Assembly (NCBI RefSeq): GCF_000331535.1
Contig: NZ_AMZN01000069.1
Coordinates: 1 to 64,000 of the forward strand
Direction of reading: 5' to 3'
Length of the DNA stretch: 64,000 bases
From: Fulvivirga imtechensis AK7
GTDB taxonomy: Bacteria; Bacteroidota; Bacteroidia; Cytophagales; Cyclobacteriaceae
Below the pieces are notes generated by a model. It searched no databases and was not told where the DNA came from. It worked only from the letters and a program-made list of their open reading frames with translations. The translations under genes were made by a program, and so were the position numbers. Within the stretch, counting starts at the first letter, position 1. Each line of letters begins with the position of its first letter. This document shows positions 1 through 64,000 of the stretch, piece by piece.

Positions 1-402
1 AATAGAGTCCTGAGTACCTGGTCGTGAGTCTTGAGGCTTGAGTTACAAATACTGCTTTACTAAGCCTATAAGGACTAGTAAAGCTTTCCTTGCAAGAAGT
101 AACCAATAATGCTAAAAGGCAGTAGACAGAAGCAGTCGGCAGGTAGAGCAGCAAGCTTTGAGCTTCAAGCAAGCAACACTTAACTATTAACAAATAACGA
201 TTAACGATTAACATCAGACAGAAACAGTCGGCAGTACACAAAAGCAGTAGGCAAAATAGAGTCCTGAGTACCTGGTCGTGAGTCTTGAGGCTTGAGTTAC
301 AAATACTGCTTTACTAAGCCTATAAGGACTAGTAAAGCTTTCCTTGCAAGAAGTAACCAATAATGCTAAAAGGCAGTAGGCAGAAGCAGCAGGCAAGTAG
401 AG
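1..402. repeat. Two direct copies of a ~148-bp intergenic repeat
   Basis: Positions 1-148 recur at 255-402 with few changes, an offset of 254 bp. Each copy holds a perfect inverted repeat CTTTACTA/TAGTAAAG (55-62 with 76-83, and again at 309-337). A shorter motif, AAGCTTTGAGCTTCAAGC, occurs near 152 and again near 468, followed both times by runs of ATTAAC-type hexamers (181-212 and 489-544). No convincing gene lies in 1-543; the open frames here are short and repeat-derived. The left copy may continue outside the window. Confidence 0.85.
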
Positions 403-543
403 TCTCAAACCTCAAACATGGAACAAACATCAAACATCAAACTCAAATATTAGAACCAATCCGCAAGCTTTAAGCTTCAAGCAAGCAACAATTAACCATT
501 AACCATTGACCATTAACGATTAACGATTAACCATTAACAATAA

Positions 544-1020
544 CTAAAACCCTAACATCTTTATCGCGGTAATAGCCGCCTCATCACCTTTGTTTCCATG
601 CTTCCCACCAGCCCGATCCAGAGCTTGCTTTTGGTTGTTAGGAGTCAGTACCCCAAAAATGACCGGCTTGTTGTACTTCAGGCCTACTTCTGTTATACCA
701 TGTGCAACAGCGCTACAGATGAAATCAAAATGCTTGGTTTCACCCTGAATGACACATCCAATACAAATGACGGCATCTACATCATCTTTTTGGGCCATCC
801 ATTGTGCTGCCAGGGTGAGTTCGAAGCTTCCGGGCACATTTTTTCTAATAATATTATCGCGGCTGGCCCCGTTAGATATCAAGGTTTCATAAGCCCCCGA
901 GTAAAGCGCCTCGGTAACCTCTTCATTCCATTCTGACACAATAACAGCAAAACGTTTGTCTGATATATTGGAGATATTCTTACTGCTGTAGTCGCTTAAA
1001 TTTTTTTGTGATGATGCCAT
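544..1020 (-). CDS. ribH: 6,7-dimethyl-8-ribityllumazine synthase
   Basis: This enzyme condenses 5-amino-6-ribitylamino-uracil with 3,4-dihydroxy-2-butanone 4-phosphate, the penultimate step of riboflavin synthesis, in the cytosol. The 158-residue product has the usual length. It shows the family's substrate-binding blocks: VSEWNEEVT near residue 29, VPGSFELTLAAQWMA near 62, and CIGCVIQGETKHFDFICSAV near 86, which contains the catalytic His of the GETKHF motif. It is followed by a typical LTPNNQKQALDRAGG segment. It lies downstream of the TPR gene on the same strand, but a strong hairpin terminator separates them, so it may have its own promoter. The identification is firm. Confidence 0.96.
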   Translation of the reverse strand: MASSQKNLSDYSSKNISNISDKRFAVIVSEWNEEVTEALYSGAYETLISNGASRDNIIRKNVPGSFELTLAAQWMAQKDDVDAVICIGCVIQGETKHFDFICSAVAHGITEVGLKYNKPVIFGVLTPNNQKQALDRAGGKHGNKGDEAAITAIKMLGF

Positions 1021-1046
1021 TTAAAGATCTTTTGGGTTCAAAAATA

Positions 1047-1080
1047 AAAAAGGGATAAAGATTTAACCCTATCCCTTTTT
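1047..1080 (-). terminator. Intrinsic terminator after the TPR gene
   Basis: AAAAAGGGATA (1047-1057) and TATCCCTTTTT (1070-1080) form a perfect 11-bp stem with a 12-nt loop. Read on the minus strand it lies just after the TPR gene stop and ends in a T-rich run. It would also sit in the leader of ribH. Confidence 0.75.
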
Positions 1081-1101
1081 ATAAAATCTTGTTTTTTTGG
1101 T

Positions 1102-1809
1102 TTAAGATTCGCTGCCATTGAGCATAGCCCTGTATTTTTTTGCCTTCTGGAATTCATTAGAATCCCAATATTTGGTTATGATTCTATCATACGCCCGAAT
1201 GGCCGCCTCATTATTGTTTGCCTTTTCATAAGCCATTGCAGCTTTCAATAAATAGAGCGGAGTGAAATACTTGTTTGGCTTGTATTCGGCTGCTTTTTGG
1301 TAAAAGTTTGCAGCCTCTGTATAGTTTTCCTGCTCCATGTATGCATCACCGATCAGGCTATATGCCCTTGCCTGTACTAACAGATCATCCGAACTAAAAT
1401 CTTTGAGATATAAAATGGCTAGCTCATATTTACCTTGCTTCAGGTATGTTGCACCTGCGTAAAAGTTAGCGAGATTGGCAGCGTCAGTTATGCCATAGTC
1501 TTTAATGATACTCAAAAAGCCGAGATTATTCCCATCCCCATTAAGAGCCAGGTTCAGGCTATCTGACTCAAAATAATGCACGGCCTGAAACATCTCATTT
1601 TGAGCTTTCAGGTTTTGAGTGTTTTTATAATATCTAAATCCGAAATACCCCGCAATTAATAATGCTACTACTGCGGCTACACCAAACACCAGCCCTTTAT
1701 GCTGGCTAACAAATTCTTCCGTCTTTGTGATCTGTCCCGCTAAAGCCTCCGGATTCTCAAGTAGGTCACTGCTGTGCTGTTCAGTACCTTTTTTATTTTT
1801 TACTGCCAT
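1102..1809 (-). CDS. TPR-repeat protein with one N-terminal membrane anchor
   Basis: The 235-residue product has a charged cytosolic N-terminus (1-38), one hydrophobic segment around residues 40-62 (GLVFGVAAVVALLIAGYFGF) and an outer domain made of tetratricopeptide-like helices. The clearest repeats are at about 115-150 (NFYAGATYLKQGKYELAILYL), 150-185 (RAYSLIGDAYMEQENYTEAA) and 185-222 (PLYLLKAAMAYEKANNNEAA). The arrangement resembles the YfgM-type periplasmic TPR proteins, and homologues beside ribH are common in Bacteroidota from general knowledge. The precise function is unknown; TPR surfaces usually bind other proteins. A promoter-like site sits just upstream. Confidence 0.85.
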   Translation of the reverse strand: MAVKNKKGTEQHSSDLLENPEALAGQITKTEEFVSQHKGLVFGVAAVVALLIAGYFGFRYYKNTQNLKAQNEMFQAVHYFESDSLNLALNGDGNNLGFLSIIKDYGITDAANLANFYAGATYLKQGKYELAILYLKDFSSDDLLVQARAYSLIGDAYMEQENYTEAANFYQKAAEYKPNKYFTPLYLLKAAMAYEKANNNEAAIRAYDRIITKYWDSNEFQKAKKYRAMLNGSES

Positions 1810-1829
1810 CTGTAAAGATTTTAAGGCTG

Positions 1830-1860
1830 CAAAACTAACAATTAGTTTATAAAGTAGAAA
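1830..1860 (-). promoter_or_regulatory. Bacteroidota-type promoter for the TPR gene
   Basis: On the minus strand TTTC (1860-1857) is followed after 19 nt by TAGTTTTG (1837-1830), matching the TTTG-N19-TAnnTTTG consensus with one change. It lies 20 bp ahead of the start codon at 1809. Confidence 0.55.
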
Positions 1861-1931
1861 CAGGATTGAAGAAAAATCCTGTTTTCGGTAGCCCTTTTAT
1901 GTCAATATTCTATAATGGGTGGTTGTATTTT

Positions 1932-2093
1932 AAACGCCAGGTGACTTTAAGAAAACATCAACATCAAGCTCGCCTTTGCGTAGCCGCTTCGGTAAGTATG
2001 GACTTTGAAAGCCCCAAAAAGGCTGAATGTACCAAGGTACTTGAGCATTTTTGAGACCAACGCATTCTTAAGTTGACATTTTTTAGAGACACT
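1932..2093. repeat. Dispersed inverted-terminus repeat, family A copy 1
   Basis: This is a diverged copy of the roughly 150-bp element also found at 22969-23116, 62315-62460 and 62558-62723. Shared parts include the CTTTAAGAAAAC block near the left end, a GTAGCCGCTTC block, GGTACTTGAGCATTTTTG, and the right end AGAGACACT (2085-2093). The left end is degraded. It ends three bases from the pdhA stop codon. A short open frame across it (1866-2054) is not credible as a gene. Confidence 0.7.
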
Positions 2094-2095
2094 TA

Positions 2096-3130
2096 TTAGT
2101 CCGTTATATATGGATAGTCCTCATCGGCATATACATCTTTAAAGGCCTCCTTAGGATCAGGAAAATCTGACTCCTCAGAAAATTTCACACATTCAGCCAC
2201 CTGATCTTTTATCTTTTTTTCTATGGTCTCAAGATCTTTTTCCGAAGCAAACTTCTTATCCAGGATTGTTTTCCTTACCTGCTCAATAGGATCTTTCAGC
2301 TTATATTCTTCCACTTCGTCTTTAGTACGATATTTTGCAGGGTCAGACATAGAATGGCCTTTGTACCTGTAGGTTCTGAATTCCAGTAGCGTGGGGCCAT
2401 CTCCTTTTCGTGCGCGTGCAGCAGCTTTCTCCACCGATTCATGCACTGCTTCTACCGACATGGCATCAACAGGCTCAGATGGCATATCGTATGCCTCTCC
2501 CAGAGTGTAGAGGTCGGTAACGTTCGAAGTCCTTTTAACGGAAGTTCCCATAGCATACCCATTGTTCTCAATCACAAATATTACCGGCAATTTCCAGGTC
2601 ATGGCCAGGTTCAGCGCTTCATGAAAGGCGCCCTGCCTTACCGCACCGTCTCCCATATAGCAAATACAAAGGTTGTCAGTTTTATTATACTTTTCTGCAA
2701 AGGCAATGCCTGCACCAAGAGGTACCTGACCGCCAACAATACCATGGCCTCCAAAGAAATGATTTTCTTTGTCAAACATGTGCATAGAGCCACCCTTTCC
2801 CTTGGATATGCCCGTTTCCTTGGCAAATAGCTCGGCCATGATCTGCTTCGGATCGGAACCGAGAGCAATTGGGTGAGCATGATCACGATAAGCAGTGATA
2901 TATTTATCCCCTCTTTTCAGCGCTGAAACAGCACCTGCTACACAAGCCTCTTGTCCTATATATAAATGACAAAAACCACGGATCTTTTGCTGACCATATA
3001 GCTGTCCTGCTTTTTCTTCAAACCTCCGCATGAGTAGCATACTTTCAAACCACTCTAGATATGTTTCTTTGGAAAATTTGGATTTGGCAGAAGATTTAGA
3101 TTTGCTCTTTTCTTTTGTTGTACTTGCCAT
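2096..3130 (-). CDS. pdhA: Pyruvate dehydrogenase E1 component, alpha subunit
   Basis: This is the thiamine-diphosphate subunit that decarboxylates pyruvate in the pyruvate dehydrogenase complex, feeding acetyl-CoA to the TCA cycle. The 344-residue product has the family's usual length after a basic Lys/Ser-rich N-terminal stretch (1-20). The thiamine-diphosphate motif is present: GDGAVRQGAFHEALNLA, followed about 25 residues later by ENNGYAMG (roughly residues 161-195). GHGIVGGQVPLGAGIAFA precedes it. The phosphorylation-loop-like YRYKGHSMSDPAKYRTK segment lies near 255. No beta-subunit gene is next to it. The gene is divergent from recF, with 50 bp between start codons. Confidence 0.95.
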   Translation of the reverse strand: MASTTKEKSKSKSSAKSKFSKETYLEWFESMLLMRRFEEKAGQLYGQQKIRGFCHLYIGQEACVAGAVSALKRGDKYITAYRDHAHPIALGSDPKQIMAELFAKETGISKGKGGSMHMFDKENHFFGGHGIVGGQVPLGAGIAFAEKYNKTDNLCICYMGDGAVRQGAFHEALNLAMTWKLPVIFVIENNGYAMGTSVKRTSNVTDLYTLGEAYDMPSEPVDAMSVEAVHESVEKAAARARKGDGPTLLEFRTYRYKGHSMSDPAKYRTKDEVEEYKLKDPIEQVRKTILDKKFASEKDLETIEKKIKDQVAECVKFSEESDFPDPKEAFKDVYADEDYPYITD

Positions 3131-3143
3131 AATGTTAATTTTG
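3114..3143 (+). promoter_or_regulatory. Promoter-like site for recF
   Basis: TTTG (3114-3117), an 18-nt spacer and TAATTTTG (3136-3143) match the Bacteroidota -33/-7 consensus. The site overlaps the pdhA start region and would give a short leader before the recF ATG at 3181. A minus-strand near match, TATTTTCG (3166-3159), could serve pdhA from the same gap. Confidence 0.5.
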
Positions 3144-3180
3144 AATGCGATTGGACTGCGAAAATAAGTAAAAAAAGTTA

Positions 3181-4272
3181 ATGCACATTGAAAAATTAAG
3201 TTTGTTTAATTTCAAGAATTACGAGGACGTGACCCTGAATTTCTCAGAGAAGGTCAATTGTCTGGTAGGTGTGAATGGCAGTGGCAAGACGAACATACTT
3301 GATGCGATATACTATTTATCATTAACAAAAAGCGCCTTCAACAATATCGACAGCCAAAATATTCGCTTTGGAGAAAGCATTTTTAGTATTAAGGGCAATT
3401 TTAAGCTGGAGAATAAGACCTACGAAATAGTGTGTGCTTTCCAGGAGGGCTCAAAAAAAACTTTCAAAGCAAATAAAAAGGATTATGAAAAACTAAGCGA
3501 GCATGTTGGACGCTTTCCCGTGGTTCTAATCGCTCCCAATGACGTAGATGTAATCAGGGAAGGAAGTGAGGCAAGAAGAAAGTTTTTTGATACTATCCTG
3601 TGTCAGTTGGACAGCAGCTATTTGGAGACATTATCGAAATACAATCAATACCTGCGCCAGAGGAACAGTGCTTTGAAAAAATTTGCCTTTATAGGGAGGG
3701 TAGACTATGACTTAATTAATACATATGATGACCAACTGCTGAAACTGGGGAAGGATATATTTTTAAAAAGAGCAGCTTTTATTAGAGGTTTTCTGATGTT
3801 GTTTCAGCAACACTATATCCAGATCTCACAAGGGAAGGAAGAAGTGAATATTATCTATCGCTCAGAGTGGCTGCAGGATGACTTTGTAGCCCAGTTTAAA
3901 GCCAGTATTAAAAAAGACCTGGCGCTGGAAAGAACATCCATGGGCATTCATCGCGATGATTACAGACTTATTATTTCCGGTAAGCCGATAAAAAAGTTTG
4001 CCTCACAGGGGCAACAAAAGACATACCTGGTCGCACTCAAAATGGCGCATTTTGATACTATTGCAGGCTTGAAGGATTTTAAACCTATACTGTTGCTGGA
4101 TGATATTTTTGATAAGTTGGATGATGAGCGTATCCGTAAGCTGATGGAGATGATTACAGGCCATCAGTTTGGCCAGGTTTTTATTACCGATGCCCGTAGG
4201 GACAGAACAGAACAACTCCTGGCAACCTTTAACTTACCAGCTCAGATCATAACGCTGCCCCTGGCAAAATAA
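3181..4272 (+). CDS. recF: DNA replication and repair protein RecF
   Basis: RecF is an SMC-like ATPase that helps load RecA at single-strand gaps with RecO and RecR. The 363-residue product is of normal size. It begins with MHIEKLSLFNFKNYEDVTLNF, then the Walker A motif GVNGSGKTNILDAIYYLS at about residues 34-51. The family signature near 110-125 (VVLIAPNDVDVIREGSEARRKFFD) is followed by the ABC-type region ASQGQQKTYLVALKMA near 275 and Walker B ILLLDDIFDKLD near 305. The start is the first ATG and fits the family. It runs into a DUF721 gene 20-95 bp downstream, a common Bacteroidota pairing. Confidence 0.96.
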   Translation: MHIEKLSLFNFKNYEDVTLNFSEKVNCLVGVNGSGKTNILDAIYYLSLTKSAFNNIDSQNIRFGESIFSIKGNFKLENKTYEIVCAFQEGSKKTFKANKKDYEKLSEHVGRFPVVLIAPNDVDVIREGSEARRKFFDTILCQLDSSYLETLSKYNQYLRQRNSALKKFAFIGRVDYDLINTYDDQLLKLGKDIFLKRAAFIRGFLMLFQQHYIQISQGKEEVNIIYRSEWLQDDFVAQFKASIKKDLALERTSMGIHRDDYRLIISGKPIKKFASQGQQKTYLVALKMAHFDTIAGLKDFKPILLLDDIFDKLDDERIRKLMEMITGHQFGQVFITDARRDRTEQLLATFNLPAQIITLPLAK

Positions 4273-4367
4273 GGCAGGTTGGCCCACTATTAATGAGAAA
4301 GACGACATTCAGTGAAAGCAGGAAAGGAAAAGCGAGTATATTTGTAGTGGACCAGACAGTATATTGT

Positions 4368-4679
4368 ATGAGGAAAAAGTATGAGGAAAATGCCAGAAGC
4401 GGAGAACGCTCCTTGAAGTCTGCCATAACAGAGATGTTAAATACCTATAATCTCAAAAGGAAATATGATGCTGCAAATGTTATTGCTTCCTGGGAAAAAT
4501 TGATGGGTAAAACAATAGCCAACAGAACAGGAAAGATCTTTGTTAAGAAGCAGGTACTGTTCGTTGAGATCCAATCTGCACCACTTAAACACGAGCTCAA
4601 TATGTCCAAGAGTAAAATTCTGGATATTTTCAAAAGGGAGTTTGGAGAAGGCGTTGTTGATGAGGTCATATTCATGTAA
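4368..4679 (+). CDS. DUF721 family protein (DciA-like)
   Basis: The product is a small basic protein of the DUF721 family, which includes DciA, a loader of the replicative helicase in many bacteria; that role is an inference here. It shows the family core WEKLMGKTIANRTGKIFVKKQVLFVEIQSAPLKHELNMSK over the middle of the protein. An in-frame ATG at 4293 would add 25 residues with no family match. TATATTTG, a -7 promoter-like octamer, lies within that stretch (4337-4344), so I chose the ATG at 4368, which gives 103 residues, the usual length. It follows recF on the same strand. Confidence 0.82.
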   Translation: MRKKYEENARSGERSLKSAITEMLNTYNLKRKYDAANVIASWEKLMGKTIANRTGKIFVKKQVLFVEIQSAPLKHELNMSKSKILDIFKREFGEGVVDEVIFM

Positions 4680-4730
4680 AACCGCTAAAAAGGGGCATTT
4701 TGAAAAAAAATAATCTTTTTTTTTCAAAAG

Positions 4731-4761
4731 TTTGATTAAAAGAAAAAACCGTATAATTTTG
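4731..4761 (+). promoter_or_regulatory. Strong Bacteroidota promoter for the tRNA-tuf unit
   Basis: TTTG (4731-4734), exactly 19 nt, then TAATTTTG (4754-4761) is a full match to TTTG-N19-TAnnTTTG. It is about 70 bp ahead of tRNA-Tyr and probably drives the tRNA cluster and perhaps tuf. Confidence 0.75.
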
Positions 4762-4833
4762 CACTTCCTTTGGAAAAAACGAGGACTGAAATCCTCAAAA
4801 TCAAAGGAAAGTTCATTAATAAAATGAAGCTTT

Positions 4834-4916
4834 GGGGGGATACCAAAGCGGCCAACTGGGACGGACTGTAAATCCGTTGTCTTATGACTTCGCAGGTTCG
4901 AATCCTGCTCCCCCCA
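4834..4916 (+). tRNA. tRNA-Tyr (GTA)
   Basis: This is a class II tRNA of 83 nt. The acceptor strands GGGGGGA (4834-4840) and TCCCCCC (4909-4915) pair fully, the discriminator is A, and the T-arm contains GGTTCGAATCC. The anticodon GTA is at 4868-4870. The long variable arm expected of tRNA-Tyr is present. CCA is not encoded. Confidence 0.95.
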
Positions 4917-4987
4917 CATTTTATTTTTCCGGGAGTGTTTATGATAGCTTACAAAGTTGTAAATTTGTCTCCCGGAAAAAACATTAA

Positions 4988-5060
4988 GCGGGAGTAGCTC
5001 AGTTGGTAGAGCGACAGCCTTCCAAGCTGTAGGTCGCGGGTTCGAGCCTCGTCTCCCGCT
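4988..5060 (+). tRNA. tRNA-Gly (TCC)
   Basis: The acceptor strands GCGGGAG (4988-4994) and CTCCCGC (5053-5059) pair fully, with a GTAGCTCAGTTGGTAGAGC D-arm and a GGGTTCGAGCC T-arm. The anticodon TCC is at 5021-5023. It is 73 nt with no encoded CCA. Confidence 0.95.
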
Positions 5061-5181
5061 CAACTTTTGAGTTTAAGGTTGATAAGTCTGCTACAGGCAG
5101 GATCGTTTTATGGAAGTTTATGCTTCTAAAAAGTGGTTTTAAAAGTTTCGACTTTAAGTTATGAGCTTTGAACTTTTCAGT

Positions 5182-5264
5182 CCGGGATAGCTCAGGGGTA
5201 GAGTGTTCCGTCTTGTGAAATATCAGGATAGGAAGTCGGGGTCCCGACTGAAAGCACTCCTGGC
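5182..5264 (+). pseudogene. Degenerate tRNA-like unit, Thr-like
   Basis: The 5' part carries GATAGCTCAGGGGTAGAG, identical to the D-arm region of the functional tRNA-Thr 95 bp downstream. CCGGGA (5182-5187) can pair with TCCTGG (5258-5263). The anticodon region is too long, with TTCC and GGAA enclosing about 20 nt. The T-arm is replaced by a perfect short palindrome, AGTCGGG-GT-CCCGACT (5234-5249). It cannot fold into a normal cloverleaf, so I read it as a broken copy or a tRNA-mimic rather than an active tRNA. Confidence 0.45.
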
Positions 5265-5276
5265 TCAGCGGAATTA

Positions 5277-5348
5277 GCCGAGATAGCTCAGGGGTAGAGC
5301 GCTTCCTTGGTAAGGAAGAGGTCGGGGGTTCAAATCCCCTTCTTGGCT
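5277..5348 (+). tRNA. tRNA-Thr (GGT)
   Basis: The acceptor strands GCCGAGA (5277-5283) and TCTTGGC (5341-5347) pair with one G-U. The anticodon GGT is at 5309-5311 in a 7-nt loop closed by CTTCC/GGAAG, and the T-arm is GGGGGTTCAAATCCCC. The discriminator T is followed by an encoded CCA (5349-5351), unlike its neighbours. Confidence 0.95.
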
Positions 5349-5522
5349 CCAGGTATGGAATTGATGTATTTCGTGCCCATGAGAATGAGCTATAAGGAGC
5401 TCAGCAATGAAGAAGGATCATTGCCGTAAAGCTTGCGGTGTAATGAGCCTTATACTCATTTAAAGGGTAAACAATTAACAAAATAACGAATATAATTTTA
5501 ACTAAACTAGGGATTTTCAAAT

Positions 5523-6710
5523 ATGGCTAAAGAAACTTTTGACCGTTCAAAACCCCACGTGAATATTGGAACAATCGGTCACGTAGACCACGGTAAAACA
5601 ACTTTGACTGCTGCGATATCAAAAGTATTGTCAGATAAAGGTCTTGCTGAAAACAGAGACTTTTCATCTATCGATAACGCTCCGGAAGAAAAAGAAAGAG
5701 GTATTACTATTAATACGTCACACATTGAGTACGCAACTGAGAATAGACACTATGCTCACGTTGACTGTCCAGGTCACGCGGATTACGTAAAAAACATGGT
5801 AACTGGTGCTGCTCAGATGGATGGAGCTATTATTGTTGTTGCTGCTACTGACGGACCAATGCCTCAAACAAGAGAGCACATCCTTCTTTCACGTCAGGTA
5901 GGTGTGCCTGCGCTGGTTGTGTTTATGAACAAAGTAGACTTAGTAGACGATCCTGAATTGTTAGAGCTTGTTGAAATGGAAATCAGAGAGCTTCTTTCTG
6001 ATTATGATTTCCCTGGTGATGATATTCCTGTTATCCAAGGTTCTGCTTTGGGTGCCTTGAATGGTGAGCCTCAGTGGGTTGAAAAAGTTGAAGAATTGAT
6101 GAAAGCTGTTGATGAGTATATTCCTCTTCCTGAGCGTTTGATCGATAAAGACTTCTTGATGCCTGTTGAAGACGTATTCTCTATCACTGGTAGAGGTACT
6201 GTAGCTACCGGTAGAATCGAAAGAGGTATCATCAACTCTGGTGATCCTGTAGATATTCTTGGTATGGGTGCAGAAGGTTTGAAATCTACTGTTACTGGTG
6301 TGGAAATGTTCAGAAAAATATTGGACAGAGGTGAAGCTGGTGATAACGTAGGTCTTCTTTTAAGAGGTATCGAAAAAGATCAGATTAAAAGAGGTATGGT
6401 TATCTGTAAGCCAGGTTCTGTAACGCCTCACAAAAAATTCAAAGCTGAGGTTTACGTTCTGTCTAAAGAAGAAGGTGGTCGTCATACTCCTTTCTTCAAC
6501 AAATACAGACCTCAGTTCTACCTGAGAACAACTGATGTTACTGGTGAGATCTACCTTCCTGAAGGAGTGGAGATGGTTATGCCGGGTGACAACGTTTCTA
6601 TCACTGTTGAGTTGATCAACGCGGTAGCAATGGAAAAAGGACTTCGTTTCGCTATCCGTGAGGGTGGTAGAACAGTAGGTTCTGGTCAGGTAACTGAAAT
6701 TTTAGATTAA
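5523..6710 (+). CDS. tuf: Elongation factor Tu
   Basis: EF-Tu is the GTPase that delivers aminoacyl-tRNA to the ribosome. The 395-residue product is full length. It has the P-loop [14 protein letters not shown] near residue 19, switch [10 protein letters not shown] near 60, [12 protein letters not shown] near 81, NKVD near 136 and SALGAL near 174, followed by the two beta-barrel domains. It lies between the tRNA-Tyr/Gly/Thr group and tRNA-Trp, a classic arrangement. The 174 bp between tRNA-Thr and the ATG hold no clear promoter consensus, so read-through from the tRNA promoter is likely. A strong terminator follows. Confidence 0.98.
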
Positions 6711-6730
6711 GAATAGAATATTCTAGTAGA

Positions 6731-6765
6731 GCGTTCCGGAAAATATTCGGAACGCTTTTATTTTC
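6731..6765 (+). terminator. Intrinsic terminator after tuf
   Basis: GCGTTCCG (6731-6738) and CGGAACGC (6748-6755) form a perfect 8-bp stem with a 9-nt loop, followed by TTTTATTTT. Confidence 0.88.
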
Positions 6766-6786
6766 TAAATATTTGTCGTATCTTTG
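6756..6786 (+). promoter_or_regulatory. Promoter for tRNA-Trp and the secE-nusG-rpl block
   Basis: TTTT (6756-6759), 19 nt and TATCTTTG (6779-6786) match the Bacteroidota promoter form with one -33 change. The site begins in the T-run of the tuf terminator and is about 100 bp ahead of tRNA-Trp. Confidence 0.6.
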
Positions 6787-6882
6787 CAGACCATTTTGAG
6801 TTGTGGTATATGAGTTGGCCTGAATTTGGTCAATAAAATTGGGAGGAAAGAGGTTGCAAATGGCTCGTAGGATACATGACAA

Positions 6883-6955
6883 ACGGGTGTAGCTCAATTG
6901 GTAGAGTAGCGGTCTCCAAAACCGTTGGCTGGGAGTTCGAGTCTCTCCACCCGTG
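6883..6955 (+). tRNA. tRNA-Trp (CCA)
   Basis: The acceptor strands ACGGGTG (6883-6889) and CACCCGT (6948-6954) pair fully and the discriminator is G. The anticodon CCA is at 6916-6918 with loop CTCCAAA. The D-arm GTAGCTCAATTGGTAGAG and T-arm GGGAGTTCGAGTCTC are normal. It lies between tuf and secE as in many bacteria. Confidence 0.95.
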
Positions 6956-7044
6956 CAAATACAGAAGCCTTGAAAAGACGAGGTGTATAGTTTGAATTGA
7001 TTGATATGAGCGCAGGTGCTGGGAGCCTGTCCCGGTGGCCATCG

Positions 7045-7096
7045 GGATTCGAGTATTTCCACCCGTGCAAATATAGAAACCTTGTAAAGTCAAGGT
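7045..7096 (+). repeat. Duplicated 3' part of tRNA-Trp with its flank
   Basis: Positions 7045-7096 repeat 6933-6984 (the T-arm, acceptor 3' strand and about 30 bp of downstream DNA) at roughly four of five positions. TTCGAG, TCCACCCGTGCAAATA and AGAA-CCTTG are shared. Just before it lies a near-palindrome, TCCCGGTGGCCATCGGGA (7030-7047). The 5' half of a tRNA is missing, so this is a fragment, not a gene. Confidence 0.75.
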
Positions 7097-7182
7097 AAAA
7101 AAGTTAAAAAATTGTTTTAAGTGAAGGGAGGTTTGGTGATATCCATTCCTTTGCCTGAGCTGAATTTTAATAAAAAAGTCTG

Positions 7183-7374
7183 ATGCATAAGTTAAAGACA
7201 TTTATCCTGGAGTCATACGATGAGATGAAGAATAAGGTCTCATGGCCCAAATATAGCGAATTGCAAAGCAGCTCCATATTGGTACTTGTTGCTTCTTTGA
7301 TCTTCGCTTTGGTGATAGGTTTGATGGATTATGTATTTCAAACCGGCATGGACTGGTTCTATAAGGAATTTTAA
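7183..7374 (+). CDS. secE: Preprotein translocase subunit SecE
   Basis: SecE is the small essential membrane subunit that clamps SecY in the protein-export channel. The 63-residue product has the short single-span form: an amphipathic N-terminal helix with the conserved EMKNKVSWPKYSELQSSS motif (about residues 14-31), then one transmembrane segment (SILVLVASLIFALVIGLMDYVF). It sits directly before nusG, which supports the call. Confidence 0.94.
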   Translation: MHKLKTFILESYDEMKNKVSWPKYSELQSSSILVLVASLIFALVIGLMDYVFQTGMDWFYKEF

Positions 7375-7393
7375 TATTTAGACTTGACTAGCG

Positions 7394-7951
7394 ATGAGTG
7401 AATTAAAATGGTATGTGGTTAGGGTCGTAAGTGGTCAGGAAAAGAAAGTAAAAACTTACCTGGAAACTGAAGTGGAGAGAGAGAAACTTCAGGATTTTAT
7501 TCCCCAGGTGTTGATCCCTTCTGAAAAGGTGTATGAGATGCGGGGAGGGAAGAAGAGAGTCAGAGAGAGAAACTTTTTTCCGGGATATGTGCTTGTTTCT
7601 GCTGATCTCAGCAACGGAGAGGCAAACCACTTGGTAACAAGTATTCCGGGCGTAATAGGCTTCTTGGGTAACAATGGTACGGGGTCTTCAAAAGAACCTG
7701 TCCCCTTGCGTCAGTCGGAAGTAAACAGAATACTGGGTAAGGTAGATGAGATTGACGAATTTGAAGAAAAACTGGAAACACCATATATAGTAGGAGAGTC
7801 GGTGAAGGTGATGGATGGACCTTTTAGCGGTTTTACCGGAACTGTAGAGGAAGTTTTCGAAGAGCGTAAAAAGCTCAACGTAATGGTAAAAATATTCGGC
7901 AGGAATACTCCTGTAGAATTAAACTATATGCAAGTAGAAAAATTAGATTAA
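7394..7951 (+). CDS. nusG: Transcription termination/antitermination protein NusG
   Basis: NusG binds RNA polymerase, promotes processivity and Rho-dependent termination, and couples transcription to the ribosome. The 185-residue product has the NGN domain at the start ([19 protein letters not shown], then [12 protein letters not shown] near 58). The C-terminal KOW motif ([22 protein letters not shown]) lies at about residues 134-156. The ATG lies 19 bp after secE and the gene runs 4 bp from rplK, so it belongs to the same operon. Confidence 0.97.
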
Positions 7952-7955
7952 GATA

Positions 7956-8396
7956 ATGGCTAAGGAAATTAGTGGATACTTGAAGTTGCAGATCAGAGGA
8001 GGCGCAGCAAACCCTTCTCCTCCCGTAGGTCCCGCATTAGGTTCTAAGGGACTTAACATCATGGACTTCTGCAAGCAGTTTAATGCTAGAACGCAAGAGA
8101 AACAGGGTCAGGTGTTGCCTGTATTAATTACAATCTATACTGATAAGTCTTTTGACTTTGTAATTAAAACTCCTCCTGCTGCTGTGATGCTGCTGGAAGC
8201 TTCTAAGAAAAAGAGCGGTTCTGCGGAGCCAAACAGGAACAAGATCGGTAGCGTTACCTGGGATCAGGTCAAAACTATTGCTGAGACTAAAATGCCCGAC
8301 CTGAATGCCTTTAAAGTAGAATCTGCAATGAAAATGGTTGCTGGTACAGCCAGAAGTATGGGTATAAAAGTTACAGGAACAGCTCCTTGGGAGTAA
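7956..8396 (+). CDS. rplK: 50S ribosomal protein L11
   Basis: L11 forms the GTPase-associated centre with 23S rRNA and L10-L12. The 146-residue product begins [29 protein letters not shown], the standard N-terminal domain with its Pro-rich strand. It ends with the rRNA-binding C-terminal domain (KMPDLNA, then [12 protein letters not shown]). It is close-packed in the secE-nusG-rplKAJL operon. Confidence 0.97.
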
Positions 8397-8408
8397 AATT
8401 TGAAGCAA

Positions 8409-9113
8409 ATGGGAAAACTGACAAAAAATCAGAAAGCGGCAAAGGCCAAAGTGGATAATCTTAAAGAATATTCTCTTGATGATGCTGCTAATCTTTTGAA
8501 AGAGATCACTTTCACTAAATTCGATGCTTCTGTTGATTTGGACATTCGTTTGGGTGTTGATCCTAAGAAAGCTGATCAGATGGTAAGAGGTGTGGTTACA
8601 TTGCCTCACGGAACTGGTAAAGATCTTAAAGTGTTGGTACTTTGTACCCCTGACAAAGAGCAGGAAGCTAAAGATGCCGGTGCTGACTATGTAGGTCTTG
8701 ACGACTACATTAAGAAAATTGAAGAGGGCTGGACTGATATTGATGTTATCATTACCATGCCTACAGTAATGGCCAAGGTAGGTAGATTAGGTAGAGTGTT
8801 AGGACCTCGTGGTCTTATGCCTAACCCTAAGTCGGGTACCGTTACTTTGGAGGTAGGAAAAGCGGTAAAAGATATCAAAGCCGGTAAAATAGACTTTAAA
8901 GTTGATAAATTCGGGATCATTCACGTAAGTGTTGGAAAAGCGTCATTTACCCCTGACAAGATCAAGGATAACGTGCAGGAGATGATCCAGACCATATCTA
9001 AACTTAAGCCTGCTTCAGCGAAGGGTACGTACTTCAAAAGTATCAATATCTCTACTACAATGAGCCCTTCAATAACTATTGATAAAAACTCAATTTCAGG
9101 ATTAAAATCATGA
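8409..9113 (+). CDS. rplA: 50S ribosomal protein L1
   Basis: L1 binds the mobile L1 stalk of 23S rRNA and often represses its own operon's translation. The protein shows [25 protein letters not shown], then [23 protein letters not shown] near 125-147, the most conserved L1 block. I chose the ATG at 8409, which gives [14 protein letters not shown], the usual N-terminus. A TTG at 8400 would add only three residues. It overlaps rplJ by 4 bp (ATGA). Confidence 0.96.
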
Positions 9114-9634
9114 CAAGGCAAGAAAAAGCAAATATAATAGAGGCGCTGACCGAGAAGTTTAATAACAATCCGCACTTTTATATTACGGATGCTTCTGGCC
9201 TGTCAGTAGCCCAGGTAAACGCTTTCAGAAAAGTATGTTACGACAGAGGCGTAGAATATGGCGTGTACAAAAACACATTGATCAAGAAAGCACTTAGCAA
9301 TGTAGATGGCGATTTCTCTGCTCTTGATGAGTCATTGAAAGGATTCTCCGGAGTGGTTTTCTCAAACGAGACGGCTAATCTGCCTGCTAAAGTGATCACA
9401 GAATACAGAAAAAAACAAGGTGCCAAAAAACCTTTGTTAAAGGCTGCTTCCATAGATAAAGATTTCTTCATTGGCGAGGAAAATCTGAAAATGTTGAGCG
9501 AACTCAAATCTAAGAATGAGCTCATTGGTGATGTTATCGCACTTCTTCAGTCACCTGCTAAGAATGTACTTTCAGCTCTTCAGAGTGGAAAACATACTAT
9601 CGGTGGCCTGGTGAAGGCGCTGGCTGAGCGATAA
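9110..9634 (+). CDS. rplJ: 50S ribosomal protein L10
   Basis: L10 anchors the L7/L12 dimers to the ribosomal stalk. The 174-residue product has the N-terminal rRNA-binding region ([37 protein letters not shown], about residues 26-62). A C-terminal helix ([27 protein letters not shown]) would bind L12. It overlaps rplA by 4 bp, implying translational coupling. There is no long leader before it, unlike the enterobacterial L10 leader. Confidence 0.96.
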
Positions 9635-9682
9635 AATGAATTTAAAGTAACAAAAGAATAATTGACTAAATAAGAATAAAAA

Positions 9683-10063
9683 ATGGCAGACGTTAAAGCA
9701 CTTGGAGATCAACTAGTTGAACTTACAGTAAAAGAAGTAAATGAGCTAGCAGAATATTTGAAAGAAACGCACGGCATTGAGCCTGCGGCTGCTGCGGCTG
9801 TTGCTGTTGCTGCACCTGCAGCCGGTGACGGTGGTGAAGCTGGAGCTGAAAAAACAGAATTTGATGTGATCCTTAAGTCACCAGGTGGAGCTAAATTAGC
9901 AATCGTTAAATTAGTGAAAGAACTTACTGGACTTGGACTTAAAGAAGCTAAAGAAGTGGTAGACGGAGCACCTAAAGCTATCAAAGAAGGTGTGTCTAAA
10001 GACGAAGCTGAAGGTCTTAAGAAGCAGCTTGAAGAAGCTGGGGCCGAAGTTGAGTTGAAGTAA
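9683..10063 (+). CDS. rplL: 50S ribosomal protein L7/L12
   Basis: L7/L12 is the multi-copy stalk protein that recruits translation GTPases. The 126-residue product has the N-terminal dimerisation helix pair and an Ala/Gly-rich hinge ([20 protein letters not shown], about residues 35-55). The C-terminal globular domain shows [20 protein letters not shown] and the factor-binding [21 protein letters not shown]. It closes the rpl group; a hairpin with a short T-run follows before rpoB. Confidence 0.97.
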
Positions 10064-10102
10064 CCCTTGGCGACATATTATTGCTCGTCTAACAATAAGT
10101 TA

Positions 10103-10130
10103 GGCCCCGGTAAACAAATCGGGGTCTTTT
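10103..10130 (+). terminator. Hairpin with short T-run between rplL and rpoB
   Basis: GGCCCCG (10103-10109) pairs with CGGGGTC (10120-10126), with one G-T at the stem base, and is followed by TTTT. Position and strength suggest a partial terminator (attenuator) that lowers rpo relative to rpl transcription, as known at this junction in enterobacteria. That role is an inference here. Confidence 0.6.
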
Positions 10131-10223
10131 GCTGTTTGTAGATACTTTACAAACAGTCTATTTCCGGGCCGTCAGACGACTTTCGGCCATTTACAACATC
10201 TTGTAATTTAAATTTTTAAAGCC

Positions 10224-13200
10224 TTGGCTACTAAAAAAGATAACTCAAGAATCAGTTTTTCATCTATTAAGAAAGTAATAGATTATCCCGATTTCCTTGA
10301 TATACAACTTCAGTCTTTCAAGGACTTTTTTCAGTTGGAAACTCCTGCCGAAAAAAGGCAACAAGAAGGACTATTCAAAGTATTTTCTGAAAATTTTCCG
10401 ATCACGGATTCCAGAGAAAACTTTGTGTTGGAGTTTATTGATTACATAGTTGATCCTCCCAAATATTCAGTTGACGAGAGTATTGACAGAGGACTCACCT
10501 ATTCAGTGCCTTTGAAAGCAAAACTTAAACTGACCTGTAATGACGAAGACAATGAAGACTTCGAAACTATAGAGCAGGAGGTTTTCCTGGGCAATATACC
10601 TTATATGACGAAGAAAGGCTCATTCGTGATCAATGGTGCTGAGCGTGTTATCGTTTCCCAGCTTCACAGATCACCGGGCGTATTCTTCGCTCAAAGCAAG
10701 CATACTAACGGTACAAAGCTTTACTCTGCCAGAATTATTCCTTTCAAGGGATCATGGATTGAATTTGCTACCGATGTAAACAATGTAATGTATGCTTATA
10801 TCGATAGAAAGAAGAAATTCCCTGTAACAACTTTGCTTCGTGCAATAGGTTATGGAAGCGATAAAGATATATTAGACCTCTTTGGGCTTTCCGAAGAAGT
10901 AAAGGCTACCAAAAAGGACCTTAAGAATGCTGCAGGTAGAAAACTGGCAGCAAGAGTACTGAAAACCTGGACTGAAGATTTCGTGGATGAAGATACGGGA
11001 GAGGTGGTGTCAATTGACAGAAACGAAGTACTCCTTGAAAGAGATCATATTCTTACTGAAGAGGATATTGATACTATTGTAGAATCCGGATCTAAGTCAA
11101 TAATCCTTCACAGGGAAGATGTAAACGTTACGGATTATACCATTATATTCAATACCCTTGCTAAAGACAACTCTAACTCTGAAAAAGAGGCGGTGGAGCA
11201 AATTTACCGTCAGTTGAGAAATACCGAGGCACCGGATGAGCAAACGGCAAGAGATATTATCCAAAGCTTGTTCTTCAGTGAAAAGAGATACGATCTTGGT
11301 GAAGTTGGTAGATACAGAATAAACAAGAAGTTAGGTCTTGATATCGACTCTGACCAGAGGGTATTGACTACCGAAGATATTATCCTGATCGTGAAATATC
11401 TGATCGGTTTGATCAACTCCAAAGCTGTAGTGGATGATATCGACCACTTGAGTAACAGAAGGGTAAGGACAGTTGGTGAGCAGTTGTACACCCAGTTTGG
11501 TGTGGGACTTGCCAGAATGGCCAGAACGATCAAAGAAAGAATGAACGTTAGAGATAACGAAGACTTTAAGCCTGTTGACCTGATCAACGCGCGTACGTTG
11601 TCTTCTGTGATCAACTCATTCTTCGGCACCAACCAGTTGTCACAGTTTATGGATCAGACCAACCCTCTTGCGGAGATTACTCACAAGAGAAGGATGTCAG
11701 CCCTGGGGCCTGGCGGTCTTTCAAGAGAAAGAGCAGGTTTCGAGGTGCGTGACGTTCACTATACACACTACGGCAGACTTTGTACCATTGAAACTCCTGA
11801 AGGTCCGAACATCGGACTAATATCTTCTCTTTGCGTGCATGCCAAGGTGAACAACATGGGATTCATCGAAACACCATACAGAGAGGTAAACAGTGGTAAA
11901 GTGGTAATGACCGGTGATGTGAAGTACCTCACAGCAGAAGAGGAGGATACTCATAACATCGCTCAGGCCAACGCTCCATTGAAAGATAGCGGAGAGTTCA
12001 TTAACGAAAGAGTAAAAGCTCGTTTTGAAGGTGACTTCCCTGTAGTAGAGCCTGGTGAAGTAAGGTATATGGACGTGGCGCCTAACCAGATCGTTTCTGT
12101 AGCGGCCTCACTTATTCCATTCCTTGAGCATGACGATGCTAACCGTGCCCTGATGGGTTCAAACATGCAACGTCAGGCAGTGCCTTTGATGAAGCCTGAG
12201 GCTCCTATTGTTGGTACTGGCCTTGAAGGCAGGGTGGCCCTTGATTCAAGAGCGTTGATCCTTGCAGAAGGTGACGGTGTGGTTGAATTCGTAGATGCGA
12301 AAAAGATCGTTGTGAAATATGATATGAATGAGGATGATATCCTCATCAATTTTGATGACGATTTCAGAACGTATAACCTGATCAAGTTCCGAAGAACTAA
12401 CCAGGATACTTGCATTAACCTTACTCCTATTGTTAAAAAAGGAGAAAGGGTACTGAAGGGACAGCCACTGGTGGAAGGCTATGCCACTGAGGGTGGAGAA
12501 CTGGCGCTTGGAAGAAACCTGAGAGTGGCATACATGCCCTGGCAGGGTTACAACTTCGAGGATGCCATTGTAATCTCTGAAAAAGTGGTACGCGATGATA
12601 TCTATACTTCAATCCATATCGATGAGTATGAGCTTGAAGTAAGAGATACAAAACGTGGTGAGGAAGAATTGACTTCTGAGATACCTAACGTTAGCGAAGA
12701 GGCTGTGAAACACCTTGACGAAAACGGTATCATCAGAATTGGAGCAGAGGTAAAAGAAGGTGACATCCTGATCGGTAAGATTACACCTAAGGGAGAAACA
12801 GACCCCACTCCGGAGGAAAAGCTGCTTAGGGCGATCTTCGGTGATAAAGCCGGTGATGTGAAGGATGCTTCTATGAAAGCGCCACCATCTTTAAGGGGTG
12901 TAGTTATCGATACAAAGCTGTTCTCAAGGCCTAAGAAAGACAAAGAACTAAGAGCTAAGTCTAAGAAGGAAGTGGAGATCCTTAAAAACAAATACAGCAA
13001 GGAACTATTGGCTTTGAGGTCTCGAATGATCGAAAAGTTGACTCAGCTTCTTGATGGACAGACAAGCCAGGGGATCAAACACAAATTTGGTGATGAACTG
13101 ATCAGCAAAGGCGTGAAATTCAATGCTAAGAACATTGAGCAGAATCTGTTCCCTGAAAAGAACATATATAAAGATGAAAGCACATACAATGTGCCGGAAG

Positions 13201-14096
13201 AGGTAAACCTCGTTTCTGATGTTATTCTGGACAACTGGACGGCAGATGAAAGAGTAAACGACTTGGTGTTCAAGCTGGTGAAAAGCTACAACATTAAACG
13301 TAATGAAATCTCAGGTGAATTCAAGAGAGAAAGATTTACATTAGAAGTAGGTGATGAATTGCCCGCGGGGATTGTACAATTAGCTAAGGTTTATATCGCC
13401 AAGAAGAGAAAACTAAAAGTAGGTGATAAAATGGCAGGTCGACATGGTAACAAAGGTGTTGTTGCCAAGATCGTAAGAGAGGAGGATATGCCTTTCCTTG
13501 AAGACGGAACGCCTGTTGACATTTGCTTGAACCCACTCGGGGTACCTTCAAGGATGAACCTTGGACAGATCTACGAGACCGTGTTAGGCTGGGCAGGATT
13601 AAAGCTTGGCAGACGTTATGCAACGCCAATTTTCGATGGCGCTTCTATGGAGGAAGTGGCTAATGAATTGGCCGAAGCAGGACTCCCGGAGTATGGAAGA
13701 GCTTATTTGCATGATGGTCTCACCGGACAGCGATTCGATCAGCCGGTAACAGTCGGTATAGCTTATATGCTTAAGCTGGGGCACTTGGTAGACGATAAGA
13801 TGCACGCCAGATCTATCGGACCTTACTCACTCATCACGCAGCAGCCTCTTGGTGGTAAAGCACAATTCGGAGGTCAGCGATTCGGAGAGATGGAGGTTTG
13901 GGCGCTTGAGGCGTTTGGAGCATCTCATGTCCTTCAGGAAATACTTACTATTAAGTCGGATGACGTAATAGGAAGAGCGAAAGCTTATGAAGCGATCGTA
14001 AAAGGCGAGAATATGAAGAAGCCTAATATTCCTGAATCGTTCAATGTATTGGTACACGAGCTTCGTGGTCTTGCATTGGAAATTACTTTAGACTAA
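10224..14096 (+). CDS. rpoB: DNA-directed RNA polymerase subunit beta
   Basis: This is the RNA polymerase beta subunit, which forms the catalytic cleft with beta-prime. The 1,290-residue product is full length. The rifampicin-binding region reads [44 protein letters not shown] in consecutive blocks near residues 475-515, with no classical resistance change. Also visible are the [12 protein letters not shown] and [14 protein letters not shown] blocks and the C-terminal [25 protein letters not shown] clamp segment. The start is a TTG at 10224 (product [12 protein letters not shown]), since no upstream in-frame ATG fits. rpoC follows after 63 bp. Confidence 0.97.
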
Positions 14097-14109
14097 TAAT
14101 AAAATATTC

Positions 14110-14137
14110 TGATCGGGAGGCACTGACCTCCTGATCA
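14110..14137 (+). promoter_or_regulatory. Hairpin in the rpoB-rpoC gap
   Basis: TGATCGGGAGG (14110-14120) and CCTCCTGATCA (14127-14137) form an 11-bp stem with one G-U pair and a 6-nt loop. No T-run follows, so it is not a standard terminator. It may be an RNA-processing or stability element. Confidence 0.5.
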
Positions 14138-14159
14138 TTAGACATTAAATAATCAAACT

Positions 14160-17100
14160 ATGTCGTTCAGAAAGAATAAAAAGTTAAACAACGATTTTTC
14201 TAAGGTTACCATTAGCCTGGCTTCGCCCGAGTCTATTCTTGAAAGCTCCCATGGTGAAGTTACGCAACCGGAAACCATTAACTACAGGACATACAAACCT
14301 GAAATGGGTGGATTATTCTGCGAAAGAATTTTTGGTCCTGTTAAGGATTGGGAATGTCATTGTGGTAAATATAAAAGGATCAGATATAAAGGTATTATCT
14401 GTGACAGATGTGGTGTTGAGGTTACTGAAAAGAAAGTAAGACGAGAGAGAATGGGCCATATTGAACTGGTGGTGCCCGTAGCTCATATCTGGTATTTTAA
14501 ATCGCTGCCTAACAAAATAGGATATCTTCTGGGCTTGCCTACTAAAAAGCTAGACCAGATTATCTACTACGAGAGATATGTGGTTATCCAACCTGGTGTT
14601 AAGGAAGAAGATGGCTTGGCCATGATGGACTTCCTTACCGAGGATGAATACCTGGATATCGTAGATAAGATGCCTAGAGAAAACCACCTGCTTGATGATG
14701 ATGATCCTAACAAGTTCATCGCAAAAATGGGAGCAGAGGCATTGGAAATGCTATTAGCAAGAATTGATCTGGATACACTTTCATACGATCTGAGACATCA
14801 GGCGGCCACTGATACTTCTCAGCAGAGAAAGGCAGAGGCATTGAAAAGACTGAAAGTGGTTGAGGCATTCAGAGAAGCAAGAACCAGAATCGAAAATCGT
14901 CCTGAGTGGATGGTGATCAGAATGGTGCCTGTAATTCCACCTGAATTGAGGCCACTGGTACCACTTGATGGCGGTCGATTTGCTACTTCTGACCTTAACG
15001 ACCTTTACAGAAGAGTAATTATCAGAAATAACCGTCTGAAAAGACTTATTGATATTAAAGCTCCTGAAGTAATTCTACGAAACGAGAAGAGAATGCTTCA
15101 GGAAGCAGTGGATTCACTGTTTGATAACTCTAGAAAAGTGAATGCAGTGAGATCGGATGGAAACAGAGCTTTGAAATCTTTAAGTGACATGCTTAAAGGT
15201 AAGCAAGGTCGATTCCGTCAAAACCTGTTGGGTAAAAGGGTTGACTACTCCGGCCGTTCTGTGATCGTAGTTGGTCCGGAGCTGAAACTGCATGAGTGTG
15301 GTCTGCCTAAAGATATGGCAGCAGAGCTTTTCAAACCTTTTATCATCAGAAAGCTGATCGAAAGAGGAATTGTAAAAACAGTGAAGTCAGCCAAGAAAAT
15401 TGTAGATAGAAAAGATCCCGTAGTTTGGGATATCCTTGAAAATGTTTTGAAAGGACACCCTGTAATGCTTAACCGGGCTCCGACACTTCACAGACTGGGT
15501 ATCCAGGCCTTCCAGCCTAAGCTGATAGAAGGTAAGGCTATCCAGTTGCACCCGCTGGTATGTACTGCATTTAACGCTGACTTTGACGGTGACCAGATGG
15601 CGGTACACGTACCGCTTGGTCAGGAGGCTGTTCTGGAAGCTTCACTGTTGATGCTTTCATCGCACAACATTCTGAACCCTGCCAATGGTGCCCCTATTAC
15701 CGTACCTTCTCAGGATATGGTACTGGGACTTTACTATGTAACAAAAGGTAGAAGAGGAACCGAGGATCATCCTGTAAAAGGTGAAGGTATGATGTTCTAC
15801 AGTGCAGAGGAAGTGATCATTGCCATCAATGAAGGAGTACTTTCCAAGCACGCTTACATCAAAGTGAGAACAAAGGTTCGAAATGAAAAAGGCGAGCTTG
15901 AAAACAAAGTGATAGAGACTGTTGCAGGTAGAGTGTTGTTTAACCAGCACGTTCCTGAAGAGGTAGGTTTCGTTGATGAACTGTTGACGAAGAAAAAGCT
16001 GCAGCAGATCATTTCGGATGTGTTTAAAATATCAGGAATGGCCCGTACTGCGCATTTCCTTGACGATATTAAAGATCTTGGGTTCCAAATGGCCTATAAA
16101 GGTGGTCTTTCAATGGGACTGAACGATGTGGCTATTCCACCGGAAAAGGAAGTGTTGGTAGCTCAGGCTAAGGAAGAAGTGGATGCCGTATGGAACAACT
16201 ACCTGATGGGTCTTATCACCGATAACGAAAGATATAACCAGGTGATCGATATCTGGACCAGGATCAATACTCAGTTGACCAATACGCTGATGACGAAACT
16301 GGCCGAAGATGATCAGGGTTTCAACTCCATCTATATGATGATGCACTCCGGTGCGAGGGGTTCCAGGGAGCAGATCCGTCAGTTGGGAGGTATGAGAGGT
16401 CTGATGGCTAAGCCACAAAAGAATCTTGCGGGCTCTGTTGGTGCAATTATTGAAAACCCTATCCTTTCAAACTTTAAAGAAGGACTGGACGTAATCGAGT
16501 ACTTTATCTCAACACACGGTGCACGTAAAGGTCTGGCAGATACCGCTTTGAAAACTGCGGATGCCGGTTACCTGACCAGAAGGCTTGTAGACGTAGCACA
16601 AGACCTTGTGATCACTGAAGATGATTGCGGTACTTTAAGAGGACTTACAGTTACGGCTTTAAAAGACAATGAGGATATCGTTGAGCCACTATCTGAGAGA
16701 ATATTAGGACGTGTATCTGTACACGACATATATGATCCTATCACAGATGAGCTTATTTGTGAATCTGGTGATGAGATCACAGAAGAGATTGCCAAGGCGA
16801 TTGATGAGACAGCCATAGAAGAAGTGGAGATCAGATCGCTTCTTACTTGTGAGACTAAGCTCGGTGGTTGCGCTAAATGCTATGGCCGCAACCTGGCTAC
16901 AGGTAGAATGGTACATGCCGGAGAGGCTGTTGGTGTTATTGCTGCCCAGTCTATCGGTGAACCAGGTACGCAGCTTACGTTGAGAACTTTCCACGTTGGG
17001 GGTACTGCTTCTAACATTGCCGTTGATGCTAACATTAAGGCTAAATTTGAAGGTATCATTGAGTTCGAAGGAATTAGAACCATTAAAACTACCAACAAAG

Positions 17101-18467
17101 ATGGTGATAATGTAGAAGTAGTAATGGGCCGTACCGGTGAGATCAAGGTAATCGATGAGAAGAAGAAAACTGTCATGATGACCAACCACGTGCCTTACGG
17201 CTCATTCCTGAAGGTGAAGGATGGTCAAAAGGTAGAAAAAGGCCAGGAACTTGTTTACTGGGATCCTTACAACGCGGTAATCTTGTCTGAATTTGACGGA
17301 ACAATCGAATTTGAGTCTATTATCGAAGGCATTACCTATAAAGAAGAGTCCGATGAGCAAACCGGGCACAGAGAGAAGGTAATTACCGATACAAAAGATA
17401 AAACAAAAAACCCTGCAATCAGGGTAAATACAAAGGATGATGGTAAGTCTTACAATATACCTGTAGGCGCTCACCTTGCAGTAGAGAACGGAGATAAGAT
17501 CAAAGCCGGACAGATTTTGGCTAAAATCCCGAGAACGATGGGTAAGTCGAGAGATATTACCGGGGGTCTTCCACGGGTAACAGAATTATTCGAGGCAAGA
17601 AACCCTTCTAACCCTGCTGTGGTAAGTGAGATCGATGGTGTGGTGACTTACGGAGGTATCAAGCGTGGTAACAGAGAGATCTTTATCGAGTCGAAAGACG
17701 GAATAAAGAAGAGATACCTGGTATCGCTTTCTAAGCACATTCTTGTGCAGGACAATGACTTTGTGAAAGCCGGATATCCTTTATCAGACGGAGCTATTAC
17801 TCCGGCAGACATTCTGTCTATCAAAGGCCCTACTGCCGTGCAGGAATACCTGGTGAATGAAATTCAGGAGGTTTACCGTCTGCAAGGTGTGAAGATCAAC
17901 GATAAGCATATCGAGGCCATTGTGAGTCAGATGATGCAAAAGGTTCAGATCGTAGATCCGGGAGATACCAGCTTCCTTACCAACGAGATCGTGGATAAGT
18001 TTGTCTTCAGCGAAGAAAACGATTCTGTACTTGATAAAAAGGTAGTGACAGATGCCGGTGACTCTGAGAACCTGAAGCCCGGACAGATCGTAACGGCCCG
18101 TGAGTTGAGAGATGAGAACTCTACGTTGAAGCGAAAGGACTTGCAACTTGTAGAGGTTAGAGAAGCCATGCCGGCTGTATCGAAGCCTACCTTGCAGGGT
18201 ATTACTCAGGCTTCGTTGAAAACGGAAAGCTTCTTGTCAGCAGCTTCATTCCAGGAAACTACCAAAGTGTTGAGTGAAGCGGCTATCAGAGGTAAGGCGG
18301 ATCAGTTGCTAGGACTGAAAGAGAACGTAATCGTAGGACACCTCATTCCTGCAGGTACAGGACAGAGAACGTTCAAGGATGTCATCGTTGGATCTCAGGA
18401 AGAGTATAATGAGCTCGTAGCTTCCAAAGAAGAATCAAAGGAAAGAGAATTTCAGGAAGGTAGATAA
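14160..18467 (+). CDS. rpoC: DNA-directed RNA polymerase subunit beta-prime
   Basis: This is the RNA polymerase subunit holding the catalytic magnesium. The 1,435-residue product is complete. The N-terminal zinc site [23 protein letters not shown] is near residue 62. The active-site motif [14 protein letters not shown] lies near 474, the bridge-helix/trigger region [29 protein letters not shown] near 784, and the second zinc site with [11 protein letters not shown] near 898. The Bacteroidota C-terminal part ends in an acidic/basic tail. A DUF3467 gene follows 2 bp later. Confidence 0.98.
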
Positions 18468-18469
18468 TT

Positions 18470-18799
18470 ATGGCTGACGATCATAAAGGAAAAAAGGAAA
18501 ATCCGAATCAAATTAACATCGAGTTATCCGAAGAGGTAGCCGAAGGTGTATATTCTAATTTGGCTATGATAGCTCATTCGAATAGCGAGTTCGTGATTGA
18601 CTTTATTCGTCTGATGCCAGGTGTACCGAAAGCAAAGGTGAAGTCCAGGATCGTGATAACTCCTGAACATGCCAAGCGCTTACTGACTGCTTTGAATGAA
18701 AACATTCATAAGTATGAAGAAACCTTTGGTCCTATAAAAAAGACGGAAGAAGCCCCGAAGTTCCCCATCAATTTTGGCGGAACGATGGGTGAAGCATAA
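18470..18799 (+). CDS. DUF3467 family protein
   Basis: The product is a 109-residue protein of unknown function (DUF3467). It shows the family pattern INIELSEEVAEGVYSNLAMIAHSNSEFVIDFIRLMPGVPKAKVKSRIVITPEHAKRLL in consecutive blocks over residues 17-75. Such genes directly follow rpoC in many Bacteroidota, here with a 2-bp gap, which implies co-transcription with RNA polymerase. The fold and length suggest a small soluble dimer, but no function should be assigned. Confidence 0.88.
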   Translation: MADDHKGKKENPNQINIELSEEVAEGVYSNLAMIAHSNSEFVIDFIRLMPGVPKAKVKSRIVITPEHAKRLLTALNENIHKYEETFGPIKKTEEAPKFPINFGGTMGEA

Positions 18800-18846
18800 A
18801 GGATTTTCAACCTGATTTGAAGATCTTTTAAGAAAAATAAAAATCT

Positions 18847-18880
18847 TTCAACCCGGAGTGTAAGCTTCGGGTTGAATTAA
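18847..18880 (+). terminator. Terminator-like hairpin after the rpoBC operon
   Basis: TTCAACCCG (18847-18855) and CGGGTTGAA (18868-18876) form a perfect 9-bp stem with a 12-nt loop. The following TTAATTTATG is only moderately T-rich. Confidence 0.6.
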
Positions 18881-18893
18881 TTTATGTAAAATA

Positions 18894-18925
18894 TTTGATT
18901 AATGTGACTGTTTTTTTTACCTTTG
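18894..18925 (+). promoter_or_regulatory. Promoter for the rpsL-rpsG-fusA-rpsJ operon
   Basis: TTTG (18894-18897), 20 nt and TACCTTTG (18918-18925) match the Bacteroidota consensus. The site is 45 bp ahead of the rpsL ATG. Confidence 0.7.
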
Positions 18926-18970
18926 CAGTCCGAATTTTTAAAAGGGAACAAACTAAAGAAAGAAATATAA

Positions 18971-19345
18971 ATGCCTACTATTCAACAATTGGTAAGAAAG
19001 GGTAGAAAGAAGTTGGTAACAAAATCCAAATCGCCTGCTCTTGATTCATGCCCGCAAAGGCGAGGTGTTTGTACCAGAGTGTACACCACAACACCTAAGA
19101 AGCCTAACTCAGCAATGAGAAAAGTGGCAAGGGTTAGATTAACTAATGGTAAGGAAGTGAACGCTTACATTCCGGGTGAAGGTCACAATTTGCAGGAACA
19201 CTCTATCGTATTGATCAGGGGTGGTAGAGTGAAAGATTTGCCAGGTGTAAGGTATCACATCATCAGAGGTGCATTGGATACTGCTGGTGTTAATGGTAGG
19301 TTGCAAAGAAGGTCTAAATACGGTGCTAAAAGGCCCAAAAAATAA
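18971..19345 (+). CDS. rpsL: 30S ribosomal protein S12
   Basis: S12 lies at the decoding centre and governs accuracy. The 124-residue product is standard: [45 protein letters not shown] (with the streptomycin-sensitive Lys of TPKKPNS), then [32 protein letters not shown]. It is the first gene of the str operon, with its own promoter and a terminator-like hairpin upstream. Confidence 0.98.
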
Positions 19346-19358
19346 ATTCTAGAAGATA

Positions 19359-19826
19359 ATGAGAAAAGCTAAACCAAAGAAAAGATATATTCTGCCGGAT
19401 CCTAAATTTCAGGATACCCTGGTAACGAAGTTTGTGAACTATCTTATGGTTGATGGTAAGAAGAGTATCGCTTATAGCATTTTCTACGAAGCAGTAGCTC
19501 AAGTAGAAAATAAAACCAGCGAGAATGGCTTGGAGACCTGGAAAAAAGCACTGAACAATATTATGCCTTCTGTTGAGGTAAAGAGTAGAAGAGTAGGTGG
19601 GGCTACTTTTCAGGTGCCTATGGAAGTACGTCCTGAAAGGAAGATCACACTGGGTATCAAATGGATGATCAGGTATGCACGTCTTCGTGGTGAAAAAACT
19701 ATGAAGGACAGATTGGCGGGTGAAATTATTGCTGCGTCAAAAGGTGAAGGTGCTGCTGTGAAAAAGAAGGATGATACTCATAGAATGGCAGAAGCAAATA
19801 AGGCATTTTCACACTTTAGATTTTAA
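19359..19826 (+). CDS. rpsG: 30S ribosomal protein S7
   Basis: S7 nucleates assembly of the 30S head and contacts tRNA in the E site. The 155-residue product begins [17 protein letters not shown] and contains the conserved [27 protein letters not shown] block (about residues 68-95). It also has [23 protein letters not shown] near the end. It is spaced 13 bp from rpsL and 11 bp from fusA. Confidence 0.98.
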
Positions 19827-19837
19827 TATCTGTAATA

Positions 19838-21952
19838 ATGGCAAGAGATCTTAGACTAACGAGAAACATAGGTATCGCTGCACACATCGATGCTGGTAAA
19901 ACTACTACGACTGAGCGTATTCTATATTATACCGGAGTAAGCCACAAGATAGGAGAGGTACATGATGGTGCTGCTACTATGGATTGGATGGAGCAGGAGC
20001 AGGAAAGAGGTATTACTATTACTTCTGCCGCTACTACAGTATTCTGGCCTTACAAAGGCGATCAATATCATATTAATATAATCGATACTCCGGGACACGT
20101 TGACTTTACTGTTGAGGTGAACCGTTCTTTAAGAGTATTAGACGGTCTCGTTTTCCTTTTTAGCGCTGTTGATGGTGTTGAGCCTCAGTCAGAAACTAAC
20201 TGGAGACTAGCTGACAACTATAAAGTTGCCCGAATTGGTTTCGTGAATAAAATGGACCGTGATGGTGCCGATTTCCTTAACGTATGTAAGCAGGTAAAGG
20301 AAATGTTGGGTACTAAGTCTGTTCCTTTACAATTACCTATTGGTGCTGAAGCTACATTTAAAGGGGTGGTTGACCTTGTTGAAATGAAAGCCATGGTGTG
20401 GAATGAGGAAGATCTGGGTATGACCTATGAAACAATAGACATACCTGAAGATATGATGGAGGATGTTGAGCATTATAGAGAGCAACTATTGGAGTCTGTA
20501 GCGGAATACGATGAGACTCTGATGGAGAAATATTTTGAAGATCCTGAATCCATTTCAAGAGATGAAGTAGTGGCTGCTTTGAGAAAAGCTACTATCGATT
20601 TGGCTTTTGTGCCTATGCTTTGTGGATCTGCCTTCAAAAACAAAGGTGTACAGACTATGTTGAACTATGTAATGGAGTTGTTGCCTTCTCCATTAGACAG
20701 AGATAACATTGTAGGTACTAATCCTGATACAGAAGAAAAGACCTCAAGAAAACCTTCTCCTGATGCACCATTTGCAGCACTGGCATTTAAGATCGCAACG
20801 GATCCTTTCGTAGGAAGACTTTGTTTCGTAAGATCATATTCAGGATTGCTGGAGTCTGGTTCTTATGTGTTCAATACCAGAACCAATAAGAAAGAAAGAA
20901 TTTCGCGTATCTTTCAGATGCACGCGAACAAGCAAAATCAGATCGAAAGGCTACATGCCGGTGATATCGCTGCGGTAGTAGGTTTCAAAGATATTAAAAC
21001 AGGTGATACACTTTGTGACGAAGGACATAAGATTGTTCTTGAATCTATGGTATTCCCTGAGCCTGTAATCGGATATGCCATCGAGCCTAAAACTCAGGCT
21101 GATGTTGATAAAATGGGTATGGCTATTGCCAAACTCGTTGAAGAAGATCCTACACTACAGGTAAATACTGACGAAGAGACTGGACAAACTATCCTCAGAG
21201 GTATGGGTGAGCTTCACCTGGATATCATCATGGACCGTTTGAAGAGAGAATTCAAGGTAGAAGTAAACCAGGGAGCTCCTCAGGTGGCATACAAAGAAGC
21301 TATCACTACTTTAGTAGATCATAAAGAGGTTTACAAAAAGCAAACTGGTGGTAAGGGTAAATTTGCTGATATCGTATTCAAATTAAGCCCTGCTGATCCT
21401 GATGAAAACGGAGTGGTTAAACCAGGACTTCAATTCGTTAACGCCATCACTGGTGGTGTTATTCCTAAGGAATTCATCCCTGCAATACAGAAAGGCTTTG
21501 ACCAGTCTATGGTTAACGGTCCTTTGGCAGGTTATCCCCTTGAAGCCATGAAGGTTGAGCTTTACCACGGTAGCTACCACGATGTGGATTCTGATGCCCT
21601 GTCTTTCGAAATGGCTGCCAGACTTGGTTTCAAAGCTGCCGCCAGACAGGCCGGCCCTCAGTTGTTAGAGCCTATCATGAAGGTGGAAGTGCTTACTCCT
21701 GATGAATATACCGGATCTGTTACCGGTGACTTGAATAAGCGTAGAGGCTTAATGAAAGGTATGGATACCAGAGGTGGTGCTCAGGTTATAAAAGCGGATG
21801 TTCCTTTGGCGGAACTGTTCGGTTACGTAACTGACCTTAGGACTATTACCTCAGGACGTGCTACTGCAACATTGACATTCTCTCACTACGAGCCTGTTCC
21901 TAAGAACCTGGCTGATAAAGTTATCGAAGAAGTAAAAGGAGCAGCAGTTTAA
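19838..21952 (+). CDS. fusA: Elongation factor G
   Basis: EF-G is the GTPase that drives ribosomal translocation and, with RRF, recycling. The 704-residue product has the P-loop [19 protein letters not shown] near residue 17, switch [13 protein letters not shown] near 60, [21 protein letters not shown] near 86 and [10 protein letters not shown] near 140. It also has the domain IV loop region ([17 protein letters not shown] near 577). It is the only fusA in the window and sits in the classic S12-S7-EF-G order. Confidence 0.97.
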
Positions 21953-21964
21953 TTAATTAAAGTT

Positions 21965-22270
21965 ATGAATCAGAAAATAAGAATAAAACTTAAGTCATAC
22001 GATCACAACTTGGTAGACAAGTCTTCTGAGAAAATTGTGAGAGCTGTGAAAACAACTGGTGCGGTAGTGAGTGGACCAATTCCTCTTCCTACTATCAAGG
22101 AGAAGTTTACAGTATTGAGATCACCTCACGTAAACAAGAAATCCAGAGAGCAGTTTCAGCTTTGTACTTACAAAAGACTGGTAGATATCTACTCTAACAG
22201 CACTAAAACTGTTGACGCTCTGATGAAGCTTGAGCTTCCCAGCGGTGTAGACGTAGAGATCAAAGTTTAA
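21965..22270 (+). CDS. rpsJ: 30S ribosomal protein S10
   Basis: S10 is a 30S head protein that also pairs with NusB in antitermination. The 101-residue product shows [38 protein letters not shown] and [23 protein letters not shown] in consecutive blocks, as expected. It is 12 bp after fusA. In many bacteria rplC follows rpsJ; here a strong terminator follows instead and unrelated genes lie beyond, so the S10 operon is split at this point. Confidence 0.97.
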
Positions 22271-22296
22271 GTACGCGAAAGACTTAAAATGAAATT

Positions 22297-22340
22297 AAGG
22301 CCATCACAATGTAAATTGTGCATGGCCTTTTGTGGTTTTT
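22297..22340 (+). terminator. Strong intrinsic terminator after rpsJ
   Basis: AAGGCCAT...ATGGCCTT with an inner CACAAT/ATTGTG stem (22297-22329) makes a long near-perfect hairpin followed by TTGTGGTTTTT. It closes the str operon. From 22341 to 22596 I see no gene, only short imperfect repeats (TTTCCCTTTTTCGT-like, and CTGACGCAGCAGAGC-like) and no further signal. Confidence 0.88.
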
Positions 22341-22596
22341 AAAGACGACTTTTCCCTTTTTCGTTTCTGATGCAGCTTTTCCTGACAGAGCCTTTCCTTT
22401 TTCGTCCTTCCTGACGCAGCAGAGCGGAGATCAGGAATCTCCCTGATTCGTGATACAGTATGAGATCCGGCTTCTGCCTCTGTTCTGGGGATCCTGAATA
22501 TTTTCTCCGTTGCTCTGCAAAAATTTCAGGATGACGCAGTAGTTTTATAATATTTAGAATGAATATGGGGTGGTTTTATGGACTTGGATTTGGGAA

Positions 22597-22956
22597 TTAC
22601 TGAGAGTTTTGCAGTTTGTCCAAATGAGCTTGTATTTCCTGGTATGAGTGGTTAATAATTTCGTTGGCTTGCTTTACGTCTTGTTCTATTTGATCGAAAT
22701 CACGCTTTTCTCTGGCAAGCAGTTGAATGTCCTTCAGCGCTTTAGCCAGATCAGTTATGCCTACAATTTGAGTGGTAGCAAACAGCGAATGAGCACTATT
22801 ATGAATGCCTTCCCAATCCTGCTCATCAGTACTTTTGAGCAAGCTTTGCAGTTGGGAGGATGAACTATTGAAATATCTTTTTAGACTTTGAATAATTAAT
22901 TCCTCATCATTATCAGTGAGTTCCTGCAAGTAAGTGAGATCGGTGTATTGCTTCAT
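22597..22956 (-). CDS. HPt domain protein
   Basis: This small histidine phosphotransfer protein would pass phosphate between receiver domains. The 119-residue product is a single helical HPt domain. It has the phospho-acceptor motif AHSLFATTQIVG with His56, a variant of AHxLKGxxxxxG in which the Lys-Gly pair is Phe-Ala. It lies downstream of the hybrid kinase on the same strand, with a family A repeat between, and is the likely partner of that kinase's receiver domain. Confidence 0.8.
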   Translation of the reverse strand: MKQYTDLTYLQELTDNDEELIIQSLKRYFNSSSSQLQSLLKSTDEQDWEGIHNSAHSLFATTQIVGITDLAKALKDIQLLAREKRDFDQIEQDVKQANEIINHSYQEIQAHLDKLQNSQ

Positions 22957-22968
22957 TTGATTTTAATT

Positions 22969-23116
22969 AGTGTTTGTATGAAAACTCTAAGTGGCTTTAA
23001 GAAAACGTTCCCGCCAAAGGGCGGGATGAAGTGCCAAAAAGCGGAGCGTACTGGGGTACGTGAGCATTTTTGGGACGAGCATAACGCAGACATTGGCGTG
23101 TTTTCCTATAGACACT
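22969..23116. repeat. Family A inverted-terminus repeat, copy 2
   Basis: This 148-bp element has ends AGTGTTTGTATGAAAAC and TGTTTTCCTATAGACACT, which are imperfect inverted repeats. Its interior shares GTACGTGAGCATTTTTGG and AACGCAGACATTGGCG with the copies near 62.4 and 62.6 kb. Its right end supplies the last codons and the TAG stop of the hybrid kinase gene (23106-23108). Confidence 0.85.
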
Positions 23117-24836
23117 GATTAAGAACTCTGTGTATACTGTTCAGGAGTTCCCTGACCTTGATCGGTTTGGTTATATAATCATCCATGCCGGCTTCAATGC
23201 ATTTTTCTTTTTCACCAACAAGTGCATGCGCTGTCATAGCTACAATAGGGATCTTATTTTTACCTTCATCAAAGGTACTTCTAATTTTCCTGGTAGCCTC
23301 GTATCCATCCATATTTGGCATTTGAATATCCATTAATATCAGATCATAGTGGTTGTTTTTCAGAGCATCAAGGGCTGCCAGTCCGTCTGGTGTTACATCT
23401 ACAATAGCCTTGTATTTGACAAGCAGCGATTGAATGAGGAATTGATTCAATTCATTGTCTTCCACCACCAGTATCTTAAGGTTGGTGATGTCACTTAGCG
23501 GTTCCTTTCCTTTATTACGGCCTGCGCCATCCTGTGTGGATACTTTTTTGAAGGGAATAGTAAAGGAAAACTCTGAGCCTATGTCTTCTTGGCTTTTGAC
23601 TGATACCCTTCCTTTTTGTAGTTCAACAAGAGATTTAACAATGGTCAAGCCCAACCCTGTACCACCGTATTTCCTTGTTGTGTCGCTGCTTGCCTGAGTG
23701 AAGCCTTCAAATATTGTATCTATTTTGTCTCCTGGTATGCCGATACCGGTATCCTTAACGGTAAAATTAAGATGTATTTCATCTTTCGATTCTTGTTCAA
23801 TTCCAATTTTCAGCTCTATTTTCCCATGTGGTGTGAACTTAACGGCATTGCTCAGCAGATTTAGCAGGATTTGGTTCAATCTGTATTTATCACCCGAAAC
23901 AGATGTGGGGACTTTTGAGTCTACCTGTTTTTCCAATTGTACCTTACTATTCTGACATCGATATGAAGTGATCTCCAGCACTTCATTAACCAGGTTTTCC
24001 AGGGAAAAAGTACGGTCCTCAAAGTCGATCATGCCAGCTTCTATTTTGCTGAAATCGAGGATGTCGTTAATCAATGAAAGTAAGGTATCGGAGGCGAAAT
24101 TGATGGAGTTAACATACTTAGTCTGATGTTCGGTAAGCGGGGTGTCCTTAAGTAATTGTGCCATTCCTATGATAGCATTCATGGGTGTCCTGATCTCATG
24201 GCTCATATTAGCCAGGAATTTATCTTTTTCCCTTGAAGCATTTTCCGCTTCATACTTAGCTTTGGTGAGTTCCGCTGTACGCTCTTTTACTCTTCGTTCC
24301 AAATTGTCATGGGCCTTTTTTAGATCTGCTTCTGCCTTTTCCCTTTCTGCAATTTCCTTTTGTAAAAGCTGGTTGGTATTGGCAAGTTCCTGGTTTTGAC
24401 GCTTGAGTTTTTCAAGCATCTCTTTAATTTCAGTAATATCATGAAGAGTGATTATACCACCGGTAACATTCCCTTCTTTGTCATGAATAGGTGTAATAAG
24501 AATTTCAAAGTAGCCCTCGCGTAGCTTATATTTCTTTTCTTTTAAATAAATATTACCGCCACTAAGTACTTCATAAAGAATATCTATGTCTTTTTTTCTG
24601 TCCAATTCAGGAAAGGCTTCGAAAATATCCATAGAAATAGCATCGTTTCTGCTAATGCCATAATGTAGTTCCATGATCCTGTTCCACTCGATTACCTGGA
24701 ATGACCTGTCAAAACCAATTAGCCCGTCTACATAGTTATTAAGAAGGGCTTCATTCAGGTTTTGATTTAATTCCGTTGCAGTTGGTTTATTCAAAATACG
24801 TTGATTTTTCGTTCCATTTCTAACATCTCCATTCAT
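23106..24836 (-). CDS. Hybrid histidine kinase (PAS-HisKA-HATPase-REC)
   Basis: This is a soluble hybrid sensor kinase of 576 residues with no membrane segment. In order: a PAS domain (about 28-135, [26 protein letters not shown]), a coiled coil rich in Lys/Glu (about 136-200), and HisKA with [21 protein letters not shown] (phospho-His about 211). A HATPase follows with [16 protein letters not shown] near 320 and DTGIGIP and [10 protein letters not shown] boxes, then a C-terminal receiver with [21 protein letters not shown] (Asp about 500). It probably passes phosphate to the HPt protein downstream. It is divergent from the chemoreceptor gene, and shared regulation is plausible. Confidence 0.94.
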
Positions 24837-24917
24837 AGGTAAATGAGTGTGGTGGTGATGGTAACTCTGTAATTTTCTTATATTTATATAAAGGCGTTTA
24901 AAAATTATTCCTCAACA

Positions 24918-24958
24918 TGTTGAACATTTCTTTTTGGAAAAAGTTTTAATGTTCAACA
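24918..24958. promoter_or_regulatory. Long inverted repeat upstream of the poly-HAMP receptor
   Basis: TGTTGAACATT (24918-24928) and AATGTTCAACA (24948-24958) are perfect inverted arms, with an inner CTTTTT-GG-AAAAAG palindrome (24930-24943). It lies 28 bp before the receptor start in the divergent gap and could be an operator or an RNA stem. Confidence 0.6.
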
Positions 24959-24985
24959 GAACTTTACTTACGACAATTTAAAAAA

Positions 24986-27900
24986 ATGGAATCTCCGAAG
25001 AAACCCGAAACTGAGAAAAGTACAGATAAAAGGTACGTACAATCTAAAAAAGAAGTTCCTGAAATAGATAATCACCAGAAAGACGATGATGAACCGATAA
25101 AATCTGGCAAATACAAAGCCTTTCCTGCTGCCGAACTTTACTCTATACCCATAAAGGAAACACTTAAGGACGAAGTATATGCTACCAAACAGCTAAACAA
25201 GATATTGTTTGCATTGGATGCTTTTAAGAAAGGGGATATATCCGTACGGTTGAATAAAGAGGAAGATGATATATTTTCTGAAATAGCCGAAGCATACAAC
25301 AGCATGGTGGAAATGATCTCCGGTGTGGGCGGTGAAGTGTCGAGGATATCAAAAGTGGCAGGTATTGAAGGTAACCTGACCGCACGGGCATCGGCTGAAA
25401 ATGCATCCGGATTTTGGAAGGACATCATCAACAATATTAATGGTTTGGTGGATTCCATTGCGGTACCGGTATTGGAAGTGGGTAAAGTTCTTAAAAATAT
25501 ATCGGGCGGTAATCTGTATGAGAAGTTTGAGATCCCCGTAACAGGAGACTTTAAGGTGATGGCGGAGACCATCAACCGAACCATTGATAATCTTAACCTT
25601 TTTGCAGGGGAAGTAACCCGTGTGGCCTTGGAAGTGGGTACCGAAGGTAAACTGGGTGGCCAGGCTACTGTACCCAATGTAGCCGGTGTATGGAAAGACC
25701 TGACCGACAATGTGAACCTTATGGCAAGTAACCTGACCAACCAGGTGCGGGATATTGCCAATGTGGCAACTGCGGTTGCTAAAGGTAATCTTACGAAAAA
25801 AGTGTCGGTTGATGTAAAAGGGGAGTTCCTGGTACTGAAGGAGAATATCAACCAGATGACCGATTCACTTAATACTTTCGCTGATGAGGTAATTCGTGTG
25901 GCTCGCGAGGTGGGTACTGAAGGAAACCTTGGAGGGCAGGCAAAAGTACCGGGCGTGGAAGGTGTATGGAAAGAACTAACGGAAAATGTAAATATAATGG
26001 CGAGCAACCTCACCTCCCAGGTGCGGGATATCGCCAAAGTTTCCACTGCTGTGGCCCAAGGCGACCTTACCCAGAAGATTACGGTGGACGTGAAGGGTGA
26101 GATAGCGGGCCTGAAGGAGAACATCAACAAAATGGTGGATTCGCTGAATATTTTCAGTAATGAGGTAACAAGGGTGGCCCGTGAAGTGGGTACTGAAGGA
26201 AAGCTGGGCGGCCAGGCTAATGTGCCCAATGTAGCCGGTGTTTGGAAGGACCTGACGGATAATGTGAATACCATGGCGAGCAACCTGACCAACCAGGTGC
26301 GGGATATTGCTAAAGTATCCTCGGCTGTTGCGCAGGGCGACCTTTCACAGAAAGTAGCGGTGGATGTAAAAGGCGAGATTGCCGATCTGAAGGAGTTTAT
26401 CAACAAGATGGTGGACTCTCTGAATATCTTCAGTAATGAGGTAACAAGGGTGGCGCGTGAAGTGGGTACCGAAGGAAAGCTGGGCGGCCAGGCTCACGTG
26501 CCTAACGTGGCCGGTGTATGGAAAGAGCTGACGGATAATGTAAATACCATGGCTCATAACCTGACGCTTCAGGTGCGGGATATTGCTGATGTCGCGATCG
26601 CGGTGGCGAAGGGGGATATGACCCAGAAAATTAAGGTAGATGCTAAAGGTGAGATTGCGGACTTGAAAGAGAACCTCAACCTGATGGTGGACTCCCTGAA
26701 TATATTCTCTGATGAGGTGACGAGAGTGGCGCGTGAAGTGGGTACCGAAGGAAAACTGGGCGGCCAGGCCAATGTGCCTAATGTAGCCGGTGTATGGAAG
26801 GAACTAACTGATAATGTAAATACCATGGCCAGTAACCTGACCCTTCAGGTGCGGGATATTGCTGATGTGGCAATTGCTGTGGCCAAGGGAGATATGACCC
26901 AGAAGATCACGGTGGATGTAAAGGGAGAGTTCCTGGAGCTGAAGGAATACCTTAACCAGATGGTGGATTCGCTGAACATATTCGCCAGTGAGGTAACTCG
27001 TGTGGCCCGTGAGGTAGGTACCGAGGGTAATCTTGGTGGTCAGGCGATCGTGCCTGGTGTCGAGGGCCTTTGGAAAGAATTAACAGACAATGTGAATACC
27101 ATGGCGAGTAACCTGACGGAGCAGGTACGGGATATTGCGAAAGTATCTACTGCTGTTGCAAAGGGTGATTTGACCAAGAAGATCACGGTGGATGTAAAAG
27201 GTGAGATCGCGGACCTTAAAGAAAATATCAACGGCATGGTGGACTCCCTGAATATTTTCAGTAATGAGGTAACTCGTGTGGCTCGGGAAGTGGGTACGGA
27301 GGGTAAATTGGGTGGTCAGGCCAACGTGCCGAATGTAGCGGGTGTATGGAAAGATCTTACCGATAACGTAAACACCATGGGTAGCAACCTGACTGCCCAG
27401 GTGCGGGATATCTCGCACGTAGCGACAGCGGTGGCCGAAGGTGACCTGAGCCAAAAAATTACGGTGGATGTAAAAGGAGAGATTGCCGATTTGAAGGACA
27501 ATATTAATAAAATGGTGGACTCCCTGAACGTGTTTGCGGAGGAGGTAACAAGGGTGGCCCGCGAGGTGGGTACGGAAGGGAAACTGGGAGGACAGGCCAA
27601 CGTACCGGCTGTGGAAGGTGTATGGAAGCACCTGACAGAGAATGTGAATATCATGGCGAATAACCTTACCACTCAGGTGCGGGGAATTGCCGGTGTGGCA
27701 ACAGCGGTTGCGAAAGGTGACCTTACCAAGAAGATCTCCGTAGATGTAAAAGGTGAAATAGCAGATTTGAAGGAGAACATCAACAAAATGGTGGACTCGC
27801 TGAACATATTTAGTAATGAGGTAACGCGTGTGGCCCGTGAGGTGGGTACAGAAGGAAAACTGGGCGGTCAGGCCAATGTGCCGGGTGTGGAAGGCATCTG

Positions 27901-29929
27901 GAAAGAACTAACCGTCAACGTGAATACCATGGCATCGAATCTGACCCTGCAGGTGCGGGATATTGCACAGGTAGCCACCGCGGTGGCGAGGGGCGATTTG
28001 ACTAAAAAGATCACGGTGGATGTAAACGGAGAGCTTGCCGTCTTAAAAGAAAACCTCAATAAGATGGTGGACTCCCTGAACGTATTCTCCAGCGAGGTAA
28101 CTCGTGTGGCCCGTGAGGTGGGTACAGAAGGAAAGCTGGGTGGTCAGGCGAATGTACCCGGTGTGGAGGGCGTATGGAAGCAACTCACTGAAAATGTGAA
28201 CATCATGGCGAACAACCTCACCACACAGGTGCGGGGTATTGTGAGTCTCGTTACGGCAGTATCGAAAGGTGATCTGACACAGAAATTTACCCTCGATGCC
28301 AGAGGGGAGGTGGCAGGGCTTGCAGAAACGATCAACTCGATGGTGACGATGCTGAACTCTCTGGCCAGGGAGGTCAGCAGGGTGGCGAGAGTAGCAGGTA
28401 CGGAAGGAAAACTGACGGAAAGGGTAGCGATGACCGATATCAGTGGAAGCTGGAAAGAGTTGGTAGATACGCTTAATAACCTTCTCGAGTCTATTGTATC
28501 CCCGGTACTGGAAGTAAGTCGGATAGTACGGGCGATATCAGAAGGAGACCTGACCCAGCGGGTGGAAATTGCAACAGCCGGTGATATTCAGTCGATGTCT
28601 AACGCTTTGAATACTGCCGTTAGCAACCTGAATACACTACTCCTCAACATCAATGAGAGCTCAATGGTGGTGGGTGAGTCATCTGAAGAGATGGCTGCCA
28701 AGGGGCTTGATATGAATGAAATTACGGTAAATGTGGCGCTTTCGATGCAAGCCATGGCCGAAGGTTCCAAAAACCAGGCAGGCAAGACTGACCAGGCCTT
28801 TAAATTGATCGAGGAAATTATGACCGGTACCGAGGAAACGGCCCATAAAGCGGAGATAGTAAACAATGCCGCGGCACTTGGTGAGAACACTTCTCAAATG
28901 GGTATGAAGACGGTTTCCCAGGTGGTAAAAAATATGGAACAGATCGCTTCATCTGCTGCCCTGACTGCCAAAACCATTGAAGTATTGAGTGAACGTTCTC
29001 AGGAGATATCCAAGTACCTGGGTGTAATCACAGACATTTCTGCTCAAACCAACCTACTGGCACTTAACGCTGCCATTGAGGCGGCCAGAGCCGGTGAGGC
29101 GGGTAAAGGTTTTGCCGTTGTGGCCGAGGAGATCAGAAAGCTTGCCGAAGGATCGAGGAAATCTGCTAATGAGATCGAAACCCTTGTGGCGGATGTGAAG
29201 AAAGATTCATCGTCAGCATCAGCGGCAATCGTAAACATGACCGAAATAGTGGAGAAAGGTAAGCAGGCTACGTTTGATGCTACCGAGGCCTTCGAAAACA
29301 TTGCTGATTCCAGTAGCAAAACCCTAAAAACAGCGGAGGATATCCGAATAGCGACTGAGTTACAGAAAAAGAAGATCTCAGATGTTGTTAAGTACGTGGA
29401 AGAAGTGGTGGATATTGCCGAGCAAACAGCAAATACCACTGAAGGTGTGGCCAGCACTGCACAGCAACTGTCGGCATCCATGGAAGAATTTACTGAGTCT
29501 AGCCAGAATATGAAATTTATTGCGGAAGACCTTCAAATGGGTATTAGCGCTTTCAAACTTTATCCTACACATGAGCGTGAGATACATCTTTCCCCCCATG
29601 CAATTCAGGCGCCCCCAAAAACCCTTTCGTTCAGAACACAACGCGAATTGACCGCAAGACGACAAATATCAAGTGTGCCGACTGTACTAAAAGGGACCTC
29701 AAGTAAACTAAAATCAACAGGGCCGAATAGAAAATTGCCTGTCGATAGCCCTTCAGTTGCAAAAAAAGAGACAATAGCGAAGAAAAAAGCTTCTGCTACA
29801 GGTACTAAAAAGACGGCAACAAAATCTGTTACAGCAAAGAGTACCTCAAGGAAGGAAGATGCCAGCAGCTCAAAGCCAACCTCCGGCACGAAGTCTACTT
29901 CGAATAAGAAATCAGGTAAAAGTAAATAG
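24986..29929 (+). CDS. Cytosolic poly-HAMP methyl-accepting chemotaxis protein
   Basis: This is a very large chemoreceptor of 1,647 residues without signal peptide or membrane span. After a charged N-terminus (1-70) come 13 canonical HAMP-like units of the type [18 protein letters not shown]. They alternate with divergent ones of the type [17 protein letters not shown]...[11 protein letters not shown], spanning about residues 75-1200. Ten central units repeat every 92 residues. The signalling hairpin follows (about 1210-1545), with the conserved tip [20 protein letters not shown] near 1352. The last ~75 residues are rich in Lys, Ser and Thr, resembling histone H1 tails. Poly-HAMP stretches are known from fungal group III kinases. 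It should signal to the CheW/CheA encoded downstream. Confidence 0.93.
25640..28400 (+). repeat. Ten 276-bp tandem units inside the receptor gene
   Basis: The GTATGGAAAG-type block recurs at about 25688, 25963, 26239, 26515, 26791, 27067, 27343, 27619, 27896 and 28171, a constant 276-bp step (92 codons). Units are highly alike at the DNA level and differ mostly at silent sites and in a few spacer codons, so the array is prone to unequal recombination. Confidence 0.92.
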
Positions 29930-29953
29930 GCTTAAATTTAAACCTGTGAAATT

Positions 29954-30481
29954 ATGGAAGATAAGGACAGCATCGCTTTAGTACAGGAAGGCAAAAGCAA
30001 GAAAAATGAGGTGCTTTATCAGTTTGTTACTTTCAAATTGGGCACGGAAGATTATGCAGTCAGTATTGAGCACGTAAAGGAGGTGACTATAACTCCGAAA
30101 ATCTCTAAAATGCCAAAGACCCCACCCTTCATTAAAGGCGTGGCCAGTGTGCGAGGCGACTTGATTGCTATTGTAGATCTTGAGGAGCGGTTTGACCTTA
30201 AGCCAGCCCTGAAAATAAAAGATGCCCCTATAGCTGATTCATTTACTATAGTTATAGATGCCGATACCTATACCATCGGTTTTATTGTAACAGAGATGCC
30301 AAATACGTTAGTACTTTCGGAATCCCAAATTAATCGTTCTGCCGATGTGATCGAGAAAGCCCGGTTAAAAAACAAATTCATTTCCGGACTGGGAAAAACT
30401 AATGATGGTGATCTGGTGATCTTATTAGATATATTAAAAGTATTGTCAGCAAAGGAAATAAGTCAGATTTCTTCGGTTTAA
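29954..30481 (+). CDS. cheW: CheW-like coupling protein
   Basis: CheW is an adaptor that links the receptor tip to CheA. The 175-residue product is a single CheW domain: QFVTFKLGTEDYAVSIEHVKEV near residue 25, KMPKTPPFIKGVASVRGDLIAIVDLEERF near 53, and an ISGLGKTNDGDLVILLDILKVL block near the end. It starts 24 bp after the receptor gene, in the same direction, and is likely co-transcribed. Confidence 0.93.
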   Translation: MEDKDSIALVQEGKSKKNEVLYQFVTFKLGTEDYAVSIEHVKEVTITPKISKMPKTPPFIKGVASVRGDLIAIVDLEERFDLKPALKIKDAPIADSFTIVIDADTYTIGFIVTEMPNTLVLSESQINRSADVIEKARLKNKFISGLGKTNDGDLVILLDILKVLSAKEISQISSV

Positions 30482-30538
30482 AATTTTGAATTGCCTGTTG
30501 CTGACATTAAATTAAAATCATAAAAAATATATATAGTC

Positions 30539-30925
30539 ATGAGTAAGAATATTTTAGTAGTAGATGATTCGTACTACATGAGAACGATCTTAAAGAATAT
30601 TCTTGAGGATGCGGGATATAATGTAGTGAATGAAGCAGCCAGTGGCCAGGATGCTCTAAAGGGCGTGGATGAGCAGCATGATAATCTCGACCTGGTAACG
30701 TTGGATCTGATTTTGCCCGACAATTCAGGTTTGGACGTTTTGAGATCTATAAAGGAGAAATATCCTGATCAGAATGTAGTTGTAGTAAGTGCGGTAGGAC
30801 AGAGCAGCATAGTAGAGCAGGCGATGGAAATTGGAGCCAGTGCCTATATTGTGAAACCATTTGATGAAGAAAAGGTAGTGGAGGTGGTGGGAGAAATTCT
30901 TGGTAATGAGATAAATAATGAATGA
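30539..30925 (+). CDS. CheY-like single-domain response regulator
   Basis: The product is a stand-alone receiver of 128 residues, the expected output of the local CheA. It has the acidic pair Asp9-Asp10 (ILVVDDSYYMR), the phospho-acceptor Asp56 in LVTLDLILPDNSG, the Ser of VVSAVG near 84 and the Lys of VKPF near 108. It has no output domain. Its last codons overlap the cheA start by 8 bp, so the two are translationally coupled. Confidence 0.94.
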   Translation: MSKNILVVDDSYYMRTILKNILEDAGYNVVNEAASGQDALKGVDEQHDNLDLVTLDLILPDNSGLDVLRSIKEKYPDQNVVVVSAVGQSSIVEQAMEIGASAYIVKPFDEEKVVEVVGEILGNEINNE

Positions 30926-32564
30926 TCGCGAAAAGGAATATCGTGCCATTTTCTTAGCAGAGGCGCAGCAGAGCTATGACCAGATATCAACAGACATAGT
31001 TAAGCTTGAGCGTGATCCTGGTAATGAACAAGTTGTGGCCGAGATCTTTCGGCTTCTCCATAATATGAAGGCCAATGCCGGTACTATGGAATTGGAGGCT
31101 ATTGCTGAGCTCGCCCACAGACTCGAAAATGTTTTCAGCGCAATACGTAATGGTGATATTACCTTTGAGGGAAGCAAGGTGAATTTGATATTCAAAGCCG
31201 TTGACTACCTTGGATATCTTATCAATAATATAGCTAAACCACGCGTACAACAACATAACAATGAGCTACTTGACGGGCTTAATGAAGTGATTTCCGGTGG
31301 AGAGGACAGGATTGAAGGGCTTCAAAGCGAGGGAGGGGCCAGTGTCGTGTCCAACAAGCTTCACTTGTCTGATTCTGTATCCATTTCATTAAAAAAACTG
31401 GACGATCTACTCAATCTTGTGGGTGAGCTCATCATTAGTAGAGATCATCTGATCAGCTTTGCGGAGATAATTGAAAATCAGCAGATCAAGGTTATTACGC
31501 AAAGCCTGTCGCGAGTAGCAGACAGTATTCAGGAGACTGTGATGACGGCACGGCTGGTCACGGTATCCTCTTTGTTTAATAAATTTCCACGTATCATACG
31601 TGATATTGCAGCCAAAGAAAAGAAGGTTGTTAACCTTGTAGTAGAAGGTGCGGACACCACAATTGACAGAAATGTACTTAAGGTGATATCCGACATTATG
31701 ATACATCTTATTCGCAATGCAATTACTCATGGTATAGAAGCCCCACAGGATCGAAAAAAGCAAAAAAAGAAGGAGGAGGGATCGCTTAAAATATCTGCCA
31801 GCAGTGACAAGGGTCTTGTTTTTATCTCTATTTCCGATGATGGCCGTGGGTTAAACCCAAAGGCCATTAAGTCCCGGGCCGTGGAGAAAAAGATGATTAC
31901 CAGCGCTAAGGCACGTTCACTCACAGATAATGAGGCGCTTGGCCTTTTGTTCGTTCCCGGATTTTCCATGGCTGACAAGGTTACTGAATTTGCAGGCAGA
32001 GGAGTGGGATTAGACATTGTCAAAAGTGTAATAGACTCCATCGGAGGAGACTTAAAAATAGAATCTGAAGTAGGTAAGGGCACTAATTTTATTATGTCAC
32101 TACCTATTTCAATGGCCGTGAAAGCAGCGCTGTTGTTTAAGGTTGGCGAGAACAATTTTGCACTGCCACTGCTGAATATACATTCGGTAGTTACTGTTTC
32201 GCGCAGGTCTATACATACCATAGCTGGAGTGTTGACATTGGAGCGCAAAGATGAAACAATAGAATTAATCTATATGAATGACTTTTTGTTTAAGGAGGAA
32301 TATCAGACGAGCTTTATCAATTTGAAACGTGAGATAATGGATATAGTCATTGTCTGGTACAACAACAAAAAGTATGGACTTATAGTGGATCAGCTCCTTA
32401 GGCAGCAGGAGATCATGATTAAACCTTTACAAAAACCACTGGACAATAATCATTTGTTTAGTGGCATTACTTTACTCGGGTCTGGTGAGGTTTGTTATGT
32501 GCTGGATGTTGCCAATGCTACCAAAATTTATGAGCAAAAGGAAAGCAGTTTACAAATTTACTAG
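30918..32564 (+). CDS. cheA: Chemotaxis histidine kinase CheA
   Basis: CheA is the histidine kinase of the chemosensory array. The 548-residue product has P1 (HPt) at 1-105 with His48 in LLHNMKANAGTMEL, where KAN replaces the usual KGG. A short linker follows with no recognisable P2. P3 dimerisation begins near 150 (SISLKKLDDLLNLVGELIISRDHL). P4 has N box HLIRNAITHGIE near 264, DDGRGLN near 306 and GRGVGLDIVKSVID near 359. The P5 CheW-like domain runs from about 395. It overlaps the receiver gene by 8 bp and the CheC gene by 1 bp (TAGTG). Confidence 0.95.
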   Translation: MNDREKEYRAIFLAEAQQSYDQISTDIVKLERDPGNEQVVAEIFRLLHNMKANAGTMELEAIAELAHRLENVFSAIRNGDITFEGSKVNLIFKAVDYLGYLINNIAKPRVQQHNNELLDGLNEVISGGEDRIEGLQSEGGASVVSNKLHLSDSVSISLKKLDDLLNLVGELIISRDHLISFAEIIENQQIKVITQSLSRVADSIQETVMTARLVTVSSLFNKFPRIIRDIAAKEKKVVNLVVEGADTTIDRNVLKVISDIMIHLIRNAITHGIEAPQDRKKQKKKEEGSLKISASSDKGLVFISISDDGRGLNPKAIKSRAVEKKMITSAKARSLTDNEALGLLFVPGFSMADKVTEFAGRGVGLDIVKSVIDSIGGDLKIESEVGKGTNFIMSLPISMAVKAALLFKVGENNFALPLLNIHSVVTVSRRSIHTIAGVLTLERKDETIELIYMNDFLFKEEYQTSFINLKREIMDIVIVWYNNKKYGLIVDQLLRQQEIMIKPLQKPLDNNHLFSGITLLGSGEVCYVLDVANATKIYEQKESSLQIY

Positions 32565-33205
32565 TGCCTGTAATGCTTTATGACCAAATGACACAGCTAG
32601 AAAAAGATATACTACAGGAATTAATGAACATAATTCTGGCTAAAGCTGCTGATTCTTTTGCAAGAATATCAAAGGAAGAAGTGCTGATCAATGTGCCAAA
32701 ATTATATGAAGCTGACAAGGAATCGGCTTTGGAGGAATTATTTAACGATAATAGAATTGAAGTAATTATACAGTCAGAGGTTAAAGGTGATATCTATGCC
32801 CATACTTTGATCCTCTTTTCTGATAAACAGATCCGGATGTTTGAAGCTGCTTGCCTTAAAACAACCACAGTGACTAACAAAATGAGGGAATCCCTGCTAC
32901 TGGAGATAAGTAATATAGTAACAGGTACACTGGTAACGCACCTTGCAGATATCCTTAAAATAAATATTTACGGGTCGGTTCCAAGCGCCCCGATTTATCG
33001 TACTGCTGTCACTGAAAATGACCTGGTGCTGGACCTTGATCTGACTCGCCCTGTGCTTTTCACTGTAAATACGATATTTAAAAGCAGTCATCAGCAGGTC
33101 GATATGTCAATGGTTTTGATTTTTGATATTCCTAACCTGGAAAAGGTCATGAACCTGATCAGGAAGATAAACAAAAGAGAATTTAAATTACTATTAAAGG
33201 ACTAA
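32564..33205 (+). CDS. cheC: CheC-type phosphatase
   Basis: CheC-family proteins remove phosphate from CheY. The 213-residue product has two copies of the family's D/S-xxx-E-xx-N active-site signature. The first is DILQELMN near residue 14, the second SLLLEISN near 110, so both sites look intact. It is followed by an SVPSAPIY stretch typical of the fold. The start is a GTG at 32564 overlapping the cheA stop (TAGTG); an in-frame ATG at 32573 is an alternative. No CheD partner is encoded nearby. It closes the receptor-CheW-CheY-CheA operon. Confidence 0.85.
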   Translation: MPVMLYDQMTQLEKDILQELMNIILAKAADSFARISKEEVLINVPKLYEADKESALEELFNDNRIEVIIQSEVKGDIYAHTLILFSDKQIRMFEAACLKTTTVTNKMRESLLLEISNIVTGTLVTHLADILKINIYGSVPSAPIYRTAVTENDLVLDLDLTRPVLFTVNTIFKSSHQQVDMSMVLIFDIPNLEKVMNLIRKINKREFKLLLKD

Positions 33206-33274
33206 GTGCCCTCCTCTATCTAGCTTTATTATAATTTATTCCTTTATTTAGTAGTTAGAATTAAACCTAACTTT

Positions 33275-34246
33275 ATGAGCGATATATTGTACGATGAGGT
33301 GCCATCACTGGACCTCGCAGATTTTGATAGTGGCGATGCAGAACGCAGGAAGAAGTTTGTCAGAGAGCTGGGGGAAGCTTATAACAATATCGGATTTGTT
33401 GCAATAAAAAACCATTATCTGACGGATGAATTGTCGAAGAGCCTGTATACAGCTATACAGAAGTTCTTTTCTTTGCCCGATGAGGTGAAGCAAAAGTATG
33501 AAATAGAAGGTCTGGCAGGGCAGCGGGGCTATATAGGTAAAGGTAAAGAGCATGCTAAAGGCAGAACTACAGGAGACCTGAAAGAGTTTTTCCATATAGG
33601 ACAGGAAGTTACTGACAATGATCCCATCAAAGCAGAATATCCCGACAATGTGTGGGTAGAGGAGGTTCCCGAACTGAAGACAGTTGGTCTTGAAGTATAC
33701 CGAAGATTGGAAAAAACGGGAGTACAAATGCTAAGAGCCATAGCACTTTACCTTGGACTTGACGAGAACTATTTCGATAACAAAGTTAAGAATGGAAATA
33801 GTATCCTTAGGCCCATTCACTATTTTCCTATTGAAAATCCAGATGCTGTGCCCGCAGATGCAGTAAGAGCTGCTGAACATGGAGATATTAACCTTATTAC
33901 ACTATTAATGGGTGCCAGCGCTGACGGCTTGCAGGTGCTGAGGAAGGATGGAAAATGGATACCCATTACCGCACTTCCTGAGCAGTTGGTGGTCAATGTG
34001 GGTGATATGTTGGAGCGCCATACTAATAATAAGCTTAAATCTACAATACACCGGGTGGTCAACCCTCCCAAAGAACAGATGCGTACATCCAGGTATTCAA
34101 TTCCGTTTTTTATGCATCCCAGGTCTGAAATGGATCTCTCCTGTCTGGAGAATTGTATAGATGAGGCGCATCCTAAACAATTTGACGACATCTCAGCGGG
34201 AGATTTTCTGGACCAACGACTGGCAGAGATAGGTTTGAAGAAATAA
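33275..34246 (+). CDS. 2-oxoglutarate/Fe(II)-dependent oxygenase, isopenicillin N synthase type
   Basis: The product is a non-haem iron oxygenase of 323 residues. The N-terminal DIOX_N-like part (VPSLDLADFDSGDAERRKKFVRELGEAYNNIGFVAIKNH) leads to the double-stranded beta-helix core. The iron ligands are His and Asp of EHGDINLITLL near residue 200 and His of STIHRVVNPP near 257. The co-substrate-binding RYSIPFF (Arg-x-Ser) is near 274. The substrate is unknown; the family includes hydroxylases and ring-forming enzymes. The chromate-transporter gene starts 8 bp after it, so they may be co-transcribed. Confidence 0.9.
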   Translation: MSDILYDEVPSLDLADFDSGDAERRKKFVRELGEAYNNIGFVAIKNHYLTDELSKSLYTAIQKFFSLPDEVKQKYEIEGLAGQRGYIGKGKEHAKGRTTGDLKEFFHIGQEVTDNDPIKAEYPDNVWVEEVPELKTVGLEVYRRLEKTGVQMLRAIALYLGLDENYFDNKVKNGNSILRPIHYFPIENPDAVPADAVRAAEHGDINLITLLMGASADGLQVLRKDGKWIPITALPEQLVVNVGDMLERHTNNKLKSTIHRVVNPPKEQMRTSRYSIPFFMHPRSEMDLSCLENCIDEAHPKQFDDISAGDFLDQRLAEIGLKK

Positions 34247-34254
34247 GCCGGGAG

Positions 34255-35430
34255 TTGTTTAAGCGTGTACGATATTACATTTTTCTAAAAGACGTACTAC
34301 TACTTGCTTTAAGTGCTTTTGGAGGCCCACAGGCTCATATAGCTTTGATGTTTGACCTGATGGTGAAAAAAAGAAGGTACCTCTCAGAAGAGGATCTGAT
34401 AGAGCTTAATGCACTTTGTCAGATCCTTCCGGGGCCTACGTCTACACAAACCATAACGGCTATCGGGTTTCGCATAGGAGGCCCCAACCTCGCTTATCTT
34501 ACACTGTTGGTGTGGATGATACCGGCTGTAACTATTATGACAATTGCCGGCATAATCATTTCTCACTTACAAGCCCGGAGCATTTCGATTGAGTTCACCA
34601 AATTCATACAACCAATGGCGGTGGGTTTTGTGAGTTATGCGGCTCTCCGCATTAGTCAGAAAGTTATAAAAACTAAAACTGCAGCGGTCATTTTGGTGCT
34701 GGCGGCGATTGGGTCATTTGTATTTAAGTCTCCTTTCGTTTTTCCACTGCTGATCCTGGCAGGCGGGGCTTTTACCGCATTTAAGTATAAGGCTCAACCC
34801 ATTGAGGAGAAAGACCGGATCAAGATACAATGGGCAAATTTTATCCTGTGGGCAGGGTTCTTCGTATTTATCGCAGCGCTGGGTGGTGTCACCCGGTCCC
34901 TGCCCGTTCGGCTGCTGGAGAACTTCTACAGAAGCGGCAGTTTGATTTTTGGCGGTGGGCAGGTACTCATACCACTGCTCTATACCGAATTTGTTGAATT
35001 TAAGCGTTACCTCACTTCCGAAGAATTTTTAACAGGCTATGCCATGGTGCAGACCGTACCCGGACCGGTATTTTCATTCTGTGCTTATATAGGCACATTG
35101 GCCATGCGTAATTTTGGTATTGGGGGGCAGATTGTAGGTGCGTTGGTAGCATCCATAGGCATTTTTCTTCCCGGCACGTTTCTTATATTCTTTGTGATCA
35201 GGTTTTGGGAAGGGCTGAAGAAATATCGCATTATAAAGGCCTCGCTAGAGGGAATTAATGCAGCCAGTTCAGGAATGGTTGTCGCTGCAGCCGTGCTTAT
35301 GTTCCTTCCACTGGAGTCTAATGTGCAAAATATTGCGGTAATAGCAGGTACTTTTGTAGTGCTGGTGTTTACTAAAATTCCCGCCCCTGTGATTATCCTG
35401 CTTGGTTTGGGTGCCGGGTTTCTATTTTAA
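34255..35430 (+). CDS. chrA: Chromate transporter family (ChrA/CHR)
   Basis: The product is a membrane transporter of 391 residues with two homologous halves, each starting with the CHR motif. The first half has LSAFGGPQAHIALM then LCQILPGPTSTQTITAIGFRIGG (about residues 18-75). The second has LIFGGGQVLIPLLYTEFVE then MVQTVPGPVFSFCAYIGTLA (about 222-280). About ten to twelve membrane spans are predicted by eye. CHR proteins export chromate, often with sulfate-related physiology, but the actual substrate here is unproven. The start is a TTG at 34255; no in-frame ATG precedes it, so the start is less certain than the identity. Confidence 0.9.
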   Translation: MFKRVRYYIFLKDVLLLALSAFGGPQAHIALMFDLMVKKRRYLSEEDLIELNALCQILPGPTSTQTITAIGFRIGGPNLAYLTLLVWMIPAVTIMTIAGIIISHLQARSISIEFTKFIQPMAVGFVSYAALRISQKVIKTKTAAVILVLAAIGSFVFKSPFVFPLLILAGGAFTAFKYKAQPIEEKDRIKIQWANFILWAGFFVFIAALGGVTRSLPVRLLENFYRSGSLIFGGGQVLIPLLYTEFVEFKRYLTSEEFLTGYAMVQTVPGPVFSFCAYIGTLAMRNFGIGGQIVGALVASIGIFLPGTFLIFFVIRFWEGLKKYRIIKASLEGINAASSGMVVAAAVLMFLPLESNVQNIAVIAGTFVVLVFTKIPAPVIILLGLGAGFLF

Positions 35431-36056
35431 ATACTTTTATACAGCTTTCCTAGGGATCAATCTGTCACTGTTGTTAGCTGTAATCTACTTACTTTTTTAC
35501 ACGAAGAATTTAAAACACAGTGAAGTTTTATTTGAATTCCAGAGAATATATAATTCACTAGCGCGGCTTGCTATCTATCTATATTTTTAATTTTTTGATG
35601 TGAGTTGACATAGCTTCCGTGACCATAACCTTACCTTCGTTGCGATTTTGTCCTACTGTACCAGGTAGGTGTATTACAAATGGATCATGTTTGCTGAAGT
35701 GTGCTGAAGAGCAGTTTCCCTGCGAAAATTCAGTAATGTTTACCTGAACTTATGGCAAAAACACTGGCCTTTGGCCCAAAGCTGACTGGTTGGGTAGTAC
35801 GGTTTTTGTATGAAAAAGGGTCCTCGAATGGAGTAAATATTTTTTGCCATATTCCTCACCTTCTATTTTGGTTGATGTCATCGGTACATCTGTACAGCAG
35901 CATAAGCTCGTGATTGAATATAATTTCTGGTTTTTTAGGATGCGGTTCGGGCGGTTTTTTATGTTACCAGACGTCAGGAAGGATATTTTAATATAGAATA
36001 TTTATATTTGGTTTATACGCATTTAAAGTTTAGTTTATATATTATTTATTTTATAA
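35431..36056. other. Gene-free stretch
   Basis: Most of the 724-bp gap between the chromate transporter and the GNAT-like gene holds no open frame with coding character. Frames here are short and broken on both strands. The right third becomes strongly AT-rich and marks the left border of the AT-rich island. Confidence 0.6.
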
Positions 36057-36064
36057 TATATTTG
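36034..36064 (+). promoter_or_regulatory. Promoter-like site at the start of the peptide island
   Basis: TTTA (36034-36037), 19 nt and TATATTTG (36057-36064) fit the Bacteroidota promoter form with one -33 change. It is 90 bp ahead of the GNAT-like gene. Confidence 0.5.
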
Positions 36065-36154
36065 AGAATCCAAAATCAAAACTGTTACTTTTTTGGAATT
36101 TAGAGGTTAACGAAAAATTTTTACCACAGCATTTTTCACTTTGTTTAAGTATCT

Positions 36155-37162
36155 ATGAAATATTTACATATAACGGATAGAGCTGGATCTGGCATTACAG
36201 ATTTGCTCGAAGCCAATGAAATCGGTCAGCAGGGTCGTAGCATGGTTTACAGGCATTGCTATATCAGGCCCAAATTACATCATATTGCTTCAACTGTTGA
36301 ATACTTACAAATAAAATTGGCAGGAAGGGTAGTTGGTATGTGTGCCAATGTGAGCAGAACTTTGCTTAAGGAGCAGACAAAAGGATATTACTTTAGATAT
36401 TTTTCTTTTTTGCCTGGATTTAGGGTAGAGGAGTTGCCTAAAACTAAGAAAAACAAAAATTCAGTCCTAAAACAAGAGATAAATAACTATTTAGCTGCTC
36501 TAAATATTGGGTTAACATATGCCTATGTTGATTTAAATAATCTGCGCTCCCGGGCAATATGTGACCTTTTTAACTTTCAGGAAGCAGGTCAGTTTTCAAC
36601 AATTATTTTCTCCAGAATTTTTCCTAAAGCAGCTAATAACATTTCTAAAATAGATTTTATGGAAGTCAAAGAGCTACTTTGTGATCATTATAGAGATTAT
36701 AACCTATTTACCATTGATAATATTAAGTACGAACACGCGGACTATTATGTATTAAAACGTGATGGGAGGATCCTGGCCGGAATTGCAGCTACCAAAGAAA
36801 GATGGAAAATATTAAATATTCCAAGTGCTTTAGGTAAAGTGCTTTTGAAAGTAAAAATACCGTTTCTTCGCAGGCTATTCAATACTGACTATCGATTTCT
36901 TGCTATTGAGGGTATATATGCAAGGCAGGGTTGTGAAAATGAACTGAGCAACTTGCTAGAAGGTGTTCTGCAAGTTACCGGACATAACATAGCGATGATG
37001 TGGGCTGATATAAAATCTCCTTTATATCGAACTCTGAAGTCCCTGCCCTTGGGCATATTATCTAAGTTTAAATCTGAAGTAAAGGCCAGTGTTATCGTAA
37101 GAAACTATGAAGCCGGCAAACCTTTAAAAAATATCTATATATCCGGATTTGATTTAACATAA
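36155..37162 (+). CDS. GNAT-like acyltransferase candidate
   Basis: The product is a 335-residue soluble protein that I only partly recognise. Segments such as YYFRYFSFLPGFRVEEL (about 90) and LTYAYVDLNNLRSRAICDLFNFQEAGQFS (about 125-152) look like GNAT acetyltransferase strands and the helix after the acyl-CoA site. A second half (YYVLKRDGRILAGIAATKERWK, about 190-212) resembles another GNAT-type lobe. No clean Q/RxxGxG/A motif is visible, so enzymatic activity is uncertain. It lies 4 bp before the membrane regulator, in the same direction as the whole peptide cluster. It could modify the peptide or a lipid, or act elsewhere. Confidence 0.5.
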   Translation: MKYLHITDRAGSGITDLLEANEIGQQGRSMVYRHCYIRPKLHHIASTVEYLQIKLAGRVVGMCANVSRTLLKEQTKGYYFRYFSFLPGFRVEELPKTKKNKNSVLKQEINNYLAALNIGLTYAYVDLNNLRSRAICDLFNFQEAGQFSTIIFSRIFPKAANNISKIDFMEVKELLCDHYRDYNLFTIDNIKYEHADYYVLKRDGRILAGIAATKERWKILNIPSALGKVLLKVKIPFLRRLFNTDYRFLAIEGIYARQGCENELSNLLEGVLQVTGHNIAMMWADIKSPLYRTLKSLPLGILSKFKSEVKASVIVRNYEAGKPLKNIYISGFDLT

Positions 37163-37166
37163 GGAA

Positions 37167-38384
37167 ATGGAAGGCTTGCTAGAAGAATCAAAGAGGCGAT
37201 TGCTGTTGCCTACTATGGGGGCGAGGAGGAAACTGGTGATCGTTATGAACATTGTCTATGTGATAAGTACCATTTTTTTTCTTACATCGGAGAGGATTGC
37301 GGAAGGTAAGTTCGTCCCCCAAGTTTATCTTCTGTACTATATCTATGTACCGGCTATTATTTTAAATATTGGTTCTTTATTGTATAATCTTAGTGTTCTG
37401 GGAAAAGCAGAACTTTGGCAAAACATGCCGGAAATAAAGATCATGTTTTATGATAAAATAGCTGCATGGACAAGTATGGCAGCTATTATGATAATGAGTA
37501 CTGCTAACATGTTGGGTATAGGTAACCCGTCACAGGATGCAATTTTTACGGATTTTGCATTAGGACACGCCCTAATATTAGTAGTGGTTCTTGTTGTTGG
37601 ACGTAAAGGAGCTACCATTTGGTTTGTAATAGTTTTGGGCATTTTATTGTATAGAAGCTTTGATTTGGGCTTTGATTATCAATATCACTATATGACGTCT
37701 TCGGAGGTTGTAAAATATGAAAATGCACTTAAGAATAACGAAAAATGGGCAATAGAACGGCAAGATGTTTTAAATCAATCAGGGCTAAACCCACCTAAGG
37801 TTTCCCGATATATGAATATATGGCTAATTTTCATTGTAGTCAGCTATCTGACAGCATATTTCTTTTCGGGTATAACACTTGACCTAATTAAGGAAGTTCG
37901 CCCTGTTATAAACAACATTGAGGAAGTAGTAGAAGAAGGAAGTAAACTAAAGAATGAATTAGAACAGAGAAGAAATGAAGCTATCAAAGCAGCTCATCGA
38001 ATAAGTCGTACGGAAGAAACATTAAAAAAAATAGAAGAGGAACTTCATAAGTTAAGCTTTGAGCAGCGGAGTGCTTTCCAGCCTATTACCAGAGTAATTA
38101 AAGAAGAGTTACAGAAGGAAATCAATAGAGATTATAGAGTCTTTGAATTGAGTTTTGATTTAACCCAAAATGGTCATTTTGAAAAGCTGCAAAAGAAATA
38201 TCCACAACTTACACCGAATGAAATGAAGCTTCTGGGCTATTTTAAACTTAATATGAGTAATAAAGATATTGCGGATTTAATGGGAATAAAATCCGATTCA
38301 ATTAGGCAATCTAGGTCTAGAATTAAGAAAAAACTGGGATTAACTAGTGAAAACTGGATGGAAGAGTTACTGAATGGTATATAA
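37167..38384 (+). CDS. Membrane-anchored regulator with C-terminal LuxR-type HTH
   Basis: The product has 405 residues. About six membrane segments occupy residues 24-240 (VIVMNIVYVISTIFFL, IYVPAIILNIGSLLYNL, AAWTSMAAIMIMSTANML, ALILVVVLVVG, ATIWFVIVLGILLY, IWLIFIVVSYLTAYFF). A long coiled coil follows (about 245-310). The C-terminal helix-turn-helix reads LTPNEMKLLGYFKLNMSNKDIADLMGIKSDSIRQSRSRIKKKLGL in consecutive blocks. This is a Bacteroidota design for a membrane sensor that binds DNA directly. It stands just upstream of the peptide gene, with repeated TGTGACGTT sites between, so it probably controls the cluster. Confidence 0.8.
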   Translation: MEGLLEESKRRLLLPTMGARRKLVIVMNIVYVISTIFFLTSERIAEGKFVPQVYLLYYIYVPAIILNIGSLLYNLSVLGKAELWQNMPEIKIMFYDKIAAWTSMAAIMIMSTANMLGIGNPSQDAIFTDFALGHALILVVVLVVGRKGATIWFVIVLGILLYRSFDLGFDYQYHYMTSSEVVKYENALKNNEKWAIERQDVLNQSGLNPPKVSRYMNIWLIFIVVSYLTAYFFSGITLDLIKEVRPVINNIEEVVEEGSKLKNELEQRRNEAIKAAHRISRTEETLKKIEEELHKLSFEQRSAFQPITRVIKEELQKEINRDYRVFELSFDLTQNGHFEKLQKKYPQLTPNEMKLLGYFKLNMSNKDIADLMGIKSDSIRQSRSRIKKKLGLTSENWMEELLNGI

Positions 38385-38417
38385 CTATATAAATAATTTA
38401 TTATTATATACACACTT

Positions 38418-38458
38418 TGTGACGTTAAATTACGCTGATGTATACGTTCTGTGACGTT
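38418..38458. promoter_or_regulatory. Paired TGTGACGTT direct repeats ahead of the peptide gene
   Basis: TGTGACGTT occurs at 38418-38426 and again at 38450-38458, 32 bp apart (three helical turns). The gap between the regulator and the peptide gene would place these as binding sites for the HTH protein encoded just upstream. This is inference from position and spacing. Confidence 0.45.
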
Positions 38459-38576
38459 CAGGATTTGCAAAAGACTTTATTCGGAGGCTATACTTGAAGT
38501 GATTTTATGGCCATAAATCCGAGTAAATGACATAGCTCGTTTAAATATGTCAATAACATATAAATCAATCGAAAAA

Positions 38577-38765
38577 ATGAAAGAATTATCTTTAGAAAAA
38601 ATGGAGAATGTTGAGGGCGGAGGCTGTGGCGTGGCAACTCAAGTTGTTCTTGGCTTTTGGGCAAGTGGAATTGGATATGCATTTGGAGCGGTATCCGGTG
38701 GAATCGGTTTTGTAGCCGGTATGGTAGCAACAGGAGCTGTTATTGCGGTATGTGAATACTACTAA
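38577..38765 (+). CDS. Double-glycine leader bacteriocin-like precursor peptide
   Basis: This 62-residue precursor has a 15-residue leader, MKELSLEKMENVEGG, fitting the double-glycine type (L-x3-M-x2-V-x-GG) cut by C39 peptidases. The core begins GCGVATQ and ends AVCEYY: 47 residues, very hydrophobic, rich in Gly and Ala with several GxxxG-like spacings. It has just two cysteines, at core positions 2 and 44. An in-frame ATG at 38547 would add ten residues with no leader character, so I chose 38577. The C39 transporter, thioredoxin-like protein and ABC module follow. An antimicrobial role is inferred; a signalling role is possible. Confidence 0.8.
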   Translation: MKELSLEKMENVEGGGCGVATQVVLGFWASGIGYAFGAVSGGIGFVAGMVATGAVIAVCEYY

Positions 38766-38794
38766 ACTTAACTTAAATCCCATTTATTAGGTAA

Positions 38795-38883
38795 GGATCT
38801 GCCGAGGAAAGTTATTACTTCTTACTCCATTGGAGGGAAATTCGTTTTGCTTTAACTCTTTTTGGCAGATTCCTCCGCGAATT
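38795..38883 (+). promoter_or_regulatory. Stem-loop between the peptide gene and the transporter operon
   Basis: GGATCTGCC (38795-38803) pairs with GGCAGATTCC (38874-38883) with one bulge, enclosing a smaller CTCC-ATT-GGAG hairpin. It is placed where a partial terminator would favour peptide mRNA over transporter mRNA. There is no strong T-run after it. Confidence 0.4.
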
Positions 38884-38913
38884 TCAAAGATCTAAGTACA
38901 TATTTTACCCAGT

Positions 38914-39597
38914 ATGAAAATTTTTATTCTACTTTCTTACTATAAGCGATTGATTTTTAGAAATCCAAAGCTTTACTTCTATTTCATCACCTCCTTTATT
39001 GTCTACTTTATTGTCGTTGGCATGCTCATATTCTTACAAACGGTAGAAACTTTGAATCTTTATTTTCATAGACTTCTCATCTTTTCCTATATATTTCAAT
39101 TTTACTACAATCATCTGTACTATGGATTGGGATGGGAATCTTCCTTCCGCCATTTTGTTGCATTTCAAATCAGAATGAAGAATATCATTTATATGTACAT
39201 ATTTTTAAACCTTTCATATTTTGTGTTTTCTTTCATTTTAATAAAAGCTGTATCACTTACTCCTTGGCTTATAGTTGATTATAGCATCTTTAACATTATT
39301 ATTTTGTATTTTATCATACCAAACTTATTGTTTCTTATTGTTTTTCCACTTCTGACCATCTATGTTGATTTGTTCAACAGCAAAAAGGGTTTGGTAATTC
39401 ATAAGTTTTATGGGTTTCCCTTACTGGTATTGACTATTGCATTTCCTGCTATGTTTCAATACTTGTGGTCAAATTTTTCTGTTGGTCCAGAATTAATTTC
39501 TTGCCTATCAATTGTTTTTACAATAATTGTCATCAGCCGGTTTTCCCGGATAGTTAAATTTTGGGAGGATAGGTTATTACAAATTAAAGCAGAATAA
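38914..39597 (+). CDS. Integral membrane protein of the peptide ABC module
   Basis: The product has 227 residues with about six hydrophobic spans and almost no soluble part (FITSFIVYFIVVGMLIFL near 27, YIFLNLSYFVFSFILI near 94, IIILYFIIPNLLFLIVFPLL near 125, FPLLVLTIAFPAMFQYL near 167). Strongly AT-rich codon use is evident. I do not recognise a specific family. Being 14 bp before an ABC ATPase gene that lacks its own membrane domain, it is best read as an ABC-2 type permease subunit acting in self-protection or export of the peptide. Confidence 0.7.
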   Translation: MKIFILLSYYKRLIFRNPKLYFYFITSFIVYFIVVGMLIFLQTVETLNLYFHRLLIFSYIFQFYYNHLYYGLGWESSFRHFVAFQIRMKNIIYMYIFLNLSYFVFSFILIKAVSLTPWLIVDYSIFNIIILYFIIPNLLFLIVFPLLTIYVDLFNSKKGLVIHKFYGFPLLVLTIAFPAMFQYLWSNFSVGPELISCLSIVFTIIVISRFSRIVKFWEDRLLQIKAE

Positions 39598-39611
39598 ACA
39601 TAGGTATTTTT

Positions 39612-40232
39612 ATGAATATTTATATTGAAAAATTAGACATTAGTGTGAAAAAATTTCATCTACATTGTCATGATTTAAATTTTGATGTAGGTGATACTTT
39701 TCTGATAACTGCACCGAATGGAAGTGGCAAGAGTATGTTTCTAAAGGGGATAGTCGGGTTGGTGAAAACCAGCTATAGAAAGATCAAAATTAATGGTGTA
39801 TACACAAATGAATTAAACTTATCAAAAGTTATTGCGGCATATCTTGGAGAGGAATTTTTAATTCCATTTTACGAACCAATGGAATACTTCGAGTTGATCG
39901 GGAAAATAAAAGGCTTGGATGATTCTCAGATTAAGTTCGCAGTAGAGGGTATTAGCAAAATGTTTAATCAGGAGTGGCCTAAGAAATTTATCCGAGATTT
40001 ATCGACTGGTATGAAAAAGAAGGTGGGTTTGGCTGGGAGCTTGATAGGAAATCCTCAAATAATTATGTGGGATGAACCTTTTGAAAATGTAGATGATGAA
40101 GCACAGTGTTTACTTAGACAATTTATAGAAAACGATAAACGACTTATAATTTATTCCTCTCCCGTCAGGGACAACCTACCGCTTTCCAGAGTATTAGGTA
40201 TTGAATCCGGGAGAGTTTTAATAGAACAGTAA
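39612..40232 (+). CDS. ABC transporter ATP-binding protein
   Basis: This is a stand-alone nucleotide-binding subunit of 206 residues. Walker A is APNGSGKSMFLKGIVG near residue 35, the signature is IRDLSTGMKKKVGLAGSLIG near 131 (LSTGM in place of LSGGQ), and Walker B is IIMWDEPFENVDDEA near 152. The switch-His region reads LIIYSSPVRDN, with no clear His. It resembles the small ATPases of ABC-2 type lantibiotic-immunity and export systems. It sits between membrane-protein genes and probably energises them. Confidence 0.9.
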   Translation: MNIYIEKLDISVKKFHLHCHDLNFDVGDTFLITAPNGSGKSMFLKGIVGLVKTSYRKIKINGVYTNELNLSKVIAAYLGEEFLIPFYEPMEYFELIGKIKGLDDSQIKFAVEGISKMFNQEWPKKFIRDLSTGMKKKVGLAGSLIGNPQIIMWDEPFENVDDEAQCLLRQFIENDKRLIIYSSPVRDNLPLSRVLGIESGRVLIEQ

Positions 40233-40245
40233 GTATTTAGGTACC

Positions 40246-40818
40246 TTGAAGGCATATCTGTACATATATAAGATACTTGGTGATTACATCCGGAGAGTTG
40301 TTGCAAATTTTTTGTTTCAATTTTTCATTCTCCGGTACATAGAAATTACCTCCATATTGATAGCTGCTGTTGCCAGTGATATGTCTGAATCCAATGCAAA
40401 TATTATTCTCGGAGTTGTTGCTTTAATTCAATTATTTCCATCTCTAATGATGAATGAAGGTTATGTTAAGGTTATACCGTATATAAGAGTTATTTATCTT
40501 AATAAGAACGTGGTTCCTTTTTACCTACTCCTCAATACCGTAATCCCATTTATGATATATCTAATGTTACTTCTATTGGCTGACCCTGGGTCGCACATCT
40601 TCCAAGATATTAGTTTAATGTCTATTGTACTGTTTAATAATGCAATGTTTGCTCATTTTCTACATATTTTTTCATTTTCTATTAGGGATAGCATGTTGTA
40701 TTTACCCATCATGGTTGCCATTTACTTGATTGTGTTTATTCAGATTAATTTACTAGCAGCTCTTCCATTCACCGCAATGGCCATAACACTATTCATAATT
40801 AAAATCCGAAACTATTAA
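40246..40818 (+). CDS. Integral membrane protein of the peptide ABC module
   Basis: The product has 190 residues with about five hydrophobic spans (NFLFQFFILRYIEITSILIA near 22, NIILGVVALIQLFPSLMM near 52, VVPFYLLLNTVIPFMIYLMLLLL near 86, and two more after 120). The start is a TTG at 40246, since no fitting ATG precedes the first helix. The sequence does not point to a named family. Position between the ATPase and another membrane protein suggests it is a permease half. Confidence 0.62.
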   Translation: MKAYLYIYKILGDYIRRVVANFLFQFFILRYIEITSILIAAVASDMSESNANIILGVVALIQLFPSLMMNEGYVKVIPYIRVIYLNKNVVPFYLLLNTVIPFMIYLMLLLLADPGSHIFQDISLMSIVLFNNAMFAHFLHIFSFSIRDSMLYLPIMVAIYLIVFIQINLLAALPFTAMAITLFIIKIRNY

Positions 40819-40831
40819 ATATCAATTATAT

Positions 40832-41467
40832 ATGAAGTTGAATACCTTTTACCTGTTTGGGCTCCTTATTTTATCGTCAATTATACTTGGTGTTTTATTG
40901 GACAAAATTATACTTACGGATGAGGTTTTAGTTAATGGTTTTTACAATCAGCTGAGCTTGAGTAAAATAGAAGAACTAATTGATTACAAGGCCCGTCTGT
41001 CCTGGATAAACTACATGGTTCTTCCTGTATTTTACTTCGTCAAAATCCTTCTCATTGGTATTTGGATACTTAGCTGGACAATATTTTTTGGTCATAAAAT
41101 TAGCTTTAGAGAGATTTTAAGGGTGGTAATAAAAGCTGAATTCGTCTGGTTGATTCCTTCTTTAATTACCCTTATATGGTTTCATTTTATCGATACAAGT
41201 TACACACTTGTTGATATACAATATTTTCAGCCGCTTTCATTATTGAATTTTTTTAGCGTATCAGAGGTGGAAAATTGGCTTATTTTTCCATTACAAGCGC
41301 TTAGTTTATTTCAGGTGGCTTATATAATTTTCTTGGCGATTGGAATCAAGCAGGTTTTAAGCACTAATTATAATGCAGCTTTAACCTTTACTATTCCAGT
41401 TTATGGCTCGGCACTTATAACTTGGATTGTATTTATTACTTTTTTAAGTATGAACCTGGCCGCCTAG
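40832..41467 (+). CDS. Integral membrane protein of the peptide cluster
   Basis: The product has 211 residues with about five membrane spans: LFGLLILSSIILGVLLDKII at 9-28, INYMVLPVFYFVKILLIGIWIL near 59, AEFVWLIPSLITLIWF near 97, LFQVAYIIFLAIGIKQVL near 158, then VYGSALITWIVFITFLSM at the end. The layout resembles Yip1-like membrane proteins, but this is only an impression. Its TAG stop abuts the ATG of the thioredoxin-like gene (no gap), so the two are translationally coupled. Confidence 0.62.
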   Translation: MKLNTFYLFGLLILSSIILGVLLDKIILTDEVLVNGFYNQLSLSKIEELIDYKARLSWINYMVLPVFYFVKILLIGIWILSWTIFFGHKISFREILRVVIKAEFVWLIPSLITLIWFHFIDTSYTLVDIQYFQPLSLLNFFSVSEVENWLIFPLQALSLFQVAYIIFLAIGIKQVLSTNYNAALTFTIPVYGSALITWIVFITFLSMNLAA

Positions 41468-41944
41468 ATGAAAAAGAAGGCAATTCTTACTTTAGCTTTT
41501 TTGTTATTGTTGACTATTGGATGGGTAGGGTTTAAGGGAATTCGAAGACTCAACAAAAAGGCGGCGATCGAAAAAAAACAAGGTGACCTCTCATTGATGT
41601 TAAATCAAATCAATCAGGCTGATACTGATATCACCCCTACAACCATTCTTATCTTTTTTAATAGCGAATGCGAGCACTGCCAAGAGGAAATCAAGGAGGT
41701 CAGTAAAAACATTGGTGAATTAAAAAAGTATCAATTGTTTCTAATTTCCTATGAACCAGAAAATGAAGCTCTTGCTTTTTTAAGTAGGTATAACCTATCC
41801 AATTTCTATCTTAAATCCTCCCCTGAAAAAGTGATTTCTGCATTTGAGGGTAGTGTCCCTCAAACACTTATTTATAAAAAAGGTAAGCTGATCCAACATT
41901 TCAAGGGAGAAGTAAAAATCGAGACTATTTTAGATCTTTTATAA
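41468..41944 (+). CDS. Membrane-anchored thioredoxin-like protein (CEHC)
   Basis: The product has 158 residues with an N-terminal anchor or signal (AILTLAFLLLLTIGWVGF, residues 5-22) and a thioredoxin fold outside. The redox motif CEHC is at 68-71 in LIFFNSECEHCQEEI, and a cis-Pro loop follows (SVPQTLIY near 130). It would act in the periplasm. Its place 5 bp before the C39 transporter gene, in a cluster whose peptide has exactly two cysteines, suggests it handles the peptide's thiols or keeps the transporter's cysteines reduced. Confidence 0.85.
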   Translation: MKKKAILTLAFLLLLTIGWVGFKGIRRLNKKAAIEKKQGDLSLMLNQINQADTDITPTTILIFFNSECEHCQEEIKEVSKNIGELKKYQLFLISYEPENEALAFLSRYNLSNFYLKSSPEKVISAFEGSVPQTLIYKKGKLIQHFKGEVKIETILDLL

Positions 41945-41949
41945 CGGTA

Positions 41950-44106
41950 ATGAACCTATCCAAGCTTAACAAAAAGTTTATTCTACAGCACGGTCAATCG
42001 GATTGTGGGCCAGCTTGTCTTGCTTCTATTATACAATTTCATGGCGGAAATCGATCTTTGGATGAGATTAGAAGAGTAACAGGAACCAGTCAAAAAGGAA
42101 CAAAACTATTAGGACTTTATCAAGGGGCGAGGCAATTAGGTTTCGATGTGATAGGATTGGAAGCTGAAGGGATAACTAATCTTAGTGAACTTGATCAGCC
42201 GGCTATCCTACATGTCACACTTGAAAATCGTTTACTTCATTACATAGTATTTTATGGGTTTGTTGATGATAAAATGATCATTGGTGATCCCAGAAAGGGC
42301 ATTAGCTTGTGGAGCCCTGAACAACTACGGGAAGTTTGGCTGAGCAAGTCTCTGCTAAAGCTTGTGCCAAACCAAGATTTTAAAAAAGTACGAAAAAGGC
42401 GTTGGAGATTTCCCCAGTTAGTTGCGTGGATAAAAGAGGATATTAATATTCTAATGACTTCTCTATTTTTAGGAGTGTTAATTGCTATTTTCTCTCTTGC
42501 CACCTCTATTTTTATTCAAAAATTGATTGATGTAATCCTGCCCACAAAAGAAGTTATGAAGTTGCTCGTTGGAATAGTTTTATTTGGGTTTATTCTTTTG
42601 GCCAAGGCGGCTTTAAATTTTGTGCGCTCAACTTTCTTAATCACACAAAGTAGGGATTTTAATAACCGAATGATCGGTTATTTCTTTAAGTCGTTGCTGT
42701 GCCTTCCCAAACCGTTTTTTGATTCAAAAAAAATTGGAGAGATGATTGCTCGCATGAATGATGCTCGAAGGATTCAATTGGTAGTTAGCAATCTTGCTGG
42801 GAATATTATAATTGAGGGCTTAGTAGCGATGGCGTCATTAGCCGGGGTATTTTTTTATTCCTGGCAGGTTGGTATTCTTGTTTTTTCTCTTTTACCCATC
42901 TATATAGTTATTCTTAGGAATTTAAATAAACCCATCATTACTGCCCAAAAAGATGTGATGATTAAGCATGCTTTAAATGAAGGTAACTATATAGATGTAA
43001 TAAGCGGCATTTCTGAAATAAAAGCAACAGCAACAACTGAACTATTCCATGGGGCTACCAGCTTAATTTATAGGATTTTTCAGGATAGTATCTTCAAACT
43101 TGGGAAGATCCAAATTAAATTTAACCTTAGAACCGAGCTTGCGGGAGTGTTATTGATGCTCGCTGTAATGTCATTTTCTGCCTATTTAGTGATTGCAGAT
43201 CATCTTATGCTAGGGGTAATGATGGCTGTTTTGTCACTGTCCAGTTCCATTGGACCTTCGTTAGCGAAGCTAGCGGCCTTCAATATACAGTTTCAGGAAG
43301 CGAAAGTAGCTTTTAAGCGAATGGAAGAGTTTACAATGGTTGAAAAGGAAATGAATGACGGTGAACCTGCTAACAGTATCGTACCCATGGAAATAAAAAA
43401 CTTGTCTTTCAACTTTCCCGGATCACTTCCATTACTAAAAGACATAAGTTTGAAAATTGAACAAGGAAGGATTACTATGCTGTTAGGTGAAAGTGGAGTG
43501 GGGAAGAGTACCATTCTACAACTCATTCAGCGTTTTTATGAACCTGTATCTGGACAAATTCAGGCAAATGGCAAGAAAATAAACACAATACAGCTGGATT
43601 CATATAGAAAGCAGATAGCGGTAGTATCTCAGGAGATTAAGATCTTCAACAATTATTTACTATTCAATATTGCCTTATCAGAAGATCCGAAAATTCTGGA
43701 ACATGTTCCCATATGGTGCCAAGAAAATGGATTTGATCAATTTTTTTCCAAATTTCCACAAGGCTATATGACTTTACTTGGAGAAGAAGGTGCCAATATA
43801 TCAGGAGGACAGAGACAACTTGTTGGTCTTGCTCGTGCACTTTTTAGAAAACCGGATATTTTACTAATAGATGAAGGTACCTCTGCTATGGATAGACGCA
43901 CTGAGAACTTTATTTTAGAAATGTTACTTTCCTTTAAGGAAGAAATGGCCATACTCTTGGTTACACACCGAATAAAAACTGCCTCCATAGCGGACCACAT
44001 CTATATTTTAGAGAATGGAACAGTGGTTTCGCAAGGAACTCCGGAGAGCCTGATGCTATTCGATAATTTTTATAGCGAATCTTATAGGGAACTCTTATCA
44101 AGTTAA
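41950..44106 (+). CDS. Peptidase C39-containing ABC transporter (PCAT)
   Basis: This transporter cuts double-glycine leaders and exports the core peptide. The 718-residue product has a C39 peptidase domain at 1-135 with Gln13, Cys19 (QSDCGPACL), a His in LLHYIVFYGF near 97 and Asp in IIGDP. Six membrane spans follow (about 165-440), then the ATPase with Walker A GESGVGKSTIL near 517, signature NISGGQRQLVGLARALF near 620, and Walker B ILLIDEGTSAMDRRTE near 640 (Gly-Thr-Ser-Ala-Met replacing the common AlaThrSerAlaLeu). All catalytic residues look intact, so it should process the precursor encoded upstream. No HlyD-type adaptor gene is adjacent. Confidence 0.94.
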   Translation: MNLSKLNKKFILQHGQSDCGPACLASIIQFHGGNRSLDEIRRVTGTSQKGTKLLGLYQGARQLGFDVIGLEAEGITNLSELDQPAILHVTLENRLLHYIVFYGFVDDKMIIGDPRKGISLWSPEQLREVWLSKSLLKLVPNQDFKKVRKRRWRFPQLVAWIKEDINILMTSLFLGVLIAIFSLATSIFIQKLIDVILPTKEVMKLLVGIVLFGFILLAKAALNFVRSTFLITQSRDFNNRMIGYFFKSLLCLPKPFFDSKKIGEMIARMNDARRIQLVVSNLAGNIIIEGLVAMASLAGVFFYSWQVGILVFSLLPIYIVILRNLNKPIITAQKDVMIKHALNEGNYIDVISGISEIKATATTELFHGATSLIYRIFQDSIFKLGKIQIKFNLRTELAGVLLMLAVMSFSAYLVIADHLMLGVMMAVLSLSSSIGPSLAKLAAFNIQFQEAKVAFKRMEEFTMVEKEMNDGEPANSIVPMEIKNLSFNFPGSLPLLKDISLKIEQGRITMLLGESGVGKSTILQLIQRFYEPVSGQIQANGKKINTIQLDSYRKQIAVVSQEIKIFNNYLLFNIALSEDPKILEHVPIWCQENGFDQFFSKFPQGYMTLLGEEGANISGGQRQLVGLARALFRKPDILLIDEGTSAMDRRTENFILEMLLSFKEEMAILLVTHRIKTASIADHIYILENGTVVSQGTPESLMLFDNFYSESYRELLSS

Positions 44107-44553
44107 TAAGTTGGTTATGTCCTAATGGTCGATCGGGTATTCTGTACCCCTGAGTGACTTTGAATCTAGGACTGTTGCGAGGAACACAACCGTGTAGAAG
44201 GCATAAGTGACACTATAGCTGAACACTTGTGCATATGTTTAATAACGTGGGTTTGAGTTGAAACGATTGGGAAATGACGTTATCCTGCATGTCCCGAGCT
44301 AATTCCCTGGGAGGCAACCCACAACCTTTAGTTGATTTTGTGTATAATGACATAGCTACCTGAACGGCCCCTGAACGGCCTTGAGAAATGACATTCCGCT
44401 GACAGCCAAATCCTTTAGCAATGGCCGTAGGAATTTTAATGGGACATGTAAATTCTATCACTCACATTGTTTAATCCCCGTTTTCCACCGAGTTTTGGGT
44501 GAGGGGTCCCTTCCACTTCTGGATGACTCTGCTTTTAAGGTATATGTTAATTT
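44107..44553. repeat. Repeat-rich gap with an inverted family B/C copy
   Basis: No gene is visible. From about 44236 to 44440 the sequence is a diverged reverse-complement match to 57691-57877. Shared parts include TCAAGGCCGTTC, AGCTATGTCATTAT, AAAATCAACTAAA and GCAGGAT, and the outer end resembles AACGTGAGTTCGATATA. The motif AGCTGAACACTTGTGC at about 44217 recurs as CGCTGAACACTTGTGC at about 44889. Confidence 0.65.
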
Positions 44554-44775
44554 AACGTAAGTTCGATATAGTAGAACCGATTAAATTGTATTCGTATCCA
44601 AAAATAACCTAAAACCCTCTTTTAAGGTCCCCGAACTTGCCTTCGGGGAGGCTGAAGAATCTTACTAAGTTCAAGGATACTACCAGCAACATAGGAAGAT
44701 CCTTCTCCCGAAAGCCTTAAAGCCTTCGGGATAGGATGACTGCCTTTTTTAAGCATTTTATATCGAACTCAAGTT
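44554..44775. repeat. Family B inverted-terminus repeat, copy 1
   Basis: This 222-bp element has ends AACGTAAGTTCGATATA and TATATCGAACTCAAGTT, which are near-perfect inverted repeats. The interior carries ACCTAAAACCCTCTTTTAAGG and an AGCCTTAAAGCCTTCGGG block and matches the copy at 62741-62935 in reverse orientation. Confidence 0.85.
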
Positions 44776-44871
44776 ATTTAATAACACGTCCAGGATAAAA
44801 AGTACAAGGCATGGATCTTCAGTTTTTATCTGTAAAAGAGCTGTGAGGCTGAAGATTGGAAATTGATACAA

Positions 44872-44905
44872 GGCACAAGTGAGGCTATCGCTGAACACTT
44901 GTGCC
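44872..44905 (-). terminator. Hairpin after the tonB gene
   Basis: GGCACAAGTG (44872-44881) and CACTTGTGCC (44896-44905) form a perfect 10-bp stem with a 14-nt loop just beyond the stop of the minus-strand tonB gene. The T-run is weak, so termination is only likely. Confidence 0.5.
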
Positions 44906-44917
44906 AGGTAAAATAGC

Positions 44918-45592
44918 TTAGTTTAGCTGAAAAGCTATTCGTATCATGATCCTTTGACTTACGGGAACGCCTCTCTGCCTAGGCGGATTCCAATCCGGTG
45001 CATTTTGCAGAATTCGTACAGCTTCTTCGTCGCAGCCAGCGCCTATGCCTCGTGCTATTTGTATATCTTTGACTTTACCATCTCGATCGACTACAAACTG
45101 TACAAACACTTTGCCTTCGATACCCATTCTCCGTGCCTGTGGGGGATAACGTAAATTTTTGGCCACATATTCATAGAAGGCTGCATATCCACCTTTAGGA
45201 GTTGCAGGTTCTTCAACAATTTGGAATATTTCCTCTGCCACCTCTTCTTCAGGCGCCTCCTCTATGATGATGTCTTCGATCACCTTTTCCTCAGTGATTT
45301 CCACATCCAGGTCTATTTCTATTTCTTCTTCAATCTCTTCTTCATCAGGCACTTCTATGATCTCGGGTTGTTGGATCTTGGGAGGTGGGGGAGGTGGCTG
45401 TTCAGTGGGTGGTATTTCCAGCAGGTCTTCGAAGTCGTCCTGTACCTGTCCCAGGTCAACGAAGTTACCGGTATCATAATTGCGCCATTCGAAAGCGCAA
45501 ACTGTTAGAGCGAGTGCCACGAGCAGTCCAATCTGAAAGAAGAGCCCTGCTTTTTTATGCACATCTGCAGAGGAATGTTTTTTTATCTCCAT
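44918..45592 (-). CDS. tonB: TonB family energy transducer (copy 1)
   Basis: TonB passes proton-motive force to outer-membrane TonB-dependent receptors. The 224-residue product has one N-terminal membrane span (FFQIGLLVALALTVCAFEW, about 18-36) and a Pro-rich segment (EQPPPPPPKIQQPEI). A very acidic Glu-rich linker (about 80-125) follows. The C-terminal TonB domain shows YPPQARRMGIEGKVFVQFVVDRDGKVKD and GIGAGCDEEAVR in consecutive blocks. It is a tandem paralogue of the next gene, with the same length and an almost identical linker. Two palindromes abut its start codon. Confidence 0.93.
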   Translation of the reverse strand: MEIKKHSSADVHKKAGLFFQIGLLVALALTVCAFEWRNYDTGNFVDLGQVQDDFEDLLEIPPTEQPPPPPPKIQQPEIIEVPDEEEIEEEIEIDLDVEITEEKVIEDIIIEEAPEEEVAEEIFQIVEEPATPKGGYAAFYEYVAKNLRYPPQARRMGIEGKVFVQFVVDRDGKVKDIQIARGIGAGCDEEAVRILQNAPDWNPPRQRGVPVSQRIMIRIAFQLN

Positions 45593-45628
45593 AACTAATT
45601 ATTTAGTTATAAAACTAATGAATTAGTT
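45593..45628. promoter_or_regulatory. Two AACTAA-N4-TTAGTT palindromes at a tonB start
   Basis: AACTAATTATTTAGTT (45593-45608) and AACTAATGAATTAGTT (45613-45628) share arms and are centred 20 bp apart. They begin one base from the minus-strand start codon. They could be operators for a dimeric regulator or leader RNA hairpins that cover the start. Confidence 0.55.
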
Positions 45629-45633
45629 GTTTA

Positions 45634-45667
45634 AATCAAAAAGAAGCCCGGATTTTTACTCCGGGCT
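45634..45667 (-). terminator. Intrinsic terminator after tonB copy 2
   Basis: On the minus strand AGCCCGG (45667-45661) and CCGGGCT (45651-45645) form a 7-bp stem with a 9-nt loop, followed by TCTTTTTGAT. Confidence 0.8.
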
Positions 45668-45673
45668 CTTAAT

Positions 45674-46348
45674 TTATCCTAGTTTAAAGGTAATTGGCAA
45701 AATAATTCTTTGCTTTACAGGTTTACCTCTTTGCTTCGGAGGGCTCCATTTTGGCGCGCCTTGAATAACACGCACAGCCTCCTCGTCACAACCTGCACCA
45801 ATACCTTTAACGGCTTGTACTTCTGTAAGAGTTCCGTCTTTATCTACAACAAACTGTACATATACTTTACCCTCAATACCCATACGTCTGGCCTGGGCAG
45901 GATACTTTAGTTTGTCAGCCACATATTTGTAGAAAGCTTCATAGCCACCAGGAGGTGTCGCAGGGTCTTCCACAATCATGAAAACTTCCTCGGCTACTTC
46001 TTCTTCCGGAGCCTCTTCCACAATAATATCTTCTATCACTTTTTCCTCTGTGATCTCTACGTCAAGGTCTACTTCAATTTCTTCTTCTATCTCTTCCTCA
46101 TCAGGAACCTCGATAATTTCCGGCTGCTGGATCTTTGGCGGAGGGGGAGGTGGTTGCTCCGTTGGCGGTATTTCCAACAGGTCTTCGAAATCGTCCTGTA
46201 CCTGACCTAAGTCAACAAGATCTCCTTCATCATAATTCTTCCATTCGAAAGCCAGTACCACGAGGCACATGCTAACAAGGAGACCTATGTTAAAAAGGAG
46301 TCCTGATTTTTTATTCAGGTCAGCTTTTTCTGTCTTTTTAGCTTCCAT
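45674..46348 (-). CDS. tonB: TonB family energy transducer (copy 2)
   Basis: The product has 224 residues with the same plan as its neighbour: membrane span at about 18-36 (LLFNIGLLVSMCLVVLAFEW), EQPPPPPPKIQQPEIIEVPDE linker start, Glu-rich stretch, then the C-terminal domain (YPAQARRMGIEGKVYVQFVVDKDGTLTEV and GIGAGCDEEAVRVIQG in consecutive blocks). Differences from copy 1 cluster in the C-terminal domain, where receptors are contacted. It has its own promoter-like site and terminator, so the two are probably separate transcription units. Confidence 0.93.
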   Translation of the reverse strand: MEAKKTEKADLNKKSGLLFNIGLLVSMCLVVLAFEWKNYDEGDLVDLGQVQDDFEDLLEIPPTEQPPPPPPKIQQPEIIEVPDEEEIEEEIEVDLDVEITEEKVIEDIIVEEAPEEEVAEEVFMIVEDPATPPGGYEAFYKYVADKLKYPAQARRMGIEGKVYVQFVVDKDGTLTEVQAVKGIGAGCDEEAVRVIQGAPKWSPPKQRGKPVKQRIILPITFKLG

Positions 46349-46391
46349 TATTAATGTACTCTTTATTTAAAATTAGAATGAGTCGTGTTTT

Positions 46392-46399
46392 CAAATATA
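46392..46399 (-). promoter_or_regulatory. -7 promoter element for tonB copy 2
   Basis: On the minus strand TATATTTG (46399-46392) matches TAnnTTTG, 44 bp before the start codon. No good TTTG is found at the standard distance upstream, so this is a weaker call. Confidence 0.4.
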
Positions 46400-46420
46400 C
46401 AAAACTTAATTAATTTTCTA

Positions 46421-46789
46421 TCAAGCTTTGTATTTATTGCGTATATAAAACAAGCACAGTCCCAAAAAAGATCCGGCTATATTTGCCAGAGCATCATACA
46501 TTTCCATCGATCTGCCGGGTATTACGGCCTGTGCCAGTTCGATCAGAAACCCATACAGCGCTGAAAGTATAACACCCAAGGTAAGCATACTGTTTCGCTT
46601 GATATGGTCTTTCCTGCTTTCATACAGGCCGCTGATCAGGAGAAAGGCCAATACAAAGAAGACAAACCCATGCCCTAGTTTGTCGTATGAAAAAAGGGTA
46701 AGATCGGGTACTGATTCACCGGGTGTCAGCGTAAGTACAAGTATTACTATGGCCCACAGAATTGACCCGATCAGATATTTATTGGGCAT
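46421..46789 (-). CDS. VanZ family membrane protein
   Basis: The product is a small integral membrane protein of 122 residues with about four spans, including LIGSILWAIVILVLTLTPGESVPD at the start (the typical VanZ opening), FSYDKLGHGFVFFVLAFLLISGL near 30-55, and GVILSALYGFLIELAQAVIPGRSMEMYDALANIAGSFLG near 72-110. VanZ-like proteins are linked to teicoplanin resistance in one case, but most have no known function. It starts 2 bp after the gcvH stop and is probably co-transcribed with it. Confidence 0.88.
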   Translation of the reverse strand: MPNKYLIGSILWAIVILVLTLTPGESVPDLTLFSYDKLGHGFVFFVLAFLLISGLYESRKDHIKRNSMLTLGVILSALYGFLIELAQAVIPGRSMEMYDALANIAGSFLGLCLFYIRNKYKA

Positions 46790-46791
46790 TA

Positions 46792-47172
46792 TCAGGCGCC
46801 TATTACCTCTTTATAAGCGTCAGCATCCAACAGTTCATCCAGTTGGCTTTGGTCTGACATCCTGATCTTTATCATCCAACCTTTCTCATAAGGATCTTCG
46901 TTTACAAGTTCAGGAGAACCCTCGAGGTCGGTATTCACTTCTTCCACAGTACCGCTTACGGGCATGAACAGGTCAGAAACTGTTTTTACTGCTTCCACAG
47001 TACCAAATACTTCGCCTTGTTCAATGTCTTCTCCTTCTGTTTCGATTTCAACATAAACGATATCGCCAAGTTCTCCCTGAGCAAAATCTGTGATTCCTAC
47101 TGTAGCAATGTCTCCATCAACTTTGATCCATTCGTGATCTTTGGTGTATTTCAATGATTGAGGTATGTTCAT
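46792..47172 (-). CDS. gcvH: Glycine cleavage system H protein
   Basis: This is the lipoyl carrier that shuttles the aminomethyl group between the P, T and L proteins in glycine breakdown. The 126-residue product has [35 protein letters not shown] at the start. The lipoylated Lys sits in [18 protein letters not shown] near residue 63, followed by [14 protein letters not shown]. The P, T and L genes are not in the window. It leads into vanZ with a 2-bp gap. Confidence 0.96.
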
Positions 47173-47197
47173 TATGTTTTTTGGTTAATTTTTGATT

Positions 47198-47228
47198 CAA
47201 AAATACATTCTTTTTCCTAATGCGAAAA
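47198..47228 (-). promoter_or_regulatory. Promoter for gcvH-vanZ
   Basis: On the minus strand TTTT (47228-47225), 19 nt and TATTTTTG (47205-47198) match the Bacteroidota consensus with one -33 change. The site begins at the sprA stop codon region, so gcvH need not depend on the sprA transcript. Confidence 0.6.
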
Positions 47229-47230
47229 TA

Positions 47231-50200
47231 TTATTGTGCCAAACTAAATCTGATCTGGATACCCATACGGGTTGTGGCTCTTCTGAACGAATTGGATACC
47301 TTAGGTTCATTAATATTTCTTTCAAAATAAAACTGAAGGTTAAGCTTCTCATTCAACACGTAGCTGACGTTTGGCCTTAGCTGAAGGTTAACGCTACCGT
47401 TTGTCACAGTGTTTACTTCATCTATTTTCCGCTGTATGGTCTCTGTATTCTGGATAGTGAAATTAAGACGGAACGTAAGATCATTTTTTAATGAGATTAC
47501 CCGCCCTTGTGATTTAAAGGGGAGCTTGAAGTTTGCCTTGGTGAAGCCTACTTCAAGTACAATGTCATTACTTCTGAGCTCAGTAACCTGGGCATTAGTG
47601 ATGTTAAGCGCTACATCACGTTTGGTTTTGTATTCGGCCCTCGCCGTTAAACGACTTTTTGTTCTGATGTTAATACCTACCAAAGGTGAGAATTGCTCTG
47701 AGATCATCACCTGGCTGATAATGTAAAGTGGTACATTTTCTCCGTTTTGTACACCAAATCTGGAATCGTTGTAATCTTCTATGCGATTCTCCAGCTCCAG
47801 TCCATCATTATATTGCAGGGAATTGGTGTAGTTGGTCACGGAGTAGTTAGACTGATATCCATGTGTGATACTTATCGACTGGAACTTTTCCTGAAGTTTG
47901 GGAATACGTCCCAAACCTGTATAGTCGACCCTCCAGTTGGGCAATGGTGTGGAGGGGAAAGGGCTCAGGTTCACCTCATTCGGGTCCTTTCCGGCATAGG
48001 CCGCAATAAAGGCCGGGATGAGTACATCTTGTGAGTTGGTATCATACTGTATTCCTGTTTCTCTGTTGAACCTGCTTAGTATTTCCAGGCGATGAGCTTC
48101 AAAATCCTGGAATACGGGTGAGTTGTTATTGTCGTCATCTTTTTTAAATGCTGTTTTGATGGCCAGGAAGGAGACAGCATAACCACCTGAACGGCTTGGA
48201 TTCAGGGAGGCAAAAACAGGGTCTTCACCATCATCAGCAGTGTTTCGGAATATTTCTTGGTAGGAAGCGCTCTTTGTTTTACGCGCATCTAACTGTATCT
48301 TCAGGTCTCTGAGTGGCTCCAGGTTAGCGCGAACGTTGTAATCAACCGTTTTAGTTTGTGTAAAGGGTGCGGTCAGCTCATTATTGGTGGTGAGCAACCC
48401 GTCTCTCATCATTTCATATCGTATGTTTGGATCCTGGGAACCGAGAATGAAAGGAAGCCCTGGAGCATTGAAGCTGCTGTCCATGCCAAAGAGAAATGCA
48501 CGTGGCTTGAAGCCAGGCAGCAATGTTCCTTCTCTTAAGGTATAGGTGGCATTGATGGACTGTACCGACATAAGGAACTTTAAAAACCCTTTCAACCCTT
48601 TGTTTTCTGCTTTCTTGACCTGTGTTGTATCCTGAGTTGTAGTTGGTCTCAGAGAGCTTCTTCTGGTGGTACGGGGCGGGGAGTTGATCTCTTTCAGGAT
48701 TTTTACTTTGTTATAAAGTTTTATCAGATCGATCTTTCCACTCACTGTATTATCCCTACTGTTTTGAATGGTATTGCCAAAGTCAAGACTGTCTGGCCGG
48801 TTAATAGGGCCGGCAGTCCAGGCGTATCCTGCCTGATATCTGTAATCAGCGCTTACCCAATCTGTAACAGGTAATTTATCCAATGGCAGCCTGTAATTGG
48901 CGCTGACATTTTGATCAAAATTTTTCATACGCCCCAGGTTCTTCAGATTTGTCCAGATTGAATCTCTTTTAACATCCGAGTCTATGTCTCCCTCTGGTTC
49001 GTCTATTATTGCATTTGTTCTGGCATTATAATCCAGGGACAGGCTTCTGGTAATATCCCACTGCACGTTGTAAGACCGGTTGAAAGTGAAATATTTCTCA
49101 TAGTTGACCAGGTCATTGTTGTATACTTCCATCCTGTTCCTGTATACCGTTTTCCTGAATTCCCGTCTTAGGTCTCCTCTAACAGACAAATTGGTCGGGA
49201 CTGGTGTTAGATTAAAATCTTTTATCAGTTTCAGGAATGGTGAATTTAAAAACCGGACATTTTTGAAAGGCTCCCATGGCTGCACCATGGGGCTATAGTT
49301 CCAGGCTACTGCAGCGTTGTAGTTTTGCTGTAGCATCTGCTGCAGATTGAAGTTCGTCCGGACCATTTCACTATATGCATAGGTGAAAGAGAAGTTTTCA
49401 ATATCATAGATATGTTTCTTGGCTTCTGGATTGACTTTCACTTTCCTCACATTAGTGAAGTTTATACTTCTTCGGGTAGTCTCATCCGTGACGATTTGTT
49501 CATACTCTCGCCTTTGCTCTTCTGTTTCGAATGAGAGGAGTGAAGCATCAACTGTTATATCCGGGTTAGCCGGATCAAACTTGGGTTTAATGGTAGTTTT
49601 TTCATAGCTCACATACATGGGTATTTTCAAACCAAGTGCGTCAGGTAGTAACTTGTCTAAAGTAACGTTAGCGGAAATATCATAAGAAGTGGTTTCCTCC
49701 CGCGTTCTTTCAGCTATTTTAGATTGAATACCACCAAATCCAAAAGTTGTATGGCGGGCAGTGGCTGTCACATTAGCAAAATCAGCCAACTTTGCATTCA
49801 GAGTGGCATTGGCAGCCCATCCTTTCGTGCGGTCAAAATCAGTAACACGCAACTCATTGGCCCAAATACAGACCGATTTAGCCGCACCGTCCGGGGATCG
49901 TGGGTTTCGAACACCAATAGTAAGCCAGATGATGGCGCTCATATCCGGGTTGCCGCGCAGTCTTATCCTATTGTTCCCAACCTGCTTGTGCCCCTCCTGG
50001 GGGAAAAGCTCTCTTTTTGAAATATTTAAACGATCGCGCTCGGATTTTAATGCATACAGTTCATCAACATCCAGATCGATTTCATTTTCCTTAGGCCAAA
50101 TGTCTTCTGCCATCATAGCTCCTTTGGCAGTGATCTTTAATGGTACCTCAATTTCGTAGTAGTTAGAATCTACATCTGTACCCAGCCTGAGGAATGCAGT

Positions 50201-53200
50201 TACTTCACCATCTTCAGCGTCCTGACTGTCAGCATGCAAGAACATTTTGATCCTGCCGTAGTTGATCAGGTCGTAAGCTACCTGTTTGGTTACAGCCCTT
50301 GCATTGGCATCTTCCAGGTCTTCTACGCATACTTGCAACGACTGCTCGTTCAGCCTTCTTTCTACAGAAGATGTATTATCCCGGTCTCTGTTAAAGCCGG
50401 GAGGAAGTACATATGGAGAAGAAGTTTCATCTCCGGAGCCATTTTCTTCAATATTTACTACGGAAACGGTAAGGTTAGTGAAGTCTTCAGCCTCAGGGAT
50501 CTCACTAAACTGAGCATCTCTCAATGAATTGGTATAGCGTCTCCATCTGCTGGCTACAAAACGAAAATTGGCCATACGTAATACCACCGGTTCGCTGAAA
50601 TTGGTAAGGTATGTTCTTAAGTATTTAATAGACTTAAACCCTGATATATTACCAACAGTGTTGTCGGGCTGCCGGATAGGTATGCGGAAAAGGTACCAGG
50701 TTACTGGCTCTTTTGTTTTATTACTACTGTCTACATGTTTGTCTACTATGTATTTGTGGTTTTCAAGCTCATTAGGCTTTAGCCTGATCCTGTATTCGTA
50801 ATATTCTTCAAGTTCATTTAAGGTATTGTCATTGTTTAGGTCCTCATTATCCGGGATTGTGGTAGCGGAGGGTGTAAACAGGCCGGTGTTATTAGTAACC
50901 ACAGGCGAATTATTTTCCAGGCCGTTGAAGTTTTTATATCGTTCCAGTATACCGGCATTTCTTGCATCCAGATCGTTACTAAGAAAATACTGGAAATCGT
51001 CACCAGCGGGATCCTCGAAGTTGGCAAAAGCCTGAAACGGACCATAAACCCGTTCTTGTTCGCTACTCATCCCATCAAGCCCTACATCCTGGTTGGATCT
51101 TGAATTTTCCGAATTATCAAAGGCATTTGTCAGGTACTGCTGTGTGGTAACAAAACCCCACGGGTCGGTGGGTTTTACACCTTGAGGATTGCTTACATCA
51201 AAACCGTTGGCAGGTAACCCATTCTCAAAAGCGTGCTGACTATCAGGAATTAAGTCTTCCGAGATGCTACCTAAGTTGAAATAAAGGTCTCCACCCTCAG
51301 TATTAGGGTTGTTATTGCCCCGTCCGTCCTTGATCACACCATTGGCAGTATTAATGAATGGGTCCATTAACCAGAATTCGATGTATTCTACATTGGATTT
51401 GTCAAAATCGACCTCAGATCGTATAGCTGTAGTAATACCTCCCCAGTTGGCTCTGCGCTCAGCAGGGCTGGTGAAAATACCATCGGTAGTGGCTACAGAG
51501 GGGTTCAGGTTGTATTGCCCCCTTTCTCCCGGATAGTAAGCGATATCGAACATTGGCTGGATATTAATTACATTCTTATCCAGGTGGGGAAATATCTCCT
51601 GTGGTTCGACTTGTCTTACATAATGGTTTTTCAGCTCTTCATCGGAAATATTACTGGGTTTTCTGCGGTCATCGCGATAGAAAAGGTTGTCTATCTGATA
51701 CCAGGCTATTTTGGCGCGTCTGTAGCCGTAGTCAATTCCCCGGCTTTGGCCATTGAAGCGATTATCAGGAGTTTTGGGTGTGGAAGCGAGTTTCCAGCTA
51801 TTGGGATTAGACAGAGAAAACGGGGTGGCTGTACTTTCAAAATCGTCTATGTAGGATGTGCCTTCTCCATCTACCTCATTTGAAGTACCAGGTATTAATT
51901 GCGCAAATTCTGCATTAAAGGTAATACTCGAGGGCTCTTTTGTTTGGATAAACGGAAGCTTGTCGAGCATTTTGGTCAAAAAGCGCGAATCCTTTCTGAT
52001 ATTCACGTCAAATCCGTATTTGGTATTTCGGGTGGGTTCATTGCCGACACTCACCCTTGATATCAGCGGTCTTTCATTCAGGTGTAGCAGCGTGGCCCCC
52101 ACTGTAATATCATCATCCACCTTATAGTCCAGACGGGTGCCTAAAAGGGTCCTGGATTGAAAATTGAACAGATCGGCCTTTTCGTAGGAGATAGTAAGCT
52201 GCTTACCCGAGTTCAAAACGCCCTCATTAATGATATTTACCTTTCCAAAGGTATAATCTACCTGGTAATCAACGCCCTCCTGCAATGGCGACCCGCCAGC
52301 ATACACCCGAACAGAACCTTCGGCAATGTTGAACCCCGGAATAACAATCTCGCTTGTAGAACCAGCCTGAAACCGCCCAATGATCACAAATTTGTTTTTA
52401 TTGGAAACAAGCTCGGCATCATTTTTAGTTTTATTATAAAGCTCGCTGTATACATACTTGTCAATAAGCGCCTGTTCTCTGGGGTCTCCCCGAAACTCTC
52501 GTCTCAGCGGGTCTGAAAAAGGTTGCAGGTAGGGAAACATAATGAGACCTGTACCCGGCTCTATGGTTATTCCTTCTACAAAGTCAAAATTCCCATCCCT
52601 CTGAGGATCGTTATTTTGGTTTAGCCTGTCAAGGCCCATTATTTCAATAAGCGGCTTGGTGCTGGCTGTGGCGCCTTCCTGCAACTGTGGGTTGTCAATA
52701 CCGGTAAGGTCATCACGGTAGATTATGCGTAGTTGAAAGCCTTCCTGAGCGATATTGGTTCCGTTCAGGTTGTAAATATTTTTCATCATCAGATCCCAGG
52801 TAGGTACCGGGTTGCCCTGCTGGTCGGTGATGTTTATTTTTCTGGGTCTGAGCAGTTTTAAAAATATGACTTTTTCTTCGCTCAGTTTAGTATAGTCTTC
52901 TGCAAGCTCGCCTACCTTGTAGCGTTGTCCGTTATAGGTATACTCGTAGGCTACAGCCAGAGCTTCATCATTTTGTAATTTCCTGAATAATGAGATATAC
53001 CCAAGTTTTGTATTAACAATAAATTCATTGGCAGCCAGCTTTCTGGCACTGGTTATTTTTTCGAAATCCAATCCATTTTCAAAACCTTTCTGTTGGAGTG
53101 CGTTATTTATTTCCTCCGCACTGCGGTTGATCGAATTCAGGTGTGTTGTAAAGAGGTCATTGGCGTTATTATCATTCGCAGTGGCCCCGGCTGCGGCCGC

Positions 53201-54415
53201 TATAAGATTGTTGCGATATATGTTGGCAGCATTGGGTTCAGCCATGTCCATCAAACCTACCACATTTCTCAATGTTTGAGTATCGTTATTTCTGTTTACC
53301 ACATATACCTCCACACGGGTTATATTCACCCCGGAGGTGATAAACGGTATTCCGGCCAGCCACTTCTCAAAGTTGTCCCTGAAAAAGTGCCCAAGGAAGA
53401 AATGCCGGTTTTCATCATAATTGGAAGCTTCCAGGGCAAATTCCCGCCCTTGTACTCCACCGGCATCAATCGTAATGGATTCCGATTTGCCTCTTTGCGT
53501 TGATGCCACGGTCGTAACAAAAAGATCGCCAAACTGCATTTGAGCTTTTATTCCAAATAGGTTTTGGGCGCCTGTTATTAAGCTATTGTTAAGGGGCAGG
53601 CTAACATTGCCGATCTCAAGCTTTTGCAATATATCTTCTTCAAAACCGGTGTATTCTACTTTTAGGTTATTCTCAAAGTCGAAAGAATTGTTATTGTCAA
53701 AATTGGCGGTGACCCTCAGTTTTTCACCAATCTTACCCACTACGTTCATGCTGATCTGCTGGTCGAATTCGAACCCCCCATTTCGCTGCTGGCGAATGGG
53801 TATGTTAGGGTTATTGATCCTTTGCCAGCGTCCTCCGAAATCCAGGGTTACGAATCCACGCGGGATGATCTCTACATAAGTGCCGCCAAATATCCTGTCG
53901 AAAATGGGGCTCACATAAATGGGAGGAATAAGATTTCTTCCGCTTACAGCGCTTTCTCCATCAAGGCCTGCAGACCTGTTTTTCCAATAATCTTTAAGCT
54001 GTTGTCTCTCCTGGTATCTTTTGAATTCCTCGAAGGTCATGGATGAAGTAGGCCGGTAGTTAATATCACCTATTTTTTCATAGATGGTATAGTTCATGCC
54101 GGTATCTATTTCTACGCCTAGCTGTAAACTGGCCGGATCCTGTAACAATAATGGCGAAGGACTCGTAACATTACTAAAAGGATCGCCAAACCGGTCTTTC
54201 GGCTGATACGTAGGCTTTCTGGATGGCTGATATGATGCATTCTTAGCAGTATCCTGCTGAGTAGTATCTTGCTGAAAAAAACTAGCGTTTAGGTGAACAC
54301 TATTGAGTGCCTTTAAGCTTATTTTTTTAGTATCTCTGGATTGAGCATACTCTGAGCAAATCACAAAAGCGCATAGAAAAGCTACTAGCGATTTATAGAA
54401 CTTCTTCGAAATCAA
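47231..54415 (-). CDS. sprA: Cell-surface protein SprA (SOV), type IX secretion/gliding
   Basis: SprA forms the huge outer-membrane channel of the type IX secretion system, which exports gliding adhesins and enzymes in Bacteroidota. The 2,394-residue product is of typical size. It has a signal peptide (about 1-26, FYKSLVAFLCAFVICSEYAQS), then a long series of beta-strand repeats with alternating aromatic and polar residues. The N-terminal part carries PRGFVTLDFGGRWQRINNPNIPIRQQRNGGFEFDQQI-type blocks; the end is RMGIQIRFSLAQ, a barrel-closing strand. It is flanked by ruvA and gcvH, a frequent sprA neighbourhood. No other T9SS gene is in view. Confidence 0.95.
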   Translation of the reverse strand: MISKKFYKSLVAFLCAFVICSEYAQSRDTKKISLKALNSVHLNASFFQQDTTQQDTAKNASYQPSRKPTYQPKDRFGDPFSNVTSPSPLLLQDPASLQLGVEIDTGMNYTIYEKIGDINYRPTSSMTFEEFKRYQERQQLKDYWKNRSAGLDGESAVSGRNLIPPIYVSPIFDRIFGGTYVEIIPRGFVTLDFGGRWQRINNPNIPIRQQRNGGFEFDQQISMNVVGKIGEKLRVTANFDNNNSFDFENNLKVEYTGFEEDILQKLEIGNVSLPLNNSLITGAQNLFGIKAQMQFGDLFVTTVASTQRGKSESITIDAGGVQGREFALEASNYDENRHFFLGHFFRDNFEKWLAGIPFITSGVNITRVEVYVVNRNNDTQTLRNVVGLMDMAEPNAANIYRNNLIAAAAGATANDNNANDLFTTHLNSINRSAEEINNALQQKGFENGLDFEKITSARKLAANEFIVNTKLGYISLFRKLQNDEALAVAYEYTYNGQRYKVGELAEDYTKLSEEKVIFLKLLRPRKINITDQQGNPVPTWDLMMKNIYNLNGTNIAQEGFQLRIIYRDDLTGIDNPQLQEGATASTKPLIEIMGLDRLNQNNDPQRDGNFDFVEGITIEPGTGLIMFPYLQPFSDPLRREFRGDPREQALIDKYVYSELYNKTKNDAELVSNKNKFVIIGRFQAGSTSEIVIPGFNIAEGSVRVYAGGSPLQEGVDYQVDYTFGKVNIINEGVLNSGKQLTISYEKADLFNFQSRTLLGTRLDYKVDDDITVGATLLHLNERPLISRVSVGNEPTRNTKYGFDVNIRKDSRFLTKMLDKLPFIQTKEPSSITFNAEFAQLIPGTSNEVDGEGTSYIDDFESTATPFSLSNPNSWKLASTPKTPDNRFNGQSRGIDYGYRRAKIAWYQIDNLFYRDDRRKPSNISDEELKNHYVRQVEPQEIFPHLDKNVINIQPMFDIAYYPGERGQYNLNPSVATTDGIFTSPAERRANWGGITTAIRSEVDFDKSNVEYIEFWLMDPFINTANGVIKDGRGNNNPNTEGGDLYFNLGSISEDLIPDSQHAFENGLPANGFDVSNPQGVKPTDPWGFVTTQQYLTNAFDNSENSRSNQDVGLDGMSSEQERVYGPFQAFANFEDPAGDDFQYFLSNDLDARNAGILERYKNFNGLENNSPVVTNNTGLFTPSATTIPDNEDLNNDNTLNELEEYYEYRIRLKPNELENHKYIVDKHVDSSNKTKEPVTWYLFRIPIRQPDNTVGNISGFKSIKYLRTYLTNFSEPVVLRMANFRFVASRWRRYTNSLRDAQFSEIPEAEDFTNLTVSVVNIEENGSGDETSSPYVLPPGFNRDRDNTSSVERRLNEQSLQVCVEDLEDANARAVTKQVAYDLINYGRIKMFLHADSQDAEDGEVTAFLRLGTDVDSNYYEIEVPLKITAKGAMMAEDIWPKENEIDLDVDELYALKSERDRLNISKRELFPQEGHKQVGNNRIRLRGNPDMSAIIWLTIGVRNPRSPDGAAKSVCIWANELRVTDFDRTKGWAANATLNAKLADFANVTATARHTTFGFGGIQSKIAERTREETTSYDISANVTLDKLLPDALGLKIPMYVSYEKTTIKPKFDPANPDITVDASLLSFETEEQRREYEQIVTDETTRRSINFTNVRKVKVNPEAKKHIYDIENFSFTYAYSEMVRTNFNLQQMLQQNYNAAVAWNYSPMVQPWEPFKNVRFLNSPFLKLIKDFNLTPVPTNLSVRGDLRREFRKTVYRNRMEVYNNDLVNYEKYFTFNRSYNVQWDITRSLSLDYNARTNAIIDEPEGDIDSDVKRDSIWTNLKNLGRMKNFDQNVSANYRLPLDKLPVTDWVSADYRYQAGYAWTAGPINRPDSLDFGNTIQNSRDNTVSGKIDLIKLYNKVKILKEINSPPRTTRRSSLRPTTTQDTTQVKKAENKGLKGFLKFLMSVQSINATYTLREGTLLPGFKPRAFLFGMDSSFNAPGLPFILGSQDPNIRYEMMRDGLLTTNNELTAPFTQTKTVDYNVRANLEPLRDLKIQLDARKTKSASYQEIFRNTADDGEDPVFASLNPSRSGGYAVSFLAIKTAFKKDDDNNNSPVFQDFEAHRLEILSRFNRETGIQYDTNSQDVLIPAFIAAYAGKDPNEVNLSPFPSTPLPNWRVDYTGLGRIPKLQEKFQSISITHGYQSNYSVTNYTNSLQYNDGLELENRIEDYNDSRFGVQNGENVPLYIISQVMISEQFSPLVGINIRTKSRLTARAEYKTKRDVALNITNAQVTELRSNDIVLEVGFTKANFKLPFKSQGRVISLKNDLTFRLNFTIQNTETIQRKIDEVNTVTNGSVNLQLRPNVSYVLNEKLNLQFYFERNINEPKVSNSFRRATTRMGIQIRFSLAQ

Positions 54416-54428
54416 AACGTAAATATTA

Positions 54429-55022
54429 TCACGCGTTTTTTAATGTGAGCTTAATTAATTCCTCCAAAGTAATCGTATTTCCTGAATTTTTCAGGATCCT
54501 GTCGATACTTTTTTCGGCCGTTGGTTTGTTAATCCCCAACGTTATTAAGGCCGATAACGCTTCAGTACGAATAGTATTGTGTGCCTGTGGTTGAAAATCC
54601 TCAGACTCTTGATATAATCCTTCTTTTTTAATCTTATCTTTTAATTCAAGAATGATTCGCTGTGCCGTTTTACTGCCTACACCCTTTACTCCCTGAATAG
54701 TCTTTACATCTTCACTTATAATGGCCTGCTTCAGCTCTCCCGAGGTAAGCGAAGATTGGATCATCAGTCCTGTGCTGGGCCCCACTCCTGATATAGATAT
54801 CAGGTTAAGAAACATCTTCTTTTCTGCTTCGTTGGAGAAACCGAAGAGTGTGTGTGAATCTTCCTTTACATGCAGATAAGTATGCAGCATAATGCTCTCT
54901 TCATTCTTTATGCTACTAAATGTTGTCAATGAAATATTGACGTGGTAACCAATGCCATTGACATCGATCACCACGTGTGTTGGTTCTTTCTGAACAAGCT
55001 TACCTTTGAGGTACGAGATCAT
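54429..55022 (-). CDS. ruvA: Holliday junction DNA helicase subunit RuvA
   Basis: RuvA binds four-way junctions and loads the RuvB motor. The 197-residue product starts [30 protein letters not shown] (OB fold). The helix-hairpin-helix segments follow ([17 protein letters not shown] and [26 protein letters not shown] in consecutive blocks), then a C-terminal domain ending in [12 protein letters not shown]. An upstream in-frame ATG at 55058 would add 12 residues with no homology; I chose 55022. Even so it overlaps the end of maeB by 23 bp. It is followed by sprA after 13 bp. Confidence 0.95.
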
Positions 55023-57297
55023 CTTCCAGGTTTTTTTGATAAAGTTGTGCATCCACAACAGCGATGGCTGTCATGTTAATAATTTCTCTTATTGAACTGC
55101 CCAGTTGGAGTATGTGTACGGGTCTTTTCATTCCCAGAAGAACAGGACCGATGGCCTCCGCTCCACCTATCTCCATCACAAGCTTATAAGCAATATTACC
55201 CGAAGCAAGATTGGGAAAGATCAGCGTGTTTGCTCCGTTTTCGGCAAGTTCGCTGAAGGGATAATTCTCCTGCTGTATCTGCGTACTTAGCGCTACGTTG
55301 GCCTGGATATCTCCATCAATGACAAGGTCGGGAAACTTTTCCTTTGTCAGCCTGACAGCTCTTTGTGCTTTAGTGGGCACTTCTCCTTTGCTTGATCCGA
55401 AATTGGAATAGGACAGAACAGCTACTCTTGGTTCAATGCCAAAAAACCTTACCCCTCGTGCAGTCATCCCTATAATATCAACCAGTTCTTCGGCAGTAGG
55501 ATTTACATTGACAGTGGTGTCAGAGAAGAAGAATGTGCCCTTTTTGTTTGAAATAATATACATCCCCGCTACCCGTTTGATGTCTTTTTCCATACCTATG
55601 ATCTGGAGGGCAGGCAATATTGTTTTCGGGTAGTCTTTGGTCAATCCTGATATTAATGCATCGGCTTCATTATGTTCTACCAGCATGCAGCCAAACATGT
55701 TGCGTTCGCGCATAAGCTTGGTTGCCTCATATAGTGTAACACCTTTTCTCTTGCGCTTTTCATAGTATGACTTGGCAAATTTATTTACCATCTCATCTTC
55801 TTCGTAGGTGTCGATGATCTTACATTCGGATAGCTCCAACTTATGCTCTTTGATCATTTCTTCGATTATGAGACGTTTCCCCAGAAGGATAGGAAACCCA
55901 ATTTTCTCGTCTTGAATGATCTGTGCCGCCTTTAGTATCTTAAGGTCATGAGCCTCGGCAAACACCACTCTTTTTGGATCTTTTTTGGCTCTGCTAATGA
56001 CCCTTGACATGAGTTTTTCATCGATACCTATGCGTTGTTGCAATTCAATATGGTATTTTTCCCAATCGGTGATCTCAATCCTTGCCACACCTGATTCAAT
56101 GGCTGCTTTGGCCACAGCCGGTGAAATAGTAGTGATAAGTCGCGGATCAAGTGGTTTGGGTATCAGATAGTCTTTGCCGAATATGATCTTGCTGTCACCA
56201 TAGGCTTTGCTTACCATCTCCGGTACAGGCTCTTTGGCGAGTTCGGCAAGCGATCTAACTGCAGCCAGTTTCATCTCTTCGTTGATAGCAGTGGCCCTTA
56301 CATCCAGTGCGCCACGGAAAATGTATGGGAAGCCCAGTACGTTATTTACCTGGTTAGGATGATCGGAACGGCCCGTAGCCATAATAATATCTTCCCGGGT
56401 TTGCATGGCCGTTTCATAGCTGATCTCAGGACTGGGATTGGCAAGGGCAAACACAATAGGATTGTTAGCCATGGCATTTATATCCTCAGGGGTGAGTATG
56501 TCAGCCACAGAAAGTCCAAGGAAGAAATCGGCACCTTTAATGGCGTCCTGCAGCGTATCCACGTCTCTGTTGGTGGCAAATTCAGCCTTGGAAGCATCCA
56601 AATTAGTTCTCTTTTTATTGATCACCCCTTTGCTGTCACACATTACGATGTTTTCCCTTTTTGCTCCCAGGGCAATATATATTTTTGTGCAGGCAACAGC
56701 AGCGGCCCCCGCGCCATTCACTACAATTTGTATGTCACCGATCTTCTTTTTTACCAATTCCAATGCATTAAGCAATGCTGCCGCGGATATAATGGCGGTA
56801 CCATGCTGGTCATCATGCATTACCGGGATGCTCATTTTCTCTCGTAGTGTTTGCTCTATTTTAAAGCTTTCCGGTGCTTTTATGTCCTCCAGGTTGATGC
56901 CTCCGAAAGTGGGTTCCAGGGATTTTACGATCTCAATGAATTTGTCAGGATCTTCTTCATCTATTTCTATATCAAACACATCAATGCCCGCAAATTTTTT
57001 GAATAACACTCCTTTCCCCTCCATAACCGGTTTTGACGCATCCGCACCAATATTTCCAAGGCCGAGAACGGCAGTTCCATTGGAAATTACCCCTACAAGG
57101 TTGCCTTTCGATGTGTATTTATATACATCATCTTTGTTGGCAGCTATTTCCTTACAAGGTTCGGCTACTCCCGGAGAGTAGGCCAGGGCAAGGTCCAGTT
57201 GAGAACTTAAAGACTTAGTGGGTACTACCTCTATTTTTCCAGGTTGGTTTTGAGAATGGTAGTTTAAAGCATCCTGTTTTCTGATTTTTATAGCCAT
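55000..57297 (-). CDS. maeB: NADP-dependent malic enzyme with phosphotransacetylase-like domain
   Basis: The enzyme decarboxylates malate to pyruvate and supplies NADPH. The 765-residue product is the long MaeB type. The malic-enzyme part (1-430) has [10 protein letters not shown], the Tyr/Lys region, [19 protein letters not shown] near 160 and [21 protein letters not shown] (nucleotide-binding) near 190. The C-terminal part (430-765) resembles phosphate acetyltransferase ([43 protein letters not shown]), which in studied homologues is regulatory rather than catalytic. It precedes ruvA with a short overlap, and the two are probably co-transcribed. Confidence 0.95.
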
Positions 57298-57455
57298 ATA
57301 GTAGTTGGTTGCATTTGGTTAGGTCAGGGCATGGTAAAAAACGGCACAGCACTTCTATCCGCATAACGTTAAAACAAATCCGGGAAGACGGACTGCTACA
57401 TGCAAGCCGTTTTTAGATACAGCCCTTTTATTAACAAAGGATAAAGTTAATAAAT

Positions 57456-57877
57456 AACGTGAGTTCGATATAGTAGAACCGATTAAATTGTGTTCTTATT
57501 CAAAAATAACCTAAAAACCTCTTTTTAAGGTCATTCTGCCTTGTCCCCAACTTGCATAAAGCTTTCGGGATAACAAAAAAAGTCAAGCATCGCCTTCGCG
57601 TAGCCGCTATGGCGGAGCAAGGGCTGTGAGCAAATGACTAAATTTCAATGCCTGCGATAGTGTGATCTACAGAGTGTACGTGTTGCATTGAAATTCTTAC
57701 GGCCTCCGCTAAAGGCCTTGGCCGTCAGCGGAACGCCATTTTCTCAAGGCCGTTCTGAAGCTATGTCATTATCCTCAAAATCAACTAAAAGTTGTTGGCT
57801 TCCTCCCCGAGGCAAGGCAAGTTCGGGACAGGCAGGATGACCGTCTATTTTTAAGCGTTTTATATCGAACTCACGTT
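57456..57877. repeat. Family B repeat, copy 2, with nested insert
   Basis: This 422-bp element has ends AACGTGAGTTCGATATA and TATATCGAACTCACGTT, a perfect 17-bp inverted repeat. The outer parts match the copy at 44554. The middle (about 57560-57840) carries additional DNA. That includes a GCCTTCGCGTAGCCGCT block shared with family A and a segment matching 44236-44440 in reverse. It also has its own 11-bp inverted repeat, AATTTCAATGC/GCATTGAAATT (57641-57695). It fills the gap between the malic enzyme and DUF4837 genes. No gene is seen. Confidence 0.85.
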
Positions 57878-57892
57878 AATTAGTTAGAGACA

Positions 57893-58993
57893 TTAATTAG
57901 TTGCAGATGCTGTCAACTGGTCTTTCGTTTTAAATGTTGAGAGGATCACTTCTAACTCGCGCATAAACTCTCTCTGATTTTTACCGGGGCTATAAAGAAA
58001 GCCTTCGATATAGTAAAGCCGGTCAAGTTCCTCATCAACGAGGGTGTAGCTTATGAAAGGACCACCCATGGAGAGATTGTTGGTTTTCCAGAGCCCGGTC
58101 ATCTTGATGGCATACTTGCCATTGAAACTCACTTTTTCAGTTGTTACCGGCACATAAGGTACCTTTGTTTCTGTTGTAATAAAGGTTTCAGGATAGGCAG
58201 GATCTTCAAATAGCTGATGGCTGGCAATGGAATCGCGCAGGCTGAGTATTGCTTCCCTGTCAAACGCCTTTTCTGAAGTATAGGGGCGGTAAGTGACAAA
58301 TATATTTTTGTCACTTTCGGCATTGATCTGTCGAAACCATATAAATCCGGGCTGATTTACTACCAGCTTGTATGCAAATGGCAAGCGCATACTGCACTCA
58401 TGATCCGCCTTAAGCATTTTATTGAAGCCAATTTCTTCTTTGGCCTGGTAAAGTCCTGCATAAAGTCTCTTGTTTTCGGCCTGGTTAAAGAAGTTCTGTA
58501 GTTTCTCCCGGTTTACTTTAATTTTTTCAAGCAACTGATTTTTGTTCTGGCCGAATAAATACATTACTGTTTGCCCCCTGGCAAATTCATCTTCCGCTGT
58601 ATGTACAAAGAGGTTTGGGTCATTTTTAATTTTATCAATAGATGACTTGGTAAAGTAGTTACGGACCACCTTGGATCCTGGTCCGCGGTCATCCACAGTC
58701 ATTACGAAAAGTAAATTTTTAACGGATTTGAGGACATCATTTAGCTTTCGAGGGTCTACATGATTTATCTTAAACATGAATTCTTCTCTTGGTAAGCCCC
58801 CAACCTCAGCTCTGAAAGTTTCTCTTATTTCTTCACCCACGGGCCCTTTCCACTGGGCTGAATCCATCACAACAATAATTTCACCTGCTCTGCCACTGGC
58901 AGGAGGCAGAAGGTTCTTGTTTTTTCTGTCTCCGTTGCTACTGCAACCCAGGAAAAAGAGTGTGATAATACCTAAAATGACTATATTCCTCAT
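57893..58993 (-). CDS. DUF4837 family lipoprotein
   Basis: The product is a 366-residue predicted lipoprotein. It has a short signal (NIVILGIITLFFLGC) with a lipobox Cys at residue 17, then a Ser/Asn/Lys stretch. The DUF4837 body begins LLPPASGRAGEIIVVMDSAQWKGPVGEEIRETFRAEVGGLPREEFMFKINHV and ends with a conserved block around FNGKYAIKMTGLWKTNNLSMGGPFISY. The family is common in Bacteroidota and has no known function. Its start region is preceded by about 280 bp without a gene (58994-59273), in which I see no clear promoter. Confidence 0.85.
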   Translation of the reverse strand: MRNIVILGIITLFFLGCSSNGDRKNKNLLPPASGRAGEIIVVMDSAQWKGPVGEEIRETFRAEVGGLPREEFMFKINHVDPRKLNDVLKSVKNLLFVMTVDDRGPGSKVVRNYFTKSSIDKIKNDPNLFVHTAEDEFARGQTVMYLFGQNKNQLLEKIKVNREKLQNFFNQAENKRLYAGLYQAKEEIGFNKMLKADHECSMRLPFAYKLVVNQPGFIWFRQINAESDKNIFVTYRPYTSEKAFDREAILSLRDSIASHQLFEDPAYPETFITTETKVPYVPVTTEKVSFNGKYAIKMTGLWKTNNLSMGGPFISYTLVDEELDRLYYIEGFLYSPGKNQREFMRELEVILSTFKTKDQLTASATN

Positions 58994-59273
58994 ATTGTGT
59001 TATTCCTTTATTGTATAACTACGTGTTTTTAAAAAAGTCACTGAAAAAGACTTAATATCGAGATATTATTATTGCTACCACACGCCCATTTTCCAATTGT
59101 TCCAAAAGCATGCGGGATACGCTCAAATTTTGCCGGGTCCAAAGAAAAATGGCAGCAAAAATTAGTCATTCAATTCAACAAGCGTGGAGGTGGCATGAAC
59201 GTGCTACGCACAAAACAGCGATAACCTCCTCATTTACACGAGGCTAAAATTAACCAAAAGGGAGCAGTTTTGC

Positions 59274-60665
59274 TTAACGACTTACAATTAGTTTTTGTCC
59301 GGGTTTGATATTGTTAGACTGTAACTGATTGATCCTTTTCAGCTCGTCCAGGCTCAGATTGGCAAACTTTCGGGAAATATCCCATAATGTGTCTCCGGGT
59401 TGTACCACGTACATTTTTGATCCGTCTGATGATGTGATCACCGAAGGAGTATTATTCTGTGCTACACGGGTGCCAGGGTTTTGCCAGATATTCAATGTCT
59501 GTCCTATTCTTATGGTATTACTTCTTAAGTTATTCCATGCCTTTAGGTCTGAAACACTTACGTTGTGTCGTTGAGCAATGGTGCCCAATACATCGCCACT
59601 CCGCACCTTGTAGGTAATTTTATCACGTCCTAAAGTGCTTCCCGGTGTATTTTTTGCCAGGTATTCAATCTCTGCTTTGCCTACTTTGCTGGCAGAATCC
59701 AGTATTGCCACACGATTAGGAGCAAAGTACTCTTTAATATCAGCAGGCACTTTAAGCGGATAGCCATTTTTTGTTTCAGGTATAACATTCCTCTTCAGTG
59801 CAGGGTTTAATTTTTGCAAATCATCAAGGCACAGGTTTACCTGGTTGGCGAAGGTCTGTACATGCAGGTAGTCAGAAACAAAAATAGTGTCTACCTCCAT
59901 TTGATACTCCAGGTTTTCTTCCAGAAAGTTATGCTCCTGGCTATAGTTCATGATATATGCAATGGCGATAAACTGTGGTAAATAGGCTCTTGTTTCGCGG
60001 TGTATATAGGGGTAGATCTCCCAAAAGGTTCGTTTACCGCCTGATCGCCTGATCGCCCTTCTGATGTTTCCGGGTCCGGTGTTATATGCGGCTATGGCTA
60101 ACTCCCAGTCGCCAAACATATTGTAAAGTTGCTTCAGGTATCTGCAGGCGGCTTCGGTGGACTTTTCGGGGTCCATCCGTTCATCGATGTACCAATCCTG
60201 ATGAAGGCCGAAGTGACGGCCGGTATAGGACATGAATTGCCATAAGCCTACGGCCTGAGCTCTGGAAACTGCTGTAGGGTTTAAACCTGACTCAACGATC
60301 GAGAGGTATTTTAACTCTTCAGGAATGCCATATTTTTTGAGGTATTTTTCAAACAATGGAAAATAGAGGTTCTTACGTTTGATCATCAGGCGTGTATAGT
60401 CCCTGTCTTTTACAGCGAAATAATTTACAAATGCATGTACATTGTTGTTATAGTGAAGCGGGACTATGTTTTCAATGCAACTCAGACGATCTTTTATGAG
60501 ATCGAAATTTGCTTCTCCCGGAATGAACTCGTATTCTGACTCCGGGAAGTAATATGCTTGGACTGTATCTATGAGTGCCGTTGGTTCTGTAATAGAATCA
60601 TTTTTGGCTATGGCTGAGAAGATACAGGAAAAAAATAATGTGCCTAGTAAAAAAGTAGTTCTCAA
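59274..60665 (-). CDS. Lytic transglycosylase with two LysM domains (MltD-like)
   Basis: The enzyme cleaves peptidoglycan between MurNAc and GlcNAc. The 463-residue product has a signal peptide (TTFLLGTLFFSCIFSAIA) and an SLT domain with YLSIVESGLNPTAVSRAQAVGLWQFM (catalytic Glu near 122) and AYNTGPGNIRRAI near 195. Two LysM repeats, ITYKVRSGDVLGTIAQRHNVS (about 350) and KMYVVQPGDTLWDISRKFANLS (about 418), bind glycan. It overlaps the end of gatA by 4 bp (ATGA), so the two genes are coupled. It likely acts in the periplasm. Confidence 0.93.
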   Translation of the reverse strand: MRTTFLLGTLFFSCIFSAIAKNDSITEPTALIDTVQAYYFPESEYEFIPGEANFDLIKDRLSCIENIVPLHYNNNVHAFVNYFAVKDRDYTRLMIKRKNLYFPLFEKYLKKYGIPEELKYLSIVESGLNPTAVSRAQAVGLWQFMSYTGRHFGLHQDWYIDERMDPEKSTEAACRYLKQLYNMFGDWELAIAAYNTGPGNIRRAIRRSGGKRTFWEIYPYIHRETRAYLPQFIAIAYIMNYSQEHNFLEENLEYQMEVDTIFVSDYLHVQTFANQVNLCLDDLQKLNPALKRNVIPETKNGYPLKVPADIKEYFAPNRVAILDSASKVGKAEIEYLAKNTPGSTLGRDKITYKVRSGDVLGTIAQRHNVSVSDLKAWNNLRSNTIRIGQTLNIWQNPGTRVAQNNTPSVITSSDGSKMYVVQPGDTLWDISRKFANLSLDELKRINQLQSNNIKPGQKLIVSR

Positions 60666-62089
60666 TTCAGATCTGTAAAATATTTTGAAAATGCCAGCAA
60701 TTTGCCTTCCTGAAAATCATCGGCCATTATTTGCAGGCCGATAGGTAAACCGCCACTATCTTCTCCATTAGGAATAGAAATAGCAGGCAGACCGGATACG
60801 GACGATTGTACAGTAAAGAGGTCAGCCAGGTACATTTCCAACGGGTCCTCGCTATGCTCCCCCTGCTTAAATGCTGTAGTAGGGGTAGTAGGTAACACGA
60901 TGAAATCGTATTGAGAAAGAATTTTTTTGGTGTAATCCCTGATCATCCTTCTCACCTTTTGGGCTTTGGTATAGTAAGCATCATAGTAGCTGGCGCTTAG
61001 TACAAATGTGCCCAGCATGATCCTTCTCTTTACCTCTGCTCCAAAACCTTCTGTTCTGGTCTTTTTGTACATCGATTCCAGTGTGGTGGTATTAGGGCTT
61101 CTGTAGCCATATTTAACACCATCAAATCTGGATAAGTTGGAGCTTGCTTCTGCTGTAGTAAGTATATAATAAGTGGGCAGCAGGTAGTCCAACAGAGGAA
61201 AATCAACAGCTTCTACCGTATGACCTTCTGCCTTTAACTTTTCAATTGCCTCTACAGTTTTTGATTTTATTTCTCCACTGATCCCTTCAGTCTCCAATGT
61301 CTCTTTAATATAAGCAATTTTTAACTTTTTTGAAGGGTCAATAGATAAAATTGAATAAGTTTCTACCGGCTTTGTCGAGACAGTGCTGTCAAATTCATCT
61401 TTGCCGGCTACTACTTCTAACGTAATAGCCATATCCTCAACACTTTTAGAAAAGATGCCGATACAATCGAAAGATGAGGCGTAGGCAACTAAACCATGCC
61501 TTGAAATTCTTGAATATGTAGGTTTAAGACCAAAAATACCGCAAAAGGCGGCAGGCTGTCTTACCGAACCTCCCGTATCAGAGCCCAGGGAAACAAGGCA
61601 CATATCCGCCTGTACCGCTACCGCTGATCCTCCTGACGAACCTCCCGGAACCCTTTCATTGTCCGCATCATTTAACACCGGGCCAAAAGCCGAATTTTCA
61701 TTGGACGATCCCATAGCAAACTCATCACAGTTGTTTCTGCCGATAATGATTGCATCTTCATCCAACAGACGCTGTACGGCAGTGCCATTGAACTGCGATC
61801 TAAAACCATCTAATATTTTGCTGGACGCCTGCAAAGCATGGTCTGTATGGCATAGTACATCTTTGAGTCCTACTACCATACCCGCCAGCTTGCCCGCGGT
61901 ACCGCTTTTTATTTTTTTATCTACCTCAGCAGCCTGACTCCTGGCTTCTTCTTCATACACCTCCAAAAATGCATTAAGGTGCTTCTTCTTGTTAATATTA
62001 TCGAGATAATACGCTACAAGATCTGCACAGGTGACTGAGCCATTTTTTAAATCTTTCTGAATAAGATTTAAAGAAGTGTACTTTTTCAA
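60662..62089 (-). CDS. gatA: Asp-tRNA(Asn)/Glu-tRNA(Gln) amidotransferase subunit A
   Basis: GatA releases ammonia from glutamine for the GatCAB complex, which corrects mischarged Glu-tRNA(Gln) or Asp-tRNA(Asn). The 475-residue product has the amidase-signature triad: Lys in GMVVGLKDVLCHTD (about 75), Ser in RVPGGSSGGSAVAVQADMC (about 150) and the nucleophile Ser in SLGSDTGGSVRQPAAFCG (about 175). No gatB or gatC is in the window. It is followed by the lytic transglycosylase with a 4-bp overlap and preceded by tatA with a 7-bp gap. Confidence 0.94.
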   Translation of the reverse strand: MKKYTSLNLIQKDLKNGSVTCADLVAYYLDNINKKKHLNAFLEVYEEEARSQAAEVDKKIKSGTAGKLAGMVVGLKDVLCHTDHALQASSKILDGFRSQFNGTAVQRLLDEDAIIIGRNNCDEFAMGSSNENSAFGPVLNDADNERVPGGSSGGSAVAVQADMCLVSLGSDTGGSVRQPAAFCGIFGLKPTYSRISRHGLVAYASSFDCIGIFSKSVEDMAITLEVVAGKDEFDSTVSTKPVETYSILSIDPSKKLKIAYIKETLETEGISGEIKSKTVEAIEKLKAEGHTVEAVDFPLLDYLLPTYYILTTAEASSNLSRFDGVKYGYRSPNTTTLESMYKKTRTEGFGAEVKRRIMLGTFVLSASYYDAYYTKAQKVRRMIRDYTKKILSQYDFIVLPTTPTTAFKQGEHSEDPLEMYLADLFTVQSSVSGLPAISIPNGEDSGGLPIGLQIMADDFQEGKLLAFSKYFTDLN

Positions 62090-62096
62090 AGGTGTG

Positions 62097-62300
62097 CTAT
62101 TTTTTATCGTCCTCTATTCTGCTGGATTCGTCAATATCCTTTTTTATCTCTTTTGTGGCATCTTTAAATTCCCTGATCCCCCGTCCTAGTCCACGAGCGA
62201 GTTCAGGTATTTTTTTGGCGCCAAAAAATATCAAAACGACAAGGATTATGATGATCCATTCCCAACCTCCGGGCATTCCAAGTGCGAGTAAGCTATTCAT
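62097..62300 (-). CDS. tatA: Sec-independent translocase TatA/E-like subunit
   Basis: TatA-type proteins form the pore that moves folded proteins across the inner membrane. The 67-residue product has the typical layout. One membrane segment (WEWIIIILVVLIFFGAKKIPELARGLG, with the conserved FGxKKIPEL hinge near residue 26-33) is followed by an amphipathic helix (GRGIREFKDATKEIKKDIDES) and a short charged tail. tatC is not in the window. It leads a three-gene unit, tatA-gatA-lytic transglycosylase. A family A repeat lies 14 bp upstream. Confidence 0.93.
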   Translation of the reverse strand: MNSLLALGMPGGWEWIIIILVVLIFFGAKKIPELARGLGRGIREFKDATKEIKKDIDESSRIEDDKK

Positions 62301-62314
62301 CTGTGTTTGTGTTT

Positions 62315-62460
62315 AGTGTTTGTAAGAAAACTCTAAGTGGCTTTAAGAAAACGTTCCCGACAAAGTGCGGGACGAAGTTCCAAAAATCGGATCGTACCGA
62401 GGTACGTGAGCATTTTTGGAACGAGCGTAACGCGGACATTGGCGTTTTCTTAGAGACACT
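62315..62460. repeat. Family A inverted-terminus repeat, copy 3
   Basis: This 146-bp element has ends AGTGTTTGTAAGAAAAC and GTTTTCTTAGAGACACT, which pair as imperfect inverted repeats. It contains AAGTGGCTTTAAGAAAACG and a CGTAC-CGAG-GTACG palindrome before TGAGCATTTTTGG. It lies between the tatA start and a promoter-like site. Confidence 0.9.
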
Positions 62461-62477
62461 ATTTAGAAATTGCTGTG

Positions 62478-62508
62478 TAAAGATAGACATTAATTGATCA
62501 ACCTAAAA
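62478..62508 (-). promoter_or_regulatory. Promoter-like site upstream of tatA
   Basis: On the minus strand TTTT (62508-62505), 19 nt and TATCTTTA (62485-62478) are close to the Bacteroidota consensus. The family A repeat lies between this site and tatA. Confidence 0.4.
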
Positions 62509-62557
62509 AATCTTATTTATAGAAGATAATTCGGAAATAAAAAGTTCGGATTAATCA

Positions 62558-62723
62558 ATGTTTGTAAGAAACTCCAAGTGGCTTATGAAAACGTCCAAGT
62601 CGGATTTGCCTTCATGTAGCCGCTTCTCAGGATTTGAGAAGCCCAAATAGCTGATCGTACTGAGGTACGAGAGCATTTTTGGAACGAGCGTAACGCAGAC
62701 ATTGGCGTTTTCTTAGAGACACT
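62558..62723. repeat. Family A inverted-terminus repeat, copy 4
   Basis: This 166-bp copy has a GTAGCCGCTTCTCAG insertion also present in copy 1. Its right terminus is CTTAGAGACACT, tandemly repeated once more at 62725-62736, so a second element end or slippage is indicated. It directly abuts the family B copy to its right. Confidence 0.88.
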
Positions 62724-62740
62724 ACTTAGAGACACTAATT

Positions 62741-62935
62741 AACGTGAGTTCGATATAAAATACTTAAAAAAGGGCAGTCATCCTATCCCGAAGGCTTTGA
62801 GGCTTTCGGGAGAAGGATCTTCCTAAGTTGCTGGTAGTATCCTAAACTTAGTAAGATTCTTCGTGCTTCCCCGAAGCAAGTTAAGCAAGTTCGGGACAGA
62901 CAGAATGACCTTAAAAAGAGGTTCGAACTCACGCT
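62741..62935. repeat. Family B inverted-terminus repeat, copy 3
   Basis: This 195-bp element has left end AACGTGAGTTCGATATA and right end GTTCGAACTCACGCT, partly decayed. Its body matches copy 1 (44554-44775) as the reverse complement. It supplies the TAG stop of the EnvC-like gene. Confidence 0.88.
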
Positions 62936-64000
62936 AATTACGGTTTAGCCATTGCTGGGGGTCCAGGGCAGTGACATTTTTTCGTACCTCAAATTTTAAT
63001 TCGGACACCCCATCTTTATTGGTCATTATCTGGCCAAGTTCCTGACCAGTAGTCACTTTCTGGCCTGTCTTGACAAAAACATCCTTCATGCCTGAATATA
63101 CCGTAAAGTAGTCTCCATGGTTAATTACTACAGTGTTTCCAACAGTCGGAATAAAAGCTACTATTCTTACTTCACCGGCAAAAATGGATTTCACTTTTTC
63201 ATTTTCTTTGGTTTGGATGTTGACCCCGGTGCTGTTGATCACGATACCCTTAAGCACAGGATGATTTTGCATACCGAATTTTTGGGATATAAAGCCGGAG
63301 ACAGGCCACGGGAGCCTGGACTTATTATCCGCAAACTCGTTAGAGAGTTTCACGCTGGCTTCAGAGTCTTTCTTTTCGGCAAGCCGGGCGCGTTCCATTT
63401 CCTCTTTAATCAAATCGTTGATCACTTTATCCAACTTGGCTACGGCTTCCCTTCTTTCTTCCAGGTCTTTTTTTAATTTGTTTTCCTGTTGCTGGAGATT
63501 CTTAACCAACTGGTTTTGGTTTGCTTTCAGTTGCGTCAGGCTTTTACTTTCCTGTAACTGTTCAGCGAGAAGAATGTTCTTTTCTGACATTTTACTTTCT
63601 ATCAGGGTTATTTGTGTAACCAATGTTTCCTGAACTTTGACGATCTGTTCGGCCTGAGTTTTACGGGCATCGCTATATTGCTCCATGTATTTGAGGCGCA
63701 TCAGAAACTGGTTGAAAGATCCTGCGGAAAAAATAAAAGTCAGCTTGTTGAACCCCTGATTGGCTTTATGTGCAGCATATACCATCGCTGCGTATTCTTT
63801 TTTAAGCTTTTGCAGGTCTTCTTCAAGAGAGGCAATGATCTGGTTATTCTCTTCTATTTCTTCGTTCAACAGATTGATCTCTTTTCGTATAGATCCTATA
63901 AGATCCTCTTGTGTTTTAATCCGTTGATTAAGGGCATTAAGCTGACCGAGCGTGTTCTGTTTTTTTCCGGCTGTTTCGGCAAGGATTTTTTCTGCCTCTT
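62934..64000 (-). CDS. EnvC-like coiled-coil protein with degenerate LytM/M23 domain (partial)
   Basis: The frame is open to the right edge of the window, so the true N-terminus lies outside. A TTG at 63869 that could look like a start is internal. The visible part is a long coiled coil rich in Glu, Lys and Gln (up to about 170 residues before the C-domain), then a LytM fold (WPVSGFISQKFGMQNHPVLKG, GEVRIVAFIPTVGNTVVINHGDYFTVYSGM, QKVTTGQELGQI). Active M23 enzymes have HTGID and a later HxH; here these read NSTGVN and YSG, so the zinc site is lost. That is the EnvC pattern: an activator of amidases in cell separation, probably periplasmic. Confidence 0.9.
   Translation of the reverse strand, partial: EAEKILAETAGKKQNTLGQLNALNQRIKTQEDLIGSIRKEINLLNEEIEENNQIIASLEEDLQKLKKEYAAMVYAAHKANQGFNKLTFIFSAGSFNQFLMRLKYMEQYSDARKTQAEQIVKVQETLVTQITLIESKMSEKNILLAEQLQESKSLTQLKANQNQLVKNLQQQENKLKKDLEERREAVAKLDKVINDLIKEEMERARLAEKKDSEASVKLSNEFADNKSRLPWPVSGFISQKFGMQNHPVLKGIVINSTGVNIQTKENEKVKSIFAGEVRIVAFIPTVGNTVVINHGDYFTVYSGMKDVFVKTGQKVTTGQELGQIMTNKDGVSELKFEVRKNVTALDPQQWLNRN

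Follow-up and report, generated by a model that had tools for sequence, protein, structure and literature searches.

In Fulvivirga imtechensis AK7, a compact island probably makes and exports a class II bacteriocin through a bacteroidetocin-type cassette, combined with putative ABC-type self-protection and putative control by a pair of genes termed P1 and P2. The island lies within the stretch of DNA analysed here (the window, 64,000 nucleotides) and has the following features:

35432..44916, no strand assigned: inserted island; the chromate transporter and TonB genes are directly adjacent in two relatives
36155..37162, + strand: P1, tandem-GNAT protein, predicted fold nearest N-myristoyltransferase (AF2 pLDDT 86.7, pTM 0.85)
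37167..38384, + strand: P2, 5-TM sensor with coiled coil and C-terminal LuxR-type HTH (LuxR/GerE 2.7e-6; 5 TM by hydropathy count)
38577..38765, + strand: P3, bacteriocin precursor; 15-aa GG leader and 47-aa hydrophobic Gly/Ala-rich core with Cys2 and Cys44
38914..39597, + strand: P4, 6-TM protein, putative immunity ABC permease (position common to other trios)
39612..40232, + strand: P5, ABC ATPase of putative immunity exporter (ABC_tran 1.5e-14)
40246..40818, + strand: P6, 5-TM protein, putative second immunity ABC permease (position and topology)
40832..41467, + strand: P7, 5-TM export accessory protein of a bacteroidetocin-type cassette (match in 101 of 148 same-family genomes, E ≤ 0.01)
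41468..41944, + strand: P8, membrane-anchored thioredoxin-like protein, CEHC (AhpC-TSA 4.6e-6)
41950..44106, + strand: P9, C39 peptidase ABC transporter (73 of 390 same-family genomes at E ≤ 1e-120, with two candidates scored per genome)

All nine genes of the island are open reading frames on one strand. The first-pass annotation had given the same coordinates and a single direction, which we confirm, and had counted eight genes where there are nine. TM numbers are Kyte-Doolittle hydropathy counts.

The stretch 35432-44916 is an insertion flanked by the genes for a chromate transporter (34255-35430) and a TonB protein (44918-45592). In BLAST comparisons with the window, the flanking segments 35167-35431 and 44917-49993 abut in one relative (G001, locus L207), with 0 bases between them, and are separated by about 7 bases in another (G014, locus L208); these empty sites make up two of the four same-genus junctions examined. 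The GC content of the island genes is 31-38%; flanking windows mostly reach about 40-45%, and others have values of 0.376-0.393. A simple cause of the insertion was not found: apart from the nine genes the island contains no open reading frame longer than 82 residues, there is no tRNA gene in 30000-50000, and the island ends tested carry no direct or inverted repeats of length 9 or more. The −33/−7 promoter consensus of Bacteroidota has four matches in the window against 2.69 expected and none inside the island, and such a promoter was discarded; sigma-70-like and terminator-like counts are at chance level. A representative of another genus (G101, locus L046) has the same gene types from the GNAT protein through the C39 transporter; additional small genes are present there, and the ABC trio is ordered differently.

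The double-glycine precursor proposed for 38577-38765 is borne out. P3 is 62 residues long and consists of the leader MKELSLEKMENVEGG and a core with a GRAVY of 1.31. A longer frame opens at 38547, but the start at 38577 is preferred because it yields the consensus 15-residue leader. The same leader length and pattern are found in 74 of the 79 precursors at such cassette loci (80 collapsed to 79, with leaders re-cut by rule or, for L100, L111 and L120, by hand; an earlier 77-row list that has some false nested frames was kept out of the statistics). A search with P3 in 98 genomes returned seven places besides its own, four of them at C39 cassettes. Homologues of the precursor lacking the C39 gene had been named in advance as a sign against a single peptide system, and two of the seven places (in G130 and G032) do lie in 12-kb stretches devoid of a C39 transporter gene. 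Because both genomes carry a C39 cassette on another contig, we read these precursors as satellites rather than as a refutation; satellite precursor and 4-TM genes were seen. The match in G078 has no leader and no precursor-like open reading frame was seen there, and it is taken as chance.

P9 carries C39 (2.4e-26), ABC membrane (8e-25) and ABC ATPase (4.8e-31) domains in Pfam, and the intact C39 Cys19 noted earlier is accompanied by the segments that contain His97 and Asp113, by a Walker A motif at 513, a signature motif at 617 and a Walker B motif at 638. The description of P8 as a CxxC thioredoxin-like protein also holds, with CEHC at residue 68 and an AhpC-TSA match just above the cut-off (27 versus 26 bits). 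The loci were picked via P7 or P9 matches and hence form a non-random sample; among them, 87 C39 genes at 86 loci (L078 contributes two) have P7 within 5.5 kb. P8 is also near 76 of these 87 genes, has a CxxC in all 76, and stands in the order P7-P8-C39 in 70 of them. Since both this order and the leader pattern are kept, the P7-P8-P9 cassette is more than a chance association. A recognised P8 is absent at 11 of the 87 C39 genes, and the seven precursors parsed at seven of these 11 still carry two or four cysteines; the cysteines thus do not track P8 alone. The AF2 model of P7 (pLDDT 96.1) has no PDB match at E ≤ 0.001. The candidate identification of P7 as a plain Yip1 protein was rejected, as Yip1 matches 2 of 55 members, the best at 0.0055.

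Compared by gene type and order, P7-P8-P9 match the bacteroidetocin (class IIf) gene set. According to the original report (Coyne 2019, PMC6671954), a four-gene region encoding a 5-TM unknown, a GG peptide with a 15-aa leader, a thiol oxidoreductase and a C39 ABC transporter suffices for toxin production in E. coli, the peptide is cut after GG, and deletion of the TM gene or the thiol gene attenuates the toxin; the same report describes producers as self-inhibiting and finds no obvious immunity gene. Bacteroidetocins kill Bacteroidales, and a second report (PMC8546649) gives BamA as their target. The island resembles these regions in combining a 5-TM protein, a thiol oxidoreductase and a C39 ABC transporter in one cluster, and P3 in its leader length (15 residues, where 15-16 define the class) and in having at least two core cysteines. 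It differs in the unusually hydrophobic, Gly/Ala-rich core with terminal cysteines, in the ABC trio with its putative immunity role, and in the extra regulator pair. The earlier view that the permease set matches no nameable system therefore fails for P7, which together with P8 and P9 matches the bacteroidetocin set (PMC6671954), and P4 and P6 form part of a separate ABC set. The export set is already known from gut bacteria; here it comes with the hydrophobic core, a putative self-protection pump and an odd regulatory pair.

Microcins of class IIb (E492 and microcin V, for example) also combine a GG leader and a hydrophobic Gly/Ala-rich core with export by a C39 ABC transporter, all of which the island shares. 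Microcin profile matches are weak and below the cut-off (MccV 0.038, E492 0.021), and unlike in these microcin systems, no HlyD-type adaptor match occurs among the nine island proteins, which include P7 and P8 instead.

Two kinds of cargo accompany the cassettes: disulfide peptides that are polar, and peptides that are hydrophobic, rich in Gly/Ala and bear terminal cysteines. At least two cysteines are present in 77 of 79 cassette cores versus 8 of the 29 GG peptides encoded beside other C39 genes (Fisher's test, 7e-14), the latter set having been reduced from 34 by dropping five rows from L125, L134 and L135 (cassette contigs cut short, or an implausible precursor) and retaining L200 despite its cassette-like leader. 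Hydrophobicity of the core is linked to the gene that follows. A core with GRAVY > 0.7 precedes 24 of 26 multi-TM next genes versus 5 of 29 soluble or 1-TM ones of at least 120 aa (p 1.4e-8), in a comparison that omits the 24 of 79 precursors whose next gene was of neither type. The link persists after core clustering (19/20 versus 3/15, p 6e-6; 16 of 51 clusters are without a majority type), and the background rate of multi-TM open reading frames is 160/1030. Exceptions amount to 7 of 55 (two multi-TM, five soluble), and a multi-TM gene directly next is missing for 18 of the 42 hydrophobic cores. These 42 cores are also enriched in G...G spacing (89 versus 66.7 expected, reached in 0 of 500 shuffles), which is not clearly so for the 37 polar cores (20 versus 15.4, reached in 64 of 500).

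Fifteen precursors are followed by a run of genes that includes an ATPase; 12 of the 15 have a core GRAVY > 0.7, three fall below that line, and 13 have a large membrane protein. In the island this ATPase is P5, and its previously noted motifs are indeed in place at residues 36, 130 and 152. Lantibiotic immunity exporters of the LanFEG type consist of an ATPase and two multi-TM proteins of about 200 residues encoded next to the gene of a membrane-active peptide, a plan which P4-P5-P6 follow with their small ATPase. The likeness stops at the plan: P5 scores 58.5 bits with the NCBIfam lantibiotic protection ATPase, far below the cut-off of 309.75, and P4 and P6 match no Pfam or NCBIfam family. 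A related-locus search with P5 led to two remote loci, Pfam gave no match at E ≤ 0.1 for ten trio permeases, no P4 relative was found outside its own genome among 58 genomes, and the compared loci yielded no sequence relative of either P4 or P6. The immunity role hence rests on position and topology, and a role in maturation could also fit.

The trio often stands between the precursor and P7 in one gene run, as it would if it were a second export or assembly stage that hydrophobic cores require. We consider such a stage unlikely, given that several hydrophobic cores have just a small 2-4-TM gene, or none recognised, in the trio position. Furthermore, the trio membrane proteins diverge (there are few related pairs, for example those of L046 and L096), in contrast to the conserved P7-P9, which is the pattern that immunity specific to each cargo would produce. 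P4-P5-P6 are thus best read as a separate ABC set that accompanies mostly hydrophobic cores and serves immunity rather than maturation.

Upstream of the precursor, P2 conforms to the membrane-anchored HTH regulator described in the first-pass annotation. Its sensor half is common to L066, where the output half is different and kinase-like by eye; in relatives, the P2-type sensor looks to be fused to a LytS-type kinase. P1 has no Pfam GNAT match of its own, and its designation as GNAT-like stands through a predicted tandem GNAT fold and through its family, where 6 of 18 aligned members give an Acetyltransf_1 match with E ≤ 1, the strongest at 6.3e-8. In a Foldseek search with the P1 model, the best 50 of 214 PDB matches (E ≤ 0.001) are all N-myristoyltransferases, the top one with E 6.9e-13, probability 1.00 and TMq 0.64. 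By sequence, P1 gave four PDB matches at E ≤ 10, none of them an N-myristoyltransferase, and the one PF02799 match in its own genome at E ≤ 10 lies elsewhere. N-myristoyltransferase has its C-terminal carboxylate in the active site, and S-x-x-D-x-x terminates all 18 aligned P1 members; the Q/R-x-x-G-x-G/A loop is missing in P1 and seen in the L176 member (alignment, by eye). P1 is like the eukaryotic enzyme in its predicted tandem GNAT fold along the whole length, and its C-terminal end is conserved among its relatives; it is unlike the enzyme in being bacterial, about 10% identical and without a sequence-profile match.

The GNAT/regulator pair is separable from the export cassette. The regulator adjoins the GNAT protein in 5 of 18 GNAT loci (window included), two of the five being at a C39 cassette; P1-P2 pairs at L064, L065 and L176 have no recognised C39 gene nearby, and P1 occurs in 4 of 111 stretches compared, two of which hold the cassette. 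The proposal of one peptide system stands for the maturation and export island, whose C39 cassette is found repeatedly together with GG precursors, and does not extend to this pair as a fixed part. The same distribution makes it quite improbable that the peptide is a secreted pheromone sensed by P2 in a quorum circuit with P1, even though P2 is a membrane sensor with DNA-binding output encoded directly upstream and C39 exporters carry pheromones as well in Gram-positives; a 47-residue glycine-zipper core beside a dedicated ABC set resembles a toxin with its immunity.

Lipidation of the precursor by P1, acting as a maturation enzyme of N-myristoyltransferase fold to give a lipo-bacteriocin, appears very improbable. 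GNAT enzymes do lipidate some RiPPs, such as the tandem GNAT enzyme NpuN (PMC13060382), and Gly is the first residue of the mature P3 core. However, Gly comes first in only 6 of 42 hydrophobic cores, P1 is found at just two of the cassettes compared, with 16 of 18 P1 loci away from a cassette, and P1 belongs to a unit of its own that lies 5′ of P2 and does not include the precursor. Judging from its modelled fold, P1 may possibly make an acyl signal. We tentatively raise the idea, which is doubtful as it stands, that P1 and P2 are an undescribed signalling pair in which P1 would make an N-acylated signal and P2 would read it, switching on a disulfide-closed glycine-zipper bacteriocin with its own ABC immunity pump.

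Combining these observations, we propose the following model for bacteriocin production by the island. Under the control of P1-P2, the 62-residue precursor would be made and recognised by its 15-residue leader, behind whose Gly-Gly the C39 domain would cleave during export, with P7 as a needed helper. On the periplasmic side, the CxxC of membrane-anchored P8 would close a Cys2-Cys44 disulfide, so that the product would be a 47-residue hydrophobic glycine-zipper loop. This loop may enter the membranes of competing cells, while the inner membrane of the producer would be guarded by the P4-P5-P6 exporter, LanFEG-like in plan.

These findings suggest a general role for the bacteroidetocin-type exporter as a platform that serves two or more kinds of disulfide peptide. 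They also suggest that a sequence rule, namely a hydrophobic core with a multi-TM neighbour, predicts which of them carry immunity genes. Because the published bacteroidetocin regions have no obvious immunity gene and the ABC trio is present here, the island makes the question of self-protection directly testable. P1, in turn, would contribute a bacterial protein whose predicted fold resembles that of N-myristoyltransferase.

The island (35432–44916) is an insertion between a chromate transporter gene, which borders it on one side, and a TonB gene, which borders it on the other. The chromate transporter gene was found in all 14 same-genus relatives searched, and the junction was retrieved for four of them. 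Both flanking genes are joined directly in relatives G001 and G014, with 0 and about 7 bases between them, respectively, and in relatives G008 and G004 the flanks are about 570 and 170 bases apart with no match to the island. The GC content across the island genes is 31–38%, compared to about 40–45% in most flanking windows (some are at 0.376–0.393). A check of ORFs outside the nine island genes, of tRNA and of end repeats revealed no cause of the insertion. Adjoining the insertion point is a tandem pair of TonB genes (44918–46348) with near-alike acidic/proline linkers, a single member of which was seen at the G008 and G004 junctions, and 47231–54415 encodes an SprA-type motility/secretion protein (SprA_N, 4.1e-179), which together with the overall gene content points to a Bacteroidota.

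The island has nine ORFs, all on the + strand, spanning 36155–44106:

36155–37162, +, P1, predicted tandem-GNAT/N-myristoyltransferase (NMT)-like protein
37167–38384, +, P2, 5-TM sensor with a LuxR-type HTH
38577–38765, +, P3, GG-leader bacteriocin precursor
38914–40818, +, P4, P5 and P6 (the ABC trio), putative immunity permeases P4 and P6 with their ATPase P5
40832–41467, +, P7, 5-TM export accessory
41468–41944, +, P8, membrane-anchored CxxC thioredoxin-like protein
41950–44106, +, P9, C39 peptidase ABC transporter

The intergenic gaps are 192 bases at P2/P3, 148 at P3/P4 and 0–14 elsewhere, a spacing which suggests that P1-P2 and P3-P9 are two units. All motifs sought were found in P9 and P5, and CEHC was found in P8. 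The genome itself (6.7 Mb, 225 contigs) contains seven C39 matches, one of them weak.

P7, P8 and P9 constitute an export cassette. Of 148 same-family genomes, 101 have a P7 match (E ≤ 0.01). P9 (E ≤ 1e-120) was found in at least 73 of 390 same-family and 18 of 395 phylum genomes, both P9 counts being lower bounds as two candidates were scored per genome. In 86 fetched loci, 87 C39 genes have P7 inside 5.5 kb; P8 is also present at 76 of these, in the order P7-P8-C39 in 70 of the 76, and its CxxC is kept in all 76 relatives. By gene type and order, this cassette corresponds to the bacteroidetocin set of Coyne et al. (PMC6671954), in which a C39 ABC transporter and a thiol oxidoreductase accompany a 5-TM protein of unknown function and a peptide whose GG leader has 15 residues. 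According to the same paper, the toxin was made in E. coli from the four-gene region alone and was attenuated when the TM or thiol gene was lost; the killing route of bacteroidetocins is BamA, as stated in PMC8546649. Eight P7 copies in the fetched loci have no C39 gene within 5 kb. P7 relatives remote from C39 genes were seen on contig C43 of genome G000 (15723–16166) and at loci L041 (3525–7332) and L083 (6621–10564), where the neighbor at L041 is a membrane protein resembling TMEM260 (PF11028) and that at L083 a 9-TM protein of equal size (985 residues). A C39-free P7 relative seems widespread in the family, and the P7-type export helper may have its origin in a housekeeping gene.

The P7-C39 loci yielded 79 distinct precursors, of which 74 have a 15-residue leader. 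Their cores (the part after the GG leader) contain at least two cysteines in 77 cases and exactly two in 67; among the latter, 66 have their first cysteine no more than 10 residues from the start, and 55 have their last one no more than 10 residues from the end. At C39 genes lacking P7, which served as a control, 8 of 29 GG peptides contain at least two cysteines. The C39 family and the findings of Coyne et al. (PMC6671954) imply that the leader is recognized, the GG cleaved and the peptide exported. The two-cysteine rule and P8 are strong indications that the peptide is closed by a disulfide. A hydrophobicity (GRAVY) line at 0.7 splits the set into 42 hydrophobic cores (median Gly+Ala 37%) and 37 polar cores (20%). 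The P3 core, with a GRAVY of 1.31, ranks 8th of 79, and its gene is followed by P4-P5-P6.

The directly downstream gene is multi-TM for 24 of the 42 hydrophobic cores versus 2 of the 37 polar ones, the background being 160 of 1030 other ORFs of the same loci. An ATPase occurs within the downstream run of 15 precursors, accompanied in 13 by a large membrane protein. Membrane proteins of these runs diverge among loci, save a few related pairs, while conservation is seen in P7-P9, as would be anticipated if immunity were specific to each toxin. We infer that the peptide acts on membranes and that the ABC trio gives immunity. After nine precursors, all with polar cores (GRAVY at most 0.32), comes a gene of 400–490 codons (e.g. 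L098 12267–13583 and L079 8174–9493, with seven other loci); both such proteins scanned carry a CarboxypepD_reg_2 domain, and the gene perhaps serves outer-membrane passage or protection. Two small next-gene proteins were also scanned, giving one sub-threshold lipocalin match and no match, respectively. In each of genomes G032 and G130, 12 kb of sequence devoid of a C39 transporter gene carries a precursor next to a 4-TM gene, and G130 has an additional, less clear precursor and an additional related 4-TM gene. At L204 (281–3427) and L205 (2243–5433), 12-kb stretches with no C39 transporter gene, GG precursors lie by 4-TM genes, and L205 has an ABC set beside them; these loci are possible satellite bacteriocin-immunity cassettes.

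P1 was modeled with 18 sequences, and the best 50 of 214 Foldseek matches (E ≤ 0.001) are all NMTs. As P1 was matched to an NMT neither in a search of PDB sequences nor with the NMT_C profile, and as P1 itself lacks the usual CoA loop, we call the modeled protein NMT-like by fold only; in the open-access literature searched, no paper was recognized as describing an NMT fold in bacteria. With the own genome counted, P1 relatives occur in 19 of 395 phylum genomes (E ≤ 1e-5) and P2 relatives in 5 of 148 same-family genomes (E ≤ 1e-20). P2 adjoins P1 at 5 of 18 P1 loci, the window counted (window, L046, L064, L065 and L176), two of which are at a cassette. At L065 (genome G081, 8381–18533), the pair lies immediately upstream of a set of genes for conjugative transfer (P-loop_TraG, 1.2e-77), a hint that other mobile cargo can come under its control. 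At L066, a P2 relative occurs with no P1 and adjoins a 266-residue protein that resembles a response regulator. The P2 sensor half is fused to a different output half in L066 and L176, and by eye we read these two proteins as putative LytS-type kinases.

Class II bacteriocins of Bacteroidota have already been predicted in bulk, according to a commentary (PMC12648078), and the novelty of the island is therefore at the level of a variant; a hydrophobic peptide class with an ABC trio in Bacteroidota was not recognized in the literature searched. We file the island as a bacteroidetocin-type export system with a distinct hydrophobic peptide class and putative dedicated self-protection, rather than as a true bacteroidetocin.
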